Below, in pieces: positions 1 to 64,000 of a stretch of DNA of 64,000 nt. The stretch lies in the NCBI RefSeq assembly GCF_900109575.1, contig NZ_FOAF01000004.1:1-64000 (forward strand). The letters are read 5' to 3'. Origin of the DNA: Olivibacter domesticus. GTDB lineage: Bacteria; Bacteroidota; Bacteroidia; Sphingobacteriales; Sphingobacteriaceae. The notes beneath the pieces were generated by a model, which saw only the letters and a program-made list of their open reading frames with translations, did not search any database and was not told the DNA's origin. Position 1 is the first letter of the stretch; each line of letters begins with the position of its first letter. The position numbers were made by a program, and so were the translations under genes.

Positions 1-73
1 TATCCCGTCACATCACTGCACGAAACCCTCTTTTCTTTCATCCCCATCGGCATCGCGCCTCCGGTTTCCCCCT

Positions 74-322
74 GCGGGGCTGCAAAGGTAGAAATCTTTT
101 CCGCCTTTCCAAAATATTTTTTTAATATTTTTCGAGCTTCTTCCTCCCTTACTTCGGTCATCGGATGTGCTGCTCTCCCCACTTTCTTCCTCTCGCAAAC
201 ATCTGCGCCTCAACACTTAACACCCGTATCCCCTTCAAACAACTCCCCGCATCCCTTCGTTTGCGGAGTGCAAAGATACGCACCTTTTCCGCTTCTCCAA
301 ATTCATCAAACCATTTTTTTTA
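74..322. repeat. Pair of imperfect intergenic repeats
   Basis: Two diverged copies lie at about 74-125 and 263-322. Both begin GCGG, continue with TGCAAAG-TA, then CTTTTCCGC, then CTCC/TTCC-AAA, and end in a T-run. Each is preceded by a G/C-rich stretch that can partly fold with the GCGG start. The rest of 1-488 is AT-rich and holds no convincing gene. The role is unknown; the T-runs would suit transcript ends from genes left of the window. The repeat is seen directly; any function is inference. Confidence 0.55.
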
Positions 323-472
323 AACCAAAACGTAAAAAGCTGTATTCCAATAAGATTATTTTTTGCCCGAATATAAATTTCGCCTATTCAAAGCCCCTAT
401 AACCTCTTTCTGCCTTTTATCCCTTATTTTATATTTTTAATTTTCTTTTAACCAAATCTCACATTTTCACCT

Positions 473-480
473 TAGGTTTG
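473..480 (+). promoter_or_regulatory. Bacteroidota -7 box close to the methyltransferase start
   Basis: TAGGTTTG matches the Bacteroidota sigma-ABfr -7 consensus TAnnTTTG exactly. It ends only 8 bases before the ATG at 489, so a transcript starting at the usual distance would have almost no leader. No clear -33 TTTG is seen 19-21 bases upstream. Confidence 0.45.
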
Positions 481-488
481 TAATTACT

Positions 489-1844
489 ATGAGTAATTTC
501 TTGCCTTCTAAACTCGTTTCTGCCTTAAAACACGATTTCAATATTGATGCAGAAGAATTCATTGGCGTCCACGAGTCGGGTGAACAGATTACATCTGTTA
601 GAATAAATCCCGCAAAAAAGACGAACCAGTTTGAAAATTTACCAAAAGTACCTTGGTGTCAAACGGGTTATTATTTAGATGAGCGGCCTAGTTTCACTTT
701 AGACCCCTTATTTCATGCAGGTGCTTATTATGTGCAAGAAGCTTCGTCTATGTTTATCTCGCACATCATTCAAACGCTTCATCTCTCACAAGAACCTTTA
801 CTCGCCCTCGACCTATGTGCAGCCCCAGGTGGTAAAAGTACTTTATTAAATAGTATTTTACATCCCGACAGTTTGCTTGTTGCTAATGAGATCATCAAAA
901 CAAGGGTTAATGTTTTAGCCAATAATTTAACTAAATGGGGCAACTATAATACAATTGTCACCAATAACGATCCTTCTTCTTTTAACCGTCTTCCAGGCTT
1001 TTTTGATCTCCTACTGGTAGATGCCCCATGTTCAGGGTCTGGCATGTTCAGAAAGGATAATCATGCAATTGATGAATGGTCCACAGATGCTGTAAATCTT
1101 TGCAGTCAGCGGCAACAACGAATTCTGGCAGATAGCTTAAGTACCTTAAAAGAAAATGGTATATTATTATACTCAACCTGCTCTTATTCAATTGAAGAAA
1201 ACGAACAGATAGCTGACTGGCTTATAGACGAACATGGTATGAAAACCTTGCATATTCCAATAGATGCTTCCTGGGGAATTGAAGAAACCAAATCACCTCG
1301 GCATAAGTGTCATGGCTATCGATTTTATCCTAATAAACTCAAAGGCGAAGGTTTTTTTATATCGTGTTTTATCAAAACGGCGTCACAGCACACTTTTAGT
1401 CGAAAAAAAGTTAAATCGGATAGTAAAGCTTTTGACAAATCAATCCTCAACAATTGGTTATCAGAAGACATCAATATTTCACCAATAAACTTTAAAGATG
1501 ATATTCTTATAATACCAGAACGAAGTGAATTAGATTTTAAAAGTATACAGCATGTGCTGTACCTTAAAAAGGCCGGGACGATCATTGGAAAAAAAGGTCA
1601 AAAAGAGCTCATTCCGAACCATGAATTAGCATTGAGCAATGCTAAGAGTAATCACATTCAACGGTTAGACTTATCATTAGAGGAGGCCTTACAATATTTG
1701 CGAAAAGCAGAACTTACTCTTCCATCGCGTTCAAATGGCTGGGCACTGGCGTGCTACCAAGGCTTTGCTCTTGGTTGGGTTAAGGCATTATCTCATCGTA
1801 TCAACAACTATTATCCAAAAGAGTGGCGTATATTAAACCTCTAA
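489..1844 (+). CDS. rRNA cytosine-C5 methyltransferase, RsmB/RsmF (NOL1/NOP2/Sun) family
   Basis: Predicted SAM-dependent methyltransferase that makes 5-methylcytosine in rRNA, in the cytoplasm. The SAM-binding motif DLCAAPGGKS lies at residues 108-117. The two family cysteines are present: DAPCSGSG (C181) and STCSYS (C231, expected nucleophile). The C-terminal part, about residues 330-451, resembles the extra RNA-binding domain of RsmF/YebU proteins, with NGWALACYQGFALGW near the end. Its 451 residues match RsmF-like proteins of Bacteroidota. The start at 489 is the first ATG after a -7 box, and the protein begins LPSKLVSALKHDF, typical of the family. It stands alone, 33 bases before a LacI gene, and is probably housekeeping rather than part of the sugar loci. 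The family is sure; the exact target cytosine is not. Confidence 0.9.
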   Translation: MSNFLPSKLVSALKHDFNIDAEEFIGVHESGEQITSVRINPAKKTNQFENLPKVPWCQTGYYLDERPSFTLDPLFHAGAYYVQEASSMFISHIIQTLHLSQEPLLALDLCAAPGGKSTLLNSILHPDSLLVANEIIKTRVNVLANNLTKWGNYNTIVTNNDPSSFNRLPGFFDLLLVDAPCSGSGMFRKDNHAIDEWSTDAVNLCSQRQQRILADSLSTLKENGILLYSTCSYSIEENEQIADWLIDEHGMKTLHIPIDASWGIEETKSPRHKCHGYRFYPNKLKGEGFFISCFIKTASQHTFSRKKVKSDSKAFDKSILNNWLSEDINISPINFKDDILIIPERSELDFKSIQHVLYLKKAGTIIGKKGQKELIPNHELALSNAKSNHIQRLDLSLEEALQYLRKAELTLPSRSNGWALACYQGFALGWVKALSHRINNYYPKEWRILNL

Positions 1845-1877
1845 CATTCATTTTATCTGCATAATAAATTATTAAAA

Positions 1878-2924
1878 ATGGCAAATAGCAACACCACCTT
1901 ACGGGATATAGCTGAAGCGTTAAATCTATCGACTTCAACTGTTTCAAAAGCCTTAAGAGATAGCTATGAAATAGGAGAAAAAACAAAAGTAATGGTGATG
2001 GATTATGCAAAAAAAGTAGGCTACCATCCCAATGCTATTGCAAAAATTCTTAAAGAAGGTAAAAGCAAATTAATTGGAGTGGTTATTTGTTCCATAGACA
2101 ACACGTTTGTGTCTCAAATGTTAAATGGTATTGATCGCGTTTGCAATGATCGCGGTTATAGCATCATGATTATGCAAAGCAAGGAGTCACATCAACAAGA
2201 AATAAAATGCATTGAACTGCTCCATGCCAGAGCGGTGGATGGTTTATTAATTTCACCGGCCTACGAAACATCTGATGTCGACCATCTAAAAAAAATAATC
2301 AATGCCAACCTACCTATCGTTCTTTTTGATCGCTTCAGTGACGATTTGGATATACCAAAAGTGAGCATTGATAATAGCGAAGCGTCTTTTAAGGCAACGG
2401 AACATCTTATAAAGAACGGTTACGATAAAATAGCTCTGCTCCATAGCAACACCAGCTTAAACATTAATATTGAACGGCTAGAAGGGTATAAAAATGCGCT
2501 TGAATTTTATAAGATCCCCTACAACGAGGCCTATATAAAACCCTGCGACTTTCAAAACACCTCACTATTACAAGAAAGCATTTTGACAGCCATTAACCAG
2601 TTAATGGCTTTAAATGAACCTCCTAACGGAATTTTAACCACAAGCGATCAGATCACAACCCAAAGCATTGGTATTATAAAAAAATTAGGTTACCGTATAC
2701 CTGAAGATATTGCGCTCGTAGGTTTTACCAATACAAGTTTAGCCGCATCGCTAGACCCTCCATTGAGTACGATCTATCAGCCTGCCATTGAAATTGGCGA
2801 AGAAGCGGCTACCCAACTACTTAACATCATAGAAAAAAAGCACTTCGACCAAAATAAGGTCATAAAGCTGAAAACCACTCTTATAGAGCGTGTATCAAGC
2901 AAATCCAAGCACAAGGCTATTTAA
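1878..2924 (+). CDS. LacI-family transcriptional regulator (candidate hexuronate regulator)
   Basis: A DNA-binding repressor or activator with an N-terminal LacI helix-turn-helix (residues about 6-25, TLRDIAEALNLSTSTVSKAL), a hinge near residues 45-60, and a periplasmic-binding-protein-like effector domain to the end. Its 348 residues are full length for the family. It converges on the uxaC-uxuA-SDR operon with only 20 bases between the stop codons, and kdgK-eda lies just beyond. The natural inference is that it senses a hexuronate intermediate and controls that block. A candidate operator is marked at 6511-6530 in the divergent promoter region. The actual ligand cannot be read from the sequence. 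Confidence 0.88.
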   Translation: MANSNTTLRDIAEALNLSTSTVSKALRDSYEIGEKTKVMVMDYAKKVGYHPNAIAKILKEGKSKLIGVVICSIDNTFVSQMLNGIDRVCNDRGYSIMIMQSKESHQQEIKCIELLHARAVDGLLISPAYETSDVDHLKKIINANLPIVLFDRFSDDLDIPKVSIDNSEASFKATEHLIKNGYDKIALLHSNTSLNINIERLEGYKNALEFYKIPYNEAYIKPCDFQNTSLLQESILTAINQLMALNEPPNGILTTSDQITTQSIGIIKKLGYRIPEDIALVGFTNTSLAASLDPPLSTIYQPAIEIGEEAATQLLNIIEKKHFDQNKVIKLKTTLIERVSSKSKHKAI

Positions 2925-2944
2925 TCTCAGTCAGTCATAAAAAC

Positions 2945-4354
2945 CTATAGCAGAAAATAATTCTTGGCATTATAATAGCAAATATCCTTTATAATTTTTC
3001 CCGTCCATTTAATATCATTAGGTAATAATCCACGCTTAATATCTTCTGCAAATAAATTACAAAGTAGCCTTCTAAAGTACTCATGTCTGGAATAAGACAG
3101 GAAGCTTCTAGAGTCCGTAAGCATTCCTATAAAGCAAGAAATTAGTCCGATGTTAGACAAACTGTTCATCTGGTTGGTCATTCCTTGCAATTGATCTAAA
3201 AACCACCACCCCGATCCAAATTGAATTTTCCCTATTATCCCTTCCGACTGAAAATTACCAGTCATCGCCGCAAAGCACTCGTTATCTGCAGGATTAAGAT
3301 TATATAAAACAGTCTTAGCAAGCTTATCGGAGCCTTCCAAGAAATTAAAAAATGCCGACAAACGTGTTCCTTGCTGAAAATCGCCAATGGAGTCGTAGCC
3401 CGTGTCGGGCCCCAGCTCACTCAATTTTCTGGTATTATTGTTCCGCAACGCACCAAGATGAAATTGCTGCACCCATCCTTTTGCATGGTACATTTTACAT
3501 AGTTCGCTTAATATATATCCCGTAAAAGCATCCTGATCATCACTAGCTTGTGTGTCGATTCCATTCATCACCTCCTGGAATGTCTTATTTAGTTCAGTCG
3601 GCGAAAAAACCATTATCGGCATATACGATAGTCCGTGGTCCGATATCCTACAGCCATTCGCGTGAAAGTAGTCTATCCGTTGTTGTAGTGCCTGCAATAA
3701 ACTATCTAAATCGCTGATTTCGACGTTAGAAATCTCAGCTAAGGCTCGTATATAAGCACGGTAAACATCACCATGAGAAATATTGAAAACTTTATCGGGT
3801 CTAAAAGAAGGAAGTACTTTTATGTGAAAGTTATCAGCAGCAATTTTTTTATGCTCGTTTAAATCAGACAAGGGGTCATCCGTTGTACCCACCATTTCTA
3901 CATTAAAATGCGTCAGAAGGCTTCTCGGTTTACAGGCCGCCGATTTCAGCTGGCTCCCTGTAAAATCATATACTTCATCCGCATTTTCACCACTAAGTAA
4001 GCCATCAAAACCAAAAGGATTCTTTAATTCCATATGTGTCCAATGATAAAGTGGGTTCCTTAGCGTATATGGTACACATGCCGCCCACTTTTGGAATTTT
4101 TCTTTATCCGATGCCTTTCCCGTTATAAAATATTCTTCAATACCAAGCACGCGTTGTGCGCGCCATTTATAATGATCACCTGCCAACCATAATTGTGTAA
4201 TATTTTCAAAGTTTTGGTCTGCCGCAATTGTTTCAGGTGGTAAATGAGAATGATAGTCTATTATCGGTAATTGTTTGGCATATTCATGATATAACTCCTC
4301 TGCAAGGGTGGATTGCAATAGAAAATTATCATTTAAAAAGCTCGCTGTACTCAT
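2945..4354 (-). CDS. uxaC: Glucuronate isomerase (uronate isomerase)
   Basis: Cytoplasmic isomerase converting D-glucuronate to D-fructuronate (and D-galacturonate to D-tagaturonate), the first step of hexuronate breakdown. At 469 residues it has the normal length. The amidohydrolase-fold metal motif IDYHSHLPP is near residue 35, and the C-terminal stretch with GSGWWFLDQ and LTDSRSFLSYSRHEYFRR is typical of UxaC. It is the last gene of a three-gene minus-strand operon, SDR-uxuA-uxaC, with 16 bases to uxuA. There is no signal peptide. All downstream enzymes of the glucuronate branch lie beside it, so D-glucuronate is the likelier physiological substrate. Confidence 0.95.
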   Translation of the reverse strand: MSTASFLNDNFLLQSTLAEELYHEYAKQLPIIDYHSHLPPETIAADQNFENITQLWLAGDHYKWRAQRVLGIEEYFITGKASDKEKFQKWAACVPYTLRNPLYHWTHMELKNPFGFDGLLSGENADEVYDFTGSQLKSAACKPRSLLTHFNVEMVGTTDDPLSDLNEHKKIAADNFHIKVLPSFRPDKVFNISHGDVYRAYIRALAEISNVEISDLDSLLQALQQRIDYFHANGCRISDHGLSYMPIMVFSPTELNKTFQEVMNGIDTQASDDQDAFTGYILSELCKMYHAKGWVQQFHLGALRNNNTRKLSELGPDTGYDSIGDFQQGTRLSAFFNFLEGSDKLAKTVLYNLNPADNECFAAMTGNFQSEGIIGKIQFGSGWWFLDQLQGMTNQMNSLSNIGLISCFIGMLTDSRSFLSYSRHEYFRRLLCNLFAEDIKRGLLPNDIKWTGKIIKDICYYNAKNYFLL

Positions 4355-4370
4355 AGATCCTTTAGTATGT

Positions 4371-5537
4371 TTAATATTCTCCCGTGATACCTAGTTCCAA
4401 ACCGCGTAATTCTGCCAACCCCCTTAAACGTCCGATAGCAGAATAACCAGGATTGCTAACCTTATGGAGATCATCTAACATCTGATGCCCATGATCAGGT
4501 CTAAAAGGAATAGCTTCAGATCGCGTCTGATTTTCTTCACATAAAAGTTTCACTACCTCATACATATTTACATCCCCACCCAAATGGTCAGCCTCATAGA
4601 AATTCCCTTCCTCATCTTTTTTCACATTACGAAGGTGCGCAAAATGTACTCTGTGTTTGACATGTTTTAGAATTTCAGGAACATCATTTGCCACACCTGC
4701 TCCTAAAGATCCTGTGCAAAAACAGATACCATTAAAATCCCGCTGCTCGTTTTCTATAAGAAAGATTAAATCTTCTTTCGTACTTACTACACGTGGCAGC
4801 CCCAAGATTGGATAAGGCGGATCGTCCGGATGAATAGTCATATGAATACCATTCTCTTGACATACATCTGCAATAGCGTCTAGAAAGTGTAATAAATTTT
4901 TCCTTAAACCATCTATCCCTATTTTTTCATATACTTCAATACTATTTTGGAGATCCGCTAAACCAATTGGATCTTCTGAAGGTATTCCCATCAATACTAC
5001 TTCGCTCAAGCTGTCCAACGATTCCTTCGTCATAGTCTTGAACCGATCAGCCGCCTTTTGAACGATATTTGGCGGATAATCAAGCTCGCTACCTTTTCTT
5101 TTTAAAATATACAGATCAAACACCGCTAAATCTGTCCAATCAAAATAAAGGGCTTTTGAACCATCTTTCATGACCAAATCAAGTTGTGTTCTAGTCCAAT
5201 CAAGTACCGGCATAAAATTATAGCAAATAGTTTTTATACCGCAAGCCGCCAAATTGTGTAAGGTTTGTTTATAATTTTCCAGATAAGGTGCCGCATCGGA
5301 TCTATTTGTTTTAATCGCTTCATGCACTGGCACACTTTCCACAACAGACCATAACAATCCCTCATCTTCAATTATTTTTTTTCTTAGCTTAATTTCCTCA
5401 AGCGGCCAAACCTCACCATGCGGAATATGATGTAAAGCAGAAACAATGCCCGTGGCTCCTGCTTGTTTAACATCCTGTAAAGAAACAGGATCATTTGGCC
5501 CGTACCATCGCCAACTCTGTAATAATTTTCTATTCAT
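4371..5537 (-). CDS. uxuA: Mannonate dehydratase
   Basis: Cytoplasmic dehydratase turning D-mannonate into 2-keto-3-deoxy-D-gluconate (KDG). The protein is 388 residues, close to the usual 390-400, and begins with the family's SWRWYGPNDPVSLQDVKQAGATGIVSALHHIPHGEVW-type N-terminus. Metal and substrate residues sit in CFCTGSLGAG, RVHFAHLRN and FRPDHGHQMLDD toward the C-terminus. It is the middle gene of the operon, 18 bases after the SDR gene and 16 bases before uxaC. Assignment is firm from overall similarity and context. Confidence 0.95.
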   Translation of the reverse strand: MNRKLLQSWRWYGPNDPVSLQDVKQAGATGIVSALHHIPHGEVWPLEEIKLRKKIIEDEGLLWSVVESVPVHEAIKTNRSDAAPYLENYKQTLHNLAACGIKTICYNFMPVLDWTRTQLDLVMKDGSKALYFDWTDLAVFDLYILKRKGSELDYPPNIVQKAADRFKTMTKESLDSLSEVVLMGIPSEDPIGLADLQNSIEVYEKIGIDGLRKNLLHFLDAIADVCQENGIHMTIHPDDPPYPILGLPRVVSTKEDLIFLIENEQRDFNGICFCTGSLGAGVANDVPEILKHVKHRVHFAHLRNVKKDEEGNFYEADHLGGDVNMYEVVKLLCEENQTRSEAIPFRPDHGHQMLDDLHKVSNPGYSAIGRLRGLAELRGLELGITGEY

Positions 5538-5555
5538 TTCAGTCGTAATTATAAC

Positions 5556-6377
5556 TTAGACACCGCAATAGGTATTAAATCCCCCATCTACCAAAATACT
5601 GGTACCATTTACAAAAGCAGAAGCATCACTTAATAGGTAAACAAGTGTCCCCTTCAATTCTTCTGGATTACCAAGTCTGCCATAAGGCGTACCATTAATA
5701 AACTTATTAGCTCTATCAGTAAATGATCCATCCGGATTGGTTAATAACGTCCTATTCTGTTCTGTCAAAAACACCCCTGGTGAAATGGCATTTACCCTTA
5801 CTCCGTCACCATAGCGTTGAGCAAGTTCAACAGACATCCATTTGGTAAAGCCCTCAATAGCTGTCTTAGCCATTGTGTAACCCATTACCCTTGTAATAGG
5901 TCTGTGAGCCGACAATGACGATATATTCACAATAGAACCCCTCCCCTTTTCAGCTATCACTCTTCCAAACACAAAGGTAGGAATCACTGTTCCAAATAGG
6001 TTCAGGTCGACAGCCTTTTTGGTGTCTTCTATTTTTGTATCGAACAGATTTTGATCGGGAGAAATCGTTGCTCCAGGAATATTCCCACCAGCAGCATTAA
6101 CCAATCCATCTATTGTTCCAAATCTCTCCAAGACCTCATCTCTCGCTTTTAATAGTTGCGCTTCATCCATCGCATCTGCTAGCAAAGGCATCGCTTCCCC
6201 ACCAATCGATTCTATCTGCGCTACACATGCCTCGGCCCTGTCTTTATTCCGTCCCATTACCACTACTTTCCCACCTGCTTCAGCTATCGCCATACAAAAA
6301 TGTTTACCCAAAACACCGGTCGCGCCCGTGACGACAATAACTTTACTTTCCAAAGAAAAAGGAGATCTATTACTCAT
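5556..6377 (-). CDS. SDR-family oxidoreductase, probable D-mannonate oxidoreductase (fructuronate reductase)
   Basis: Short-chain dehydrogenase/reductase of 273 residues. The Rossmann motif TGATGVLG is near residue 18, NAAGG is near residue 92, and the catalytic tetrad has Y167 and K171 in GYTMAK with an upstream NISSLSA serine. It ends with the SDR VNGTSILVDGG motif. As the first gene of the SDR-uxuA-uxaC operon it fills the one step otherwise missing, NAD(P)H-dependent reduction of D-fructuronate to D-mannonate. That step is done in Escherichia coli by UxuB, an unrelated long-chain dehydrogenase of about 480 residues. The SDR family is seen directly; the substrate is inferred from operon position. 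A gluconate 5-dehydrogenase-like activity is the main alternative. Confidence 0.85.
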   Translation of the reverse strand: MSNRSPFSLESKVIVVTGATGVLGKHFCMAIAEAGGKVVVMGRNKDRAEACVAQIESIGGEAMPLLADAMDEAQLLKARDEVLERFGTIDGLVNAAGGNIPGATISPDQNLFDTKIEDTKKAVDLNLFGTVIPTFVFGRVIAEKGRGSIVNISSLSAHRPITRVMGYTMAKTAIEGFTKWMSVELAQRYGDGVRVNAISPGVFLTEQNRTLLTNPDGSFTDRANKFINGTPYGRLGNPEELKGTLVYLLSDASAFVNGTSILVDGGFNTYCGV

Positions 6378-6510
6378 CTTATTTTAAGTTTATTTTCAAA
6401 TTGCTTTAATCAATAAAGCGCAAAAATTGACTAGATTAATATCCTATGGTTAACTAAACACCAATTTTAGTAAATTAAAATACTTTTTTGCTTATTTTAA
6501 CCCAAATAAT

Positions 6511-6530
6511 TTACGATATCGATTGCGTAA
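6511..6530. promoter_or_regulatory. Candidate operator between divergent hexuronate operons
   Basis: TTACGATATCGATTGCGTAA is an imperfect 20-base palindrome (16 of 20 positions symmetric) with outer arms TTACG/CGTAA. It lies in the 227-base gap between the divergent SDR-uxuA-uxaC and kdgK-eda operons, where one LacI-type site could control both. The symmetry is seen; binding by the regulator at 1878-2924 is inference. A weak -7-like box TACTTTCG is at 6570-6577 upstream of kdgK. Confidence 0.4.
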
Positions 6531-6604
6531 TTTATAATACTGTTCTTATTAAAAAAGTAATAAAATACCTACTTTCGACAAAAAACTAGCCATTTTCAAT
6601 AATA

Positions 6605-7606
6605 ATGACTGAAAAATCAAACTCATCAATAGCCGTTTTTGGCGAGCTTCTGCTTAGGGTAAGCACTCAAACCGGTAATTTTATAAACAGTTCAGAGGGA
6701 ATCTCTATTTACGCCGGTGGTTCCGAAGCAAATGTGTCGTCAGCCTTGGCAGGTATGCATAACCAAGTTTCCTACATATCATGCATCCCAGATAATCAAC
6801 TAGCCAAACAAGCACTTGAAAGCCTGCAACAACGAGGCGTTAAAACCGATCAGTGTCTCATTACAGGAGACCGTCTGGGAGTTTATTTTCTTCTTTCTGC
6901 AAACGGACTTAGTAAAGGAGAGGTAGTATATGATAGGAAATACTCTTCATTTAGTCTTTTAAAACCGGGCGATATAGATTGGGAAACTTTATTAGAAGGA
7001 CATACGTGGTTTCATTGGACAGCCCTTACACCTGCCTTAAATGAACATATGCCCGAAATTTGTCGCGAAGCATTAATAGTAGCTAAACGTAAAGGATTAA
7101 CCATATCTGTTGACCTTAATTACAGAAATAAATTATGGAATTACGGCAAATTGCCGATCGATATTATGCCTGAATTAGTAGGCTATTGTGACGTGGTTAT
7201 GGGAAATATTTGGGCCGCAAACACCATGTTAGGTATTCCTGTCGATCCAACATTTCATCGAGGGACACCCAAGGAAGTGTATCTAAATGCGGCAAATGAC
7301 TCTGCAGCTGCATTATTGCAGGAATATCCAAATTGTGAACATGTAGCCTACACTTTCCGATTCATGGACTCTCCATCTCATAATCTTTTTTATGGAACCT
7401 ATCATACACGTTCAACAAACCTTTCTTCGGAAGTATATGAAACGAATGAAGTAGTTGATCGAATCGGGAGCGGTGATTCGTTTATGGCAGGCTTAATTTA
7501 TGCATTAACCAACAATAAAAATCAACAAGAGATTATTAATATCGCCACCTCAGCTGGCTTTAAAAAATTATTCGTAAAAGGCGATTTAGGCGATGGAAGT
7601 TATTAA
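6605..7606 (+). CDS. kdgK: 2-keto-3-deoxygluconate kinase (PfkB family)
   Basis: Cytoplasmic ribokinase-type kinase that phosphorylates KDG to KDPG with ATP. The N-terminal GELLLR and the glycine-rich AGGSEANVSSALAGMH are PfkB signature 1. The second signature with catalytic D291, in DRIGSGDSFMAG, is near the C-terminus. Its 333 residues are typical. It starts a two-gene plus-strand operon with eda 69 bases downstream and diverges from the SDR-uxuA-uxaC operon, so co-regulation is likely. Other PfkB sugar kinases look alike, but the neighbours UxuA (which makes KDG) and Eda (which uses KDPG) settle the assignment. Confidence 0.9.
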   Translation: MTEKSNSSIAVFGELLLRVSTQTGNFINSSEGISIYAGGSEANVSSALAGMHNQVSYISCIPDNQLAKQALESLQQRGVKTDQCLITGDRLGVYFLLSANGLSKGEVVYDRKYSSFSLLKPGDIDWETLLEGHTWFHWTALTPALNEHMPEICREALIVAKRKGLTISVDLNYRNKLWNYGKLPIDIMPELVGYCDVVMGNIWAANTMLGIPVDPTFHRGTPKEVYLNAANDSAAALLQEYPNCEHVAYTFRFMDSPSHNLFYGTYHTRSTNLSSEVYETNEVVDRIGSGDSFMAGLIYALTNNKNQQEIINIATSAGFKKLFVKGDLGDGSY

Positions 7607-7675
7607 TTTATTAGTATCAAGAGGCAAGACATAAGTAGCAAGATAGCTATTCCACCATTTATTAATATTATTATA

Positions 7676-8326
7676 ATGAAGACAATTGAAGAAAGTATTA
7701 TACAAATAAAAAAATATCCGGTTATACCTGTTTACTATCACGACGACCTACAAACGTGTATCGATATCGTTGATGCTTGTTATAGAGGAGGTATTAGAGT
7801 GTTTGAATTTGTTAGTCGGGGCAGTAAGGCCTTAGAAAATTTCAAGGCGCTGAAGGCCTATCGTGACCAACAATTACCAGCGTTGCATCTGGGAATCGGC
7901 ACTATAAAAAGTGCAGAGCAAGCGAAAGAATACTTAGCATTAGGAGCAGACTTCATTGTGAGTCCTATCATTAAACCCAGTATTGCCGAAATAACGCTAA
8001 AGCAAAATATCTTATGGATTCCCGGTTGTATGACCCCTACCGAGATTAGTATCGCCGAAGATATAAGTGCCCCACTAGTAAAACTTTTCCCGGGCAGTTC
8101 ACTGGGCCCAGATTTCCTCAAGGCAATCAAACCTTTATTTCCAAACACATTATTTATGCCTACTGGTGGAGTTAATCCCGATGAAATAAGCATAAATAAA
8201 TGGTTTGATGCGGGAGTTACCGCCGTTGGAATGGGTTCAAAATTGTTTGAGACACCTCCTAACGAGACCAATTATAATTGGCTTGCAACACGATGCGAAG
8301 AGGTTATGAAGATTGTTTCCGTCTAA
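7676..8326 (+). CDS. eda: KDPG aldolase (2-dehydro-3-deoxy-phosphogluconate / 4-hydroxy-2-oxoglutarate aldolase)
   Basis: Class I aldolase cleaving KDPG to pyruvate and glyceraldehyde-3-phosphate, the last step of the pathway. The Schiff-base lysine is K136 in PLVKLFPGS. The active-site glutamate and arginine are E44 and R48 in RVFEFVSRG. The IGIGTI segment matches the family's IGAGTV, and PTGGVNPDEI binds phosphate. It is 216 residues long, normal for the trimeric enzyme. It is second in the kdgK operon. Its last 23 bases overlap the 3' end of the convergent Gfo/Idh/MocA gene, so the two transcripts would be antisense at their ends. Confidence 0.93.
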   Translation: MKTIEESIIQIKKYPVIPVYYHDDLQTCIDIVDACYRGGIRVFEFVSRGSKALENFKALKAYRDQQLPALHLGIGTIKSAEQAKEYLALGADFIVSPIIKPSIAEITLKQNILWIPGCMTPTEISIAEDISAPLVKLFPGSSLGPDFLKAIKPLFPNTLFMPTGGVNPDEISINKWFDAGVTAVGMGSKLFETPPNETNYNWLATRCEEVMKIVSV

Positions 8327-9713
8327 TCTTCACTGGATCCCAATGTATAATATTTTTTTCCTGATAACTTAAATTTGCCGCTAAAGCAGGACCTGTAGTT
8401 CTCATCGCGAATTCAGGTCCTTCATTAGCCACCCCATTTGTTCGGATAGCATTAAACCAATTATCGAAATGATCCACACGCATATCATATCCCGTTGGAG
8501 CCTGAAAAACAAGCTCTCCAACCGGTAATACTTGAGGCTTTACTTCCTTATATTTTTCATTATAAGCCTTTACAAATTCGTTCTGTGTATTTTCAGGAAA
8601 TGTACCAAAAGTGTCCCATCCACCATAACCGGGTGCTAATGGCAACTTTTTGTTCCTAATAGTCACACTGTTTCCATTTAATACCATTTCTCCTTCATTT
8701 CCAACCAGCCGCATGCTATCCCCTCCTCCAGAACCATCCACGAAATTAACACGCAGTGAAAGATTAAAAGCTGGGTGTTTATCTGTCTTTGGATAATCAA
8801 ATAATCCCAACATTAAATCGGCAACATCTCTGCCGTCCTTCCAGTAATTTAACCCTCCCGTAGCATAAATCCGTTCTGGACCAAACGAACTTGTAATGGT
8901 ATGAAGTCTTGTAAAGAGATGAACAAATAAATCTCCTGCCATACCCGTTCCATAGTCCTGATAGTTCCTCCATCTAAAAAACCGCGTCGAATCAAAAGGA
9001 AGATTCGTCACACCTCCCTGAAAAGATTTCCAATCACATGTCTGTGCGGAAGCATCAGGCGGTATTGAATATTGCCATGCTCCCTTGGCATCAAAACGAT
9101 CGGTATAAACTTCTACAAAATTTAACTGACCAATAGCGCCTGTTTCGTATAATTCTTTTGCTTTTTGTATCACGATAGAACTTGCCCACTGACTACCCAC
9201 TTGGAAAGCAAGCTTCGAGGCCTTCTGTGTGCTTATAATTTCGTCCCCTTCTTCAATCTTTTTTACCATTGGTTTTTCGCAATAAACCGCTTTTCCCTTT
9301 TTCATTGCAGCAATTGCTTGCCTTGCGTGCCAATGATCGGGTGTAGAAATGATAACGCCATCAATGGTGGGATCTTCTAAAATTTCTTCGTAATTACGTG
9401 TAGTCTTTATATCAGTACCATATAATTCTTTCAACCGCTGTAAATGACCATCATAGCAGTCTGCCCCACTAACCAATTCTATTCCCTCTCTACTTAAGGC
9501 CGCTTTCAAATTCCCAAAGCCCATAATACCTAAACCTATAGACGCGATGTTAATTCGATCGTTGGCGGGCACCTTACTTCTGCGTTTTAATATTTGTACA
9601 CCCTTATCTTTAACATTTGCAGCCTCTGCGATAATTGTAGGTGCTGCTATTGCGAAAAGTGTTGAACCGCCTAATTTTTTGATAAACTTCCTACGTGAAT
9701 GATCGTTTGCCAT
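8304..9713 (-). CDS. Tat-exported Gfo/Idh/MocA-family oxidoreductase
   Basis: NAD(P)-dependent oxidoreductase-fold protein. The chosen start at 9713 (MANDHSRRKF) puts a twin-arginine signal, SRRKFIKKLG plus a hydrophobic stretch, at the N-terminus; an in-frame ATG at 9767 would leave it internal. The Rossmann motif GLGIMGFGN follows near residue 60, and the family hallmark CEKP appears in KAVYCEKPMVKK. The C-terminal half is the usual alpha/beta substrate domain. It is the last gene of the kinase/SusCD/Asp-box operon. Exported members of this family include GH109 glycosidases and 3-keto-glycoside-forming dehydrogenases, so action on a glycoside in the periplasm is plausible. The substrate is unknown. 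Confidence 0.85.
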   Translation of the reverse strand: MANDHSRRKFIKKLGGSTLFAIAAPTIIAEAANVKDKGVQILKRRSKVPANDRINIASIGLGIMGFGNLKAALSREGIELVSGADCYDGHLQRLKELYGTDIKTTRNYEEILEDPTIDGVIISTPDHWHARQAIAAMKKGKAVYCEKPMVKKIEEGDEIISTQKASKLAFQVGSQWASSIVIQKAKELYETGAIGQLNFVEVYTDRFDAKGAWQYSIPPDASAQTCDWKSFQGGVTNLPFDSTRFFRWRNYQDYGTGMAGDLFVHLFTRLHTITSSFGPERIYATGGLNYWKDGRDVADLMLGLFDYPKTDKHPAFNLSLRVNFVDGSGGGDSMRLVGNEGEMVLNGNSVTIRNKKLPLAPGYGGWDTFGTFPENTQNEFVKAYNEKYKEVKPQVLPVGELVFQAPTGYDMRVDHFDNWFNAIRTNGVANEGPEFAMRTTGPALAANLSYQEKNIIHWDPVKIRRKQSS

Positions 9714-9794
9714 CTTAAAACGTGCTTTTTTCTTTAAAAATAGCCTAAAGCTAAGAATATTTATCAAAAAATTGAATCAATAACACATAAATTA

Positions 9795-10934
9795 CTATTC
9801 CGATAGTAGTCTTCCTTTAATCATCCAAACTTCAGTCTTCCCATCGCTGTATGCGTTTGTACTTGTTAATGCAACGATCTTATCATCTGGTGTAACCATT
9901 AAACTATTCCACAGCGCAAACTTCCCTTCAGGAATCTTAAACGGCACCGATTTACTATCAAAATGCTGCCCTTTATCATCTCCTATTACAACTTTCATAT
10001 CAGCATACTTCATTTTATTTCTACGTCCCTCCGTACCTTGATAAGAAAGGAGCACTTCTCCATTCTTTAGCCTACATAAATATGGCGCTCCCGCATAAAT
10101 AGAATCAGGTATTGGTTCTTTCAAAGCATAATTTCTCCGATCACTACCGGCATCAATAGTATTCCCCCATGTTTCCCCTGACAGGCTTTGAAGAATATAA
10201 GGTTTAAAATTTTTATTCCCGTTGTCCTCGATAGCGAGTAACACTTTTTTATCTGGTAACAATAGAGGGACGGGCATTCCATCTCTACTGCCGCTTCTGA
10301 ATGAAATTATCTGGGGCATCTTGGTCCAAGTAACCCCATTATCAAAAGATTTTAGCATAGAAATATTCTGCTCTTCAGACCTGGTATATATTCCCTCGTT
10401 CGCAAAAAAGAGTTGTATCTCTCCACTTGGTAATTGCAAAGCAACTGGCTCCCAGCAACCATTCTTAAACTCATTTCCTGCTTCATACAGCACTTTTTCA
10501 TTTTTCCACGTGAGACCACCGTCGTAGCTTTTTTTTGTTTTTATGGCAAAATAATATTGCTTTCCTGTCACCGTTGGCCTTAAGTTGTACATTAATAAAA
10601 TCGACCCATCTTTTGTCTCTAGCAATTCAGGCACAGCCATATTAATTTCTTTGGTCTTTCGTGCAGCCACGAGGGGCGAGCTCCAAGTAACACCGGCATC
10701 TTTACTCTTAACAACAATGATACTGCCGTCGGCTTCATATACACACAGCCAAGAACCATCCTTTAGCACCTTCATCCGTGCATAACCACAATAGCGCATA
10801 CCATCATGAGAGGAAGAAATTTTCTGTAGCGACTGTTGATCCCACTCAATCTTCTTTTGTGCAAAACTTTCACAAAAGGAAATGAACAAGAAATAAAAGA
10901 AGAAAAGGGCTATCTTTCCGTTATCCTGCATCAT
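9795..10934 (-). CDS. Secreted Asp-box (BNR) propeller protein, sialidase-like glycosidase
   Basis: 379-residue exported protein with a signal peptide ending at about residue 25 (FCESFAQ). At least three Asp-box motifs are visible: SKDAGVTW, SYDGGLTW and SFDNGVTW. This indicates a six-bladed sialidase-type propeller. The RIP motif and the full arginine triad of true exo-sialidases are not obvious, so it is more likely an enzyme of another propeller specificity (GH93-like or unassigned). Its start overlaps the stop of the next upstream propeller gene by 4 bases, which suggests translational coupling. Placement between SusCD and a Tat-exported oxidoreductase supports a role in glycan processing. 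The substrate is unknown. Confidence 0.72.
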   Translation of the reverse strand: MMQDNGKIALFFFYFLFISFCESFAQKKIEWDQQSLQKISSSHDGMRYCGYARMKVLKDGSWLCVYEADGSIIVVKSKDAGVTWSSPLVAARKTKEINMAVPELLETKDGSILLMYNLRPTVTGKQYYFAIKTKKSYDGGLTWKNEKVLYEAGNEFKNGCWEPVALQLPSGEIQLFFANEGIYTRSEEQNISMLKSFDNGVTWTKMPQIISFRSGSRDGMPVPLLLPDKKVLLAIEDNGNKNFKPYILQSLSGETWGNTIDAGSDRRNYALKEPIPDSIYAGAPYLCRLKNGEVLLSYQGTEGRRNKMKYADMKVVIGDDKGQHFDSKSVPFKIPEGKFALWNSLMVTPDDKIVALTSTNAYSDGKTEVWMIKGRLLSE

Positions 10935-12079
10935 TTCATTATTTTTCCAAAACGCACCTGAATGTTATTACCTCCAATTTCACGGGGCACACTATTCACT
11001 ACGCCAACTTCCTTCTCATTTATCTGATAGATAGATGGCCACAATGTTTTGTCCCAAGCGGAGTTTATCAGTTGCCAGGTCTTGCCAAAGTCATTACTAA
11101 CTGACATATTACTTTTATTGGAGGTTACCAGCAGGCGACCGTCATTTAACGAGAATAAATATGGCCCACCTAGCTGTTCAGGAATTTGATTGCCAAAACC
11201 CTTCGGCCATTGAATACCATCTTCACTTATTTTATAATAGATGTTGCACTTTTCTGGTCCGCAGATCTCATAAACCACCATAAATTTTCCATTTTTCATT
11301 CTTGTCCAAACAGGCATACCGGGTCTTGAAGACCGATGATTATCATCATACACAACTTTTATTTCTTTACCCCATGAAGAACCATTATCGTCGGAAATTT
11401 TTTGCGAAATAATTTGGCTATAGCCCGGATTTAGCTTTGCATACTTTTCATTCGCATACATGACAGCGATGCGTCCATCATCTAAAAAAACCATATGGGG
11501 CTCATATACACCTTGGTCGGGATTACCCAACTCACCTACGCCTCCTTCATGACGATCGATCTCGCTAAGCAACTTCCAATTTCCGCCTTGATCGTCGCTA
11601 AAGTACACCGGCAACTTATAGGACTCCTGCCATCTTACCGAACGGCATGCCAGTAAGATCGCCCCGTCTTTTCGTTGGATCATTTGAGCATTATCTAGAT
11701 CCCTTCCGGGATCTTTAATGCGGCCAACAGATTGCCATGTTCTGCCCTCATCAGCACTTTTAGCGACTTCAAGTTCCAAACCACCATTTGCATCGCGCTG
11801 ATATCCATTAGTTAAAGAAACAGTATAGGCCGCCAACCACTCACCCGTTTTAAGCTTAAGTAAACGCCCATATTGCGCACCATATTTTCCTGACGATCGC
11901 AATACCGTTCCGCCAACCTCCACTACCGTCCCTTTATCTTTAAAAACAGCGACCTCTCTGATTACCACACGTTTTCCCCATTCCACTACCGTACTGTCTC
12001 GGAAGGCCAGCAATACATTCAAGAAAAACAATACCGAGCTACCACTAATACCAAGGACGAGCCATCTGTTTTTTCTCAT
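10931..12079 (-). CDS. Membrane-anchored or secreted Asp-box (BNR) propeller protein
   Basis: 382-residue protein with an N-terminal hydrophobic segment (about residues 6-27) that serves as signal peptide or anchor. Four Asp-box motifs are seen: SADEGRTW, SDDQGGNW, SDDNGSSW and SNDFGKTW. The fold is therefore a sialidase-like propeller. As in its downstream neighbour, no clear RIP motif is present, so the sialidase name is structural only. The stop overlaps the next gene's start by 4 bases. The gap to susD upstream is 13 bases, so the two propellers are part of the SusCD operon. The two proteins are clearly different and may cut different linkages of one glycan. Confidence 0.7.
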   Translation of the reverse strand: MRKNRWLVLGISGSSVLFFLNVLLAFRDSTVVEWGKRVVIREVAVFKDKGTVVEVGGTVLRSSGKYGAQYGRLLKLKTGEWLAAYTVSLTNGYQRDANGGLELEVAKSADEGRTWQSVGRIKDPGRDLDNAQMIQRKDGAILLACRSVRWQESYKLPVYFSDDQGGNWKLLSEIDRHEGGVGELGNPDQGVYEPHMVFLDDGRIAVMYANEKYAKLNPGYSQIISQKISDDNGSSWGKEIKVVYDDNHRSSRPGMPVWTRMKNGKFMVVYEICGPEKCNIYYKISEDGIQWPKGFGNQIPEQLGGPYLFSLNDGRLLVTSNKSNMSVSNDFGKTWQLINSAWDKTLWPSIYQINEKEVGVVNSVPREIGGNNIQVRFGKIMK

Positions 12080-12092
12080 ATTAAGAAGCTGT

Positions 12093-13628
12093 TTAATAGC
12101 CGGAATTTTGCTTTAAATTTGGATTGTTTAATACCTCTATCTGTGGCAACGGTAAGCGGATATGTTTGCCAACCACGAAATTTTTGAAATCTGGATCTCT
12201 TTCCGCCACGGCTTGTACCTTTCCGGCGTCATCCAAATCACCCCAGCGTTTAAGATCTGCCCATCGCACACTTTCTCCGCATAACTCAAGTTCTCTTTCT
12301 ACTTTGAGCCTTTCTCTAAATGCATCTTGACCCAACAAAGCCTCCGCATGATTAACCGCCAACGCAGGCATTCCTACTCGATTTCTTACTTGATCAACAT
12401 ACTGTACAGCGTCAGCCGTGTTGCCAAGTTCATTTAACACTTCTGCATATAGGAGAAGAATGTCAGCGAAACGAACAAGTCGGAAATTATTTTGCGCGTA
12501 GTAATCCTCATTATTCCGAAAATAATCACGTGCATATTTCCTAAACCAAGCTTCATCAGCATCCCAATCCCAACTCCTTCCATAAATCTTATCACCAAAA
12601 TCAGCTTCTAAGGCCGGATAAAACAAGGTATAACGAAGCCTCGGATCCAGGTTTCCATCAACAGTATTTTCTTTTTTAAACTCGCCCACTATCCAATATC
12701 TTGCCTGGCCATCTGACCAACCGATGCTTCTCGGTGCAAAGAATTGAGCACGCTGGCTACTCATTATCTGGCTTGGCCCATCAGCATCTTCCGGCGTTTT
12801 ATTTACATCTGAAAACTGAATTTCAAATACCGATTCACTATTATTCTCATTTGTATGCGTGAAATTATCTTGATAATTGGACACCAAACTATATCGGCCT
12901 GCTCCTTCACCCGTAAAGAAATAATCTAGTGCAATCTTGGCTTCAGCCCACTTATGCTGCTGCATATACATCCGCGCCAGATAGGCATTTACCGAACCCT
13001 TATTAGGTCGTCCTAAATTTGCATCATCCCATGCAACAGGAAGCACTTCCAATGCCTCTTTCAGATCTTTCTCAATCTGGGCCCATACTTCCGGCAAAGT
13101 GCTTTGCAAAGGCAAATCATCAGGTTGGGAAGATTTTAACACCAGCGGCACATTTTCCCAAAGTAAGGCAGCGTAATAATAATGGAGCGCTCGGAGAAAC
13201 TTAGCCTGCCCTAGAATTTTATCTTTGTCTTCCTGATTCGCAAATTCAATATTGGGCACATTGTCTAACACCTGATTACACCTAAATATAGCTTTATAGG
13301 TATCTTTCCAAGTAAAGACATTCCCTTCACCAAAATTATAATTCACATACTGAAAACGCGTCCAATCACCCAATTCTACCCAAGGACTTTTACTAAACCC
13401 TTCGTCAGACGTTAAATCCAAACGAAAATAAATCCATCGAGACCATAAGGCCGGCTTGTAAAACATGGCATAAATAGCGTTAACGCCACGTTGGGCATCA
13501 TCTTCCGTTTTCCAGAACACATCCGTCGTCGGTGTGTTTGGATTTTCGATATTTAGGAGATCCTTTTTACAGCCAGTGCATAGGGTAAAAAAGGAAATTA
13601 TTATTATATAGTGCAAATTACGTCTCAT
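12093..13628 (-). CDS. SusD/RagB-family outer-membrane glycan-binding lipoprotein
   Basis: Surface lipoprotein that caps a SusC transporter and binds the incoming oligosaccharide. I chose the start at 13628 (MRRNLHYI), which gives a clean lipoprotein signal with lipobox CTGC; an upstream ATG at 13658 would overlap susC. The SusD-like N-terminal helical region (KDLLNIENPNTPTTDVFWKTEDDAQRGVNAIY-type) and the C-terminal RagB domain with FRERLKVERELELCGESVRWADLKRWG are both visible. It lies 19 bases after susC and is followed by the two propeller genes, so all are one transcription unit. Confidence 0.93.
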   Translation of the reverse strand: MRRNLHYIIIISFFTLCTGCKKDLLNIENPNTPTTDVFWKTEDDAQRGVNAIYAMFYKPALWSRWIYFRLDLTSDEGFSKSPWVELGDWTRFQYVNYNFGEGNVFTWKDTYKAIFRCNQVLDNVPNIEFANQEDKDKILGQAKFLRALHYYYAALLWENVPLVLKSSQPDDLPLQSTLPEVWAQIEKDLKEALEVLPVAWDDANLGRPNKGSVNAYLARMYMQQHKWAEAKIALDYFFTGEGAGRYSLVSNYQDNFTHTNENNSESVFEIQFSDVNKTPEDADGPSQIMSSQRAQFFAPRSIGWSDGQARYWIVGEFKKENTVDGNLDPRLRYTLFYPALEADFGDKIYGRSWDWDADEAWFRKYARDYFRNNEDYYAQNNFRLVRFADILLLYAEVLNELGNTADAVQYVDQVRNRVGMPALAVNHAEALLGQDAFRERLKVERELELCGESVRWADLKRWGDLDDAGKVQAVAERDPDFKNFVVGKHIRLPLPQIEVLNNPNLKQNSGY

Positions 13629-13647
13629 CTGTTTTATCCTTATGTAA

Positions 13648-16600
13648 TTAAAAACCAAACTGCAATCCCAATGAATAAGTCTTTAGGCTTGGATAACTAA
13701 AATTATCAAAACCACGTTCGTATATGTTGGTATTATTGAACTCCGGGTCGAGTCCCTTATAGCCAGTGAAAGTCAATAGATTTTGTCCCGATAGGGTCAC
13801 CTGTCCACTCTGAAAACCAACCCGTTTTAACCAACTCTCCGGAAGTGTATATGATAAACTAAGGTATTTCAACCGCATAAAACTACCGCTTTCCAACCAG
13901 CGATCGGTATCACCACGTGAGTTGAGTGTAGAGCCATAGTACATTCTTGGCACATCGGTATTCGGATTTTCAGGCGTCCATGGTTGTATACCTGCCCGAT
14001 AATTTGAGTTATCATCAAAACGGTCAACCAAGCTATGGTAACCATTGTAAACCGTAGCACCGAAAGCTCCAAACCAGTTCATTGTAAGTGAAAAATTCTT
14101 ATAGGACGCACCTAAATTAAGGCCCAATTCAACGTCTGCCCAAGGAGAGCCAACTACTACTTTATCATCGTTTGTAATCTGTCCATCGCCATTATTATCT
14201 TTAAACCGTATATCACCAGGTTTGGCCGAAGACTGTATAACCGTTCCCTCTGCGTTCTTGTAATTGTCAACTTCTTCCTGTGACTGGAAAAGCCCATCCG
14301 TTTGCAAAACGTACCACATACCCGCAGGCTGGCCAACCTGAGTTACCGTGTTTCCTACAAAAATATTGTTTCGACCATAACCTAAGCTCGTCACTTTGTT
14401 CTTAAGCGTTGTAATATTCGTATTTACATAGTATTTAAACTCGCGACTACTTTCGTTATAGCCTAAAGAAAGCTCAAAGCCAGTATTTTTAAGACTCGCG
14501 GCATTCGCTATGGGTGGTCTACCATCATGCCCTGTTGTCAATGCAATAGGCATCGCGGTTAATACATCTTTTGTATCGGCAATAAAATATTCAGCCGTTA
14601 GCGTGATTTTATTATCGAACAAGGTTGCATCGATCCCGAAGTTCTTTTGTGTCAATGTTTCCCATCGAAGGTTCGGATTAACCAGCGCCACCTGGGTTGC
14701 ACCCGGATAGATTAACTGATCTTTGCCCATAGCAATGGTTGAAAAGGTGTTAATAACCGCAAGGTAATCCCAGTAATTCGCGCTACTGTTTCCAACTTGA
14801 TCTGCACTTGTAGTGCTATTCCCAAGCCTTCCGTAACTAGCTCTTAGCTTAAGGTCGTTGATCCAATTTTTCTGAAAGAATTTTTCATTGCTGATTCTCC
14901 AGGCACCTGATATAGAGGGAAAGTTTCCCCATTGATTGGACCGACCTAAACGTGAGCTCCCATCACGACGGATAACTGCATTCAATAGATAACGATTGTC
15001 ATAACTATATTCAATACGTCCCAAATAAGATAAAATAATAGCTTCTTGTCGGTAACCTCCTGCTTGAGGCTCATTCCCCTGGTCCAACTCGCTATAATAG
15101 CCGCCTTTTCCATCCGGAACCAAGTTTCTTTTCATACCCGATATGCGCGCGTAAAGATCCCGCTGATAGGTCTGACCTACTACCGCGTTGACAGCATGCT
15201 TCCCGAACTCTTTATTAAATGACAAGGTATTTTCAATTAATAGCGATTGAAAACGTGCTCGATTTTCGTCGGCAATTGATGGTTGAAACTCTTGGTTTAA
15301 TGACCAATTACCCTCTTTTCTCAGATGGGCATAGTGGTCGCTACTGGTTTCATAGCCCATATTAAATCGATACTTAAGAAACTCAACCGGCTTAAGTTCC
15401 GACCAGACATTCCCCCTTATTCGTAGATTCTCGTTATAACTATCATTTAGATCCGCTATTGCGACCGGATTACTACCAAAAGTTCGCGCTCTTCTTTCGT
15501 TTCCATAACCATAGCCGCCTGGATTAGCAGCATCATAAACTGGTATTGTTGGCAAAAGCCGTACGACATCCGCAATGGGATTGCCAGATATTTCGTCGGC
15601 TTTTCCATTGCTAATGGCTAGATTTTCACCGATACTAAAAATACCTTTTGTACCTTGGGTATTGACCCTAAAACTAATCCGATCAAACCCTGTGCTGATG
15701 ACTGTCCCGTCATTTTTGAAATAATTCCCGGACACTAGATAATTACCGCTCTCTCCACCGCCCGAGAAAGTCAAGTTCAAATCTTGCATGTTCCCCGTGC
15801 GGAAAGCCGCGTCTTGCCAATCAGTGTTTTGACTTAAATCCAAATCTTGCCGTGCCGCCCCCGCATTGTCATAGGCCATGTAATTGAGCCGCGCAAATTC
15901 TTCTGTTTGCGCCAATTTGTAGCGCGGTGTAGTTTGCATACTGGTGGTTCCCGAGAACTGCACTTTCATTGGTCCTTTTGCACCTTTCTTCGTAGTAATG
16001 ATAATGACACCATTTGCTGCCCTAGACCCATAAATAGCCGCAGCTGAGGCATCTTTCAAAATTTGAACCGATTCGACATCGTTAGGATTAAAATCCCGAT
16101 TGGCAGTCGTAATCATACCATCAATAACATAAAGCGGATTCGTACCACTCAAGTTTTTCAATCCTCGGATTTCCACCCTTGCCTCTGAGCCGGGCCTTCC
16201 TCCTCCACGCACCTTCACCCCCGAAGCCAAGCCTTGTAAGGCCTCGCCCATGGTGGTTACCTGCCGCTTCGTTAATTCGGATGTCTTGACGACAGACACC
16301 GCTCCCGTAAGGTCTTTTTTCTGCTGGGTTCCATAACCTACAACCACCACTTCATCCAATGCATTTTCTACCGGATGAAGGGCCACATCCAACGTGGTTC
16401 TACCCTGAACATTAATTTCTTGCGTAACATAGCTTACGTAAGAAAACACGAGTACTGCCGTTGCGTTTGGAACGGTAATTTGATACCGTCCATTCTGATC
16501 GGTAGAAACTCCCGTATTTGTATTTTGTATCTTAATACTAACAGCGGGCATCGGCGCCCCTGTTTCATCTTTGACTAAACCACTAATGGTGGTCTGAGCG

Positions 16601-16692
16601 TGTAAGGACGTTATAAGGAAGAAAAAAAAGAAAATTGTCGTTATAATCCCTTGCAAAACTCGATTTGCCGCAAACAATTGAATACCTCTCAT
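13648..16692 (-). CDS. SusC/RagA TonB-dependent outer-membrane transporter
   Basis: TonB-dependent barrel, 1014 residues, importing oligosaccharides with its SusD partner. In order: signal peptide (about 1-32, ending SLHAQ), a carboxypeptidase-D regulatory-like domain (about 35-115, ISGLVKDETGAPMPAVSIKI), the SusC hallmark DEVVVVGYGTQQKKDLTGAVS near residue 115, a plug domain with IRGLKNLSGTNPLYVIDGM and NDVESVQILKDASAAAIYGSRAANGV, then the barrel ending in LQFGF. It starts 209 bases downstream of the response-regulator gene and has its own candidate -7 box at 16743-16750. The regulator pair just upstream is its likely activator. Confidence 0.95.
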   Translation of the reverse strand: MRGIQLFAANRVLQGIITTIFFFFFLITSLHAQTTISGLVKDETGAPMPAVSIKIQNTNTGVSTDQNGRYQITVPNATAVLVFSYVSYVTQEINVQGRTTLDVALHPVENALDEVVVVGYGTQQKKDLTGAVSVVKTSELTKRQVTTMGEALQGLASGVKVRGGGRPGSEARVEIRGLKNLSGTNPLYVIDGMITTANRDFNPNDVESVQILKDASAAAIYGSRAANGVIIITTKKGAKGPMKVQFSGTTSMQTTPRYKLAQTEEFARLNYMAYDNAGAARQDLDLSQNTDWQDAAFRTGNMQDLNLTFSGGGESGNYLVSGNYFKNDGTVISTGFDRISFRVNTQGTKGIFSIGENLAISNGKADEISGNPIADVVRLLPTIPVYDAANPGGYGYGNERRARTFGSNPVAIADLNDSYNENLRIRGNVWSELKPVEFLKYRFNMGYETSSDHYAHLRKEGNWSLNQEFQPSIADENRARFQSLLIENTLSFNKEFGKHAVNAVVGQTYQRDLYARISGMKRNLVPDGKGGYYSELDQGNEPQAGGYRQEAIILSYLGRIEYSYDNRYLLNAVIRRDGSSRLGRSNQWGNFPSISGAWRISNEKFFQKNWINDLKLRASYGRLGNSTTSADQVGNSSANYWDYLAVINTFSTIAMGKDQLIYPGATQVALVNPNLRWETLTQKNFGIDATLFDNKITLTAEYFIADTKDVLTAMPIALTTGHDGRPPIANAASLKNTGFELSLGYNESSREFKYYVNTNITTLKNKVTSLGYGRNNIFVGNTVTQVGQPAGMWYVLQTDGLFQSQEEVDNYKNAEGTVIQSSAKPGDIRFKDNNGDGQITNDDKVVVGSPWADVELGLNLGASYKNFSLTMNWFGAFGATVYNGYHSLVDRFDDNSNYRAGIQPWTPENPNTDVPRMYYGSTLNSRGDTDRWLESGSFMRLKYLSLSYTLPESWLKRVGFQSGQVTLSGQNLLTFTGYKGLDPEFNNTNIYERGFDNFSYPSLKTYSLGLQFGF

Positions 16693-16742
16693 AGAATCTA
16701 TTGGTTAGTTATATTAAGAGCGAAGAGCTCCTATAATAGAAT

Positions 16743-16750
16743 CAAAGGTA
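16743..16750 (-). promoter_or_regulatory. Candidate -7 promoter box for susC
   Basis: On the minus strand this reads TACCTTTG, an exact TAnnTTTG match, 50 bases upstream of the susC start. No good -33 element is seen 19-21 bases further up, which would fit a promoter needing an activator such as the adjacent AraC-type regulator. The rest of 16693-16901 holds no gene. Confidence 0.5.
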
Positions 16751-16901
16751 GTAGTAGAATACGAAGGGAAGCTAAACGTAAAGTATCAATATTTCGCTGT
16801 TTTGTATCGTAAATAATACAAAGAACATTTTGTACGTTCTTCTGCTTAATACAATAAAAGCAAGAAGTCCAAAAAATAACAGAACGGAATATGATGACTT
16901 T

Positions 16902-17696
16902 TTATTTTTTCAAAACATCAATATATTCGGAAGGAGACATTCCAAATTGTTTGTGGAAATTTCTGCCGAAATGCGTTTGAGAACTATACCCAACCATTTC
17001 AGCTATTTCATAAATTTTAAAACATCCTTCGGCCAGTAATTCTGCAGCTTTCTTTAAACGAGCAATATTGATTAGCTCATTTGGTGTTAAATCAGAAATG
17101 GCCTTTATTTTTCTATACAAAGTTGGTCTACTCATGCACATTAATTCCGCCAAATGTTCTACATCCAAATTTGGATTATCCAATTTCATCTGAATAAGGT
17201 TATCCAGTTTCTCTAAAAAGAGCTCGTCAGCCCTTGAATGAGCCATCGTTTTGATATGTACTAGGGGTGATGAAGCGAAATACTCTCTTATCTTATTACG
17301 ATTAGCAAGCAGGTTCGCTATTTGTACCTGTAAATATTGTGGGGAAAAGGGTTTTTCAACATACGCATCTGCTCCAAATTCCAAACCCAAAATTTTGGAC
17401 TGTAACGTGTTTTTCGCCGTAAGTAAAATCACCGGTATATGACAATATTCTACATTAGATTTAATTGCTTCGCACAAAGCGTATCCATCCATAACGGGCA
17501 TCATGATATCGCTAATAATGAGCTGTATAGCTTCATCAGCCAGCCTACTCAAAGCTTCTTTCCCATCATAAGCCGTAAAAACGTTGTATTGTTCGTGAAG
17601 ATCATCCGCTAAAAAATCTAAAATTTCACTATGATCATCTACTAAAAGCACACAGGGTTTGTTGTTGCTAGATATTTGCGTTGAGGTCATCATCAT
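16902..17696 (-). CDS. Response regulator with AraC-type DNA-binding domain (C-terminal half of a split HTCS)
   Basis: 264-residue cytoplasmic regulator. The receiver domain (about 14-130) has LLVDD, phospho-acceptor D63 in ISDIMMPVMDG, the LLTAK threonine and VEKPF lysine. An AraC-type double helix-turn-helix (about 165-262) includes MSRPTLYRKI, IARLKKAAELL and GYSSQTHFGRNFHKQFGMSPSEY. This is the domain pair that normally ends a one-piece hybrid two-component system. It lies in the same reading frame as the upstream kinase, separated only by one TAA and three sense codons, and starts with three consecutive ATGs. It is expected to activate the susC operon directly downstream. Confidence 0.92.
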   Translation of the reverse strand: MMMTSTQISSNNKPCVLLVDDHSEILDFLADDLHEQYNVFTAYDGKEALSRLADEAIQLIISDIMMPVMDGYALCEAIKSNVEYCHIPVILLTAKNTLQSKILGLEFGADAYVEKPFSPQYLQVQIANLLANRNKIREYFASSPLVHIKTMAHSRADELFLEKLDNLIQMKLDNPNLDVEHLAELMCMSRPTLYRKIKAISDLTPNELINIARLKKAAELLAEGCFKIYEIAEMVGYSSQTHFGRNFHKQFGMSPSEYIDVLKK

Positions 17697-17705
17697 TCGA
17701 ATTTG

Positions 17706-20700
17706 TTATTGGTTAACGGGTAATGATAAAACAAAAGTATTAAAGTTTTGCATATTTTCAGTATCCAAAATCAAATGCCCACCATGCATTTCCGCTAAAG
17801 ATTTTGCTAAAGCTAAACCCAAACCGGTACCCAGATGCCTTTCACTTCCTTGCAACCTGTAAAACGGTTCGAAAATTTTATCTCTTAAATCTATTGGTAT
17901 TAAGTTGCCGTCGCTCGCTACCGCGATATGAAAACTGCTATCCTTTAATTCCAAATCAACATATATTTTACTAGCAGCATACTTCAATCCATTGTTTAAA
18001 AGATTACTAACTATTTTATCAAGGGCGTCTACATCAACAAAAGCCCAAATCGGTTCTTTAGAAAATTCAGCTTTTACCTTGATTTTCTTTTCCTGTGTTG
18101 TTGGCTTTATCCGTTCAATCTGTTCTTTAAGAAACTGTGTTATATTTATTTTTTGATAGTTAAGACGAAATCCTTTTTCTTCCGTTTTCCTAAAATCTAA
18201 CAATTGCCCAGACAATTGCAATAAGCGATCTGTATTCTTTTCCATGATAAGCAGATTCTTCCTTATAGCAGGAACTTCATCTACCTGTTTAATGATTTTT
18301 TCCATCGGTCCTTTTATTAAGGTCAATGGTGTTCTAATTTCATGTGCTACTTGTGTAAAAAAATCGATTTTAGCGCGATAAGTTTCCTCTTCTTTGCGAT
18401 GGGCAAGTTGTTCTAATTTTATACGATTTTTCTCCTTGACTCGCTGGTGGTAAGTATTAATAATATAGTATATCAAACATACCAACAATATAAAATATAA
18501 GACATAAGCAGCCCCACTTGCCCAAAATGGAGGTAAGATATGAATGAATAAAACAGCCCCTTTCCCTATTCGTTTTCCTTCACTGTTCACTGCGCTGACT
18601 TTAAAAGTATATTTCCCAGGTGAAAGTTCGGTAAAATAAGCTTTTCTATTAGTTTGTAAATAAGTCCAGTTAGGATCTAAACCTTCCATTTTATAGCTAT
18701 ACTCTGTCATATTAGGGGAAACATAGCTTAAAGCTGCAAAATCAATACTAAAGGATGATTGATTATATTTTAACAAAATTGTATCAGTAAATGTAATTGA
18801 TTTCTTTAGCGGCGACCCTTGTCCGTTTATCTCAAGATCACGATCATAAACCTGGAAACCTGTTATATATACTGGTGGAACAAAGTTTTTTTCTTTTAAG
18901 CCACCCGGATCAAACCGTATTAATCCTTTTACACTACCAAAATAAAGTATTCCATCCTTTGCTTTATACGCAGCATTATAGTTAAACTGGTTACTTAGCA
19001 GTCCATTTGCCATACTAAAAGATCTTGTGAAACCAGATTTTGGATTAAACTGGATTAAGCCTTTAGAAGTGCTAACCCATAAGCTTTCCTGTTCATCTTC
19101 TAGAATTGCACATACCAGTATACCTTCTGAAGACCGCTGAAAATTATATCTTATGAAGTTATCCTTCTCCTTATTTAAATAACATAATCCTTCCTCAGTA
19201 CCCACCCATAGTTCTTTGTTACGACTTTCTTTTATGTTCGTAATACGATTACTTGCCAAACTCTTATCATTGCCCTCCATATGTGTATACAAACCTTTTT
19301 TATTTGTATTTGGGTTATAGAAATATAAACCATCACGCCAGGTTCCTGCCCATATTGTTCCGTCGCTATCCTCGTATAAACTCGTATAAAAAATATACTC
19401 CGGAAAGCCTTCTACTTTTTTAAATGCTTTTTCCTCGGATAAATATTGATAAATACCATGATCTGTTGCCAATAAGACTTTTCCCGTTCTTAATCGGAGC
19501 ATGGTATAGATAAAATTACTTTTCAAGCTATGCTTACCATTACCCGCATAATATTGCTTAAAGACCTTACCAGTTGCAATACTCATTAAGTTTAATCCTT
19601 GATGAAATGTACCAACCCATAGCGTATCTCCAGTTACCAAGAGCCCATGGATATTGGAACCAGAAAGGTCACCTAACCTTCCTGAGGCCGTAAAATGTTC
19701 AATTTTTTTCTGATTAGATGAAAATTTATTTAATCCGCCGTTTTCGGTGCCCACCCATAAATTCCCGGCATCATCTTCCACGATCTCTCTTACGGCACTT
19801 CCAGATAAGCTATTATTCTCATTCAAAGGAAAATATTTTTCAAAAAAGGTATGTTGACGATGATAATAACTTAAGCCTCCAAACCATGACCCTACCCAAA
19901 TGCCCCCTTCACGGTCTTTACACAAGGTATAATTCGCATTATCGCTTAATGTCCACGGATTGTTATCTTGTTTTCTCAGCTGTAGGATTTTCTTCTTTTC
20001 CTCCAGATAAATGAAGACACCGGATTCAGTTGCAAACCAATACTGATTGCTTCCAATCTTTTTGATATCACGGACAAAGAGAGGCTGGCCGTCGTCACTT
20101 AATGTAACCAGATCTTCATAACGATTCTCTTTTGGATACAATACTTTAGCCCCTTGTTTTGAAGTGCCTATCCAAAGACGGTTGAACTGTTCATCCCAAG
20201 TTAAACAGATAACTGATTTTGTTCTAAGCGGAGGAGAATTTTTGAAAATATCATAGGATTTAATATCTCCTGATATCGGATTTAAGAATTTTATTTCGCC
20301 TGTACCGGATCCAATCCATACCCCCGCTTTACTCAACACCATCGCATCAATGGAACTTACTTTTAAGTTAGTAAATTCTTTATAAACATTTGTTTGCGGA
20401 CGGTATTGTATCAAGGAAGAGAAATTAGCGATGTACCATATATTTCCATCTTGATCCGACTGGATGTTTACCACTACCGCCTCTCTATCGTGCTGAAAAT
20501 GCGTAAAGCTTTCTGTTATGGGATCGTAAATAAAAATTCCAAAATCCGTTCCTGCCCAGATCTTTCCTTGCTTATCTTCAAATAAGCTATGGATATAATT
20601 ATGGCCTATACTCAAAGAATCGTTCGTATCATGCCTAAATACTTTAAAGGTATAGCCATCGAAACGATTTAATCCATCTCTCGTTCCAAACCACATAAAC

Positions 20701-20843
20701 CCTTTACTATCCTGCAAGCTACAGATCACCGCGTTATTTGACAGTCCATTTTCAACCTGATAGTGTTTAAAATAATAAGGTTGAGAATAGCTTTGCTTTA
20801 CGAAAAAACAAATAAAGATTACACAGATTAGCTCTTTTATCAT
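17706..20843 (-). CDS. Propeller sensor histidine kinase (N-terminal part of a split HTCS)
   Basis: 1045-residue inner-membrane sensor. In order: signal peptide (about 1-20); roughly a dozen WxGT-type propeller repeats (for example MWFGTRDGLNRFDG, LWVGTENGGLNKF, IWAGTWRDGLYFYNP) to about residue 680; a Y_Y_Y domain (about 690-760, YKMEGLDPNWTYL); one transmembrane helix (about 768-790); a dimerisation domain with H834 in AHEIRTPLTLIKGP; and a HATPase domain ending in LGTGLGLALAKSL. The periplasmic propellers bind an oligosaccharide released from the target glycan. It stops at a TAA immediately before the in-frame regulator and is not fused to it, unlike classical HTCS proteins. A good promoter is marked at 20854-20886. 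Confidence 0.95.
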   Translation of the reverse strand: MIKELICVIFICFFVKQSYSQPYYFKHYQVENGLSNNAVICSLQDSKGFMWFGTRDGLNRFDGYTFKVFRHDTNDSLSIGHNYIHSLFEDKQGKIWAGTDFGIFIYDPITESFTHFQHDREAVVVNIQSDQDGNIWYIANFSSLIQYRPQTNVYKEFTNLKVSSIDAMVLSKAGVWIGSGTGEIKFLNPISGDIKSYDIFKNSPPLRTKSVICLTWDEQFNRLWIGTSKQGAKVLYPKENRYEDLVTLSDDGQPLFVRDIKKIGSNQYWFATESGVFIYLEEKKKILQLRKQDNNPWTLSDNANYTLCKDREGGIWVGSWFGGLSYYHRQHTFFEKYFPLNENNSLSGSAVREIVEDDAGNLWVGTENGGLNKFSSNQKKIEHFTASGRLGDLSGSNIHGLLVTGDTLWVGTFHQGLNLMSIATGKVFKQYYAGNGKHSLKSNFIYTMLRLRTGKVLLATDHGIYQYLSEEKAFKKVEGFPEYIFYTSLYEDSDGTIWAGTWRDGLYFYNPNTNKKGLYTHMEGNDKSLASNRITNIKESRNKELWVGTEEGLCYLNKEKDNFIRYNFQRSSEGILVCAILEDEQESLWVSTSKGLIQFNPKSGFTRSFSMANGLLSNQFNYNAAYKAKDGILYFGSVKGLIRFDPGGLKEKNFVPPVYITGFQVYDRDLEINGQGSPLKKSITFTDTILLKYNQSSFSIDFAALSYVSPNMTEYSYKMEGLDPNWTYLQTNRKAYFTELSPGKYTFKVSAVNSEGKRIGKGAVLFIHILPPFWASGAAYVLYFILLVCLIYYIINTYHQRVKEKNRIKLEQLAHRKEEETYRAKIDFFTQVAHEIRTPLTLIKGPMEKIIKQVDEVPAIRKNLLIMEKNTDRLLQLSGQLLDFRKTEEKGFRLNYQKINITQFLKEQIERIKPTTQEKKIKVKAEFSKEPIWAFVDVDALDKIVSNLLNNGLKYAASKIYVDLELKDSSFHIAVASDGNLIPIDLRDKIFEPFYRLQGSERHLGTGLGLALAKSLAEMHGGHLILDTENMQNFNTFVLSLPVNQ

Positions 20844-20853
20844 AATGGATCAT

Positions 20854-20886
20854 CAAACATAATATTTCTTTTAAACAAGCGCAAAA
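20854..20886 (-). promoter_or_regulatory. Bacteroidota promoter for the sensor kinase gene
   Basis: On the minus strand TTTTG at 20886-20882 (-33) is followed after 20 bases by TATGTTTG at 20861-20854 (-7), a near-ideal sigma-ABfr promoter. The -7 box is only 10 bases from the ATG at 20843, so the mRNA would have an extremely short leader. Confidence 0.6.
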
Positions 20887-20962
20887 GCAATTCATCCTGA
20901 TAGCCCTAAAGAGCTATTAATCGGCAAACAACGAGCAAAATAAATAGGATTTTACTAGGACA

Positions 20963-20995
20963 TTAGTCGGAGCTTATTCGGACCTTGTTCGGATA
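20963..20995. repeat. Three tandem 11-base repeats in the divergent promoter region
   Basis: TTAGTCGGAGC, TTATTCGGACC and TTGTTCGGATA follow each other without a gap (consensus TTdkTCGGAnn). An 11-base period places each copy on the same DNA face. They sit in the 356-base gap between the kinase gene and the divergent tandem GH43 gene, which otherwise holds only AT-rich sequence and the sites listed here. Cooperative regulator binding is possible; this is inference. Confidence 0.55.
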
Positions 20996-21168
20996 AAAGC
21001 GAAAAAACTCCTATTTATTTACGAACAAGATTTATTTGTTTTCACATTTAATAGATATGTTGTTTGCCTGTAAGTTGGAATCAAAACCCTCGTTGTTTAT
21101 TCCCTTGAGAAAAAGAAGAGAAAAATTGATACATTATTAAGAACCACAATACAATGAATTGTCGTAAT

Positions 21169-21180
21169 TTGAACGTTCAA
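21169..21180. promoter_or_regulatory. Perfect 12-base palindrome before the tandem GH43 gene
   Basis: TTGAACGTTCAA is perfectly symmetric and ends 19 bases before the ATG at 21200. An imperfect -7-like TAATTTG overlaps its left edge (21165-21171). The position fits an operator that blocks this gene's promoter. The binding protein is unknown. Confidence 0.35.
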
Positions 21181-21199
21181 GAACCAATTATAGTCGACT

Positions 21200-23077
21200 A
21201 TGCGCTGCCAACTTCTTTCATTGCTTTTTCTATGTCTGTTAACTGCAAATTTGCAAGCACAGGCACCTCCATATATTAAGAATCCCATCATCAATAAAGA
21301 CTTTCCTGACCCTACCATCGTTCCATTTAATGGCAAGTACTATGCTTATGCCACGAACAGTACTGTTCGCGGTAAATTAGCGCATATACAAGTAGCGGTC
21401 TCCGAAAATTTACAGGATTGGACCGTCCTTGGAGACGCACTCCCTACGAAACCAACGTGGGCAAACCGTGATTTTTGGGCACCACATGTTTTGTACGATA
21501 GTGCTCTTAACAAATATGTGCTTTTTTATTCCGGAGAATCAGGCAAGGGAAAATGTCTTGGCGTTGCTTATGCAAACAAACCCGAAGGCCCCTTTATAGA
21601 TATGGGGAAACCATTGTTATGTGGTGACGGCTTCGTCAATATAGATCCTATGGCATTTATTGACCCTAATAGCAAAAAGAAATTGCTCTATTGGGGCTCT
21701 GATCATCAGGCAATCAAAGTGCAGGAAATGAAAGATGATTGGTCTGCTTTCAAAGAAGGTTCCCTCGCGCAGGATATTGTATACCCTCGCCAGGAAAAAA
21801 AATACGACAATTTGATTGAAGGTGCGTGGGTAGACTTCCACAAAGGCTATTATTATCTCTATTATTCGGGCGATAATTGTTGTGGTGTGGAGGCCAGTTA
21901 TGCTGTCCTTGTTGCTCGTTCAAAGCATCCCAATGGCCCATTTGAACGTTTAGGTGCCAGTCGTTCATCTAACAGTAGTGTGATTTTAGAAAAAGATAGT
22001 GCCTGGCTGGCGCCAGGGCATAATTCTATTTTCCGTGATGCAAATGGGCAGACCTATATTGCTTATCACGCTATACCTATTAATTCAAATACAGGAAAAC
22101 CCGATGCTTATGGGCGGGTTGCGCTCATAAAACCCATCGTATATCAGAAGGGCTGGCCTACTATAGTAGAAAAGGTTAAGCACGACAAGCTAGATACGCT
22201 AACCCTAGCTGATCCCACCATCTTCTTTGATAAAGGCATCTATTACCTATATGGAACAGGGGCTAAGAATGGCTTCACTGTTTACACTTCATCTGATCTA
22301 AAAACATGGCGAGGTCCTGCCGGAACAAAAGATGGCTACGCTCTTCACAAAAGCGATGCTTTTGGAACGAATGGCTTTTGGGCTCCGCAAGTTTTTAAGC
22401 ACCAAGGCAAATTCTACATGATTTATACGGCTGATGAACAGCTAGCAATAGCAGAAAGTGATAGTCCGCTAGGTCCTTTTAAACAAGCCGAAAAAAGAGC
22501 GTTAAATGGAGATACAAAACAGATCGATCCGTATGTTTTCTTTGATGGAGGAAAAGCTTATATATATTTTGTAAAGTTAAAAGAAGGAAATCGCTTATAC
22601 GTTGCCGAGCTAAGTGCTAACCTACAAGAAATTAAAGAAGAAACCATTACCCCTTGCTTACAGGCAATTGAACCTTGGGAGAATACCGCCAAGGCCACAT
22701 GGCCGGTCACCGAGGGCCCTACAGTCATAAAACATAAAAACCTTTACTACCTTCTATACTCCGCTAATGATTTTCGAAATCCAGACTATGCTGTTGGATA
22801 CGCAACTGCTGTAAGCCCTTTAGGGCCTTGGAAAAAGAGTACAAATAATCCCCTCATTAGCAAAAAACTTTTGGGCGTTAATGGTACAGGCCATGGCGAC
22901 CTATTTACAGACAAAAATGGTCAGCTTCAATACGTTTTACATACACATTCTTCGAAGGATAAGGTTTCACCAAGAAAAACAGCTCTTGTAAAGTTACAAT
23001 TCATTAAAGAGGGGGCCGAAGATCATCTTAAATTAGCATCGAAAAAATTAGTTTTTTTGACTATAGATACTCAATAA
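21200..23077 (+). CDS. Tandem GH43 glycosidase with two five-bladed propellers
   Basis: 625-residue secreted enzyme (signal peptide about 1-21, ending LQAQ) made of two GH43 catalytic modules. Each keeps the three acidic residues expected in this clan. Module 1 has D37 (DFPDPTIV), D149 (NIDPMAF) and E207 (LIEGAW). Module 2 has D338 (LADPTIFF), D443 (QIDPYVFF) and E505 (TEGPTV). GH43 enzymes act mainly on alpha-L-arabinofuranosides, beta-xylosides and related galactans; the exact substrate is not readable here. It is the only plus-strand glycosidase in the window, divergent from the kinase gene and convergent with the next GH43. Module 1 resembles that neighbour, including a GDNCCGVEASY segment. 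Confidence 0.88.
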   Translation: MRCQLLSLLFLCLLTANLQAQAPPYIKNPIINKDFPDPTIVPFNGKYYAYATNSTVRGKLAHIQVAVSENLQDWTVLGDALPTKPTWANRDFWAPHVLYDSALNKYVLFYSGESGKGKCLGVAYANKPEGPFIDMGKPLLCGDGFVNIDPMAFIDPNSKKKLLYWGSDHQAIKVQEMKDDWSAFKEGSLAQDIVYPRQEKKYDNLIEGAWVDFHKGYYYLYYSGDNCCGVEASYAVLVARSKHPNGPFERLGASRSSNSSVILEKDSAWLAPGHNSIFRDANGQTYIAYHAIPINSNTGKPDAYGRVALIKPIVYQKGWPTIVEKVKHDKLDTLTLADPTIFFDKGIYYLYGTGAKNGFTVYTSSDLKTWRGPAGTKDGYALHKSDAFGTNGFWAPQVFKHQGKFYMIYTADEQLAIAESDSPLGPFKQAEKRALNGDTKQIDPYVFFDGGKAYIYFVKLKEGNRLYVAELSANLQEIKEETITPCLQAIEPWENTAKATWPVTEGPTVIKHKNLYYLLYSANDFRNPDYAVGYATAVSPLGPWKKSTNNPLISKKLLGVNGTGHGDLFTDKNGQLQYVLHTHSSKDKVSPRKTALVKLQFIKEGAEDHLKLASKKLVFLTIDTQ

Positions 23078-23110
23078 TTCTTAGCGTATCATAAAGAAGC
23101 TTTAATTTCA

Positions 23111-23523
23111 TCTCCTTTCTTCTTGATAAGAAAGGAGCAAAGAATCAAGGCTACACAGCCCTCGCTAAAAATGGTTTCCCCACTTGTTCCGTGAAGTCGT
23201 TTCGCTACGCTCACTTGTCACAGAACGAACATCACGCTCTGAAACCATTTTATTAACGCTCGTTCTGCGAGGCCGTCCCTTTCTACACTCCAAGGCCATT
23301 CTGCCTCCACTCTACCCTTTAAGCCTGCCCGGATAGTCCCTCCGTTTTGCTTAAAATATCACCTAGGAAATTTGCGATTTGCACGTTGATGCACTACCGA
23401 TGAAGCAAAGTTCAAAGCGATGAGTTATTCACATTTTGTTGATTTTTAAAGGTATTCATGAGCTCCCCCGAATTCTCGGGTTCGGTTTTACGTTACTTTT
23501 GCGGAAACCACAAAGTAGCATGA
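23111..23523. repeat. Long intergenic element with hairpins at both ends, copy A
   Basis: This fills most of the 494-base gap (23078-23571) between two convergent GH43 genes. The left end is a perfect 10-base stem, 23112-23121 with 23128-23137, closing the loop CTTGAT. It is followed by GAGCAAAGAATCAAGGCTACACAG-like sequence. The right end, about 23491-23522, is a weaker hairpin around TTTTGCGGAAACCACAAAG. Similar blocks recur in order at 29080-29447: GCTAAAAATGGTTTCCCC, CGTTTCGCTACGCT, GCGAGGCC, CTCCGTTT and GCACTACCG. No coding potential is evident. Confidence 0.7.
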
Positions 23524-23571
23524 GGGCCTTCAAACAAGCATTTAACGAATAAAAGTGACACGAAAAAGTTC

Positions 23572-24645
23572 TTATTTAAACACCGGTGCCCTTTGCCCTT
23601 CAAAAGAGGCTCCTTTACCTTTAATTTCAGGCCATCCATCGTTCCATTCCAGTTTATCCACCAATAGAATTCGTCTGTCTGTTCCATTCGAAAGATTCCC
23701 CTTATCTGCACGAAAGCCATGATACAAAAACCAGTCAGAGCCTTCATCGTCTGTAATAACCCTCGCATTGTGCCCGGTACCCACAAATTTATCGTTCCCT
23801 TTAATTAACAAAGTACCTTTGTCTCTTTCTGTAATAGGATGACCTTCCTTATCTAAATAAGGTCCTAATAGCGTTTCTGAACGTCCAACAAGAACGTGGT
23901 AGGTACTATTTATGCCCTCACAGCAAGAGCCTTTTGATCCAAAGAAATAATAGTATTGACCTCTTTTATGAATCATAACCGCCTCCCAATCACCTGCTGC
24001 TATCTTAGTTTTCTTCTTTTTATCAATAACAGCCTTTCCGTCAGCAGTTAACTCAATGGCGTACGTCCCTTGGGTAGGCAAATCACTAAAACTGCCCCAG
24101 AAAAGATATTTTTTCTCCTTCTCTTCAAAAAAGCAAGGGTCGATCGAATTGGGCACATTCACTTCAGCACTCAGAAAAACCTTTCCTTGATCAATAAAAT
24201 CTCCATTAAGCGAATCAGCTATTGCCAATCCAATTCCCGGATTAGGATCTCCCCAAGTAGAATAAGCATAATACATATAATATTTCCCATTCACCAAATT
24301 CACATCCGGAGCCCAGATTCCTCCTTTTTTTTTCCATTTGGGCCTTGTGGTCAATGCATTTTTAACATAACTCCAGCTCGCGAGGTTTTTAGACCTCAAC
24401 ATGGGTACTAAACGCAAACCTTGACCATCTCCCCAATCATCAGCAGTACCAAATGCATAAAAAATTCCCGTTTTTAAATCACGGATAACAGAAGGATCTG
24501 CTAAAACAGGTTCAAAAACGGGATTAGTATAGGTTTTATTTGTAGTATCGGGCTTGTTGTTATGCTCAACAGTTCCTGCTTTACAAGCCATACCAAACCC
24601 CATAAGAACCAACAACATAAAGCGCTTATTCTGACGAAGGCCCAT
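23572..24645 (-). CDS. GH43-family glycosidase
   Basis: 357-residue exported protein; the N-terminal MLLVLMGFGMACKAG stretch (lipobox-like GMAC) suggests a lipoprotein. It is a single five-bladed propeller with the three family acids D50 (LADPSV), D169 (SIDPCFF) and E221 (DWEAVM). A GSKGSCCEGINSTYH segment resembles module 1 of the tandem GH43 at 21200-23077. Arabinofuranosidase or galactan-directed activity is plausible given the GH127 and GH2 genes in the same cluster; the precise linkage is unknown. It ends the minus-strand run GH5-GH2-epimerase-GH43, 5 bases after the epimerase gene, so those two are co-transcribed. Confidence 0.88.
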   Translation of the reverse strand: MGLRQNKRFMLLVLMGFGMACKAGTVEHNNKPDTTNKTYTNPVFEPVLADPSVIRDLKTGIFYAFGTADDWGDGQGLRLVPMLRSKNLASWSYVKNALTTRPKWKKKGGIWAPDVNLVNGKYYMYYAYSTWGDPNPGIGLAIADSLNGDFIDQGKVFLSAEVNVPNSIDPCFFEEKEKKYLFWGSFSDLPTQGTYAIELTADGKAVIDKKKKTKIAAGDWEAVMIHKRGQYYYFFGSKGSCCEGINSTYHVLVGRSETLLGPYLDKEGHPITERDKGTLLIKGNDKFVGTGHNARVITDDEGSDWFLYHGFRADKGNLSNGTDRRILLVDKLEWNDGWPEIKGKGASFEGQRAPVFK

Positions 24646-24650
24646 ATTTA

Positions 24651-25808
24651 CTATTGATTAATCGAAAAGACGTATTCAGAACTCGTTTTATATACTTTTC
24701 CTGGATCCAATATAATAGAAGGAAAAGCGGGTTGGTTTACCGCATCTGGAAAATGTTGTGTTTCCAATGCTATAGCCGTTCGATAGTCGTCTTTCACGCC
24801 ATTTTTCAACGTATTTTCACCTTTCATGAAGTTGCCTCCATAAAACTGCAGGCCAGGCTGGTCAGTATAAATGCTCATCACAATGCCACTTTTATCGCCT
24901 ATCGCCGTTGCAGCCAAGCCATATTGAGCACCTTTCTTCAGCACAAAATTATGATCGTATCCACCGCCGAAAGTCAGTTGCTCATTACGCTCCTCTACCC
25001 GACTGCCAATCGTCGTGGTCTTAGTGAAATCAAAGGGTGTACCCACAACCGATTTATTCTCTCCTAATGGTATCAGCGTACTATCCACCGGTGTAAAATT
25101 ATCAGCATCTATCTGTAATAAATGGCCATTAATACTTCCATTACCTTCCCCATTGAGATTAAAAAAGGCATGGTTCGTTAAATTCACAGGAGTCCTTTTG
25201 TCTGTTTTTGCTTCATAGTCAAAGCGTATTCCATTATTTGCCGTTGCAGTAAAAGTAACTTTGACATCAAGATTACCTGGAAAATTCTCTTCTCCATCAG
25301 GCGAATGATATGTCAATACCAGCGAGGAGTCACTCGTTTGTTCTGCATCCCAAACAACATCTTGGAAACCTTTTTTTCCACCGTGTAAGGCATTCTGTCC
25401 ATTATTGGTAAAAATGGTGTATTCCTTACCATCTAATGTAAATTTGCCTTTGGCAATTCTGTTACCTACACGCCCAATAGTTGCTCCATAATAGGGTTCA
25501 GTTGAAGTCTTATAACCTTCGGCGCTTGTAAAACCTAATACAACATCTGTAGGTTTACCCTCTTTATCAGGAACCGTAAGCCCTACTAATCTTCCTCCAT
25601 AATTGGTGATCAAGGCCGTTAAAGCATTATTTTTGATCGTAAAAAGTTTGACAGCTTTCCCATCAAAAGACCCACCAAATTTAGCGGTGTCTAGGGTTGC
25701 TAATGCGGTAGCCGTTGTGTCGTCATTACTTTCTTTCCTTTCGTTGCTCCCATTACAGCTAGCAAGGAAAATTATTCCAGCTAAGCCCAAAAATTTAATA
25801 CTATTCAT
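24651..25808 (-). CDS. Aldose 1-epimerase lipoprotein (galactose mutarotase)
   Basis: Interconverts alpha and beta anomers of free aldoses such as galactose, arabinose or xylose. It is 385 residues with a lipoprotein signal (lipobox LASC near residue 18), so it acts outside the cytoplasm, where glycosidases release sugars. Family motifs include LTVPDKEGKPTDVVLGF, GRVGNRIAKGKF, catalytic histidine in NLTNHAFFNLNGEG and glutamate in ALETQHFPDAVNQP. It is preceded by a very strong hairpin (25837-25896) separating it from the GH2 gene, and followed 5 bases later by a GH43 gene. Confidence 0.92.
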   Translation of the reverse strand: MNSIKFLGLAGIIFLASCNGSNERKESNDDTTATALATLDTAKFGGSFDGKAVKLFTIKNNALTALITNYGGRLVGLTVPDKEGKPTDVVLGFTSAEGYKTSTEPYYGATIGRVGNRIAKGKFTLDGKEYTIFTNNGQNALHGGKKGFQDVVWDAEQTSDSSLVLTYHSPDGEENFPGNLDVKVTFTATANNGIRFDYEAKTDKRTPVNLTNHAFFNLNGEGNGSINGHLLQIDADNFTPVDSTLIPLGENKSVVGTPFDFTKTTTIGSRVEERNEQLTFGGGYDHNFVLKKGAQYGLAATAIGDKSGIVMSIYTDQPGLQFYGGNFMKGENTLKNGVKDDYRTAIALETQHFPDAVNQPAFPSIILDPGKVYKTSSEYVFSINQ

Positions 25809-25836
25809 AGCTTGTATTTATCGTTTTCAACCATAA

Positions 25837-25896
25837 ATATGTAGGAACAGTAAAGCGATCGTTCGGTCGAACGATCGCTTTACTGTTCCTACATAT
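25837..25896. repeat. 29-base perfect inverted repeat with a 2-base loop
   Basis: Left arm 25837-25865 and right arm 25868-25896 are exact reverse complements, separated by GT. The arms contain GCGATCGTTCG near the tip and ATATGTAGG at the base. The element lies between the GH2 stop (25901) and the epimerase start (25808). Neither side is followed at once by a long T-run, so it is not a standard intrinsic terminator. It may be an RNA-processing or mRNA-stabilising hairpin, or a mobile palindrome. Confidence 0.85.
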
Positions 25897-25900
25897 CAAT

Positions 25901-27745
25901 TTATTGTGTCGCTTGATAAAGTGACTGATGTAATTGATTCAATGTTGCTTCCGGTATTTTAATAACCTTCCGGTCATAGGTCATCATTCCATTTGTTTCC
26001 ACCTCCACATCTGTGGTCTGTGTGTAAACACCGGCTGATAGTCCCAATGGAATAAGTTTCTTTAAATCATCCATGAGTCGGGTATAGCGTTTCAATAATT
26101 CGTCATTATTCTTAAAATTTTGATAGCCCCAGTTATCCTTCTGTTGCCAAGTATGCCCTTCCACTGGCAATCCTAGACCACCAAACTCGCCCAATACCAA
26201 TACTTGCTTGTCTCCAAAAATTTCGGGATCAGGCATCGAAGGATCAGGGTAGTTATGTATATCTAAAATATGTCCTGTCTTTAGGAAATTACCCCCACTT
26301 GCACTATTTACTAAACGAGAAGGATCGTTCTGCATAGTCCACTCCGTAATTTCTTTCGTTTTAAACTGCCCCCAAGCCTCATTAAAAGGTACCCAAACAA
26401 CAATACTCGGATAATTATGCAAAGCCTCCATAATTGATTTCCATTCCTTTTTATGATAGGCTTCCGATTCGGCAGAGCGCTCCTTGTCTAAATTAAATCC
26501 AGAAATTTGACCAACACGGTTATCCCAACGGTTCCCTCCTAAGTCGCCACTTGGCATATCTTGCCAAACCAGCATACCTAAGCTATCACAATGACGATAC
26601 CAGCGTGCAGGCTCTACCTTAATATGCTTACGGATCATATTAAAGCCCATCCCTTTCGTTTTAATAACATCGAACAAAAGGGCTTCATCTGTTGGTGCTG
26701 TATAAAGACCATCTGGCCACCAGCCCTGATCAAGCGGACCATATTGGAAAACAAACTTGTTATTTAATAAAAGACGTTGAATACCTTTGCTATCTTTAGC
26801 CATAGAAATTTTCCGCATGGCAAAATAACTTGTTACCTCATCCACTACTTTTCCTTTTCTTATTAAAGAGATTTTAAGATCATATAAGTGAGGACTGGTA
26901 GGCGACCACAGTTTAGCATTTGCTATTGGAAGACTTGCTTCCGCACCCACTTCAATAGTCTTTTCGCTTACAGTTTTCCCAGCGTTTTGTGCAACTATTT
27001 TTAATTGATCGCCAGCCATACCACCTTCTACAATTGCAGAAAATTTAAGTTGCTGCTGATCAACATCGGGCGTTTGTTTCGTTTGAGCAATGAAGGTTTT
27101 AGGTACGCTCTCCACCCATACAGTTTGCCAGATACCCGTTACCGGAGTATACCAGATACCTTCAGGATTTTTAACTTGTTTACCTCTTGGTTGTGGACCG
27201 TCATCTGTTGGATCCCAGACCCGGATAGCGATCTCTTGCTTTTTACCCTTTTTTAACTGCTTTGTGATGTCGAAATAAAAAGGATCAAAGCCACCTTCAT
27301 GGCTTCCTACTTTATTGCCATTTACGTAAACATCACACTGCCAATCTACCGCTCCAAAATGCAGCAAAACCTGATCTTTATTAACAGATTTTGCTAATTC
27401 AATGGTATTTTTATACCACAGTACTTGCTCTTTTCCTACCGTTTTCCCTACACCCGATAAGGCTGACTCAACAGCAAAAGGCACTAGAATCTGCCCATCA
27501 AATTTGGCAGGCAAATTATTTGTTGATTTAGGCGTAATAGCATATTCCCAAATTCCATTTAAATTCTGCCAGTTATTTCGAACCATTTGCGGCCGTGGAT
27601 ATTCCTTCAAAGGTTTTGAAGGATCTACCTGCTCTGCCCAAGGCGACATAATTTTGCCAGCAACAGGCTTCCAAGTAGTTGTTTGTGCTTTTGTTAATTG
27701 AAATGGTACTGCCAGTACTACTATCATCAGTAACTTCCGGATCAT
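25901..27745 (-). CDS. GH2-family glycosidase (beta-galactosidase/beta-glucuronidase type)
   Basis: 614-residue exported enzyme (signal peptide about 1-20, ending LTKAQ). Domain order is that of GH2: N-terminal sugar-binding jelly roll (VDWQCDVYVNGNKVGSHEGGFDPF), an Ig-like domain (about 220-310), and a TIM barrel. The acid/base is E456 in FNEAWGQ and the nucleophile is E520 in LGEFGG. It is shorter than LacZ and lacks the C-terminal LacZ domains. It may be a beta-galactosidase, beta-glucuronidase or other GH2 activity. It lies 31 bases after the GH5-like gene and before the perfect hairpin. Confidence 0.88.
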   Translation of the reverse strand: MIRKLLMIVVLAVPFQLTKAQTTTWKPVAGKIMSPWAEQVDPSKPLKEYPRPQMVRNNWQNLNGIWEYAITPKSTNNLPAKFDGQILVPFAVESALSGVGKTVGKEQVLWYKNTIELAKSVNKDQVLLHFGAVDWQCDVYVNGNKVGSHEGGFDPFYFDITKQLKKGKKQEIAIRVWDPTDDGPQPRGKQVKNPEGIWYTPVTGIWQTVWVESVPKTFIAQTKQTPDVDQQQLKFSAIVEGGMAGDQLKIVAQNAGKTVSEKTIEVGAEASLPIANAKLWSPTSPHLYDLKISLIRKGKVVDEVTSYFAMRKISMAKDSKGIQRLLLNNKFVFQYGPLDQGWWPDGLYTAPTDEALLFDVIKTKGMGFNMIRKHIKVEPARWYRHCDSLGMLVWQDMPSGDLGGNRWDNRVGQISGFNLDKERSAESEAYHKKEWKSIMEALHNYPSIVVWVPFNEAWGQFKTKEITEWTMQNDPSRLVNSASGGNFLKTGHILDIHNYPDPSMPDPEIFGDKQVLVLGEFGGLGLPVEGHTWQQKDNWGYQNFKNNDELLKRYTRLMDDLKKLIPLGLSAGVYTQTTDVEVETNGMMTYDRKVIKIPEATLNQLHQSLYQATQ

Positions 27746-27776
27746 GCTTGTATCTATTTAAGAGTATATATGTTTG

Positions 27777-28940
27777 TTATTTCTTTGCTGCTAATGACTT
27801 TATGAATTGAACTTCCTGTTCATTAAAAGGTGTTCCATCTTTTCTCAAAATATCATGAAACCATGTTGCAGGTTCGCTATTATAGCTTTTTTTCCAACTA
27901 TCCCAGGCATAAATTGTCTGCGTCTTGCCATCCACAAAACCCCAATTGTATGCACCCACATTATATTTTTTGGCTATTGGTAGACTGCCTTCGAATGTGC
28001 TCTTATTTGGCCGTGCCATATATTCCGTACACAGTAATGGCCTTCCGTATTTTTGCAGTTGTTTGATGCGTGATTCAAATGAAGCGGGATCCTCATAATT
28101 ATGGAAAGATATAATGTCAGATTCATTAAGCTGTACCTTTTGTATAGCGGTTAAAGACGCTTCGTCCGACCAATCTCCACCATCCCATAGGCCCGAAGTG
28201 AGTGGCTGTATAGGGTTTGCGGCCCTTGCCCAACTGAAACTTTTCTCTAGTAAGGGAAGTACATACTTCTCTTTATCTTTTAACTCCACTTTTCCATAGG
28301 AACTTGTGTTCGGGTTGTTCGGTTCATTCCAGACATCCCATCCCAGAATTCGCTCATCCTTTGCAAAATGCTGCACAACTCCTTTAACATAGCGCTCCAA
28401 TCTGGGGTACTGTGTTGAATCTTTTAATACATCTGCACCCGGACTTTGTACCCATCCCGAATTGTGAACATGAGGTTTAGGGGCGCGTTGCTTTCCTAAA
28501 GCTGGAAAAGGATCCCAGCAGGAGTCAAAAAACACAAAAAGTGGCTTAATTTTGTGCTTATGGGCTATCTCTAGGAAAACGTCCATTCTTGTTAGAAACC
28601 CTACACTATCCTGCTCATACAACAGATCGTGTAAATATACACGCATGGTATTAAAGCCTAAATCTGCAGCCCAGCCTAATTCTTTATTGATCGTTAAGGT
28701 ATCAAAAGTTTCTGCTTGCCACATCTCCAACTGGTTGATGGCCGTACTCGGGCTAAAGTTACTGCCTATCGGCCAATCCTCCCCTCCGTACCATTTATTT
28801 GCCTCTTCGGTCGTCCATTTAACACGTTGGGCTATCGTGTCTTCATTCTGATGTGCCTTTTTTTCACTTTGCGATGTGCAACGGATAAAACAGATGCCAA
28901 TTGCTATAAGAAGACATAATTTTAATGCAGATATTCTCAT
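27777..28940 (-). CDS. GH5-like (clan GH-A) glycoside hydrolase lipoprotein
   Basis: 387-residue protein with a lipoprotein-type signal (FIRC near residue 21). It is a TIM-barrel clan GH-A enzyme: acid/base E206 in DVWNEPNN and nucleophile E306 in LLCTEYMARP. The LGFNTMRVYLHD segment is typical of GH5-like enzymes, often named cellulase or 1,4-beta-xylanase in automatic annotation. Which beta-linked backbone it cuts is unclear; given GH43, GH127 and GH2 neighbours an arabinose- or galactose-substituted glycan is plausible. It starts the GH5-GH2-epimerase-GH43 run, downstream of the large intergenic element at 29080-29447. Confidence 0.78.
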   Translation of the reverse strand: MRISALKLCLLIAIGICFIRCTSQSEKKAHQNEDTIAQRVKWTTEEANKWYGGEDWPIGSNFSPSTAINQLEMWQAETFDTLTINKELGWAADLGFNTMRVYLHDLLYEQDSVGFLTRMDVFLEIAHKHKIKPLFVFFDSCWDPFPALGKQRAPKPHVHNSGWVQSPGADVLKDSTQYPRLERYVKGVVQHFAKDERILGWDVWNEPNNPNTSSYGKVELKDKEKYVLPLLEKSFSWARAANPIQPLTSGLWDGGDWSDEASLTAIQKVQLNESDIISFHNYEDPASFESRIKQLQKYGRPLLCTEYMARPNKSTFEGSLPIAKKYNVGAYNWGFVDGKTQTIYAWDSWKKSYNSEPATWFHDILRKDGTPFNEQEVQFIKSLAAKK

Positions 28941-29079
28941 AAAGTTTTAATTGATTATCGATTGACCTGAAGTTCATTCAATGAACCTCAACTTTTTCAA
29001 AGAAAGCAAATCTGATAAAGAATACAAAAATGTAGCGTTTCAATCTTTCTATATATTGTCTCAATATCGTTTTATTATC

Positions 29080-29447
29080 ACTTTTGCTTGATCAAAAGTT
29101 GAGCAAAAATCAAGGCTACACAGAATAGCTAAAAATGGTTTCCCCGACTTGTTCCATGGAGCCGTTTCGCTACGCTTCACTTGTCATAGAACTAACCTCA
29201 CCCACCGAAACCATTTTTCGCCGCTCATTCTGCGAGGCCACCCTGTCCTACGCTCCAGAGCCCCGTTTTCTGATCTGTAGCAACTTTATACTACTCCGTG
29301 ACTCGAAACGGTTACTTGCTCGCAATAGCACTCCGTTTCGGGTGAAATGCTGCCTTAGCTAGTTGCGGCGTGCAGGTGGAAGCACTACCGTTGTAGCAGC
29401 TAGGTACAGCAGCGAGTTTTGCTCCATTTTTGCGGCCAAAAATGGAA
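29080..29447. repeat. Long intergenic element with hairpins at both ends, copy B
   Basis: Second copy of the 23111-23523 element, in the same orientation, filling most of the 585-base gap 28941-29525. The left hairpin ACTTTTG-CTTGAT-CAAAAGT (29080-29099) keeps the CTTGAT loop of copy A while both stem arms differ together. The right hairpin CCATTTTTG-CGGC-CAAAAATGG (29424-29445) is perfect. The interior shares ordered blocks with copy A but is diverged. It separates the DUF4965 gene from the GH5-like gene on the same strand, so it may split or modulate that transcription unit. Confidence 0.7.
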
Positions 29448-29525
29448 AGCCATAAACAAAGGCGGATTGCCTAGGAAATTCCTGACAATACCGCCTTCTT
29501 ACCTATAATTGACCAATCAAAAAGT

Positions 29526-32021
29526 TTACTCCATCTCTTTTTGCAACATCTTCACAAAGTACCCACCTACTACCGAGCGTGCTCTAAATCCTACCGACTT
29601 ACCGTCGGTTGTTTCGTGCCAATCACTCAAAGGAATACGATCCGTCGTTTCATTAGCATACTTCCACACCGGATCTACGAACGTTTGAAAGTCTGCATCG
29701 GGGGCTAATGTAGCAGTCCACAAAATCCAATCAGATTTCGTATAAGTCTTTCTGCTATCAAGCGGTAATCCGTAAAGCTCTTGCTTCGTTTTATAATAAG
29801 CAATTTCCTTTTCCACTACTTCCTTAGGAAAGATATTCAATTTCAACAATTTGTCCCATATCATGTTATATTTTTGGCTCCAGGTATCTTTCTGTCCAAA
29901 TGCAAGCCCGTAATGGTCCCCGTCATTGGCCAGTTCCATCCATTTCTTTGCCATGGTTCTCGCTAGTTCAAAATGCTCTTTCGCTACATCGTCTTTATGT
30001 AGCATTTCGGCTAGTTTGGCATAGGATGCAATACCCATGATAGCTTTTACGGAGAGATTCGCATTTCTTGCTAAATGACCAGCAAAGTCGTCTGTACACA
30101 ATTGATTTGCTGGATCTAACCCTTCCTTTTTAAGAAAATCGGTCCAGGTAGTTAATGTTTTCCAATGCTTTTCAGCGAAATCCGCATTACCGTCTCTAAC
30201 AGCAACTGCAGCAGTTATCGTAAGCATATTGCCCGCCTCTTCTACTGGCATATCCTCCCCATACGTTTGTCCGTTAGCCAGTGGGTAAGTGCCTACATCA
30301 TGGGCGGGGAAAGGTTTACTCCACTTCCCACTTTCGGAATATTCGTAAATAAACCGTAGTAGCCCCTTAGCCAATTCAGTATTATACAATAAAAACATCG
30401 GTGCGGATGGGTATGTTATATCCACCGTTCCAATAGATCCATTGGAGAAATTTTCTTTGGAAAAAAACAATAACTCTCCATTTGTATTTGCTACCACTTT
30501 ATGCGCTGCAATCGCTTGACGATAGGCCAGGTTACATAAGTCGGCATACTTTTCTCCACCAGCTTTCTTGGCATCTGCCGTTAACTTTGCATCAAATGTT
30601 TTGCATGCCTCCATGAGCTTAACATAATCCTGCTGTGCCGCATTCAACATATCTAATGCGGTCGTCTTTCCATCTCTGCGCCACCATGGCCGCAGGTTTT
30701 TCCCGAAATATTGTACCGAATATTCATCGTCATAACCAACCGTAACATGTTCGGATATAGGATCCGAAACTTTACCTAAATCCATTTCTACACCAACCAA
30801 TATGTCACCCGCATAACCGCTTGATGCACCTGATTTATTTCCTTTACCTGCAAGAGCCGCTACAAAGTCTTGTAAGTTATTAGGCATAGCTTTCACCGTT
30901 GGCTTCTTGTCTACTGCAAGGTAAGCCTTACCCCAATCAATCCGTACATTATCACCCTTCTTGCCTAGTATTGCCTGACTGGTGGTTCCAACCGATTGTA
31001 TCAGTTGATTATCCCCATTTTCCAAAGCTGTTTTCACTTCCTGATTTGGTTTGTCTGAACTAATCAGGCCCGACATTGCAAACCAGAGCTTTACATCATG
31101 TTGCTTACCATCTGAAGAAGCAGTCTTAAAGGTAACGTAGGAAGCAGGCCTCGCAAGTATTTCCACTTGATCTATTAATAAAGGAGAAGTAAATGTTAAA
31201 TCAAGTGTTACGGCGCCTGCATCGAATGTATAAGCCGTTTGTGTTGCGGTTAATTTAACAGCTTTTTGTGCCGCCAATTTAGTATCTAGTAATTGACGTT
31301 CGCGCACCAATCCCACATCAATGAATGCGCCTCCACGATCATTTCTACAATGAACGGCTAGCACATTTTTTCCTGTTTTGAATGCTCTCCGTCCTGCTTC
31401 ACTAATATCTTTTTGGGTATAATCTAATAAAAAGTTTTCATCTTCATAAATCCGCTCACCGTTTAAGAAAACTTCTACCGCATCATCATGACTTATCAAA
31501 AGCTTCACGTCATTTTCGATCTCCGCCAGCGTGAACTCTCTACGATACCAAATCTCTTTATCATATAAAGAAGCAGGTTTCATAGGATTATCACCAGAAT
31601 TATCGCCAAAAGGCGCCTCCCCTTGTTTCCATGACTGATCGGCAAAATCGCCCTTCTCCCAACCTGCATCTGGCTGCTTGTAGGTATAACGTACCGAGTA
31701 TGGCTTCTTTTGTGCTGTTGGCACTATATCTTCTATTACGGAAAGTGGCTTGCTCGCCAACTGATAGATTTGCCCATCTACCTGAGCAAGTGCAATTAGC
31801 GGCTGATCTGCACCTGTCCAATGCTTTGTCTGCTGCGTATTTAAGGTATCACCAAAAGACCATATACTAAGATAAGGATCATGCGTTATCAAGGGATACG
31901 CAGGTGCTCTCAACGTAGACTCTGCAGATTTCTCAGAAGATTGTTTTGTCGGGCTGTTCGTACAACTGACGAGTACACCTAGCCCTATCAAAAAGCAACT
32001 AAAAGTTATTTTATTCATCAT
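29526..32021 (-). CDS. DUF4965/DUF5127/DUF1793 'glutaminase-like' lipoprotein
   Basis: 831-residue exported lipoprotein (lipobox LVSC near residue 20). N-terminal sequence resembles the DUF4964/DUF5127 region, with an inserted jelly-roll-like segment around residues 130-230 (WYRREFTLAEIENDVKLLISHDDAVEVFLNGERIY). The C-terminal half carries the six-hairpin helical DUF4965/DUF1793 region (YPSAPMFLLYNTELAKGLLRFIYEYSESGKW, FPAHDVGTYP and LCTDDFAGHLARNANLSVKAIMGI). Such proteins are often named glutaminase from fungal relatives, but in Bacteroidota PULs they are probably glycosidases or glycan-processing enzymes of unknown specificity. It lies between the F-clan glycosidase gene and intergenic element B. 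Confidence 0.8.
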   Translation of the reverse strand: MMNKITFSCFLIGLGVLVSCTNSPTKQSSEKSAESTLRAPAYPLITHDPYLSIWSFGDTLNTQQTKHWTGADQPLIALAQVDGQIYQLASKPLSVIEDIVPTAQKKPYSVRYTYKQPDAGWEKGDFADQSWKQGEAPFGDNSGDNPMKPASLYDKEIWYRREFTLAEIENDVKLLISHDDAVEVFLNGERIYEDENFLLDYTQKDISEAGRRAFKTGKNVLAVHCRNDRGGAFIDVGLVRERQLLDTKLAAQKAVKLTATQTAYTFDAGAVTLDLTFTSPLLIDQVEILARPASYVTFKTASSDGKQHDVKLWFAMSGLISSDKPNQEVKTALENGDNQLIQSVGTTSQAILGKKGDNVRIDWGKAYLAVDKKPTVKAMPNNLQDFVAALAGKGNKSGASSGYAGDILVGVEMDLGKVSDPISEHVTVGYDDEYSVQYFGKNLRPWWRRDGKTTALDMLNAAQQDYVKLMEACKTFDAKLTADAKKAGGEKYADLCNLAYRQAIAAHKVVANTNGELLFFSKENFSNGSIGTVDITYPSAPMFLLYNTELAKGLLRFIYEYSESGKWSKPFPAHDVGTYPLANGQTYGEDMPVEEAGNMLTITAAVAVRDGNADFAEKHWKTLTTWTDFLKKEGLDPANQLCTDDFAGHLARNANLSVKAIMGIASYAKLAEMLHKDDVAKEHFELARTMAKKWMELANDGDHYGLAFGQKDTWSQKYNMIWDKLLKLNIFPKEVVEKEIAYYKTKQELYGLPLDSRKTYTKSDWILWTATLAPDADFQTFVDPVWKYANETTDRIPLSDWHETTDGKSVGFRARSVVGGYFVKMLQKEME

Positions 32022-32104
32022 TTTTTTGTTTTAGTATCTTTATATCCATGTAAATTTATGGTACCTGTTGATTAGCCTATTTTATTTTCGCCCCATTTAC
32101 CCAA

Positions 32105-33145
32105 CTAGTCTGTGGGCGCAGATAAGATAAAATCAAATGGTTCATCTCTATTTACAGTCAATGTTCCATTCTCAAATTTTAGCTCCGCTACTTGGGCGGA
32201 TGACCGTCTCAGTTCGTAAGGCAGCACGCCGATTTCATTATTATCCGATTTTCTATGCTCCTTTCTTCCAGGATGGGTAAAGTAAAAGACATAGGCTTTA
32301 TCTTTTAGTACAATGACATCACCATGCGCCCCAGTCGGTGTGTCGTCTGGCCTACTTCCCTTCGTATCCAATATTCTCCCCTGTTTTTCCCAATGCTGTA
32401 AGTCTTTTGAACGATATACACGCATTCCAGCCCATTCATCAGTTAACAGCCAATAGTAGCCTTTATACGCAAAGACTTTCGGGCCTTCCTGGCCTTTTCC
32501 TGGAAAAATAGGCTTCCGATTTGTCTTCCATGTCTTTAAATCACTACTTTCTGCCATGAGCATATTTCCAGCGGGGTTTGCTTCATCTTTATACCACATT
32601 CGCCACAAGCCTGTGCGATCTTTAAACAAACTAGCGTCGATTACCTTTTCTGAAGTGAGCGTTGGAAAATCTAAAAATTCCCAATCCCATAGATTTGTAC
32701 TTACGTAATGAGCCATCTTTGCTTGTCCACCCCAATGGTTTCTCACCCCCTTTATGTAAGCCAGGTACATATGATACTTCCCATCATGATACACTACATC
32801 GGGTGCCCAAAAGGTATTTTTGCCTTTTTCAAATTCAAGGTCAAGTGTTCCCCGATAAACCCAAGTTTTGCCTTCATCCGAAGTCGAAGCAATGCCAATA
32901 GCGGTTCCATAGCAATATGCAACATCGGCAGCATCTGTATTCGCTCGGCGCTGTGTGTAAAGCATCCACCAGGCTTTTTCATCCTTATTGTAGATGAGCG
33001 TCGGATCTGCCACACCATCCGTAATAGGATCACGAAATAAAGGAGCTGGTGCTACATGATTCGTTTCTTGTCCATACGCGTTACTGCCCATCGCCGCAAT
33101 CAACAACGTTACAAAACCTAAAAAATGTTTTCTGATCAGCCTCAT
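32105..33145 (-). CDS. GH43-like (clan GH-F) glycosidase
   Basis: 346-residue secreted enzyme (signal peptide about 1-26, ending NAYGQ). The five-bladed propeller keeps the clan's acids: D47 (GVADPTLIY), D170 (KVIDASLF) and E220 (GQEGPKVF). Sequence such as RWWMLYTQRRAN-like and HWGGQAKMAHYVSTNLWDWEF differs from the other two GH43 genes here, so it is a distant member, possibly arabinosidase-like. It lies 8 bases after the GH127-type gene, indicating one transcript. The substrate is unknown. Confidence 0.8.
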   Translation of the reverse strand: MRLIRKHFLGFVTLLIAAMGSNAYGQETNHVAPAPLFRDPITDGVADPTLIYNKDEKAWWMLYTQRRANTDAADVAYCYGTAIGIASTSDEGKTWVYRGTLDLEFEKGKNTFWAPDVVYHDGKYHMYLAYIKGVRNHWGGQAKMAHYVSTNLWDWEFLDFPTLTSEKVIDASLFKDRTGLWRMWYKDEANPAGNMLMAESSDLKTWKTNRKPIFPGKGQEGPKVFAYKGYYWLLTDEWAGMRVYRSKDLQHWEKQGRILDTKGSRPDDTPTGAHGDVIVLKDKAYVFYFTHPGRKEHRKSDNNEIGVLPYELRRSSAQVAELKFENGTLTVNRDEPFDFILSAPTD

Positions 33146-33153
33146 TATTAAAA

Positions 33154-35205
33154 TCAGTTATTTAACACAGGAAAAGCAGCGATTCTTAGCCTTGCAGCGC
33201 CCATGGGAATAAGTGTTATCTCTTCTTCAGGCGATGCTGACGTTACCGGACTTTGCGGTAATACACCCGTAAGCCCATATTGATCAATTTTCCATTCAGG
33301 TAGGCGCTTCCCTTTCGCTTTGATGCTTACCGGCACATTTTCTTGCGAAAAGGGGAAATCATCTTTGGGCCATTCCTTACGTTCTATTTTAAAGCTATCT
33401 TCAGGCTTATGTTGATCGAAAAGCAATCCGTAGTTCCAAGGTGAGGCGGGCAGGATTTCGAAAGATGGCCATTTATCGGGGTCAGCCGTTTCTTGCCATT
33501 TTGAATCGCCAATTGCCGAAGCCTTGCTATCTTTTTTAACAAAATTCTCTTTAATTTTCAGCGAATAGGTTAATGGCCCGTGGTTGAGACTCACACTATT
33601 TTTATTCTTCTCCCATGTGTTTACCTTCATTTTCATAGGTAAAATCAATGTAACCCGATCTCCATCTTTCCAGTTTCGCACTATTTTAGCATACGAACCA
33701 GGCTTAAACGTCTCTTTGCTTTCCTCTCCATTGATCATCACTTTGGCTGTTTCAGACCAAGTGGGTATGCGCAGGTAGTAAGGGAAAGCCACCTCATCCT
33801 TCGTGTGGATAGTGAAATCAATCTTATCTTCGAAAGGGTAATGTGTAGTAGCGTCTATCGTTATCTCTTGACCATTTGCAACCTTAACATGTATACTTGC
33901 TTCACTATAGAGCAATGCTGCTACGCCATTATCTGGCGTAGCCATAAAGAGGTGTTCGGCATAATAAGGCCAACCTTGCGCATGATTATGTTGGCAACAT
34001 CTTGAGCTGAAAGGGTTCATCATGAGAAAAGGACCATTATTGTCGATACCCGGATGGTGATTTTTGCTATCACTGATAGACATATTAGGACTTGTAATAT
34101 ATCTTAAGGCCTTGAAATCGGGCATTACCGCAGCCGGATAGGTATTAAAAGCCACGTCTTCTGCATGGTCTGCCCAAAATGGATCACCCGTAATGCCCAT
34201 TAAGATTTCGTCGGATGCCATTTGCTCCACCATGCCGCAGGTTTCTACCCCCTGCCGTGGATCGGTATAACCTTCGCGGGCATTTTCATCTGCCCCAAAC
34301 ATACCGCCTGGTACATTCCCATATTTGGCACGTATTAACCGGAAGTCATTATAAGTTGCCTCTAAATCTGCCTTGTTTCCAGTCTGCAAATAATAAGTTG
34401 CCGGCTCTCTAAAACATTGTGCAATATTTACATTGTGCCAGTTAGGTAAATTATTTGGCTGACGCCAATCGGCCGTATTTTTATGAATTTTATTGGCCAA
34501 ATCGAGGAGCCATTCCTTTCCTTCCGTACGATTGTACAACCAGTAAATGCTATATAGATTATCTCCACCACGGCTGTTTTCCCAATAGTCTTTTAACAAC
34601 AAACTATCGGGTAATTGATTTTGCCAGGCAAAATATTTTTCCATGAAAGGCAGTACCCTTTCATCCTTGCTGTACTCATAGTAAGATTGCAGGCACCATA
34701 ACATAATCATGTTACCCCAAAGGTCTGGTTTGCCGTTCTTCAGTACTTCCGGTCCAAAATAACCATCTTCCCTTTGGCTTTCCAAGGCAGCATTTAGCCA
34801 TACCTTTGATTCATCAATAATCTTTTTGTCGTTCAATATATACCCCAGATTGGCATAACCCTTTAACCAATAAGGAACTTCCTCCCAGCCATGATCACCG
34901 GTGCCATCTTTACTTAACCATGCATTATTTTCTTTTGCTAACCACGCACTTATCTCGCCCAAGTGACCTGTTAGCCCCTCCTGTTGGAGCGATAGGTATT
35001 TCTTTAACCAACCCTTAGGCTGAATGCTACCTACTGGCAGTTTAATAAAATTCAGCGCTTTTAAAGGCTTTTTATTGACTACATAATTACTGTTGATTAT
35101 AGCAGTATCTGGACGATCTACATTCGTGATCTCTTCATGATTACTGCTGCAGGCGCTCAGAACAAGTATTGCGGTTATTAAAGAAAAAAACGTTTTATAC
35201 ATCAT
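33154..35205 (-). CDS. GH127/GH146-type beta-L-arabinofuranosidase lipoprotein (DUF1680)
   Basis: 683-residue lipoprotein (lipobox LSAC near residue 18) with the DUF1680 alpha/alpha toroid and C-terminal beta domain. The zinc/cysteine active site of GH127 is intact: E321 and C323 in GVETCGMVEQ and C403-C404 in SRCCQHNHAQGWPYY, with one cysteine expected as nucleophile. Characterised relatives release beta-L-arabinofuranose from hydroxyproline-rich glycoproteins or pectic side chains. This is the most informative gene for the PUL: it points to L-arabinofuranose-rich plant material. Upstream are a -7 box and a strong leader hairpin (35248-35302), so it probably has its own transcript start. Confidence 0.88.
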   Translation of the reverse strand: MMYKTFFSLITAILVLSACSSNHEEITNVDRPDTAIINSNYVVNKKPLKALNFIKLPVGSIQPKGWLKKYLSLQQEGLTGHLGEISAWLAKENNAWLSKDGTGDHGWEEVPYWLKGYANLGYILNDKKIIDESKVWLNAALESQREDGYFGPEVLKNGKPDLWGNMIMLWCLQSYYEYSKDERVLPFMEKYFAWQNQLPDSLLLKDYWENSRGGDNLYSIYWLYNRTEGKEWLLDLANKIHKNTADWRQPNNLPNWHNVNIAQCFREPATYYLQTGNKADLEATYNDFRLIRAKYGNVPGGMFGADENAREGYTDPRQGVETCGMVEQMASDEILMGITGDPFWADHAEDVAFNTYPAAVMPDFKALRYITSPNMSISDSKNHHPGIDNNGPFLMMNPFSSRCCQHNHAQGWPYYAEHLFMATPDNGVAALLYSEASIHVKVANGQEITIDATTHYPFEDKIDFTIHTKDEVAFPYYLRIPTWSETAKVMINGEESKETFKPGSYAKIVRNWKDGDRVTLILPMKMKVNTWEKNKNSVSLNHGPLTYSLKIKENFVKKDSKASAIGDSKWQETADPDKWPSFEILPASPWNYGLLFDQHKPEDSFKIERKEWPKDDFPFSQENVPVSIKAKGKRLPEWKIDQYGLTGVLPQSPVTSASPEEEITLIPMGAARLRIAAFPVLNN

Positions 35206-35247
35206 ATTTTAGTTATAAGGATTTCGGCCGTACAATTTGAACCAGAT

Positions 35248-35292
35248 AGCATGTTGGATTAAAATCCTAGAGGATTAGAAATCCAACATGCT
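35248..35292 (-). promoter_or_regulatory. Leader hairpin upstream of the GH127 gene
   Basis: AGCATGTTGGATT (35248-35260) pairs perfectly with AATCCAACATGCT (35280-35292), and inside it AATCC/GGATT form a further stem. The element starts about where transcription from the adjacent -7 box would begin, so the mRNA could carry the hairpin at its very 5' end. It also lies 66 bases after the DUF3823 stop, so it could instead mark the SusCD transcript's end. Confidence 0.65.
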
Positions 35293-35294
35293 TA

Positions 35295-35302
35295 CAAAGA
35301 TA
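35295..35302 (-). promoter_or_regulatory. Candidate -7 box for the GH127 operon
   Basis: On the minus strand this reads TATCTTTG, an exact TAnnTTTG match, 90 bases before the ATG at 35205. A -33 element is not convincing. It supports a second promoter within the PUL, separate from that of susC. Confidence 0.4.
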
Positions 35303-35357
35303 AAAATATAGGCTTGCGGAAGCTTCGAAATTATGCAAACCATCAATATTCCATTGT

Positions 35358-36035
35358 TTATTTCAACTTAATAACAGGCGAATAGATCCCTTGATCGGCT
35401 CCCTTTGCCCAAACACAAACACGCCCGAATAGTGCTTTTGCTTCGAGAACCTTCGCATTATCTGCAAATTCGGCACTTAAGTTAACAGGACCGGTTGTTA
35501 GATCAGTTGTAAATTCTTTTCGCATCAGATTAAAGCCATCATCTACAAAAGCAGTAGCATTAAGCAATAATAATACGCGATCAATTTCGGCGTTATCCAC
35601 AATCTTGTTGATCGTAAAAGAAGTATTCATTGTATTGCTTGCTAACGAAATGGCTGCATCTGAGATGGTAAAAAATGGTGTGACTTCCAGATCAATGGAT
35701 GTAGATCCTCTTAAATCCACCACGGTAGTGTCGCGACTGTTTACCCATGGTCCATTTCCATCTCTGGTAACTAACTTATATTGCCCATCGAACAATTTGG
35801 CAGAAAAGCTACCATCTTGCCCAACAAAGACCTCTATGGGGTCCCGTTTGGCATAACCGTCCTGATAGAGCTGCAAACGTACTCGCTCATCTGTTCCCCT
35901 AACATTCAAAGCCTGCCCTTGATAGACCACTCTTCCGGAGAGTGTAGCTTCCGGTGCCTCGTAGTTATCCTTACCGCATCCCAACAGAGACAAAAACACG
36001 ATGCAGAAAACCCAATTTATTACGTACTTTTTCAT
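35358..36035 (-). CDS. DUF3823-type SusCD-associated lipoprotein
   Basis: 225-residue lipoprotein (lipobox SLLGC near residue 20). It begins with a carboxypeptidase-regulatory-like beta domain (ATLSGRVVYQGQALNVRGTDERVRLQLYQDGY, KLFDGQYKLVTRDGNGPWV) and ends with a second beta-sandwich region. This arrangement and its place directly after susD (12-base gap) match DUF3823 proteins, which are thought to sit on the cell surface with SusCD and may help bind glycan. No catalytic residues are visible. The function is inferred from position only. Confidence 0.8.
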   Translation of the reverse strand: MKKYVINWVFCIVFLSLLGCGKDNYEAPEATLSGRVVYQGQALNVRGTDERVRLQLYQDGYAKRDPIEVFVGQDGSFSAKLFDGQYKLVTRDGNGPWVNSRDTTVVDLRGSTSIDLEVTPFFTISDAAISLASNTMNTSFTINKIVDNAEIDRVLLLLNATAFVDDGFNLMRKEFTTDLTTGPVNLSAEFADNAKVLEAKALFGRVCVWAKGADQGIYSPVIKLK

Positions 36036-36047
36036 ATTTTATTCGTA

Positions 36048-37934
36048 TTACTGATATGGATTCTTAACTAATTTAGGGTTGTTGTTTAACCAGCTGTTAT
36101 CCAATTCACTGTAATAATGACGGACTTCAAAATTCAGTGGATTCGGATAAATAAAGTTCATGTTTTTTACCTCAAAAGCCCATTTACCGTTCTCTGGGCT
36201 TCCGGGAGCTACCACACGATAAGGCCATAAGCCTCTGCGACCAGCTTTTTCGTTGCTTGAACCACCCGACCAAGTTTTATCAGCTAAACGCCAACGTAAC
36301 ATATCCCAATAGCGATGATCTTCAAAGGCAAATTCCACTCGATTTTCATGTACAATGTTTTCGAAGGTCAGTATCGTCAAAGGCTGTACTCCGGCCCGCG
36401 TCCGTACCGCATTAATATTTGCCAGTGATACAGCATTACTTCCACCATTCAATTCAAATGCGGCCTCTGCAGCAATGAGATGAGCCTCGGCTATACGGAA
36501 ACGGGGTTCCCACATTTCAGAACCTCTTCCGATCGTACCAGCGCCAGGTGTTTCATCCAAGAATTTGCGAATGCCGAAACCCGTTTTATTCACTAAGCGT
36601 AGCGATGAGCTAAAAACAGGGCCATTGGCGGAAGTGATTAAGTTTCCTTGCGCATCACTGCTATTTGCTGCCCCTTCGCGTTTAATCCATTGACCATCCT
36701 GCTGATTCAATTGACCAGCTTGGTACACCACTTCGGTATTCGCAAATACAGATCCGGGATACAAGATAGTACCACCCAAACGCGGATCTCGCTGTTCAAA
36801 TAACTCACTAGCTGTATTGAAGAATTTTGGTGTCCCACTAAGACTTCCCACATCAAATTTGCTACCTACTCCCGGAGTTGTCGTGTTAATGAGTTCAAAC
36901 TCTTCTGCTAAATTCAACAATACGGATAAATAACTTGTGTTCGCATCTTGTGCCATGGATGCCGGTAAGTTGCCTGTGGTAAAGCCGTGTGTCTGACCAG
37001 GAAAAATATAATCTCTGGCCCAAATGACTTCTGTATTAGCATCCTTCATGCAAACCGCTTCGTAAAAATTTCGGGCTTTGTCGTCCGGGCGTTTATCTTG
37101 TAAAGCATAAGGGCCTTGTTCGATAACTTCTGTAGCAGCATCCAAAGCCTGCTGATAGTAGCTCTCCGCCTTACTCCGCTCAATTCCTACCTCTCTTCCG
37201 GTGGTCTGTATGGGTGCAGGCATCTGACTGTTGTATTTTGCCAACGACCCAGCATATAAAGCAGCGCGCGCTTCTAACATTTTAGCCGTCCATTTATTAG
37301 CTCGAGCCGAATTGGTAGTTTTCTCGCTCGTCATCAGACTCGCGATAGCATGGCATTCGCTAATGATATAATCATACGTTGCAGCCTCTGTGGCCCGCGG
37401 ACGTTGTAATGCTGTTACATCGTCTCCTGGTGTAAAATCAAATACTTCATCCCCAACTAATGGCATTCCCCCCAAACTTCGGCACATATTAAAATAGTAC
37501 CAAGCACGAATCAGCCGTGCCTCCCCGAGTAGAGGAGCCTTCTCCGTGTCAGATAGGACAGTGGTTTGATTCAGTCCCTGCAAAAACTGATTGATATTAC
37601 GAACCAGCTCATAATCGTATACGCGCCAACGGTTACGGTCAAAAGTATTCACTTGATCGAAGTCATATTTAATCGCCTCGTCTATCGTCGTATAGTCATA
37701 TTGTTCTCCACCGGCTCTTTGCCCCCATTGATAATATTGATCGGTCGTATTGGGCTTTAACCCACGACTGAGCCGCTCATAAAAATTGGCTAAGACTGAT
37801 TTGATGAGGTTTGGATCACTATAAACTTCATCATTAGGAAGTATTGTATCTGGCTTTTGCTCTAAAAAATCACTGCATCCGTTGCCTAAAAGTATGCAGG
37901 CTAAACCCACTATATAAAAATATTTTCTTTTCAT
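36048..37934 (-). CDS. SusD/RagB-family outer-membrane glycan-binding lipoprotein
   Basis: 628-residue lipoprotein with lipobox LGNGC near residue 20, followed by SDFLEQKPDTILPNDEVYSDPN, a typical SusD mature N-terminus. The RagB C-terminal motif IVHENRVEFAFEDHRYWDMLRWRLADKTW is present. It pairs with the SusC encoded 4 bases upstream. At 628 residues it is somewhat larger than the average SusD (about 550), consistent with a bulkier ligand; that reading is inference. Confidence 0.94.
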   Translation of the reverse strand: MKRKYFYIVGLACILLGNGCSDFLEQKPDTILPNDEVYSDPNLIKSVLANFYERLSRGLKPNTTDQYYQWGQRAGGEQYDYTTIDEAIKYDFDQVNTFDRNRWRVYDYELVRNINQFLQGLNQTTVLSDTEKAPLLGEARLIRAWYYFNMCRSLGGMPLVGDEVFDFTPGDDVTALQRPRATEAATYDYIISECHAIASLMTSEKTTNSARANKWTAKMLEARAALYAGSLAKYNSQMPAPIQTTGREVGIERSKAESYYQQALDAATEVIEQGPYALQDKRPDDKARNFYEAVCMKDANTEVIWARDYIFPGQTHGFTTGNLPASMAQDANTSYLSVLLNLAEEFELINTTTPGVGSKFDVGSLSGTPKFFNTASELFEQRDPRLGGTILYPGSVFANTEVVYQAGQLNQQDGQWIKREGAANSSDAQGNLITSANGPVFSSSLRLVNKTGFGIRKFLDETPGAGTIGRGSEMWEPRFRIAEAHLIAAEAAFELNGGSNAVSLANINAVRTRAGVQPLTILTFENIVHENRVEFAFEDHRYWDMLRWRLADKTWSGGSSNEKAGRRGLWPYRVVAPGSPENGKWAFEVKNMNFIYPNPLNFEVRHYYSELDNSWLNNNPKLVKNPYQ

Positions 37935-37938
37935 TGTT

Positions 37939-40900
37939 CTAGAATTGAAGGTTCAAACCTAAATTATACATACGCATGGTAGGAAATCCCAAGCCATTCT
38001 GATCTTGTTGCTCTGGGTCGACCCCTTGTACATTACTAATAGCAAATAAATTTTGTCCGGAAACATACACCCTAACGCTGGATATTTTTGCTCTATTTAA
38101 CCAATCTTTAGGCAGGTTATACCCAAACTCCAAGTTACGCAACTTGACATAACTAACATTATGTTTCCAGAAAGTACTATTCCAATAATTACTGTGATCA
38201 CCTTGGTTCAACCGCACCATTGGATATTTGCCAGGTATGATTTCGCTATTAGGATCCCATATATCTGCCAAATGCCATGCATCCTCGAATACGTTTTTAG
38301 GATTATTGCCATTATTCTGAAAGGGTACGGCTTGTTCGTATCGTTGGTACCAAGAAGAAAGGGCTGAGCCAGAAAAGTCGAAAGCCAGATCAAAGCCCTT
38401 ATAATTAAAGGCGAAGTTTAAACCAAAATTTAAGATAGGTGTCGCATCCTCACGAAATCCAATTGGTCTTTCGTCCATACTATTAATCACACCGTCGCCA
38501 TTTAAGTCCTTATATTTTATGTCACCAGGCATCAAAGTGGTATTTCCTTTTCGGTCATTATCAATGGGATAATTTGCTATTTCTTCCCAGCTCTGGAATT
38601 GGCCATCTGCCTCCAGCCCCCAATTCAAGTGGCCGAAACGCTGATAAATACTATTTCTGTACTCATCCCAAGAATTGCTACGTCGGTTATCATACTGCTT
38701 CCAATCATAGAAACGCGCGTAGGTGACATTTCCACCAATACTATAATTAAGTTCATTGATATTATCAGACCAACGAATCGCGGCATCAAAGCCTTTATTT
38801 ACGTCAGAATTCAAGTTTTCATTAGGTAATAGAAAACCGAGTTCAGAGGGCAATAACACATCATAACGTGCCGCAGGCAAACCATTCCTTCTGCGATGGA
38901 AGAAAGAAAGCTCTCCAGTTAAGCGACTTTTAAACATGGAGATATCCAATCCCACGTCTAATATGGTTGATTTTGTCCAAGATAAAGTAGTAACAGGCAG
39001 GCCCCTAGGTTTAGATCCGATGACATATTCACCATCAATTACGGAGGCTCCTTCTCTATAATCATACCCTGGTAAATAATCAAAAGCGTCATAACCATCC
39101 ACGTTATCATCCCCTACTAAACCATAAGATCCTCTGATTTTTAAATTATCAATTAGATTATTCACCCCATGTCCTTTCCAGAATTTTTCTTCCGAAATTC
39201 GCCAACCAACTGAAGCAGAAGGAAAGAATCCCCAACGATCATTGGGTGGGTATTTCCAAGAGCCATCATATCGACCAGATAACTCCAATAGATATTTACT
39301 TTCATAGTTATAATTGAAGCGCCCCATCCAACCGATACGTGCCTGCGTATTATTACCACGATCATCAAATGATCTAAATTCATCAAAATTTATTAGGTTC
39401 AGGTTATTGGATGTAGGTCTACTAACGATCCTACCCTCCGGATCACTACGCTTAATCGTTTCCATACCAACAATGGCATTAACGGCATGACCTCCGAACG
39501 TTTTATCATAGGCTAATTGGATATTGGAGGTGATTTCTTCTACCTGCGCATAAATACGTTCCCGGTAAGGATCCGACATGGTATAATCGACAGGATAAGT
39601 ATCAGTTGCCGGGTCGTACCGATAGAGATTATATGTAAATTCCTGATTATCAAACTTTCTAGTCGCATAATAATAACCCCCTAACATTTTAGCCTTCAAT
39701 CCAGGCATAATTTCATATTCTGCATTTGCTTGCAATTGAATATTTCGCCAAGTGTCGGTCATACGGCCAGAGTTTTCGTAATTTAAAACGCCGAAATTCG
39801 TTTGTACATCATCGCCAGGACGTTGCGGGTAAAGAGGGTTATCGTTAGCATATGGCCTTCTTGTAGGTAGATTCCTGAGCACTGCGAAGCGAGGTAACCA
39901 ATAGTCGTCACCACCTGGCACACCTGGGTTTTCACGTTGCTCTATTCGTCCGTTCATTCTAAAACCAACCTTGAGACGGTCATTGATACGCGATTCCACG
40001 TTCATCTGAGCATTCGTCCGGTCAAAGCCGCCATAATTTTTTATTGTTGCATCCTGTTGTAGCCGACCTACCGAGATATAGTAATTGGATTTCTCCGAGC
40101 CCCCAGTAAAATTGGCATTTAAATAATATTGTGGTGCAGACTTCCAGATATAATCTAACCAATCGAAGCCCTGATATCCTTTCTCTGTACCAGCCATCCA
40201 TTTTTCATATTCTTCCGGAGAATAGCTACGCTGTTCGCCTCTCAATGTTTCTCCCTGCACATAGTTATGTACATACGTTTTGGCATCGGCTGGGTCGACA
40301 AACTTAAAATTGTCCTGCATACCATAATAACTGTTGATGGATACCGTATTCTTTGAATTTGTACTTCCTTTCTTAGTAGTGACCACGATAACCCCATTAG
40401 CCGCACGGACCCCATAAATAGAAGCAGAAGCATCTTTTAATACCGAGATAGACTCAATATCGTTAAAATCCAAGTTATTGAACTGTCCCCCGTCGGACTG
40501 TATCCCGTCGATTACATACAAGGGATTTCCCATATTTCGGACTTGAATCTGCGTTGTAGAACCCGGACGGCCATCTGTTTGCCGTGTATTTAAACCTGCC
40601 ACCTTACCTACCAAGGCACCAGAAACGGTGGGAGCAGAAGACCGAGCAATATCCTTAGATCCGATTGTTGCAATGGCCCCTGTCAAAGTGGCTTTCTTTT
40701 GAGAGAGTCCAAACCCTGTAACGACCACTTCTTCCAAAGATTGATTATCCGGTTTCATGGTAACCCTTACTTCATTACTTTCTCCCAAGGTAATCGTCTG
40801 TGCTACATAACCTATATAAGTAACTTCTAATATAGCGTTCGTACTAACAGTCAAGATAAACGCACCATTACTATCAGTGGTCGCTCCATTATTGGTACCT

Positions 40901-41100
40901 TTTTCTTTAATGCTCGCCCCTATGATGGGCTGATCTGCTTCGTCCAAGATTACACCTTTTATTTCTCGCTGTTGCAGCCGACGTTCGTCCGCGGGAGCTA
41001 GCTCAATAGAAGTCGCATATCCGAATGCACCTGTATTCGTCCCTATTAAAAATATAAGCAGGCAGGAAAATTTACATAGTCGACTGCTTAAACTTGGCAT
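37939..41100 (-). CDS. SusC/RagA TonB-dependent outer-membrane transporter
   Basis: About 1053 residues from the start I prefer (41100, MPSLSSRLCKFS), which puts a signal peptide (SCLLIFLIGTNTGAFGYA) at the N-terminus. In-frame ATGs at 41139 and 41259 would add 13 or 53 residues and cannot be excluded. In order: regulatory-like domain (IKGVILDEADQPIIGASIKEKGT), the SusC hallmark LEEVVVTGFGLSQKKATLTGAI, plug (GNPLYVIDGIQSDGGQ, DIESISVLKDASASIYGVRAANGV) and barrel ending in GLNLQF. It starts the operon susC-susD-DUF3823. Two LacI-type sites lie upstream at 41322 and 41388. Confidence 0.94.
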   Translation of the reverse strand: MPSLSSRLCKFSCLLIFLIGTNTGAFGYATSIELAPADERRLQQREIKGVILDEADQPIIGASIKEKGTNNGATTDSNGAFILTVSTNAILEVTYIGYVAQTITLGESNEVRVTMKPDNQSLEEVVVTGFGLSQKKATLTGAIATIGSKDIARSSAPTVSGALVGKVAGLNTRQTDGRPGSTTQIQVRNMGNPLYVIDGIQSDGGQFNNLDFNDIESISVLKDASASIYGVRAANGVIVVTTKKGSTNSKNTVSINSYYGMQDNFKFVDPADAKTYVHNYVQGETLRGEQRSYSPEEYEKWMAGTEKGYQGFDWLDYIWKSAPQYYLNANFTGGSEKSNYYISVGRLQQDATIKNYGGFDRTNAQMNVESRINDRLKVGFRMNGRIEQRENPGVPGGDDYWLPRFAVLRNLPTRRPYANDNPLYPQRPGDDVQTNFGVLNYENSGRMTDTWRNIQLQANAEYEIMPGLKAKMLGGYYYATRKFDNQEFTYNLYRYDPATDTYPVDYTMSDPYRERIYAQVEEITSNIQLAYDKTFGGHAVNAIVGMETIKRSDPEGRIVSRPTSNNLNLINFDEFRSFDDRGNNTQARIGWMGRFNYNYESKYLLELSGRYDGSWKYPPNDRWGFFPSASVGWRISEEKFWKGHGVNNLIDNLKIRGSYGLVGDDNVDGYDAFDYLPGYDYREGASVIDGEYVIGSKPRGLPVTTLSWTKSTILDVGLDISMFKSRLTGELSFFHRRRNGLPAARYDVLLPSELGFLLPNENLNSDVNKGFDAAIRWSDNINELNYSIGGNVTYARFYDWKQYDNRRSNSWDEYRNSIYQRFGHLNWGLEADGQFQSWEEIANYPIDNDRKGNTTLMPGDIKYKDLNGDGVINSMDERPIGFREDATPILNFGLNFAFNYKGFDLAFDFSGSALSSWYQRYEQAVPFQNNGNNPKNVFEDAWHLADIWDPNSEIIPGKYPMVRLNQGDHSNYWNSTFWKHNVSYVKLRNLEFGYNLPKDWLNRAKISSVRVYVSGQNLFAISNVQGVDPEQQDQNGLGFPTMRMYNLGLNLQF

Positions 41101-41321
41101 TAAGGAAAGCCCCTTTTGTAAAAAAATGCACTCACTCATTCTGGTTTGTACAAAATCAGAAATACTAAATTTAAAAAATCGAAAAATGAGGGGAGGCTTT
41201 CTTAAAGAACACCATCTGTAGAATAAACTACGTGCATGATAACGTATCTTTCTCGTCATAAGAATTTATAAGTTAATTGGTTTTTTATTAATCAGTCAGC
41301 TTGTTCTAACGCATTTTTAGA

Positions 41322-41336
41322 AAAACGATTTAGCAA
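41322..41336. promoter_or_regulatory. LacI-type candidate operator 1 upstream of susC
   Basis: AAAACGATTTAGCAA, repeated exactly at 41388-41402. Its reverse complement GCTAAATCGTTTT has the central CG and flanking A/T steps typical of LacI-family sites and resembles the palindrome at 59909-59924. The two copies are 66 bases apart, suitable for looping. The remainder of 41260-41654 holds no gene. Confidence 0.5.
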
Positions 41337-41387
41337 GGCAGATCATCATATTCAGTTATTTATTAGTTTTTTCTTAGCAATTCAAAG

Positions 41388-41402
41388 AAAACGATTTAGC
41401 AA
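41388..41402. promoter_or_regulatory. LacI-type candidate operator 2 upstream of susC
   Basis: Exact second copy of the 15-base sequence at 41322-41336. A TTTG that could serve as a -33 element on the minus strand overlaps its edge. Binding by the regulator encoded at 43127-44152 is the simplest inference. Confidence 0.5.
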
Positions 41403-41533
41403 CGAGATTTTAGGCTGTTTTTGTGTCAATAGTTCGTCAATTTGTCTCATAGAATTATTCCAACAAAAGACTTCATTTTTTGCTATAAACAGGGAAGACG
41501 GACATAGGAGATAAAAAAGAAGGGGTATTCGGT

Positions 41534-41568
41534 AATAACGAGCCCGACGGGATATCGGGCTCATTATT
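41534..41568 (-). terminator. Stem-loop downstream of the fucosidase gene
   Basis: A 14-pair stem, 41534-41547 with 41555-41568, contains GAGCCCGA/TCGGGCTC and one G-U pair, with a 7-base loop. It lies about 87 bases after the GH29 stop. A T-run follows only some 20 bases later on the minus strand, so termination strength is uncertain. Confidence 0.5.
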
Positions 41569-41654
41569 ACAAATCTATTTCATTGCTGTGCAGACATATA
41601 GACCTCTCCATTTAAGTCGAGGTGACGTAAAGAAGCAAATTTGAGACAGCCTAT

Positions 41655-43037
41655 TTATTCTAATATCAATTCTATAACCGGAATTTCAACGTTGGGTTTT
41701 ACTACCGGCAAATCCATAATCAGATCCGATTCTCCAGCGGTAATGGTCATATGTGAGCCAGGTTCCGTTCTCGACGTGTACTTGACTTCAGAACCATCAT
41801 GTAAGAACTGCGCGTATTTCACCTTTCCCTTAAGCCCCGGAAGGTACAGCGTTTTAAATGGCCATTGTAAAAGATGAACATATAAACGTTTCGTATCAGG
41901 ATTATAGGTTAAAAAGCAATTGTCTGGCTTTTTAAATTCTTCAGGAGCAGCTGTACAACCATAAATAGATCTACTATTGTACTTCATCCAATCTCCTAAA
42001 CCCTCCAGTCTTTCAGTCGCCCTATCATCAAAATAACCTCGAGCAGTCGGTCCGACATTTAGGAGTAGGTTTCCACCTTTACTTACCACTTCTATTAACA
42101 TGGCGATTAGCTGATTGGTACTTTTCCAGGTGTTTTCATCTCTATGGTATCCCCACGATCCTGAGAAAGTTTGACAAGTTTCCCAAGCAACCCGTTTTCC
42201 GTTTTCCTCTGGCCATTTATTTGGCATGAATTGTTCTGGTGTTCGGTAATCCCATCCCCAATCACCCTCGTTTAAGTCTAACCGATCGTTAACAATGATC
42301 TCTGGCTGCAACTTTTTGGTTAACATAAGGATCCCTTCGCTGTCCCAATCTTCATGTCCCTTTCCATCTTTACCGGGGTATGAAAAATCATAAAACAATA
42401 AATCTATCTTTCCATAGTTCGTTAAGAGCTCCGTAATCTGATCTTTCATAAACTGACGATATTTATTCATATCACGTTTACTATTAGATTCCCTTGCTTC
42501 TTTATTATTACGCATAGCATGCGTACCATCAACAGTAAAATCTGGGTGGTGCCAGTCTATTAAGGAGTAATAAAAACCTATCTTTAATCCTTCAGCGCGA
42601 CAAGCTTCCACAAATGGTTTCAATAAGTCTCTCGCTGCCGGCGTATTCGGCGCTTTATAATCACTTACTTTGGTATCCCATAAGCTAAATCCCTCATGAT
42701 GCCGTGCCGTAATCACCACATATTTCATTCCGGCCCTTTTAGCATAAGCTGCCCACTCTTTCGGATTGTATAGATCTGGATCGAACAAATTAAAATAGCG
42801 CGCTTTATAATCTTCGGTACTAATTTGTTCTTGCTGCTGCACCCATTCATGCCGTGCGGGTACTGCATATAGCCCCCAATGAATAAACATACCAAAGCGA
42901 TCGTGTCTCCACCAGGCCATCCGCTTATCTTTTTGTTCTTTGGTTTCCTTCGCCCACTCCGGAGCGTTACTTTGTGCTTGTGCATTCCCTAAGGATAAAC
43001 ACGTCATCAATAACAGATATAATATACAGGTTCTCAT
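41655..43037 (-). CDS. Alpha-L-fucosidase (GH29)
   Basis: Secreted exo-glycosidase removing alpha-linked L-fucose. The start at 43037 (MRTCILYLLLMTCLSLGNAQAQ) gives a clean signal peptide; upstream ATGs at 43058 and 43073 would not. The mature protein opens with RMAWWRHDRFGMFIHWGLYAVPARHEWV, a GH29 hallmark. The catalytic nucleophile is D217 in IDLLFYDFSY. HEGFSLWDTKVSDYKAPNTPAARDLLKPFVEACRAEGLKIGFYYS-type sequence is conserved. It lies 89 bases after a LacI gene. Fucose or a fucose-like sugar could feed the FucP/FucI genes 12 kb away, though these may serve another sugar. Confidence 0.92.
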   Translation of the reverse strand: MRTCILYLLLMTCLSLGNAQAQSNAPEWAKETKEQKDKRMAWWRHDRFGMFIHWGLYAVPARHEWVQQQEQISTEDYKARYFNLFDPDLYNPKEWAAYAKRAGMKYVVITARHHEGFSLWDTKVSDYKAPNTPAARDLLKPFVEACRAEGLKIGFYYSLIDWHHPDFTVDGTHAMRNNKEARESNSKRDMNKYRQFMKDQITELLTNYGKIDLLFYDFSYPGKDGKGHEDWDSEGILMLTKKLQPEIIVNDRLDLNEGDWGWDYRTPEQFMPNKWPEENGKRVAWETCQTFSGSWGYHRDENTWKSTNQLIAMLIEVVSKGGNLLLNVGPTARGYFDDRATERLEGLGDWMKYNSRSIYGCTAAPEEFKKPDNCFLTYNPDTKRLYVHLLQWPFKTLYLPGLKGKVKYAQFLHDGSEVKYTSRTEPGSHMTITAGESDLIMDLPVVKPNVEIPVIELILE

Positions 43038-43126
43038 AACATAATTTAGTTTGTACATAATTACGCATCCCAACCTATATTACATGTAGTTATTTTAGCA
43101 TAGTATTGAGCTATTTTGACAAGTAA

Positions 43127-44152
43127 CTATTTAGTTTTTCGACTAGATTCTCTTATAATAAGGTCAGAGTCTAGCAAAACTTGTGTTTCGTCCTGTTTCG
43201 GATGACTTATCTGATTTACTAAAATTTTCACGGCTTGCCGCGCTACTTCAATCAATGGTTGTTTCACATAAGTGAGCGGGCAATAAAAAAAATCAAAAGC
43301 GTCACCTTCATCAAAACAAACAATGGCAACGTCATCAGGTATCTTTAAACGTTTGTTGTTTAGAAATTTCAGACCGTATATGGAAAGCGTATTGGTAGCG
43401 AAAAACAGTGCATCAATTGTCTGTCCCCCGTTTATTAATGATTCTATCTGTTTTTGTATCTCTAGCTCAGCGTGATCATATGCAACCTCAAATAGTAGGG
43501 GCTTAACTGATTTCACTTTATGATCCTTAATTGCCATTGTGTAACCTTTAATGCGTTCTTGCATGTGGATCAAATTGCTTTTGTAGGCAATCATCGCAAT
43601 CCGCTTATATCCATTATTAATTAAATGGCTAGTAGCCTGATAAGCTGCTTTGAAATTATCGGTAATAACATAATTTGTTTTGATCTCTGGAAAATACCTA
43701 TCAATTAACACAAAGGGGATATTCGATGCATTTAAGTAATTTATCTGCGCTTCGGTGTGCTCGGTTGGAGCAATGATAAATCCGTCAACTTGTCGCTTAA
43801 TCAATACATCCATTAAATCCTGTGATTTTTCCGCATTCTCGTCCGAGCTACCAAAAATCACCGTATAATTGTTCTTTTTTGCCTCGTCTTCAATTGTTCG
43901 TGCAATATTGGCAAAAAAGGGATTGGATATATCAGCCACTATTAAACCGATAGTAAATGACTTCCCACTTTTTAAACTTTTTGCGATCTGGTTTGGCTGA
44001 TAGTTCAGTTCTGCTGCCTTTTTCCGGATAACTTCTGCTATCTGCTTTCCCACCCGGGCTTCCTTTTCTTTATTATTTAGCACATAAGAAACCAAAGCTG
44101 TTGATACACCTACAGCTTTTGCTATATCCTTTAGTGAAACCTTTTTATTCAT
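43127..44152 (-). CDS. LacI-family transcriptional regulator
   Basis: 341-residue regulator: LacI helix-turn-helix at residues 5-25 (SLKDIAKAVGVSTALVSYVLNN), hinge (ELNYQPNQIAKSLKSGKS) and an effector-binding domain to the end. It lies between an unknown secreted protein gene and the GH29 gene. Related candidate sites occur upstream of its own gene (44351-44366), upstream of susC (41322, 41388) and upstream of the GH172 gene (59909-59924). This suggests autoregulation and control of two PULs. The ligand is unknown. Confidence 0.9.
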   Translation of the reverse strand: MNKKVSLKDIAKAVGVSTALVSYVLNNKEKEARVGKQIAEVIRKKAAELNYQPNQIAKSLKSGKSFTIGLIVADISNPFFANIARTIEDEAKKNNYTVIFGSSDENAEKSQDLMDVLIKRQVDGFIIAPTEHTEAQINYLNASNIPFVLIDRYFPEIKTNYVITDNFKAAYQATSHLINNGYKRIAMIAYKSNLIHMQERIKGYTMAIKDHKVKSVKPLLFEVAYDHAELEIQKQIESLINGGQTIDALFFATNTLSIYGLKFLNNKRLKIPDDVAIVCFDEGDAFDFFYCPLTYVKQPLIEVARQAVKILVNQISHPKQDETQVLLDSDLIIRESSRKTK

Positions 44153-44208
44153 TTGTCTATTTTATTCGTTTTTTTTCTACGGAATTATGTTTGGACAGAT
44201 CTTAAGAT

Positions 44209-44253
44209 ATCTCGATTCCGCTTCGCTCCACTCGATATGACGGGTATCTTGTA
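44209..44253. repeat. Short intergenic repeat of the TTCGCTCCACTCGATATGACG type
   Basis: ATATCTCGATTCCGC followed by TTCGCTCCACTCGATATGACG forms an imperfect hairpin (ATATCTCGA with TCGATAT). Sequences of this flavour are common between genes in Sphingobacteria and Flavobacteria. It lies upstream of the LacI gene. The role is unknown. Confidence 0.35.
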
Positions 44254-44350
44254 TGTCATTAACTCTACAATATGTTTGCAAAAAACTGAACGCTCTACAT
44301 GACGTTCTAGATAAATCCTATAATCATCATTTATTTGTTCGCAATATAAT

Positions 44351-44366
44351 GTTTAAACGATTAAGT
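44351..44366. promoter_or_regulatory. LacI-type candidate operator upstream of the lacI gene
   Basis: GTTTAAACGATTAAGT; its reverse complement ACTTAATCGTTTAAAC matches 14 of 16 positions of GCTTAATCGATTAAAC at 59909-59924. It lies about 200 bases before the LacI start and 29 bases after the stop of the upstream gene. Autoregulation is inferred. Confidence 0.45.
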
Positions 44367-44394
44367 TAAAATTTTAATTAGGCGAAAACAACAC

Positions 44395-45525
44395 TTAAAA
44401 AGTTTGGCTATTAAATACATCCATAATTTCTTTTGGAGACATTTCTGTAATACCAAAAAAAGACTTTTGTCCCGGTAAATATTTTTCTTGCAATTCGAAA
44501 TTTTCAAATGCTGGTCCTCCGGGAATTGCCAGATAATTATTAGCATCCCTGCTTCCTCCACTCCAATATTTTGCACGCCCATTTACCCTGACACGCCACT
44601 GCGCATTTTCCGCAACTTGTTCTTTGCGCCAATATTGTGTTAATTTAACCGGAATCCTATAATACCAGTTCCTTTTCACATTTGCCAGTGAATCTGTAGG
44701 CCATTTCCCCAACTCTTCTAAATTTTCATTAGTAGTGGCAAATGCAAAACGATCTCCACGTTTGCTGCGCAGAAGTCTTGCTGCAGGATATGTGTCCTTT
44801 TCAATGAAATCAATTCCTTCATAACCCTTATAAAGTGTTCTGGCGTCAATAACCTCATCGTTAAAATGTAGTTGACGTAAACGGGCATAATTTCCCATCG
44901 TGGCCGTTATGTTGCAATAATCCATCTGCTCACTATCCGCTCTATTGAAAACTTGTATGCAAATCTCTTGTGGACGATCGCTTCGAATGGAAAGTTTCAG
45001 ATAAGGATGTGCACCAGAAATAAACTTCTCCATGAACACATATAAAGAAAGTTCTTCAACCTTCGGATGGTTGGGATCGGGATGTGAAATGATGCCGCTC
45101 GTATTTGCAGTTGGATAAAACGAGTTCTCTTTTTCTTCACTACTGGCCCACATCAGTTTCCCCCATTTCTCATCAATTTGCGAAGGCGATATTTCACTAA
45201 ATTCGATCTTTCCATTTACTATTGGTTCAATCGCTAAGAAATTTAAAAGGTACATATTACCCCCTCGTTCGATCCCCAATCGGATTAAGCCCCTAGGACC
45301 GCCACCAAATAAACCTTTATTTGTTTCAATTCCGTAAGGCCAAAGGCTAAATACAATTCCGTTGCGTATACCCCAAAGAGCAGCATCCTTGTCGCTTTCT
45401 GGTCGGATCCAGGCATGTTCGCTACTTTGTTCTTGCGCAAACACAGGTGGCCACGATATCACTAACCAAACAATCGTTATTACCATAATCGATAATATCT
45501 TCTTAACAAATTGCCTGTTATACAT
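44395..45525 (-). CDS. Secreted protein of unknown function
   Basis: 376-residue exported protein with a signal peptide of about 30 residues (IVWLVISWPPVFAQ). I do not recognise the family. Visible features are aromatic-rich beta-type segments such as WGIRNGIVFSLWPYGIE, FGGGPRGLIRLGIERGG and RAKYWSGGSRDANNYLAIPGGPAFENFEL, with no repeats, no cysteine pattern and no further membrane segment. The stop is far from the next gene, but its start is only 4 bases from the stop of the DUF4091 gene, so the two are co-transcribed and may act together. A sugar-binding or glycosidase-like beta fold is possible; nothing in the sequence proves it. Confidence 0.75.
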   Translation of the reverse strand: MYNRQFVKKILSIMVITIVWLVISWPPVFAQEQSSEHAWIRPESDKDAALWGIRNGIVFSLWPYGIETNKGLFGGGPRGLIRLGIERGGNMYLLNFLAIEPIVNGKIEFSEISPSQIDEKWGKLMWASSEEKENSFYPTANTSGIISHPDPNHPKVEELSLYVFMEKFISGAHPYLKLSIRSDRPQEICIQVFNRADSEQMDYCNITATMGNYARLRQLHFNDEVIDARTLYKGYEGIDFIEKDTYPAARLLRSKRGDRFAFATTNENLEELGKWPTDSLANVKRNWYYRIPVKLTQYWRKEQVAENAQWRVRVNGRAKYWSGGSRDANNYLAIPGGPAFENFELQEKYLPGQKSFFGITEMSPKEIMDVFNSQTF

Positions 45526-45529
45526 GCTA

Positions 45530-47230
45530 TTAATTTTTGCGTAACACTTTAATTAGTGCCTCTTTTATCCAATCTTCCGTTTTTGGAAAATCTGCGTAAG
45601 ATTTTAAGGGGTCTAGCAGTAAATCATTCGGATCAATTCCCGCACTTTGTAAAATCGCATAATCCTGTAACGATTCAGCAAAAACTTCCCATCGAACCGA
45701 GTCATATGGTCCATCGGGGCCCGGATAAACAATAAAAGGGTCGCCCGCCGCAATTCCTGGATAGGCGTAGCCTGCCCCTTCTTGAAAGGGATCCAATGCC
45801 TCTTCCTTATCTAACTTATACCAATAATTATATCCCCAATGTAGAAATCCAAGTGCCTTAAAACGATAAAATAACCAGCCAGACATTCTTATCTTCGCTA
45901 AAGGCGTGTCATATAGTCTATTCAGCCATTTGTCGCGCGGACCCGTGCAATAATAAACCCAATGTGGAATTCCTTCTTTTATATAATCCTGAGCAGAGCT
46001 GATGATGGGTACTGGAATATCTGTTAAATGTTCTCTTCCATATCGCACATCGCTTAACGCATCCATCACCTTCATCCAAGGTGCTATCCTGCGCAATATA
46101 TCTCTTGCCCTTTTGTAATTGGCCACATGTTCCGACCAGGGCTCGTCAGAAAGATGGAAATAGGAATCCTTTAATATCTTTTCGTTTTGTAGAAAGCGGT
46201 GAAGCTCCGGTAAATATTGCTCCAAAAAGTTGATGTAAGTGGGTGAGGTTGCTTTTAAGTCTTTATCCCATAAAAGTTTATACTCCCCATCTCGTTTTGT
46301 ATACACATGCATCGCATCTTCTACCCCCCAATATAACCACAAATGGCCCCATTCAAACTTTTTAAATCCCAACTCCTTACACATACCTACAAACCGCTTT
46401 ATAATAGACCAATCAAAAGTGTACTTACCAGGGCTCGTTTCATTAACAATTAGCATCTGACAAGGATTTTTAAAGACTTCTCTCAATTCAAATAAATTCT
46501 GGATAAATGCCACGTCATTACCATGTTCTATTAGGTTTTTCATTTGTGCCCTTGTCAACTGCCACCAGCGCTCACTATAAAGATCAGTTTTGTAATAAAG
46601 AGAAGTCGCCTCACCACGCCACCAATGTGTTACATGGAAATTTTGTCGGGGTTTAATAACCAAAGGACTTACCTGTAGCTTAAGTGTCAAGTCTTTTGTT
46701 TTATCTTCTTTACCCTCTTTCCAACTTAATTTAACCCCGTAGTTATGTTCGCCAGGCTCCATATTGGATGGAATGTTTAAGGTTATCCAAAACGATCTAC
46801 TGGCAAAAGGATTAGCATCTACCTTTGTTAATGGATACAGCGGGTCAGGCAGCAAGCCTGGCAGATATCCTATGCCATCCAGTTCTTCTTGTCTAACATC
46901 CGTATTAAAATGGCGCAGCGGCACGACACCTACGTAACGTACCAAAGGTTTGAGCTCCTTTGCTTCAATGGTACATGCAATCTGCGTTTGATCCTTCATA
47001 TTGCTGTGAAAACCCACCTGAAAGGAAATTTTACTATTTCGCGCTACATCAAGTTCCAAGATGGGAGAATTATCCGCCGGTGATTGTGGAAAAATACGCT
47101 TTAAAGAGGTTGTTAGCCATACTTGCATATTTTCCTCTGCCTTATTTTGTCCTTTTGCTATTACTTGATTAAATAAAGAAAAGGCAAAAAACAATACTAA
47201 TACAAATTGAATTTTCTCAAGTCGTAACAT
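45530..47230 (-). CDS. DUF4091 (GH123-like) secreted glycoside hydrolase candidate
   Basis: 566-residue exported protein (signal peptide about 1-25, ending QVIAKG). An N-terminal beta domain (about 30-190) is followed by a TIM-barrel region with FHLSDEPWSEHVANYKRARDI, whose Asp-Glu pair matches the catalytic DE of GH123/DUF4091 proteins. GFLHWGYNYWY and a C-terminal helical tail (DSVRWEVFAESLQDYAIL) are also typical of DUF4091. GH123 enzymes are N-acetylgalactosaminidases, but DUF4091 members have varied or unknown specificities. It is co-transcribed with the unknown gene downstream. Confidence 0.8.
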   Translation of the reverse strand: MLRLEKIQFVLVLFFAFSLFNQVIAKGQNKAEENMQVWLTTSLKRIFPQSPADNSPILELDVARNSKISFQVGFHSNMKDQTQIACTIEAKELKPLVRYVGVVPLRHFNTDVRQEELDGIGYLPGLLPDPLYPLTKVDANPFASRSFWITLNIPSNMEPGEHNYGVKLSWKEGKEDKTKDLTLKLQVSPLVIKPRQNFHVTHWWRGEATSLYYKTDLYSERWWQLTRAQMKNLIEHGNDVAFIQNLFELREVFKNPCQMLIVNETSPGKYTFDWSIIKRFVGMCKELGFKKFEWGHLWLYWGVEDAMHVYTKRDGEYKLLWDKDLKATSPTYINFLEQYLPELHRFLQNEKILKDSYFHLSDEPWSEHVANYKRARDILRRIAPWMKVMDALSDVRYGREHLTDIPVPIISSAQDYIKEGIPHWVYYCTGPRDKWLNRLYDTPLAKIRMSGWLFYRFKALGFLHWGYNYWYKLDKEEALDPFQEGAGYAYPGIAAGDPFIVYPGPDGPYDSVRWEVFAESLQDYAILQSAGIDPNDLLLDPLKSYADFPKTEDWIKEALIKVLRKN

Positions 47231-47299
47231 TCTTTTTATTATTTAGGTTATTTATAATTTCCAGTTTAAAAGAAGCATATTGGATTATGATACTGAGCG

Positions 47300-47638
47300 T
47301 CAGCAAATACAATCGTCTCCACAAACATCTTCCCTAACAGTCTGTTCGGCTATTCCATTTTTTAACTCCTCATCTGTAGCGGGTCTTACCTCATCTATAA
47401 TAATCTCCACACGGAAATCATCATCAAGTTCACCAGGATAATCATCCTTATTTAACCAGATCGTGCGCTCTTCTCCTGCTAGCATTCCATTCAATTGATC
47501 TTCTAATGCGGGTAAAATCTTACCAGCTCCATGCATATAACGTATAGCAGGCCCCGCTAACATATTTTCAATTAGCTCGTCTTTACCGTTAAACATGCTA
47601 TAACGTAGTGTTACTACTTTATCCGACTCTATCCGCAT
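47300..47638 (-). CDS. FKBP-type peptidyl-prolyl isomerase, short SlyD-like with Cys-rich tail
   Basis: 112 residues from the start at 47638 (MRIESDKVV). Its ATG shares one base with the aquaporin stop codon (TAATG overlap), which argues for this start and for translational coupling; an ATG at 47758 would run 40 residues into the aquaporin gene. The FKBP core is visible in VTLRYSMFNGKDELIEN, GPAIRYMHGAGKILPALEDQLNGM and AGEERTIWL. The insert-in-flap chaperone domain of full SlyD (about 70 residues) is missing. The tail VCGDDCIC has three cysteines and two aspartates, recalling SlyD's metal-binding tail. A cytoplasmic folding or metal-binding role is likely. Confidence 0.82.
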   Translation of the reverse strand: MRIESDKVVTLRYSMFNGKDELIENMLAGPAIRYMHGAGKILPALEDQLNGMLAGEERTIWLNKDDYPGELDDDFRVEIIIDEVRPATDEELKNGIAEQTVREDVCGDDCIC

Positions 47639-48342
47639 TACATCGCTCGTTTTATGCGGGGTATTTCTTCTTCTTTCTCTACAACCCCTGTTTTCATAAA
47701 AGAAACTACAGGAACCGCTACCAAGGCTCCCGATATCGTTGCTATCACATATACCCAAATATGTTCATAATGACCAGAAATGACAGCCGGTGCCAAAGAC
47801 CTCGCAGGGTTCATAGAAGCCCCGCTTATAGGGCCGGCAAACATTGCTTCGAGTGCCACTACTGCTCCTATTGCTAATCCAGCAAACATTCCTTGTTCTT
47901 TATTTCCTTTGGCAACGCGCATGATAACAATCATTAGAAAAAAAGTAAGCAAAAATTCCATTGTAAAAGATTGTAAGGAAGAACCTGATGGAACGGTTGC
48001 ACCAAGCATCTCATCAGCAGGGAATAAAAATTTCAAGACTAAACTTGCCGCAAATGCTCCGGCCAATTGACTAGAAATATAAGGGATGATTAATTTTTTG
48101 GAGAAACAACCGTTCACCGCAAAAGCTATACTTACTGCTGGGTTAATATGAGCCCCGGATAAATTGCCAAATGCATAAATAACCCCCATCACAACAAGAC
48201 CAAACGTAATCGCTATGCCTACATGTGTAATAAGCCCATGCGTTTGCTGATTAATAATAATGGCTCCCGTCCCACAAAAGACCAACATAAATGTTCCTAT
48301 AAACTCCGCTACATATTTCTTGATATTAAGAGACTTTTTCAT
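47638..48342 (-). CDS. Aquaporin / MIP-family channel
   Basis: 234-residue inner-membrane channel with six predicted membrane helices and both half-helix motifs: SGAHINPAVS (N67) and SGASMNPARSLAP (N178). The arginine after the second motif and the LAP sequence resemble AqpZ-type water channels more than glycerol facilitators (which have an extra Asp), though substrate cannot be fixed by eye. It lies 109 bases after the CobW gene, with two palindromes between, and is coupled to the FKBP gene. It does not fit the PUL theme and is probably an independent block with its neighbours. Confidence 0.9.
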   Translation of the reverse strand: MKKSLNIKKYVAEFIGTFMLVFCGTGAIIINQQTHGLITHVGIAITFGLVVMGVIYAFGNLSGAHINPAVSIAFAVNGCFSKKLIIPYISSQLAGAFAASLVLKFLFPADEMLGATVPSGSSLQSFTMEFLLTFFLMIVIMRVAKGNKEQGMFAGLAIGAVVALEAMFAGPISGASMNPARSLAPAVISGHYEHIWVYVIATISGALVAVPVVSFMKTGVVEKEEEIPRIKRAM

Positions 48343-48385
48343 CTGTAAATAATTCTAATCCATCGGTCAGATGGAACTTACCATG

Positions 48386-48398
48386 TGTAAAATTTACA
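48386..48398. promoter_or_regulatory. Candidate operator before the aquaporin gene
   Basis: TGTAAAATTTACA is symmetric (TGTAAA/TTTACA about one base), 43 bases before the aquaporin ATG. An operator for an unknown regulator is possible. The symmetry is seen; the function is inferred. Confidence 0.35.
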
Positions 48399-48414
48399 TT
48401 TCCTTGTGTGATGA

Positions 48415-48432
48415 ATCCGCCAGCTGGCGGAT
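48415..48432. repeat. Perfect 18-base palindrome ATCCGCCAGCTGGCGGAT
   Basis: The sequence equals its own reverse complement and lies between the CobW stop (48452) and aquaporin start. G/C-rich short palindromes of this look occur repeatedly between genes in this group of bacteria. It could also act as a weak terminator for the CobW transcript. Confidence 0.5.
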
Positions 48433-48451
48433 AAACATAGACGGTTCATGG

Positions 48452-49525
48452 TCAAGTAATTATACGATGTGTAGGTTTCGGATAACCTGGCAAAAAAACG
48501 TCAGCTGCCTTTATTTCAATGCGCACGTTAGTTTCCATTTCAATAGTTGATAAAGCATCGTTTACAATGGTTTTCAAAATGATCGGATCACATTGAATTC
48601 GAGCGTTTATTAACATTTCGACGCTGTTTTCCTGCCAATTATCAATCTTCTGTTCATTTTCTTGAGAAGACCGTGCAGTAAAACTGATTTTTCGCACCAG
48701 ATCTTTCCCCGTTATTAAAAATTTAAGATGACCTATAGGAAGCGCGTAGCTATTTACTTGCTTGTAGATCTGCTCCATGAGGAGTTCACAAGCTTTATGC
48801 GTGTTATCATCTGACTCAATGATCAGTAAATAATCTAGCCATGTCAAAGCCGCCTCTCCTTCACCATAGAGATCATAATCAATCGTTAATGATGTTCGCT
48901 CGGCCGTGTAATTAAATTTCCCTATTTGGTCTAACCATTGCAAAATCGATTTTTCGTCCAATGAGTTCTGATAAATGATCTCCTTATGAGGGAATTTATT
49001 TTTTATTAAATATTGTAGCTCGAGGAGCCTATCACTTGATAATAAATCTATTTTATTTACGACTATAATATCTGCCTCCTCCAACTGTTTCCGGTAAATA
49101 TAATTCACACTGTCTTTGAATAATTTTGATTGGCCGATTAGTACAGGCAGCATTGCCGCATCAGCAAAGACGGAGAGCGTTACCTTTAACTCCTGATGAT
49201 ATATGCTCAATGGGTTTAAAATAGTGGAAACTAAATCAGTACAGGAGCCAACGGATTCTGCAAAAATCACGTCAACCTGAAAGCCCTCTGCCAATTGGGC
49301 AATATTCCTTTCAAAGGCTTCGAAGTTACAGCAGAAACAACTCCCCGTTACTTCTTTAGTAGCGATTCCATTGTGATTTATAAATGCGGTATCAACCAAC
49401 TGCGTTCCCTGATCATTGGTGATAACACCAACGCGTTTGCCTTCCGACTGCAATAACTTGCAAGCCTGATTGATGGCAGTTGTTTTTCCGCTTCCTAAAA
49501 AACCTCCCAAAATATTTACGTGCAT
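48452..49525 (-). CDS. CobW/ZNG-type metal-handling GTPase
   Basis: 357-residue cytoplasmic P-loop GTPase. Motifs: Walker A GGFLGSGKTT at residues 7-16; the family metal-binding CxCC at C63-C65-C66 (SCFCCNF); FAESVGSCTDLV for the switch region; and VVNKIDLL for guanine specificity. A C-terminal region of about 150 residues follows, without a histidine-rich tail. COG0523 proteins deliver zinc or other metals to target enzymes or insert cobalt in cobalamin synthesis. No metal gene or cobalamin gene is nearby, but the Cys-tailed FKBP two genes on is a candidate metal partner. The metal is unknown. Confidence 0.88.
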   Translation of the reverse strand: MHVNILGGFLGSGKTTAINQACKLLQSEGKRVGVITNDQGTQLVDTAFINHNGIATKEVTGSCFCCNFEAFERNIAQLAEGFQVDVIFAESVGSCTDLVSTILNPLSIYHQELKVTLSVFADAAMLPVLIGQSKLFKDSVNYIYRKQLEEADIIVVNKIDLLSSDRLLELQYLIKNKFPHKEIIYQNSLDEKSILQWLDQIGKFNYTAERTSLTIDYDLYGEGEAALTWLDYLLIIESDDNTHKACELLMEQIYKQVNSYALPIGHLKFLITGKDLVRKISFTARSSQENEQKIDNWQENSVEMLINARIQCDPIILKTIVNDALSTIEMETNVRIEIKAADVFLPGYPKPTHRIIT

Positions 49526-49575
49526 ACTCTTTTTATTTAATGGATATTTATAGCTTTACCATTGGCACTTCCTCG

Positions 49576-52209
49576 CTAGCTTAGCTTTTGCTTTTTACCC
49601 GAAACCAATGCATCATTCACAGGAATATTACCATAAACAACATCTAAGCTCGGTATTCCTGATTTCAGGTGTACTTGACCAAAACCTGTATTCGTAGACA
49701 AGAAAGCTGAAAAATCACCAACTTTTGAATCGATATATAATATCTTATCTACGGCGTCATAGCGTAAGCCTGTAAGTCCCTGTAAACAAGCATAGCTCGC
49801 CATTGCCCGTGCATACCAACTACCACACTCGTATTCGTTAAAAGGATTTCTTACACGCCCGTCATATCTTTTTCTACAGGCACGAATAACTTCCAAGCCC
49901 TTCTCTACTTCACCAATCTGCATTAAGTGCGAAGCAACCTGATATTCTATTCCTGTCCAGACTTCATTACTGTAAACAAATGGTAAAGAAAGCATACCGC
50001 CTTTGGGCCAGGTACATAAAAGCAAACCGCCTTCATGCCCCATTGCGTAAGTAGGACGTTGGGGATTAATATGATCGCTCAAATCATCTTTCAAATTATA
50101 TTGATGTACAGCTTTTAGATGGCTATTTACTTTTTCCTGATCGAGTGGGTTTTCTAATCCACACATCGTAGCCATCCAAGATCCTAGCACACCATCAGAC
50201 AAACAGCCTGTACCATATTGATATTTAGGCCCTTCTTTTTTAAGTATTTCTACTGCCTCGGGTGTATATTGCGTATGAAAAGATTGCGCTTTAGTGGGAT
50301 CTGGTGCTTTCAGGCCGGTCCATTGGATTTTCTGAATAAAATATTCCCCATCATATAAGTCGCTCTCCAAATATTTCTTCCCTTTCTTATACAGTGAAAC
50401 ATAGCGTTTCATATCTTTCTTTTGGTAGGTTCCCATTTCGATGAGCGCTTTTAAAGCCCCCAAATAAAAACTGGTACACATACCGTTTGGACCCCAAAAC
50501 TCGATATCGTACGTATTATGGTGCGGCTCTTCCACAATACCCTTTTCTTTTGGGTCCCAGGTAAGAATACAATAATCAAGGCTTTTCTGTACCATGGGGT
50601 ATAACTTTATCATCCACTCATCATCGCCGGAAATCCGCCAATCCCGAAAAACCTTCATAATCCCGCCAAGCTGACCATCAGCGGCCGCATGAAAATCATG
50701 CTTTAAGGGACTAATAGGTAGATTTGCTCTGAAACCTTGATGTCCCTCAATATTTTGGTTTTCACAGAATTCGGTTAAACGCAAACTTCTCTCTAATGCA
50801 GGGAAAAGATGTGGCAATGCCTGCGCGTAGTTCCATACATGCGTACAAGAGCCATCACAACAACCATTATGTGGAAAAATACCTTCATAGGCCCATAATC
50901 GTCCGTCGTGCTGTCGTCTTACGGTAGGTGTTTTAAGAATGCTTAAATTGGCGGCAACAGCTTCCATGACTTCTGGAGGCAAAGAGGAAGTATAAAAGGC
51001 ATCTCTAAACAATAATGAATTTTTATGTAGCAGGCTGTATTGTTCTTTCCAGTAAGCACTCACCTCGTTAATATCTTTAAATTTCTCGCTATACCAGGGC
51101 TTGTAGTTTTCGGGAATCGCCATTGATTCACTCAAACCAAGGGCAGAAGGTGTTGTGCAACAGGCTTCTTTTCCTTGCTTATCATCCGGCGCTGTCTTTC
51201 CAGCTTTTTCATTGGATTCGGGCACATACCACGCCATTAAAATTCGAACTGTTTTTTCCTCTTTCCCATCTAGTTGAATTGGAATAAAGAGAGAAGCACC
51301 CGGTGCGTCCTTATCAACAGGATCCACTGCCTTGCTTTTACCATCTTTAATGGTATTCCAAACCATGGTTAAAGGATCAAACCACGCTCCTCTAAACCAG
51401 CAATAATCGGCTATTACTTCATCTTCATTATTCGTAAAAATGGCAAAATCTGTTTTTAATACGGGTTTTCCTTCCACTTTATCCTGCGATAAGAGAAACC
51501 CTTTGTCCATTTTTTTTATAACACCTACCCCATCAGGTTGCACCACGAAATTCCGGCTATTAAAGGAAAAAACGGCGTCTACTCTTTCGTTACCCGTATT
51601 GACAAATTTGTACTCCAACGCGCCTACAGGCAGACTGGAATTGTCCTCGTCGGTAGGGATAAAAGGGCTCCAGCCCTCGATAGTCACCTTTAAGGGGAAA
51701 TCATTATCCGTCAATTCGATCGATGCGAATGGAAATTTTGTAGTAAACGCAGCTTGTTCAAAACGCGGCAATCCGTACGTTGTACCAGAACCACCGCCAC
51801 CATAGTCTTTATAACCAAAAAGTTTCCACTCAGGTACTGGGCCTTCTAGCACTTTGGCCCCATTTGCCATACCTTTAATCGCTATCGCCGCAAACGTAGT
51901 GGGTTCATGGAATAATTCGGGTTTATGTCTGATTGACATATGCGATATGGCTCCAGAACCTTCTAAACAGAACATCCCAGCGCCTATTCCGCCTATTGGA
52001 AAGGCAATTTTACTTAGATGTTCACCACGGTAAACGCTATTAAAAGCTCTTGCTGAAGCCCCCTCCTCTTCGCTACTTTGAATCTTTTTCGTCGTTTCTA
52101 CATCTTGGGCCTGAGAAGAGGCAAAAAGTGCTGAGGGGGCAGTAGTGGCGGCGACAGTTCCGAGGGTTAAGTTTCGTATAAAACTTCTTCTATCTTTTTT
52201 CTGTTGCAT
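49576..52209 (-). CDS. GH116-like (GBA2/DUF608) glycosidase with Tat signal
   Basis: 877 residues from the start at 52209 (MQQKKDRRSFIRNLTLG), which gives a twin-arginine signal; an ATG at 52260 would overlap the kinase gene. N-terminal beta domain (GBA2_N-like: IAFPIGGIGAGMFCLEGSGAISHMSIRHKPELF) and C-terminal helical toroid with CTHVWNYAQALPHLFPALE, EEPHHNTYDIEFWG (candidate nucleophile E560 or E561) and CLSDGVLGSW (candidate acid/base D672). GH116 enzymes are beta-glucosidases, beta-xylosidases or glucosylceramidases. It is downstream of the AraB-type kinase by 32 bases, so it belongs to the FucI/FucP locus. Specificity is unknown. Confidence 0.85.
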   Translation of the reverse strand: MQQKKDRRSFIRNLTLGTVAATTAPSALFASSQAQDVETTKKIQSSEEEGASARAFNSVYRGEHLSKIAFPIGGIGAGMFCLEGSGAISHMSIRHKPELFHEPTTFAAIAIKGMANGAKVLEGPVPEWKLFGYKDYGGGGSGTTYGLPRFEQAAFTTKFPFASIELTDNDFPLKVTIEGWSPFIPTDEDNSSLPVGALEYKFVNTGNERVDAVFSFNSRNFVVQPDGVGVIKKMDKGFLLSQDKVEGKPVLKTDFAIFTNNEDEVIADYCWFRGAWFDPLTMVWNTIKDGKSKAVDPVDKDAPGASLFIPIQLDGKEEKTVRILMAWYVPESNEKAGKTAPDDKQGKEACCTTPSALGLSESMAIPENYKPWYSEKFKDINEVSAYWKEQYSLLHKNSLLFRDAFYTSSLPPEVMEAVAANLSILKTPTVRRQHDGRLWAYEGIFPHNGCCDGSCTHVWNYAQALPHLFPALERSLRLTEFCENQNIEGHQGFRANLPISPLKHDFHAAADGQLGGIMKVFRDWRISGDDEWMIKLYPMVQKSLDYCILTWDPKEKGIVEEPHHNTYDIEFWGPNGMCTSFYLGALKALIEMGTYQKKDMKRYVSLYKKGKKYLESDLYDGEYFIQKIQWTGLKAPDPTKAQSFHTQYTPEAVEILKKEGPKYQYGTGCLSDGVLGSWMATMCGLENPLDQEKVNSHLKAVHQYNLKDDLSDHINPQRPTYAMGHEGGLLLCTWPKGGMLSLPFVYSNEVWTGIEYQVASHLMQIGEVEKGLEVIRACRKRYDGRVRNPFNEYECGSWYARAMASYACLQGLTGLRYDAVDKILYIDSKVGDFSAFLSTNTGFGQVHLKSGIPSLDVVYGNIPVNDALVSGKKQKLS

Positions 52210-52241
52210 AGTGCATACTTTAGGTTTATATACTATTGGTT

Positions 52242-53906
52242 TTAGTTCTTCTCTAAGCAATCCCCTAATTGATTATACAACTGGTATCGCCTATCGTATA
52301 GCTCTTTTCTAGTTTTATTGGGATAATATTCTTGTCCGAAACCGGGCCCCATCGTTTCCATAGCACGCTCTACCGATGGATAGACTCCTGCAATGGTTGC
52401 CGCAAACATCGCTGCTCCTAGTGCGCAAGTCTGTTCCGATTTGTGTATTTTAAGAGGCATCTGCATCACATCGGCCAGCATTTGCATCACAAATGGTGAC
52501 TTCTGCGCAATACCTCCCACTCCTATCAAACCTTTTACCGGAACGCCCTCTTCCTGGAATCGTTCTACAATTTTTCGTGCGCCAAAGCAAGTTGATTCAA
52601 CTAGTGAATGAAATATACTAGGCGCATTGCTCCCCAGACTTAAACCGCTGATCATACCTTTTAATGTTTGGTTCGCATCGGGTGTTCTTCTTCCGTTCAG
52701 CCAATCCACAGATAATTCGGCATGCTCAGATAAGGGCAATGCCGCTGCCTGTTTACTTAATTCGTGCAATAGGCCATTCTGTATATCTACCATCAGTTTC
52801 TTGGTCACCTCCGCATCCGCTATATCCGACTTGATAAGCATGTGCTGTAAAGGCCAGGACAGCAATTGTTTAAACCAAGCGTAAATATCTCCAAAGGCAG
52901 ACTGCCCCGCTTCTAAACCAACCATACCTGGAATAATAGAGCCATCAACTTGGCCACAGATACCTTTTACAATCTTATCTCCGAATTCATTTTTGGGCAC
53001 AACTAACATGTCACAAGTGGACGTGCCCATGACCTTACTTAAATAATACGATTCTATCTGCCCTCCAACCGCGCCCATGTGGGCATCCATCGCTCCAATA
53101 CCAATTATAGTCGTGCGAGGGATTCCCAGTCGTTCAGCCCACTCTTTACTAATCCTTCCAGCAGGTTGGTTAGCGGCATAAACAGTTTTGGGGAAGCGTT
53201 CTACTATCTTATTCAATCTTGGGTCCAGAGATGAAAAAAATGCCTTAGGTGGCATCCCGCCAAACTCATTTGCCCATAGACCTTTATGCCCCGCGGTGCA
53301 CACACTTCTTTTTATCGTGTTGGCATGCTGCCCACCGGTAAGCAAAAAGGGAATCCAATCACAATGTTCTACCCAACTATACGCAGCCTGATAAACGCCC
53401 TCATCTACTCTGAATGTATGCAATAGTTTTGCCCAATACCATTCAGAGGAATATACCCCTCCAACATATCGTAGGTAATCCCCGCCATATTGCGCGGCAT
53501 GTTCATTAATTTCGGCGGCTTCCTTCACCGCTGTATGATCTTTCCAGAGCACAAACATGGCATTTGGATTATCAGAAAAAGAAGGCAATAACGCAAGTGG
53601 TGTTCCTGACTCATCCACGGCAACGGGTGTCGAACCTGTTGTATCTACAGATATGGCCACAATATTAGCCTGCACGGTATTACCCGCTTGCGCTAAACAT
53701 TTCTTTATGCTTTGCTCCAGTCCTTCAACATAATCTTGTGGATGTTGTCTAAATTGATTCTTTGTAGGATCACAGTATAACCCATCCCGCCAGCGTGCAT
53801 AAAAATGTACTGCACTAGCCTTTTCTTCACCCGTATGGGCATCGACTATAATTGATCGGACAGAATCTGTACCGAAGTCCACTCCAATGCAGTAATCAGT
53901 TTTCAT
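52242..53906 (-). CDS. Ribulokinase (AraB-type FGGY kinase)
   Basis: 554-residue cytoplasmic FGGY sugar kinase. It matches AraB rather than fuculokinase or xylulokinase: GVDFGTDSVRSIIVD, YARWRDGLYCDPTKNQFRQHP, NPNAMFVLWKDHTAV, GGVYSSEWYWAKLLH, KGICGQVDGSIIPG, LEAGQSAFGDIYAWF and LNGRRTPDANQ are all AraB-like. AraB phosphorylates L-ribulose and also D-ribulose at C5. No araA or araD is present; instead FucI and FucP lie just upstream on the same strand. FucI turns D-arabinose into D-ribulose, so this pair could deliver D-ribulose-5-phosphate. Phosphorylation of L-fuculose is the alternative. A 218-base gap with short periodic repeats separates it from fucP. Confidence 0.88.
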   Translation of the reverse strand: MKTDYCIGVDFGTDSVRSIIVDAHTGEEKASAVHFYARWRDGLYCDPTKNQFRQHPQDYVEGLEQSIKKCLAQAGNTVQANIVAISVDTTGSTPVAVDESGTPLALLPSFSDNPNAMFVLWKDHTAVKEAAEINEHAAQYGGDYLRYVGGVYSSEWYWAKLLHTFRVDEGVYQAAYSWVEHCDWIPFLLTGGQHANTIKRSVCTAGHKGLWANEFGGMPPKAFFSSLDPRLNKIVERFPKTVYAANQPAGRISKEWAERLGIPRTTIIGIGAMDAHMGAVGGQIESYYLSKVMGTSTCDMLVVPKNEFGDKIVKGICGQVDGSIIPGMVGLEAGQSAFGDIYAWFKQLLSWPLQHMLIKSDIADAEVTKKLMVDIQNGLLHELSKQAAALPLSEHAELSVDWLNGRRTPDANQTLKGMISGLSLGSNAPSIFHSLVESTCFGARKIVERFQEEGVPVKGLIGVGGIAQKSPFVMQMLADVMQMPLKIHKSEQTCALGAAMFAATIAGVYPSVERAMETMGPGFGQEYYPNKTRKELYDRRYQLYNQLGDCLEKN

Positions 53907-53909
53907 TAT

Positions 53910-53979
53910 TTAGTTGTTAGTTATTGGTTGTTAGTAGCAAGACTATATTAGTTGTGAGCTGTGAGTTGCGAGTTGTGAG
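53910..53979. repeat. Degenerate 7-base tandem repeats
   Basis: About ten consecutive 7-base units, for example TTAGTTG-TTAGTTA-TTGGTTG and TTGTGAG-CTGTGAG-TTGCGAG-TTGTGAG. They lie directly upstream of the AraB-type kinase start, in the gap before fucP. The units are diverged but keep the period. Confidence 0.6.
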
Positions 53980-54028
53980 TATTAAAATCTTCGTTTTAAG
54001 TCCTAAAATTACTGACCACTACTTAAAA

Positions 54029-54116
54029 CTTGACGATTCGACTACTTGACGATTCGACGACTCAACATTGTCCAGTTGGCTAATTCAACTATTTAACAAT
54101 TCAACTACTTCACTTA
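54029..54116. repeat. Degenerate 8-base tandem repeats
   Basis: Eleven 8-base units, beginning CTTGACGA-TTCGACTA and CTTGACGA-TTCGACGA, then CTCAACAT and later TCAACTAT-TTAACAAT-TCAACTAC. They lie just after the fucP stop (54125). The unit TTGGCTAA also appears at 57354-57377. The role is unknown. Confidence 0.6.
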
Positions 54117-54124
54117 TTAACGTA

Positions 54125-55462
54125 TCAATGATGATGTAACACTATTTTATTGTCATGTTCTATCTTTCCTGTTCCCCAGATGGCATACCAGGCAATGAAA
54201 GCAAAGCATAGCATCGGGATAAAGAAGGCTACCGACATGCTTGAATGATCTGCTACTACACCCATAATTGGCGGACAAAATGCTCCACCAGCAACGGCCA
54301 TCACCAAAAAAGAAGATCCTTTTTTAGTGAGTGATCCCAAGCCATGAATACCCAAGGCAAAGATGGTTGGAAACATAACCGACATAAAAAAGTAACAAGA
54401 AAAGAGCGCAATCACAGACCCCCAGCCAAGTGCTAATTGCACAAATACCATTAAGATGGTATTGATAATAGCATAGCCTGCAAGTAGGCGTTTTGGTTTA
54501 AAAAATTTCATGAGATAAGAACCAGAAATCCTTCCAATCCAAAATAGCCCCATACCACCAATAGCCAAAATTAAAGAGGCTGCCTGTTCGGCATTTTTTG
54601 GCATAAAGACTTCCCCTAAATACCCTAAGTGCTGCATGATATCCTTCACGGGTGCAGTTACATTCGGAATTTCCTCTGTAACATAATTTATAAAAAAAGA
54701 GTTTACACCGGTCTGCGCTGCGACGTATAAAAACTGAGCAATGACAGCCGCAATAAACGCCGGATGTTTTAACAGCCTGCCCATATTAGGATTATCTTCT
54801 GCTTCTTCCTCACTTTTTTCTTCAATGTCGGGCAATTTAATTAGCATGAAAATAATGGCTACCACCACCACTACACAACCTACACCCATATAGGGTTTAA
54901 CCAGTGAGTCAAATTTTTCAGCACCATCCTGTTGCTCTGCACCAAAAATGAACAGTCCCCCCATTAATGGTCCTAATATCCAGCCAAGGCCATTAAACGA
55001 TTGGGAAATATTAATTCTTCTTGCCGCAAATTCCTCTTCTTGTGAGCCCAATACCGTTGAATAAGGATTAGCAGCCGTCTCTAGGCATGCCAAACCACAA
55101 GCGATGACAAATAAGGCTAATAAAAAGGGAATAAAAGCTTCGAATTTGGCTGCAGGATAAAATAGAAAAGCCCCTATCGCAAAAATGACCAATCCTAAAA
55201 TGATACCTTTCTGATAACCATAACGTTTCATGAATAGACCCGCAGGAACAGCCATAGCTAAGTATCCAATGTAAAGTGAAAATTGAACAAAGCCTGACTG
55301 CGCCTTGGAAACATGAAGTGTATCTTGAAAATGCTTATCCAACACATCCAATAGTCCATGGGCGAAACCCCATAGTAAGAAAAGGCTGCAGATAAAAATG
55401 AAAGGAATTAGATAATTCCGGCCATCGGCGCGAAAGAGAGATGCTACTTTTTTTTGCTTCAT
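54125..55462 (-). CDS. fucP: FucP-type sugar:proton symporter (MFS)
   Basis: 445-residue inner-membrane permease with 12 predicted helices, of the FucP/NagP branch of the major facilitator superfamily. The acidic residues known in FucP are in place: the Asp in LLDVLDKHFQ (helix 1) and the Glu in CLETAANPYSTVLGS (helix 4). It lies 6 bases after fucI, so the two are one transcription unit. FucP takes L-fucose and also D-arabinose, which share ring geometry, so its presence fits either sugar. The specific substrate is inferred from the isomerase. Confidence 0.88.
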   Translation of the reverse strand: MKQKKVASLFRADGRNYLIPFIFICSLFLLWGFAHGLLDVLDKHFQDTLHVSKAQSGFVQFSLYIGYLAMAVPAGLFMKRYGYQKGIILGLVIFAIGAFLFYPAAKFEAFIPFLLALFVIACGLACLETAANPYSTVLGSQEEEFAARRINISQSFNGLGWILGPLMGGLFIFGAEQQDGAEKFDSLVKPYMGVGCVVVVVAIIFMLIKLPDIEEKSEEEAEDNPNMGRLLKHPAFIAAVIAQFLYVAAQTGVNSFFINYVTEEIPNVTAPVKDIMQHLGYLGEVFMPKNAEQAASLILAIGGMGLFWIGRISGSYLMKFFKPKRLLAGYAIINTILMVFVQLALGWGSVIALFSCYFFMSVMFPTIFALGIHGLGSLTKKGSSFLVMAVAGGAFCPPIMGVVADHSSMSVAFFIPMLCFAFIAWYAIWGTGKIEHDNKIVLHHH

Positions 55463-55468
55463 GTCTAG

Positions 55469-57232
55469 CTATTTATATAAAGGTCCGTAACTCGCACAGG
55501 CTCTATAATCAGCCCCCTCACCATCCATACCAAAGGCGTTCCACGCGCTCGGCCTAAATATTTTATCTTCCTCAACATTGTGCATACAAACCGGTATTCT
55601 TAACATAGCAGCAAGCGCAATTAAGTCGGCACCTATGTGACCGTGACTAATAGCGCCATGATTGGAACCCCATGCGGCCATCACCGAATACACATCTCGA
55701 AACGCCCCCCTCCCAGTCGTTTTAGGGACAAACCAAGTAGTTGGCCACGTACGGTCGGTACGTTCATCTAATAGCTTATTCACATTTTCGGGCAATTCAA
55801 CTGTCCACCCTTCCGCAAGCTGTAAAACCGGACCAATCCCCTTCACTAAGTTTAACCGACACATCGTTACAGGCATCCCTCCCTCGGTTAAAAATTTTGA
55901 AGAATATCCACCACCCCTAAAATAATCAAGATTTGCCGGGTGCCAGGTAGTCGCTTCCAAACATGCGTCCACCTCAGCGTCTGTTATTTCCCAGAATGGT
56001 TTCATTACAGATTCTCCATGCAGCTTTTGTTTCCCTGTTCCATCTAAAGTAGCCGCACCGGAATTAATAAGATGAATGAACCCATTCTTTGCAACACCAT
56101 CCGGTTTCCATCCCGAAACGCGTTCCACTGCTTCCGGGCTCCAAAAGGTTCTCACGTCGGCAAATATTTGTGCTTTATTAGTGAGCAAATAATTAAATAA
56201 CATAGAAACCCCGTTCAAGGCATCATTTTCCGTCGCAACCATATATGGGGCACGTTTGCCATTCCAATCGAAAGATGAATTCAACAAGGCTTCCGAGAAA
56301 TCGCCATTGGGTAGAAAATCGGTCCACTGCCGCTGCCCTTGAAAACCCGAAACAAGTGCATGATGTCCGTGCGCTTCTTCTGCAAAACCCATATCTTTTA
56401 ATTTCTTGTTCCCAATCATGAGATCCCGTATGATAAGCGTCATCTTTACCACAAATTCCCAATCCTTATCTTTATCTTCCCTTGATTTTACTTTGTGCTT
56501 CTGATTAAAATCATCACCCTCCAGGCAATATTTCTTTGTCCAGCTTAATGCCTTTCCGTATTCCTCTTGGTCATATATATTCAACTGAATGCGCCTTAAA
56601 ACTTCGGAAGAGTCTACATATTCGTTTCGCATACCCAGATAAGATTGGAAAAAGTCTGGATCAACAATAGAACCAACAATACCCATTGAGACGGAGCCTA
56701 TGGCCAAATAAGATTTTCCACGCATCAACGAAACAGCCAAACCCGCCTTAGCAAATGTTAGCAGTTTATTTTTTACATCATCAGGAATTGCTCGATCACC
56801 CATATCTTGCACATCTTCGCCGTAAATACCAAAAGCAGGTAGACCCTTCTGGTTATGTGCCGCTAATGTTGCTGCTAGATAAACAGCTCCCGGACGCTCC
56901 GTTCCATTAAAGCCCCAAATGGCCTTTGGTATTAAAGGATTCATATCCATTGTTTCTGAACCATAACACCAGCAAGGAGTAACCGATAGTGAAACCCCTA
57001 CGTTTTCTACATCAAATTTTTCCGCGCAATCGGCAGCCTCTTGTACCCCACCTATACAAGAATCTGCGATCACGCACTGCACCGGGCTTCCATCAGGATA
57101 ACGCAGTTCCGACTGGAACAGCGCGGCAACGTCCTGCGCCATTTTCATAGTAGTATCTTCTAATGATTCACGGATTCCTCCTAAACGGCCATCGATAATA
57201 GGTCGAATTCCTATTTTGGGATATTTATTCAT
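55469..57232 (-). CDS. fucI: L-fucose / D-arabinose isomerase
   Basis: 587-residue cytoplasmic Mn-dependent aldose-ketose isomerase, the expected length. Catalytic residues seen: E335 ([10 protein letters not shown]), D359 ([10 protein letters not shown]) and the histidine in [12 protein letters not shown] near the C-terminus. [33 protein letters not shown] and [15 protein letters not shown] are near-identical to FucI. FucI turns L-fucose into L-fuculose and D-arabinose into D-ribulose. It is followed by fucP and an AraB-type kinase, and preceded by DUF6786 and GH172 genes. No L-fuculose-1-phosphate aldolase gene is in the window. Confidence 0.96.
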
Positions 57233-57243
57233 TTATTTAAAAT

Positions 57244-57377
57244 TTAGTATCAAGATGTTAGTATCAAGTATCAAGACATTCTTAAAAACCAACGGATGAA
57301 TTCAGCAGTCTTACGTCTTGCTAACTATGTCTTATGTCTCTTTTAAACCTACATTGGCTAATTGATTAATTGGCTAA
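57244..57377. repeat. Short tandem repeats upstream of fucI
   Basis: The 141-base gap holds TTAGTATCAAG twice (57244-57254, 57258-57268) followed by TATCAAGACAT, then TTGGCTAA-TTGATTAA-TTGGCTAA (57354-57377), which overlaps the stop codon of the preceding gene. The 8-base period matches the repeats at 54029-54116. Confidence 0.5.
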
Positions 57378-58630
57378 TTAAATTGTGCTTCTTTCAAAGA
57401 AATCCCCAGCACTTTTTGGGCAATTTCATCCAAAGCCTGTTCGTCACCTGTAAAATGGAAAACATAGTGTTGATGACTCATTTCTTCCTTCGGTTTCAAA
57501 AATGCGGCCGGCGATACGCTCTCTATTTCATAAAATGGCCCCATTTGGCTACCATCGGCTAAAGACCCATCATTATAAGCATTCATCGCGTCGCCGGTAA
57601 AAGGATCTTTATCAGGTGTCCATTCCTGATTAAGATAGGTCCCATTTTTGTTGACATCAAAGTACGTAACAGTGAGTACCTTTGTATCAGCAGCATAACT
57701 CCCAGCAACGGGTTTCACCCTTAAAGGGGGTATACCTAATTTACCGCGCGATTTGCCATCTGCCTTTAACAACAATACACCATTTTTATACGCAATCCGA
57801 TCTTTCGGTATCTCACCGAAATAATCGGTGGTGGCAATTTTCCCACTTGCTTTTTCTTCGTAAGGTATAATGATCACTGTTTTTGGTGTAGGCGTAAACA
57901 TATCTAAACTCCAAAGACATGGTGCCCCCTTTTGACGATCCCAGTTATTATCTCCATTATTCCTAATGGTATTAGTGGTTTTAAAGCCAACACCTTTTAT
58001 ATTTTTACCCAATTTTATTGCTAATTGGTTTTCGATGGCATCATCTTCCAATACTTCAATTTTGCGATATAGATGAATATTCAATGGCGTACCGGCATAA
58101 TTCGTAATTGCTGTCTCTTTACTCAATTCTGCAACCTTTTCAGAACTAGCAATTAAAGTCCAGCGTTCACTATCAATAGCGGGTGGTGTATGCCAATTAT
58201 CAAAATCCATCTTCGTATTCGGCTTGAAGAAAACAGAAAATTTACCGCCCTCTGGTCCGAGCCATAATCTATCCTCTCCACCGTACGCGTTCATGTGATC
58301 GTCTTCTTTATCAAAAGCTTTGTAATTAATCCATCCAAAGCTTTTTCCTTTGCTGCCATCTGCCGTGCTGGTAAACACTTTCGCTTGATATTTAGGCGAA
58401 ACGATGAGCTGCGCATTACCGGCCTTGTTACGAAGAATCACCAAGCTATCTTTTTCTTGCAAGAAAGAAAGGTCGTAACCAAATGTGCCCGAAGCATAAT
58501 CTTCCATTTCTTTTGTATTTTCTTGTTGCCCTTTTCCCGATTGCGTAGGGTTATTCTGACATCCCCATAAGCCCACCACTACGAATACCGTAATAATTCC
58601 CGTTTTGAAATGCATCATTTTTTTTAGCAT
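57374..58630 (-). CDS. DUF6786-like lipoprotein
   Basis: 418-residue lipoprotein (lipobox LWGC near residue 24). The rest looks like a beta-rich, mutarotase-like fold: LRNKAGNAQLIVSPKYQAKVFTSTA, YGGEDRLWLGPEGGKFSVFF and VSPAAFLKPKEEMSHQHYVFHFTG. I assign DUF6786 from memory of similar proteins; no catalytic residues can be named. It lies 18 bases after the GH172 gene and is co-transcribed with it. A role in sugar anomer conversion or binding at the cell envelope is possible but unproven. Confidence 0.7.
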   Translation of the reverse strand: MLKKMMHFKTGIITVFVVVGLWGCQNNPTQSGKGQQENTKEMEDYASGTFGYDLSFLQEKDSLVILRNKAGNAQLIVSPKYQAKVFTSTADGSKGKSFGWINYKAFDKEDDHMNAYGGEDRLWLGPEGGKFSVFFKPNTKMDFDNWHTPPAIDSERWTLIASSEKVAELSKETAITNYAGTPLNIHLYRKIEVLEDDAIENQLAIKLGKNIKGVGFKTTNTIRNNGDNNWDRQKGAPCLWSLDMFTPTPKTVIIIPYEEKASGKIATTDYFGEIPKDRIAYKNGVLLLKADGKSRGKLGIPPLRVKPVAGSYAADTKVLTVTYFDVNKNGTYLNQEWTPDKDPFTGDAMNAYNDGSLADGSQMGPFYEIESVSPAAFLKPKEEMSHQHYVFHFTGDEQALDEIAQKVLGISLKEAQFN

Positions 58631-58648
58631 TGAATAATTTTTAAAAGA

Positions 58649-59818
58649 TCAATTAACCTCGAGCTCATTCTTTGTTGGTAATTTCGGAAAACGAGCATGG
58701 GGTTCACGCTGATACCAGTAAGCAACAGTAATAATGTCCGACTTTTGTGGCAGATAACGCCCTTCAGATCTCCAGCCTAAATCCTGAATAGTGACCTTTA
58801 GATCGTCGTCAAAGCGTATAGGATCCATAATATGCCAGCGATACATACCAAAACGCTGTTGCGCATTATAAACACCATCTGGACGTATAACTTGATGCAA
58901 ACCTGCATAAGGAGTAGAATATTCTTGATACTGGTGTGTCTTTTTATTCTCAAAATTATACGACCCACAGAAATAATCTTCTGTACCTGTTCCCACAATA
59001 GTGGCAAAGTCTTTATCTCCGTCCATAAAGAATTTGATCTCTCCTTCTCCCCACCAACCATTATTATTCACACCGATTGCCATGTAAGTACCTACATAAT
59101 GCCCCTTTCCTTTTACGCCATCCAAAATAGTATGCAAAGAGGTTGAATTAGGATTTGATCGACGGTATTGAGCATGGAAATAGGCTTCTTCTTCATCTAC
59201 TTCTGTTAACGCGTAATCTACTTGATAGTAAAGATTCATCGGCTCTGAATTAATATTTTCTACCGTAATTCTACATTTCTTACGAAAAGGCATTTTCCAA
59301 TAACAGTTGAAAGCGCTACCTGGGTTAACGGTTACCGCCAAGGAATTCAGTGTAGCAAAGTCATTCCATGCCATTCCGAAGAAAGCACCTACCGGCGCTT
59401 CTATGGAAGGCTCTGTTTCATCATCCCAATAGAACCGAATAATAGAGTAGCTCCAATTACCTGTTGGTGTCATCCAAATATGTTGTACCGCACCTGGCCC
59501 CTCCATTTCAGCAATCGTGAAGGTCTCCCCACCGTTAATTGTTATATAGGGGTTCACTTTCCATCCGAGTCCGAGATCACGCGCTTGGGATGCGGAATTA
59601 GCAACATTACGCTGCCCCGCTTGCTTCGCAGGATCGGCCATTCCACCTTTACCTTTAGCGCCGGTAAAGTTTTCTGGACTGATGGAGCGCGTTTTAGCAT
59701 CAGATAATTTAGAAAGGTTCCCCATGTTCATATCAAGGCCATTGAAGGCTCCCTGCTTCTGGGCATAGGAAAGAAAACAAATAAAAAATGTGGCAATAAA
59801 TAATGAGGCCTGTTTCAT
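58649..59818 (-). CDS. GH172-family (DUF2961) glycoside hydrolase
   Basis: 389 residues from the start at 59818 (MKQASLFIATFFICFLSYAQ), a clean signal peptide; ATGs at 59821 and 59881 are possible but less likely. Two tandem jelly rolls of DUF2961 with the conserved WWGEGEIKFFMDGD and TGTEDYFCGSYNF segments (about residues 253-280), which hold the family's two catalytic glutamates. Characterised GH172 members act on difructose dianhydrides and on alpha-D-arabinofuranosides of D-arabinan. Next to FucI and an AraB-type kinase this makes a D-arabinose-releasing role attractive. A palindromic candidate operator lies upstream at 59909-59924. Confidence 0.88.
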   Translation of the reverse strand: MKQASLFIATFFICFLSYAQKQGAFNGLDMNMGNLSKLSDAKTRSISPENFTGAKGKGGMADPAKQAGQRNVANSASQARDLGLGWKVNPYITINGGETFTIAEMEGPGAVQHIWMTPTGNWSYSIIRFYWDDETEPSIEAPVGAFFGMAWNDFATLNSLAVTVNPGSAFNCYWKMPFRKKCRITVENINSEPMNLYYQVDYALTEVDEEEAYFHAQYRRSNPNSTSLHTILDGVKGKGHYVGTYMAIGVNNNGWWGEGEIKFFMDGDKDFATIVGTGTEDYFCGSYNFENKKTHQYQEYSTPYAGLHQVIRPDGVYNAQQRFGMYRWHIMDPIRFDDDLKVTIQDLGWRSEGRYLPQKSDIITVAYWYQREPHARFPKLPTKNELEVN

Positions 59819-59908
59819 CATAGTTTCTTTAAGGTTCATATATAGTGTATCGTTTATTATTGGATGTAAGGTATTTGACACCTATCAATTTTAGTATTAC
59901 AATAGTAA

Positions 59909-59924
59909 GCTTAATCGATTAAAC
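59909..59924. promoter_or_regulatory. LacI-type palindromic candidate operator upstream of the GH172 gene
   Basis: GCTTAATCGATTAAAC contains the perfect 12-base palindrome TTAATCGATTAA centred on CG, a typical LacI-family arrangement. It lies 90 bases before the GH172 ATG in the 155-base gap after the lipoprotein gene. The site at 44351-44366 matches 14 of 16 positions. It suggests an internal regulated promoter. Confidence 0.55.
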
Positions 59925-59973
59925 AAACAATGTTTATTTTTATTTTTTTGTATCATTTCTTCTACAAATTCTC

Positions 59974-60405
59974 TCAGGGCATCCCTTCTAGCACAACTGT
60001 TTGCCCCAAAGAATAGATATTACCGCTATAATTTACGTCTTTCACTTTTGTTGAACCATTTAACTTAACAGTTAAATGATACGTTTTTGTTTCGTCCGGA
60101 ACTTCGTAGATAAATTCAGTGGGTGCATTGGCTAAAGTGGTATTAAAAGCAGGAAGTGTTTTTGTGACATTCACGACTTCTTTGACCTCAATAAAGACTT
60201 TTACCGGTAATTCCATTTCTTCCGGAATGGCATTTGGAATGTTCCATGTTAATTTAACGTGTTTTTCATCTACTTGTTGGAGTGTTAGGTTTTCTACTGC
60301 TGGCAGGCTTACTCCTTCCTTCCTGTCCAATACATCACGATCCGTGCAACTATAGAAAAGAAGTAAGAACAGTGAGCTTATACAGATTATTGTTGTTTTC
60401 ATCAT
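59974..60405 (-). CDS. Small Fn3-like lipoprotein in SusE/F position
   Basis: 143-residue lipoprotein (lipobox FYSC near residue 20). One beta-sandwich domain resembles fibronectin type III: VENLTLQQVDEKHVKLTWNIPN at its start and KTYHLTVKLNGS near the end. No catalytic residues. It lies 8 bases after susD. Small surface lipoproteins at this position usually help bind glycan; that role is inferred. Confidence 0.75.
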   Translation of the reverse strand: MMKTTIICISSLFLLLFYSCTDRDVLDRKEGVSLPAVENLTLQQVDEKHVKLTWNIPNAIPEEMELPVKVFIEVKEVVNVTKTLPAFNTTLANAPTEFIYEVPDETKTYHLTVKLNGSTKVKDVNYSGNIYSLGQTVVLEGMP

Positions 60406-60413
60406 TCAAAAAA

Positions 60414-62162
60414 TTAGTAACCAGGATTTTGTTTATAAGAACCTTTAGACCAATTCATTTGGGCTTGTGGGATAGGCAAAAACTCATCCCTACCTGCCGT
60501 AAACCGGCCTTGATTGTACCAATCAAAACGTGTTTTTTCTTTGTTGATAAAGGCATTCATAACGGGTTCCAATTGCCCCCATCGCATTAAATCGAAGAAG
60601 CGTCGGCCTTCCATAGCAAATTCCAAACGGTTTTCCCACATTAAAGCCTGCCAGGCAAAGTCTTTGGTCCAGTTAGTATTCACACCTGGCTTATATGTTT
60701 CTACTTTATAATCCATCCATAAAGTTCCGTCAGGCTTAAATAATCGCTGTGTACTGTTAGCTGCCCGTTCACGCACCCGGTTAATTAATGGTAATGCTTC
60801 ATTGAATCGATCGAGCTGTATAAGCACTTCCGCTTTCCACAATAATACTTCCGAATAGCGAATAGCTTTTTCATTCATGGAATTCATGACATAAAAGGGT
60901 CTAAAAATACAATCGCAATCAGGATGCACTTGTTCCTTCATCGAATTAAAATAGCCGTATTGGAAGGGTGCCCGCGATCCAGATTCTTGATATAGTATAT
61001 TGTTATCGTATTTCCAGGGATAACCGGGGATAGCTGTTGTATGACTCAATCGAGGATCAAATTCGTGACTCTTAAAAAATTCGACGTACTGATTACCTTG
61101 CATCTCCGTATCATTATAATTTTCAAAATCTGGTAACCCCGTTTCGTCTGTTTTAAAGGCATTAACCATGGTATGAGAAACTTTATTGAAATCGCAACAA
61201 GTAAAATAAGGCGACCACCAAGGTGCATTAAGCTCGTTACCGCGATTAATCCGCCCATCCGTGGTGCCATCATCTATTGAGTACTGTATTTCCCAGAGTG
61301 CTTCTTTGGTTGCATTATCAAATTCAATCATAAAATTGTCGCCAAAATCAGCCTGTAAATCGTAAACAGCACCGTCTACTGCCATAATCGCATCTAAATG
61401 GGTCAACGCTCTTTGAAGCGTTTCCTTATTAATATTGATTACTTGGTGCTGGTCATTTTGCTCATACGCCCTAAATAACAAAGCTTTTGCTGCCAATGCA
61501 TGTGCAGCATACTTGGTGGGTCTTCCCTTTTCGGTTTGTTTGTCGGGCAATACAGCAGCGGCATCTTCAAAATTTTGAATAATCCAGTCCCACAAGGGCA
61601 GATCATTCACCATATCGTCCGGACGATTTGAAATTCCCTCTACTACCACCGCATCTGAAGGTGTATTTTCATCTATGATGGGCACATACTTCCATCGAAG
61701 CTTCATTCCTAGATAAATCCACCCACGAAGAAATTTCATTTCGGCAATGCGTTGATCTTTATTTGGAAAAGTGGCCCCATCAACTGCATTTAATAAACGT
61801 AAAGCGATATTCGCGCGACTGATTCCTACGTAACCACGATACCAAGGGCCATCATTATTACCCACATTTGGCGTTACACCGGTAAACGTTTCCATTTCAT
61901 ACCAGGGGGTTTGGTCACTTAAGCCCCCTCCTCCTTTATAGGCGTCGTCTGACCGAACGGATTGAATCCAAGGATTATGCGTATCTGGAAAGCCAAGAGA
62001 AGGCATATATGAATACGCTGCTATCACAAAACTTTCTATTTGAGCAGGGTCTTCTGCTTGGCTTTGAGATAAAACTGCTTTTGTATCTACCTCTAAAAAT
62101 TTTTGACATCCTGCCAATATAGTAAGCAGAAATAATGCGATGTATAATTGAAGTGTTTTCAT
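60414..62162 (-). CDS. SusD/RagB-family outer-membrane glycan-binding lipoprotein
   Basis: 582-residue lipoprotein with lipobox LAGC near residue 19 and a mature start QKFLEVDTKAVLSQSQAEDPAQIESFVIAAYSY. The RagB C-terminal motif ALMWENRLEFAMEGRRFFDLMRWGQLEPV is clear. It pairs with the SusC encoded 10 bases upstream and begins the surface part of the GH172/FucI locus. A CDCIF segment (residues about 415-419) is a minor peculiarity. Confidence 0.94.
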   Translation of the reverse strand: MKTLQLYIALFLLTILAGCQKFLEVDTKAVLSQSQAEDPAQIESFVIAAYSYMPSLGFPDTHNPWIQSVRSDDAYKGGGGLSDQTPWYEMETFTGVTPNVGNNDGPWYRGYVGISRANIALRLLNAVDGATFPNKDQRIAEMKFLRGWIYLGMKLRWKYVPIIDENTPSDAVVVEGISNRPDDMVNDLPLWDWIIQNFEDAAAVLPDKQTEKGRPTKYAAHALAAKALLFRAYEQNDQHQVININKETLQRALTHLDAIMAVDGAVYDLQADFGDNFMIEFDNATKEALWEIQYSIDDGTTDGRINRGNELNAPWWSPYFTCCDFNKVSHTMVNAFKTDETGLPDFENYNDTEMQGNQYVEFFKSHEFDPRLSHTTAIPGYPWKYDNNILYQESGSRAPFQYGYFNSMKEQVHPDCDCIFRPFYVMNSMNEKAIRYSEVLLWKAEVLIQLDRFNEALPLINRVRERAANSTQRLFKPDGTLWMDYKVETYKPGVNTNWTKDFAWQALMWENRLEFAMEGRRFFDLMRWGQLEPVMNAFINKEKTRFDWYNQGRFTAGRDEFLPIPQAQMNWSKGSYKQNPGY

Positions 62163-62172
62163 TATTAAAAAG

Positions 62173-64000
62173 CTAAAATGTTACATTTACCCCTACAAAT
62201 AGTGTTCGTGGCATGGGATATCCAAAACCGGGATTTTCAGGATCTCCGCCCGTAAACTTATCGTCACCCCATGTTTTTTTCAACATAAACAGATTTTGAC
62301 CGGATACATAAAACCGAAGCCTGGTTAAATGCCAATTATCCGCCAGTTTCTGAGGAAGGGTATAACCAATATCAAGTGTACGTAATTTAATGTAAGAGCC
62401 ATTTTCTATGAAATACGTAGACATCCGCTTTTCTCCATTTGCGTCTCGTCTAGATAAAGCTGGAATATCGGAATTAGGGTTATTTGGTGTCCAAGCCTCC
62501 AAGATCCTACCTGGATGATTGCGATCATTCTGCACACCGATATTCCAGAAATCGCTCAGCTCTTTCCATGAGTTGTAAACATCATTACCAAATACCCCTT
62601 GAATAAAAAAGGTTAGATCAAAATTCTTGTAACGCGCTTCAAAATTTAAGCCTGCCATTAGATCCGGGTCGGTAACAGCAATCCAGGTGCGATCATAAAT
62701 TTCATTGATTACCCCATCTCCATCCAAATCCTTATATCGAATTCTCCCTACACCTTTACCTTGTTGTTGTGGTGCGTTATCTACTTCTTCCTGTGTCTTA
62801 AAGATGCCATCTGCGACTAACCCATATAATGAATTTAATGGCCTACCAGTAATATCATCTGTTAACCCATTACCACCATAGTTAAAACGTACATTTTCCG
62901 GCACATCATGCACTTCATTTTTATAAGCGGAAAGATTTGTTGTAATGGTATAAGAAAAATCGTTCTTCGTGTCTCCCCAACTAAGTAAAAACTCAAAACC
63001 CTTATTGGTCATATTCGCTCCATTTACCCAGCGAAAGCCACCTTCACCCAGAGCCGCGATATAAGGTGGTTCAAAAAGCATATCGGTTGTCTTCTTATTA
63101 AACCAATCGAAAGAACCCGATAAGCGATTATCCAGAAAAGCATAATCTAGCCCTATATTGGTCTGTGTAGACGTTTCCCATTTCAAATCTGGATTTCCTA
63201 AACTGCTTCTTCGATATCCGGAAGGAATATTTCCTGAGGGATTCCCACCAATGGCATAAGAGGTGCCATTTACATCTGGCACATAAATGTCCGTATACCG
63301 GCCAGTTAACACAGGCTGCGAATTACCATTTTTACCCCAGCTGGCACGAAGCTTTAGATCAGACAAAAATGTCGCATCCCGAAGAAATGCTTCATCCTTT
63401 AACCGCCATCCTGCAGAAAAGGCTGGAAAATTGCCATAGCGATTATTTGCTCCGAAAACGGAAGCACCATCACGCCGGAACGTTGCCGATAATAGGTATT
63501 TAGATTTATAAGCATAATTAATCTTTCCAAAGAATGATAGAATACGACGTTCGTTACCACCACCTATTAACTCCCTTCGTTCGCCGGTAGCGGTAGATAA
63601 ATAAGCATAAGCACGGTCTTCCAACAGAATTCCTTCTCTATAAGCGTTCACACTTTCATTCGTGAATTTATACGTCTCAATACCACCCAATATATCGAAT
63701 CGGTTATTATTGAGCGCTAAATTATATACCAAAGTATTCGTCCAGGTTTGCCCGATATCGTGCCAGTTTTGCTGTCTAACACCATTCAGGCTACTACTTT
63801 TCCCTCCCGCTTCTTCCCATTTTCGCTGAATATTTCGGTCATACCACATACTATAATCGATGCCATACTGCGTCTTTAAATTCAGGTTATCCAGTATTTT
63901 CAGGTTAGCATAAGCAGTTCCTAAGACCTTCATGAAGTTGCCAATATTATCTTTGTTGAGCGTTAAATCGCGGATTGGATTATTGAAATCGTCCATCCCC
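62173..64000 (-). CDS. SusC/RagA TonB-dependent transporter, C-terminal part (cut by window edge)
   Basis: At least 607 residues of the barrel of a SusC-type transporter. The reading frame is open to the right edge of the window; the ATG at 63996 is internal, since the preceding codon is in frame and the regulatory-like and plug domains are missing. Barrel features include repeated LRASWGKNGNSQPV-type strands, PDLKWETSTQTNIGLDYAFLDNRLSGSFDW, VADGIFKTQEEVDNAP, GRIRYKDLDGDGVINEIYDRTWI (a DxDGDG loop typical of SusC) and SYIKLRTLDIGYTLPQKL near the end. It ends FVGVNVTF. Partner of the SusD 10 bases downstream. Confidence 0.93.
   Translation of the reverse strand, partial: GMDDFNNPIRDLTLNKDNIGNFMKVLGTAYANLKILDNLNLKTQYGIDYSMWYDRNIQRKWEEAGGKSSSLNGVRQQNWHDIGQTWTNTLVYNLALNNNRFDILGGIETYKFTNESVNAYREGILLEDRAYAYLSTATGERRELIGGGNERRILSFFGKINYAYKSKYLLSATFRRDGASVFGANNRYGNFPAFSAGWRLKDEAFLRDATFLSDLKLRASWGKNGNSQPVLTGRYTDIYVPDVNGTSYAIGGNPSGNIPSGYRRSSLGNPDLKWETSTQTNIGLDYAFLDNRLSGSFDWFNKKTTDMLFEPPYIAALGEGGFRWVNGANMTNKGFEFLLSWGDTKNDFSYTITTNLSAYKNEVHDVPENVRFNYGGNGLTDDITGRPLNSLYGLVADGIFKTQEEVDNAPQQQGKGVGRIRYKDLDGDGVINEIYDRTWIAVTDPDLMAGLNFEARYKNFDLTFFIQGVFGNDVYNSWKELSDFWNIGVQNDRNHPGRILEAWTPNNPNSDIPALSRRDANGEKRMSTYFIENGSYIKLRTLDIGYTLPQKLADNWHLTRLRFYVSGQNLFMLKKTWGDDKFTGGDPENPGFGYPMPRTLFVGVNVTF

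Follow-up and report, generated by a model that had tools for sequence, protein, structure and literature searches.

A compact Olivibacter domesticus locus predicted to take up and use D-arabinofuranosides and D-arabinose

Results

A nine-gene run accompanied by a LacI-family regulator and recurrent palindromes

The window analysed here comprises 64,000 nucleotides of the O. domesticus contig NZ_FOAF01000004.1 (C9). An earlier note on this DNA had described a run of nine genes, and all nine were recovered on the minus strand in the order given there: SusC, SusD, DUF4945, GH172, DUF6786, FucI, FucP, AraB, and GH116 (Table 1). Two starts were assigned by eye. The likely start of GH172 is an ATG near 59818 with a signal-peptide-like leader, the listed open reading frame beginning at a GTG at 59881, while that of GH116 is an ATG near 52209, the listed frame running to 52260. 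A CobW-type GTPase gene lies 51 bases downstream of GH116, and some relatives' loci likewise have such a gene close to GH116 or GH172; the O. domesticus product is a possible metal chaperone of the locus. Scans for promoters and terminators were uninformative, with 20 promoter-like sequences versus 16.0 in shuffles and 4 terminator-like sequences versus 5.4.

Table 1. Positions of the genes and operator-like sites of the locus, in window coordinates unless C9 is given
Feature	Position	Strand	Evidence
SusC-like TonB-dependent transporter	62173..64000, truncated by window end; complete gene C9 62173-65382	-	domain/family models
SusD-like outer-membrane glycan-binding protein	60414..62162	-	domain model
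DUF4945 small lipoprotein-like protein	59974..60405	-	Pfam 151 bits
GH172, predicted exo-alpha-D-arabinofuranosidase	58649..59818	-	DUF2961 307 bits; PDB match ExoMA1
DUF6786 lipoprotein-like protein, galactose-mutarotase fold, proposed sugar mutarotase or sugar-binding protein	57374..58630	-	538 bits
FucI, predicted D-arabinose isomerase	55469..57232	-	1056 bits, cut-off 850; PDB match; tree
FucP-type sugar:H+ symporter, predicted D-arabinose importer	54125..55462	-	TIGR00885 342 bits, cut-off 280
AraB-type FGGY kinase, predicted D-ribulokinase	52242..53906	-	TIGR01234 592 bits, cut-off 583; PRK04123 709, cut-off 428
GH116, predicted exo-beta-D-arabinofuranosidase, twin-arginine-like leader	49576..52209	-	186 + 144 bits; PDB match ExoMA2
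CobW/COG0523-type GTPase	48452..49525	-	Pfam cobW 101 bits
LacI-family regulator, proposed repressor of locus	43127..44152	-	Pfam LacI + Peripla_BP; palindrome; homologues in relatives
Operator-like palindrome GTTTAAACGATTAAGT	44351..44366		~200 bases upstream of LacI
Operator-like palindrome GCTTAATCGATTAAAC	59909..59924		upstream of GH172
Three further palindromes upstream of SusC	C9 65446, 65544, 65643		palindrome scan

The 16-base palindrome RYTTAAWCGNTTAARY occurs at seven sites in 6.78 Mb, five of them in the locus, including one before the LacI gene, and one at the L-arabinose promoter, while a control with the reversed pattern gave no sites. On this palindrome evidence the LacI gene probably belongs to the locus. 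For comparison with relatives, a GH172 survey gave 62 matches in 61 genomes, and 40 stretches were hand-picked from the ranked list for a gene-content table, three of which (L048, L074, and L078) are short at a contig end. LacI homologues (50-63%) were present in nine of these 40 loci and GH116 in only four.

GH172 and GH116 most closely resemble D-arabinofuranosidases

The best match of the window GH172 in the PDB was ExoMA1 (8ic8, 401 bits), with the remaining three PDB members of the family at 131-136 bits, and that of GH116 was ExoMA2 (8ic6, 355 bits), with the other twelve at 39 bits or below. All four published catalytic or specificity residues of ExoMA2 (E431, H446, R483, and D557) are kept in GH116, as E459, H474, R511, and D585. 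As ExoMA1 and ExoMA2 are their nearest crystallised relatives by a wide margin, GH172 is predicted to be an exo-alpha- and GH116 an exo-beta-D-arabinofuranosidase. A GH172 acting on alpha-D-fructofuranosides (difructose anhydrides), with FucI and AraB as chance neighbours, would agree with the membership in GH172 of the fructofuranosidase alphaFFase1 and with a score of 197 bits for the LacI protein against a fructose-responsive subfamily model whose cut-off is 390. We regard this as extremely improbable, as alphaFFase1 gave 131 bits to the 401 of ExoMA1, FucI and AraB would be needless for fructose, and GH116 is of the beta-D-arabinofuranosidase type.

The choice of polymer was also considered. 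No GH183 (DUF4185), the family that marks a complete D-arabinan-depolymerising PUL, was found by Pfam scan among the 13 window proteins. The sole DUF4185 protein of the genome lies on another contig and scores 53-54 bits, its only PDB matches at E <= 0.01 being of the lectin type; the two DUF4185 proteins of a Dysgonomonas sp. UBA7710 locus score 315-316 bits. Of the earlier proposal of a D-arabinan-type utilisation locus, the use of D-arabinose is well supported, while D-arabinan is less certain as a substrate than D-arabinofuranosides because no clear GH183 endo-D-arabinanase is present.

FucI and the AraB-type kinase group with genes of D-arabinose context

The FucI and FucP families each take L-fucose as well as D-arabinose. 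FucI, present as a single copy in the whole genome, best matched 3a9r in the PDB, an entry named D-arabinose isomerase, with 964 bits versus 857-888 for L-fucose isomerases. In a midpoint-rooted tree labelled from gene neighbourhood, the window FucI falls within a branch supported at 98/95, with 37 D-arabinose-context rows and two unclear ones on one side, and apart from FucIs adjoining rhamnulokinase-type kinases or a rhamnulose-type aldolase. FucP scored below the PRK10133 cut-off (290 versus 427). Among 301 genomes drawn from one family, whose species are not independent, FucI was found in 19 and GH172 in 61, the own genome counted. In 15 of the 19 FucI genomes GH172 lies within 10 kb of fucI, and the same 15 have araB within ~4 kb. 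Outside this pattern are G020, G173, G205, and G239; the aldolase of G205 scores as a rhamnulose-1-phosphate aldolase (218 bits, cut-off 170). In the Flagellimonas locus L211, an AraB-type kinase (668 bits) adjoins a FucI lying outside the D-arabinose branch.

Family models and a genome search agreed with the earlier identification of the operon kinase as AraB and with the absence of araA and araD from the operon. A canonical araBDA lies at C9 379-383 kb, ~325 kb from the locus; araA was found genome-wide only at C9 382 kb, and class II aldolases only at C9 381 kb (AraD) and on C20, as a rhamnulose-1-phosphate aldolase/dehydrogenase fusion. As these genes are confined to distant sites, none lies in or near the operon. 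The genome-wide kinase search, which was seeded with AraB, missed a sixth, divergent FGGY kinase on C20 that is rhamnulokinase-like and lies near the aldolase fusion, so that a kinase for L-fuculose may be encoded outside the operon. In four relatives among the 15 genomes with fucI-GH172 linkage no araA was found, and the sole araB found adjoins fucI. Against such linkage, only nine of 20 named FucI loci showed an AraB match within the stretches examined, one of them partial. In a tree among the window's kin, fucI-linked AraBs form a group of their own with support of 99/98. No alignment position separates them from araA-linked AraBs at 85% fixation, and the specificity of the kinase thus rests on context, which points to a probable D-ribulokinase that would catalyse the second cytoplasmic step of the pathway. 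A literature search for D-arabinan together with ribulokinase found no paper.

An adjoining oxidative cluster looks like an L-fucose route

The earlier note had named fucA as a gene to look for, and none was found genome-wide; nor did a Pfam and family-model scan of the locus proteins find a fuculokinase. Directly upstream of the operon stands an oxidative L-fucose-type cluster (dehydrogenase, lactonase, dehydratase, dehydrogenase, and hydrolase) that has a FucP and a divergent AraC gene to itself and an L-fucose dehydrogenase scoring 403 bits (cut-off 300). In the relatives L070, L071, and L072 a 437-aa gene lies inside this cluster, and in L070, the one tested, it is a GH29 fucosidase by Pfam. 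Judged by its genes, the cluster looks like an L-fucose route. True L-fucose use by the operon itself would have FucP and FucI act on L-fucose, AraB or another kinase on L-fuculose, and a rhamnulose-type aldolase encoded elsewhere, a reading consistent with FucI and FucP exceeding the cut-offs of L-fucose-named models, with the L-fucose cluster next door, and with the kinase and aldolase fusion on C20. It is nevertheless highly unlikely, as no fucA-type aldolase accompanies the AraD and rhamnulose-type proteins, the adjoining cluster looks able to serve L-fucose, with GH29 inside it in L070, and both the position of FucI in the tree and the nearest relatives of GH172 and GH116 argue against it.

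D-arabinose released as proposed might also be burned mainly by the upstream cluster to pyruvate and glycolate, with FucI and AraB secondary. The accessible text of PMC6336799 describes oxidation of D-arabinose by L-fucose dehydrogenases and a route to pyruvate and glycolate, and the enzyme classes of its non-phosphorylative L-fucose/D-arabinose routes match those of the cluster; unlike the window operon, the routes as given there involve neither FucI nor AraB. An L-fucose dehydrogenase homologue was found in 22 of the 40 GH172 loci, and another oxidative set, whose FAA-hydrolase-family protein differs, occurs with GH172 and DUF6786 in 12 of the 40 and with FucI in none; in these relatives oxidative genes stand in for the isomerase-kinase module. 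That the upstream cluster is the main route in O. domesticus is still very improbable, given its L-fucose-named dehydrogenase, its separate AraC and FucP, a promoter region in which no palindrome was found, and a dehydrogenase homologue in 241 of the 301 genomes versus 61 for GH172 and 19 for fucI. The L-fucose, fructofuranoside, and oxidative readings were all set aside.

The DUF6786 model has a galactose-mutarotase fold

A sequence profile of DUF6786 gave two PDB matches only (E 0.31 and 0.71), both unrelated by name, and a literature search on the family found no paper. Its structural model (pLDDT 87) aligned with 3k25 (Z 22.1, rmsd 3.0, 253 aligned) and with the GalM structure 4bze (Z 20.9, rmsd 3.4, 266 aligned), which gives the modelled protein a galactose-mutarotase fold, as in the aldose 1-epimerase superfamily. 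The DUF6786 gene co-occurs with D-arabinose genes in relatives' loci.

The locus shares its gene set with a published D-arabinan PUL

A scan of genome contigs confirmed 119 loci, and among the best 80 of these, ranked by likeness to DgGH172c, D. gadei itself was absent. The Dysgonomonas sp. UBA7710 locus has a match 97% identical to DgGH172c over 140 residues, and its gene order agrees with the D. gadei tags 02467, 02468, 02471, and 02479 in the published text available. Compared with the window, its GH172 is 70% identical, GH116 57-59%, DUF6786 53%, FucI 74%, and AraB 51%, versus 53% for that AraB and the araA-linked copy of the window genome; it further carries LacI, FucP, SusC/D, and two DUF4185. 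With D. gadei PUL42, the D-arabinan PUL of Al-Jourani et al. 2023 (PMC10115798, as far as its accessible text describes it), the window has in common, judged on the near-identical UBA7710 locus, a GH172 of the ExoMA1/DgGH172a type, GH116, DUF6786, FucI, FucP, SusC/SusD, DUF4945, LacI, and the AraB-type kinase. The window lacks the two GH183, two extra GH172, second SusC/SusD pair, and 690-700-residue conserved protein of PUL42; the last gave one PDB match (E 0.076) and none at E <= 0.001 in 116 kb of this genome.

The D-arabinan cluster of Microbacterium arabinogalactanolyticum likewise combines exo-D-arabinofuranosidases of families GH172 and GH116 with a putative isomerase and kinase that would produce D-ribulose 5-phosphate, but according to the available portion of PMC10509167 it is Gram-positive, has an ABC transporter in place of SusC/D and FucP, includes endo-acting GH183, and encodes exo-enzymes without a signal sequence. 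The kinase family also occurs in the L-arabinose regulon that the Nudix-type AraR controls in Bacteroides (PMC4666351), in which araB accompanies araA. The distant araBDA of the window genome is an operon of this type, whereas the window araB is paired with fucI and its likely regulator is LacI.

Discussion

Taken together, the PDB relatives of GH172 and GH116, the absence of fucA, the separate oxidative L-fucose cluster, the fucI-linked araB without araA, the FucI and AraB trees, and the gene set of the PUL42 counterpart support the route proposed in the earlier note, in which GH172 would release D-arabinose that FucI converts to D-ribulose and AraB to D-ribulose 5-phosphate. We are confident that this is a compact locus of the PUL42 lineage for the uptake and use of D-arabinofuranosides and D-arabinose, a reading in which we infer enzymatic steps, substrate, and protein locations from sequence. 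The target is very probably D-arabinose, a rare sugar, carried on glycans of the kind found in mycobacterial cell walls. SusC/SusD would bring D-arabinofuranosyl oligosaccharides into the periplasm, where GH172 would remove alpha-linked and GH116 beta-linked terminal D-arabinofuranose. DUF6786 may then accelerate the interconversion of furanose and pyranose forms, or of anomers, of the freed sugar, the weakest step of the scheme. FucP would import D-arabinose, FucI would isomerise it to D-ribulose, and the AraB-type kinase would yield D-ribulose 5-phosphate for the pentose phosphate pathway without an aldolase. A LacI-type repressor would act through RYTTAAWCGNTTAARY on GH172, SusC, and its own gene and, in this genus, on the L-arabinose promoter too, with repression and an inducer presumed.

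The route from D-arabinose to D-ribulose 5-phosphate is already published in outline in the accessible text of PMC10509167 and PMC10115798, and the idea itself is thus not novel. What is new here is the absence of GH183 from the locus, the palindrome set with LacI, the fold and co-occurrence of DUF6786, and the oxidative replacement in relatives. A broader proposal, which we put forward tentatively and lean somewhat against, is a modular D-arabinose system of Bacteroidota. GH172 and DUF6786, the latter being a mutarotase or sugar-processing enzyme of a new kind, periplasmic and specific for D-arabinose, would be combined with either of two interchangeable modules: FucI with a dedicated D-ribulokinase branch derived from AraB, or an oxidative route through an altronate-dehydratase-type enzyme and an FAA-hydrolase-family protein. 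LacI, through its palindrome, would control the first module and in this genus extend to the L-arabinose operon, so that use of the two arabinose enantiomers would be linked.

A FucI and AraB pair such as this one is at risk of annotation as fucose or L-arabinose genes. Polymers of D-arabinose are known mainly in mycobacterial and related cell walls, and bacteria that strip D-arabinose are thus a source of enzymes for dissecting such walls. To this the analysis adds a probable kinase of the D-arabinose pathway, a probable regulator with its operator, and DUF6786 as a family that tracks D-arabinose genes.

Gene content and glycoside hydrolases of the locus

The earlier note described a nine-gene run of SusC, SusD, a small lipoprotein, GH172, DUF6786, FucI, FucP, an AraB-type kinase and GH116, and this was borne out, as all nine genes are present, the small lipoprotein-like protein matching DUF4945. 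The genome spans 6.78 Mb in 23 contigs, with a listed completeness of 100 and contamination of 4.17. We consider it very probable that the locus is a compact D-arabinofuranoside/D-arabinose utilisation system. The proposed reading of GH172 as a D-arabinofuranosidase held up against characterised members, as its top PDB match was the exo-alpha-D-arabinofuranosidase ExoMA1 (8ic8; 401 bits), versus 131 bits for the fructofuranosidase alphaFFase1, 136 for 4kq7 and 134 for DgGH172c (8ah3), the three remaining PDB members. GH116 matched the exo-beta-D-arabinofuranosidase ExoMA2 (8ic6) at 355 bits and 12 other chains at ≤39 bits. The part of PMC10509167 available to us assigns catalysis in ExoMA2 to Glu431 and Asp557 and specificity to His446 and Arg483 (435, 561, 450 and 487 in the printed chain, a constant shift of 4); all four are kept in the window GH116, as E459, D585, H474 and R511, with identical spacing. 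Export signals were judged by eye to be present in both enzymes.

Locations of the features discussed (C9, the contig of the window; C10 and C20, other contigs of the genome; L, loci of this genome and of relatives)
Feature	Location	Remarks
Nine-gene run	C9 49576 to window end (-)	SusC gene reaches C9 65382
LacI gene	C9 43127-44152 (-)	
376-residue protein and GH123-catalytic-domain protein	C9 44395-47230	between LacI and operon
CobW/COG0523 GTPase	C9 48452-49525	after GH116
Palindrome	C9 44351	before LacI
Palindrome	C9 59909	before GH172
Palindromes	C9 65446, 65544, 65643	before SusC, 98-99 bases apart
Palindrome	C9 378347 (L008 7347)	L-arabinose divergent promoter
Palindrome	C10 357797	inside open frame by eye, taken as chance
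Oxidative cluster	C9 65818-72993 (L007 4818-11993)	directly upstream of SusC gene; its genes in a single direction
L-fucose dehydrogenase	oxidative cluster	403 bits, cut-off 300
Amidohydrolase nearest L-fuconolactonase	oxidative cluster	281 bits, cut-off 400
FAA-hydrolase-family protein	oxidative cluster	342 bits, cut-off 500
Second short-chain dehydrogenase	oxidative cluster	
Altronate/galactarate-type dehydratase	oxidative cluster	
Second FucP	oxidative cluster	
AraC gene	at oxidative cluster	divergent
Rhamnose-like cluster	C20 ~76.8-83.0 kb (L220, L221)	transporter, aldolase/dehydrogenase fusion, divergent FGGY kinase
690-700-residue protein	L050 1220-3298; L053 16550-18628; L207 14361-16454	
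FucI, AraB-type kinase (668 bits), LacI, SusC/SusD	L211 8114-11607	Flagellimonas

Two side features adjoin the run. The CobW/COG0523 GTPase, also found near GH116 or GH172 in L047, L049, L062, L119, L126 and L162, is possibly a metal chaperone of the locus, and the 376-residue protein, which has no Pfam match, has distant relatives (30-35%) at some other D-arabinose loci.

Kinases, aldolases and the L-fucose alternative

The earlier note had weighed L-fucose use as an alternative, and a genome search for fucA returned none, as the two class II aldolases have other identities, namely AraD and a rhamnulose-1-phosphate aldolase/dehydrogenase fusion. FucI is present in one copy and AraB in two (65% identical). 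The second AraB, at C9 379 kb, belongs by eye to an araB-araD-araA set that also includes a Nudix-type regulator gene and genes resembling arabinofuranosidases. An AraB-seeded search found three further FGGY kinases, with gluconokinase (one) and glycerol kinase (two) as best models, and missed a sixth, divergent one on C20, ~1.5 kb past the aldolase fusion. Rhamnulokinase is the best model for this C20 kinase at 61 bits, far under the cut-off of 528, and it shares 38% identity with the FucI-adjoining kinase of the relative G205. No fuculokinase was identified among the kinases from this AraB-seeded search and the C20 kinase, and one may yet be encoded elsewhere in the genome. On its enzyme matches, and because the counterpart clusters of three relatives (L070, L071 and L072) contain a 437-aa gene, which in L070, the only one scored, encodes a GH29 alpha-L-fucosidase (338 bits), the complete-looking oxidative cluster upstream is read as a putative L-fucose route.

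Among 301 genomes drawn from the family, including that of the window, GH172 (E ≤ 1e-100) occurs in 61, FucI (E ≤ 1e-150) in 19 and L-fucose dehydrogenase (E ≤ 1e-80) in 241. By coordinates, fucI lies within 10 kb of GH172 and within ~4 kb of an araB in 15 of the 19 FucI genomes. AraA (E ≤ 1e-40) was found in 14 of the 19; G016, G039, G099 and G234 (completeness 99-100) yielded no araA and a single araB each, adjoining fucI, and G020 yielded neither. Four FucI genomes are exceptions. In G020 the FucI (68%) neighbours an aldolase fragment and a kinase of rhamnulokinase type (496 bits, cut-off 528); in G205 (67%) its neighbours are a divergent kinase and an aldolase that scores as rhamnulose-1-phosphate aldolase (218 bits, cut-off 170); in G173 (78%) it is accompanied by LacI only; and in G239 (73%) by FucP, DUF6786 and distant GH172s, with no adjacent araB. 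Across 20 named FucI loci, AraB was matched within the stretch examined in nine (one partial, at the edge of L122) and not in 11.

Trees of AraB (39 rows) and FucI (44 rows), with classes labelled from gene neighbourhood, test whether neighbourhood follows descent and not biochemistry. Eighteen fucI-linked AraBs, from the window's family, Hymenobacteraceae and Flavobacteriaceae, form one group (99/98), and the 14 araA-linked AraBs stand apart from it. Neither set includes L125 or the five fucI-linked AraBs of Bacteroidales, so that three label changes are required on the tree. No alignment position discriminates the two groups at 85%. A 98/95 branch of the FucI tree separates 37 D-arabinose-context rows and two unclear ones (L167, L208) from L169, L170 and L209, labelled fucose-type, and the unclear L210 and L211. 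Since models assign the neighbours of the L169 and L170 FucIs to the rhamnulose type, it is safer to speak of a "phosphorylating deoxyhexose context". L211, where an AraB-type kinase accompanies a FucI outside the D-arabinose branch, counts against a strict rule linking the two.

A palindrome shared by the locus and its relatives

Two alike palindromes were noticed in intergenic stretches, and the pattern RYTTAAWCGNTTAARY has seven sites genome-wide, versus none for the reversed pattern. With ≤1 mismatch, it occurs in 16/16 listed relatives' loci, including L071 (GH172, no FucI or LacI in the stretch) and L062 (LacI, no FucI), and in 0/25 other GH172 loci (487 kb); counts in the locus and its relatives are not independent, as the pattern was written from sites there. 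Outside both lists, no site is present in L048 or in L168, where G239 carries FucI, FucP and DUF6786, and the FucI-LacI pair of G173 (L167) has an exact one. Exact sites lie in three of 14 L-arabinose stretches, all of the window's genus; the other 11, which may not all reach the promoter, have none under two mismatches. Among 14 named wider loci, eight carry it (≤1 mismatch, positions unchecked) and six do not; both Dysgonomonas pieces of this set lack it, as does a third, L219. We infer that the LacI protein binds this palindrome.

Possible exchange of catabolic modules and the link to DUF6786

In 40 GH172 loci of relatives (L047-L086), FucI occurs in 12, a second FAA-hydrolase-family protein in 12, and both together in none, while GH116 occurs in four and an L-fucose dehydrogenase homologue in 22. 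DUF6786 accompanies 12/12 FucI loci, 12/12 second-FAA-hydrolase-family loci and 0/16 of the remainder. L069 encodes side by side GH172, GH116, an aldehyde dehydrogenase, a dehydratase, the second FAA-hydrolase-family protein and DUF6786, a set that looks like the alpha-ketoglutarate route for D-arabinose in the part of PMC6336799 available. This split supports D-arabinose as the shared product; as it mostly tracks genus, it does not represent many independent events. An AlphaFold2 model of DUF6786 (17 aligned sequences; pLDDT 87.3, pTM 0.85) was closest, by structure search and Foldseek too, to aldose 1-epimerase/mutarotase-like folds: 3k25 (Z 22.1, rmsd 3.0, 253 aligned), 3nre (Z 21.2, rmsd 3.2, 251 aligned) and GalM 4bze (Z 20.9, rmsd 3.4, 266 aligned). 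YidC and other non-mutarotases of the same fold are also listed (Z ~15), and the mutarotase-like assignment is a prediction at the level of fold.

Relationship to Dysgonomonas PUL42

The D-arabinan locus PUL42 of D. gadei was compared via Dysgonomonas sp. UBA7710 (97% to DgGH172c over 140 residues), D. gadei not being among the matches listed. The UBA7710 contig reads LacI, FucP, GH172, GH116, DUF6786, a 698-residue protein without Pfam match, a 643-residue GH172, FucI, SusC, SusD, DUF4945, SusC, SusD, a 307-residue protein, GH172c, two DUF4185 (GH183; 315 and 316 bits) and AraB. This order agrees with the D. gadei tags 02467 (GH172a), 02468 (GH116), 02471 (GH172b) and 02479 (GH172c) in the available parts of PMC10115798 and PMC10509167, and Parabacteroides sp. 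Marseille-P3160 (L113) has a similar gene set. Identities to the window proteins are 70% (GH172), 57-59% (GH116), 53% (DUF6786), 74% (FucI) and 51% (AraB); UBA7710 AraB is 53% identical to the araA-linked AraB of the window genome. A conserved protein of 690-700 residues at D-arabinose loci, with weak or absent GH88 or GH127 matches, is possibly a further D-arabinan enzyme; a search of 116 kb from the window genome gave no match for it.

PMC10509167, as far as available, mentions a putative isomerase and kinase for the D-arabinan cluster, and in the accessible literature on D-arabinan/D-arabinose loci we found no statement of an AraB-type kinase. The D-arabinose pathway is already known in outline, and the additions here are the kinase lineage, the regulator, the DUF6786 link and the module exchange. 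The locus belongs to the PUL42 lineage, without its endo-enzyme. Of the substrates proposed earlier, D-arabinan is less certain than D-arabinofuranosides, as the window locus has no GH183, of which UBA7710 has two; the single DUF4185 protein encoded elsewhere in the genome (53-54 bits) contains ricin-type lectin domains, and all its PDB matches at E ≤ 0.01 are of lectin type. Lacking GH183 at this locus, the strain may therefore grow on short D-arabinofuranosides or take up products made by others.
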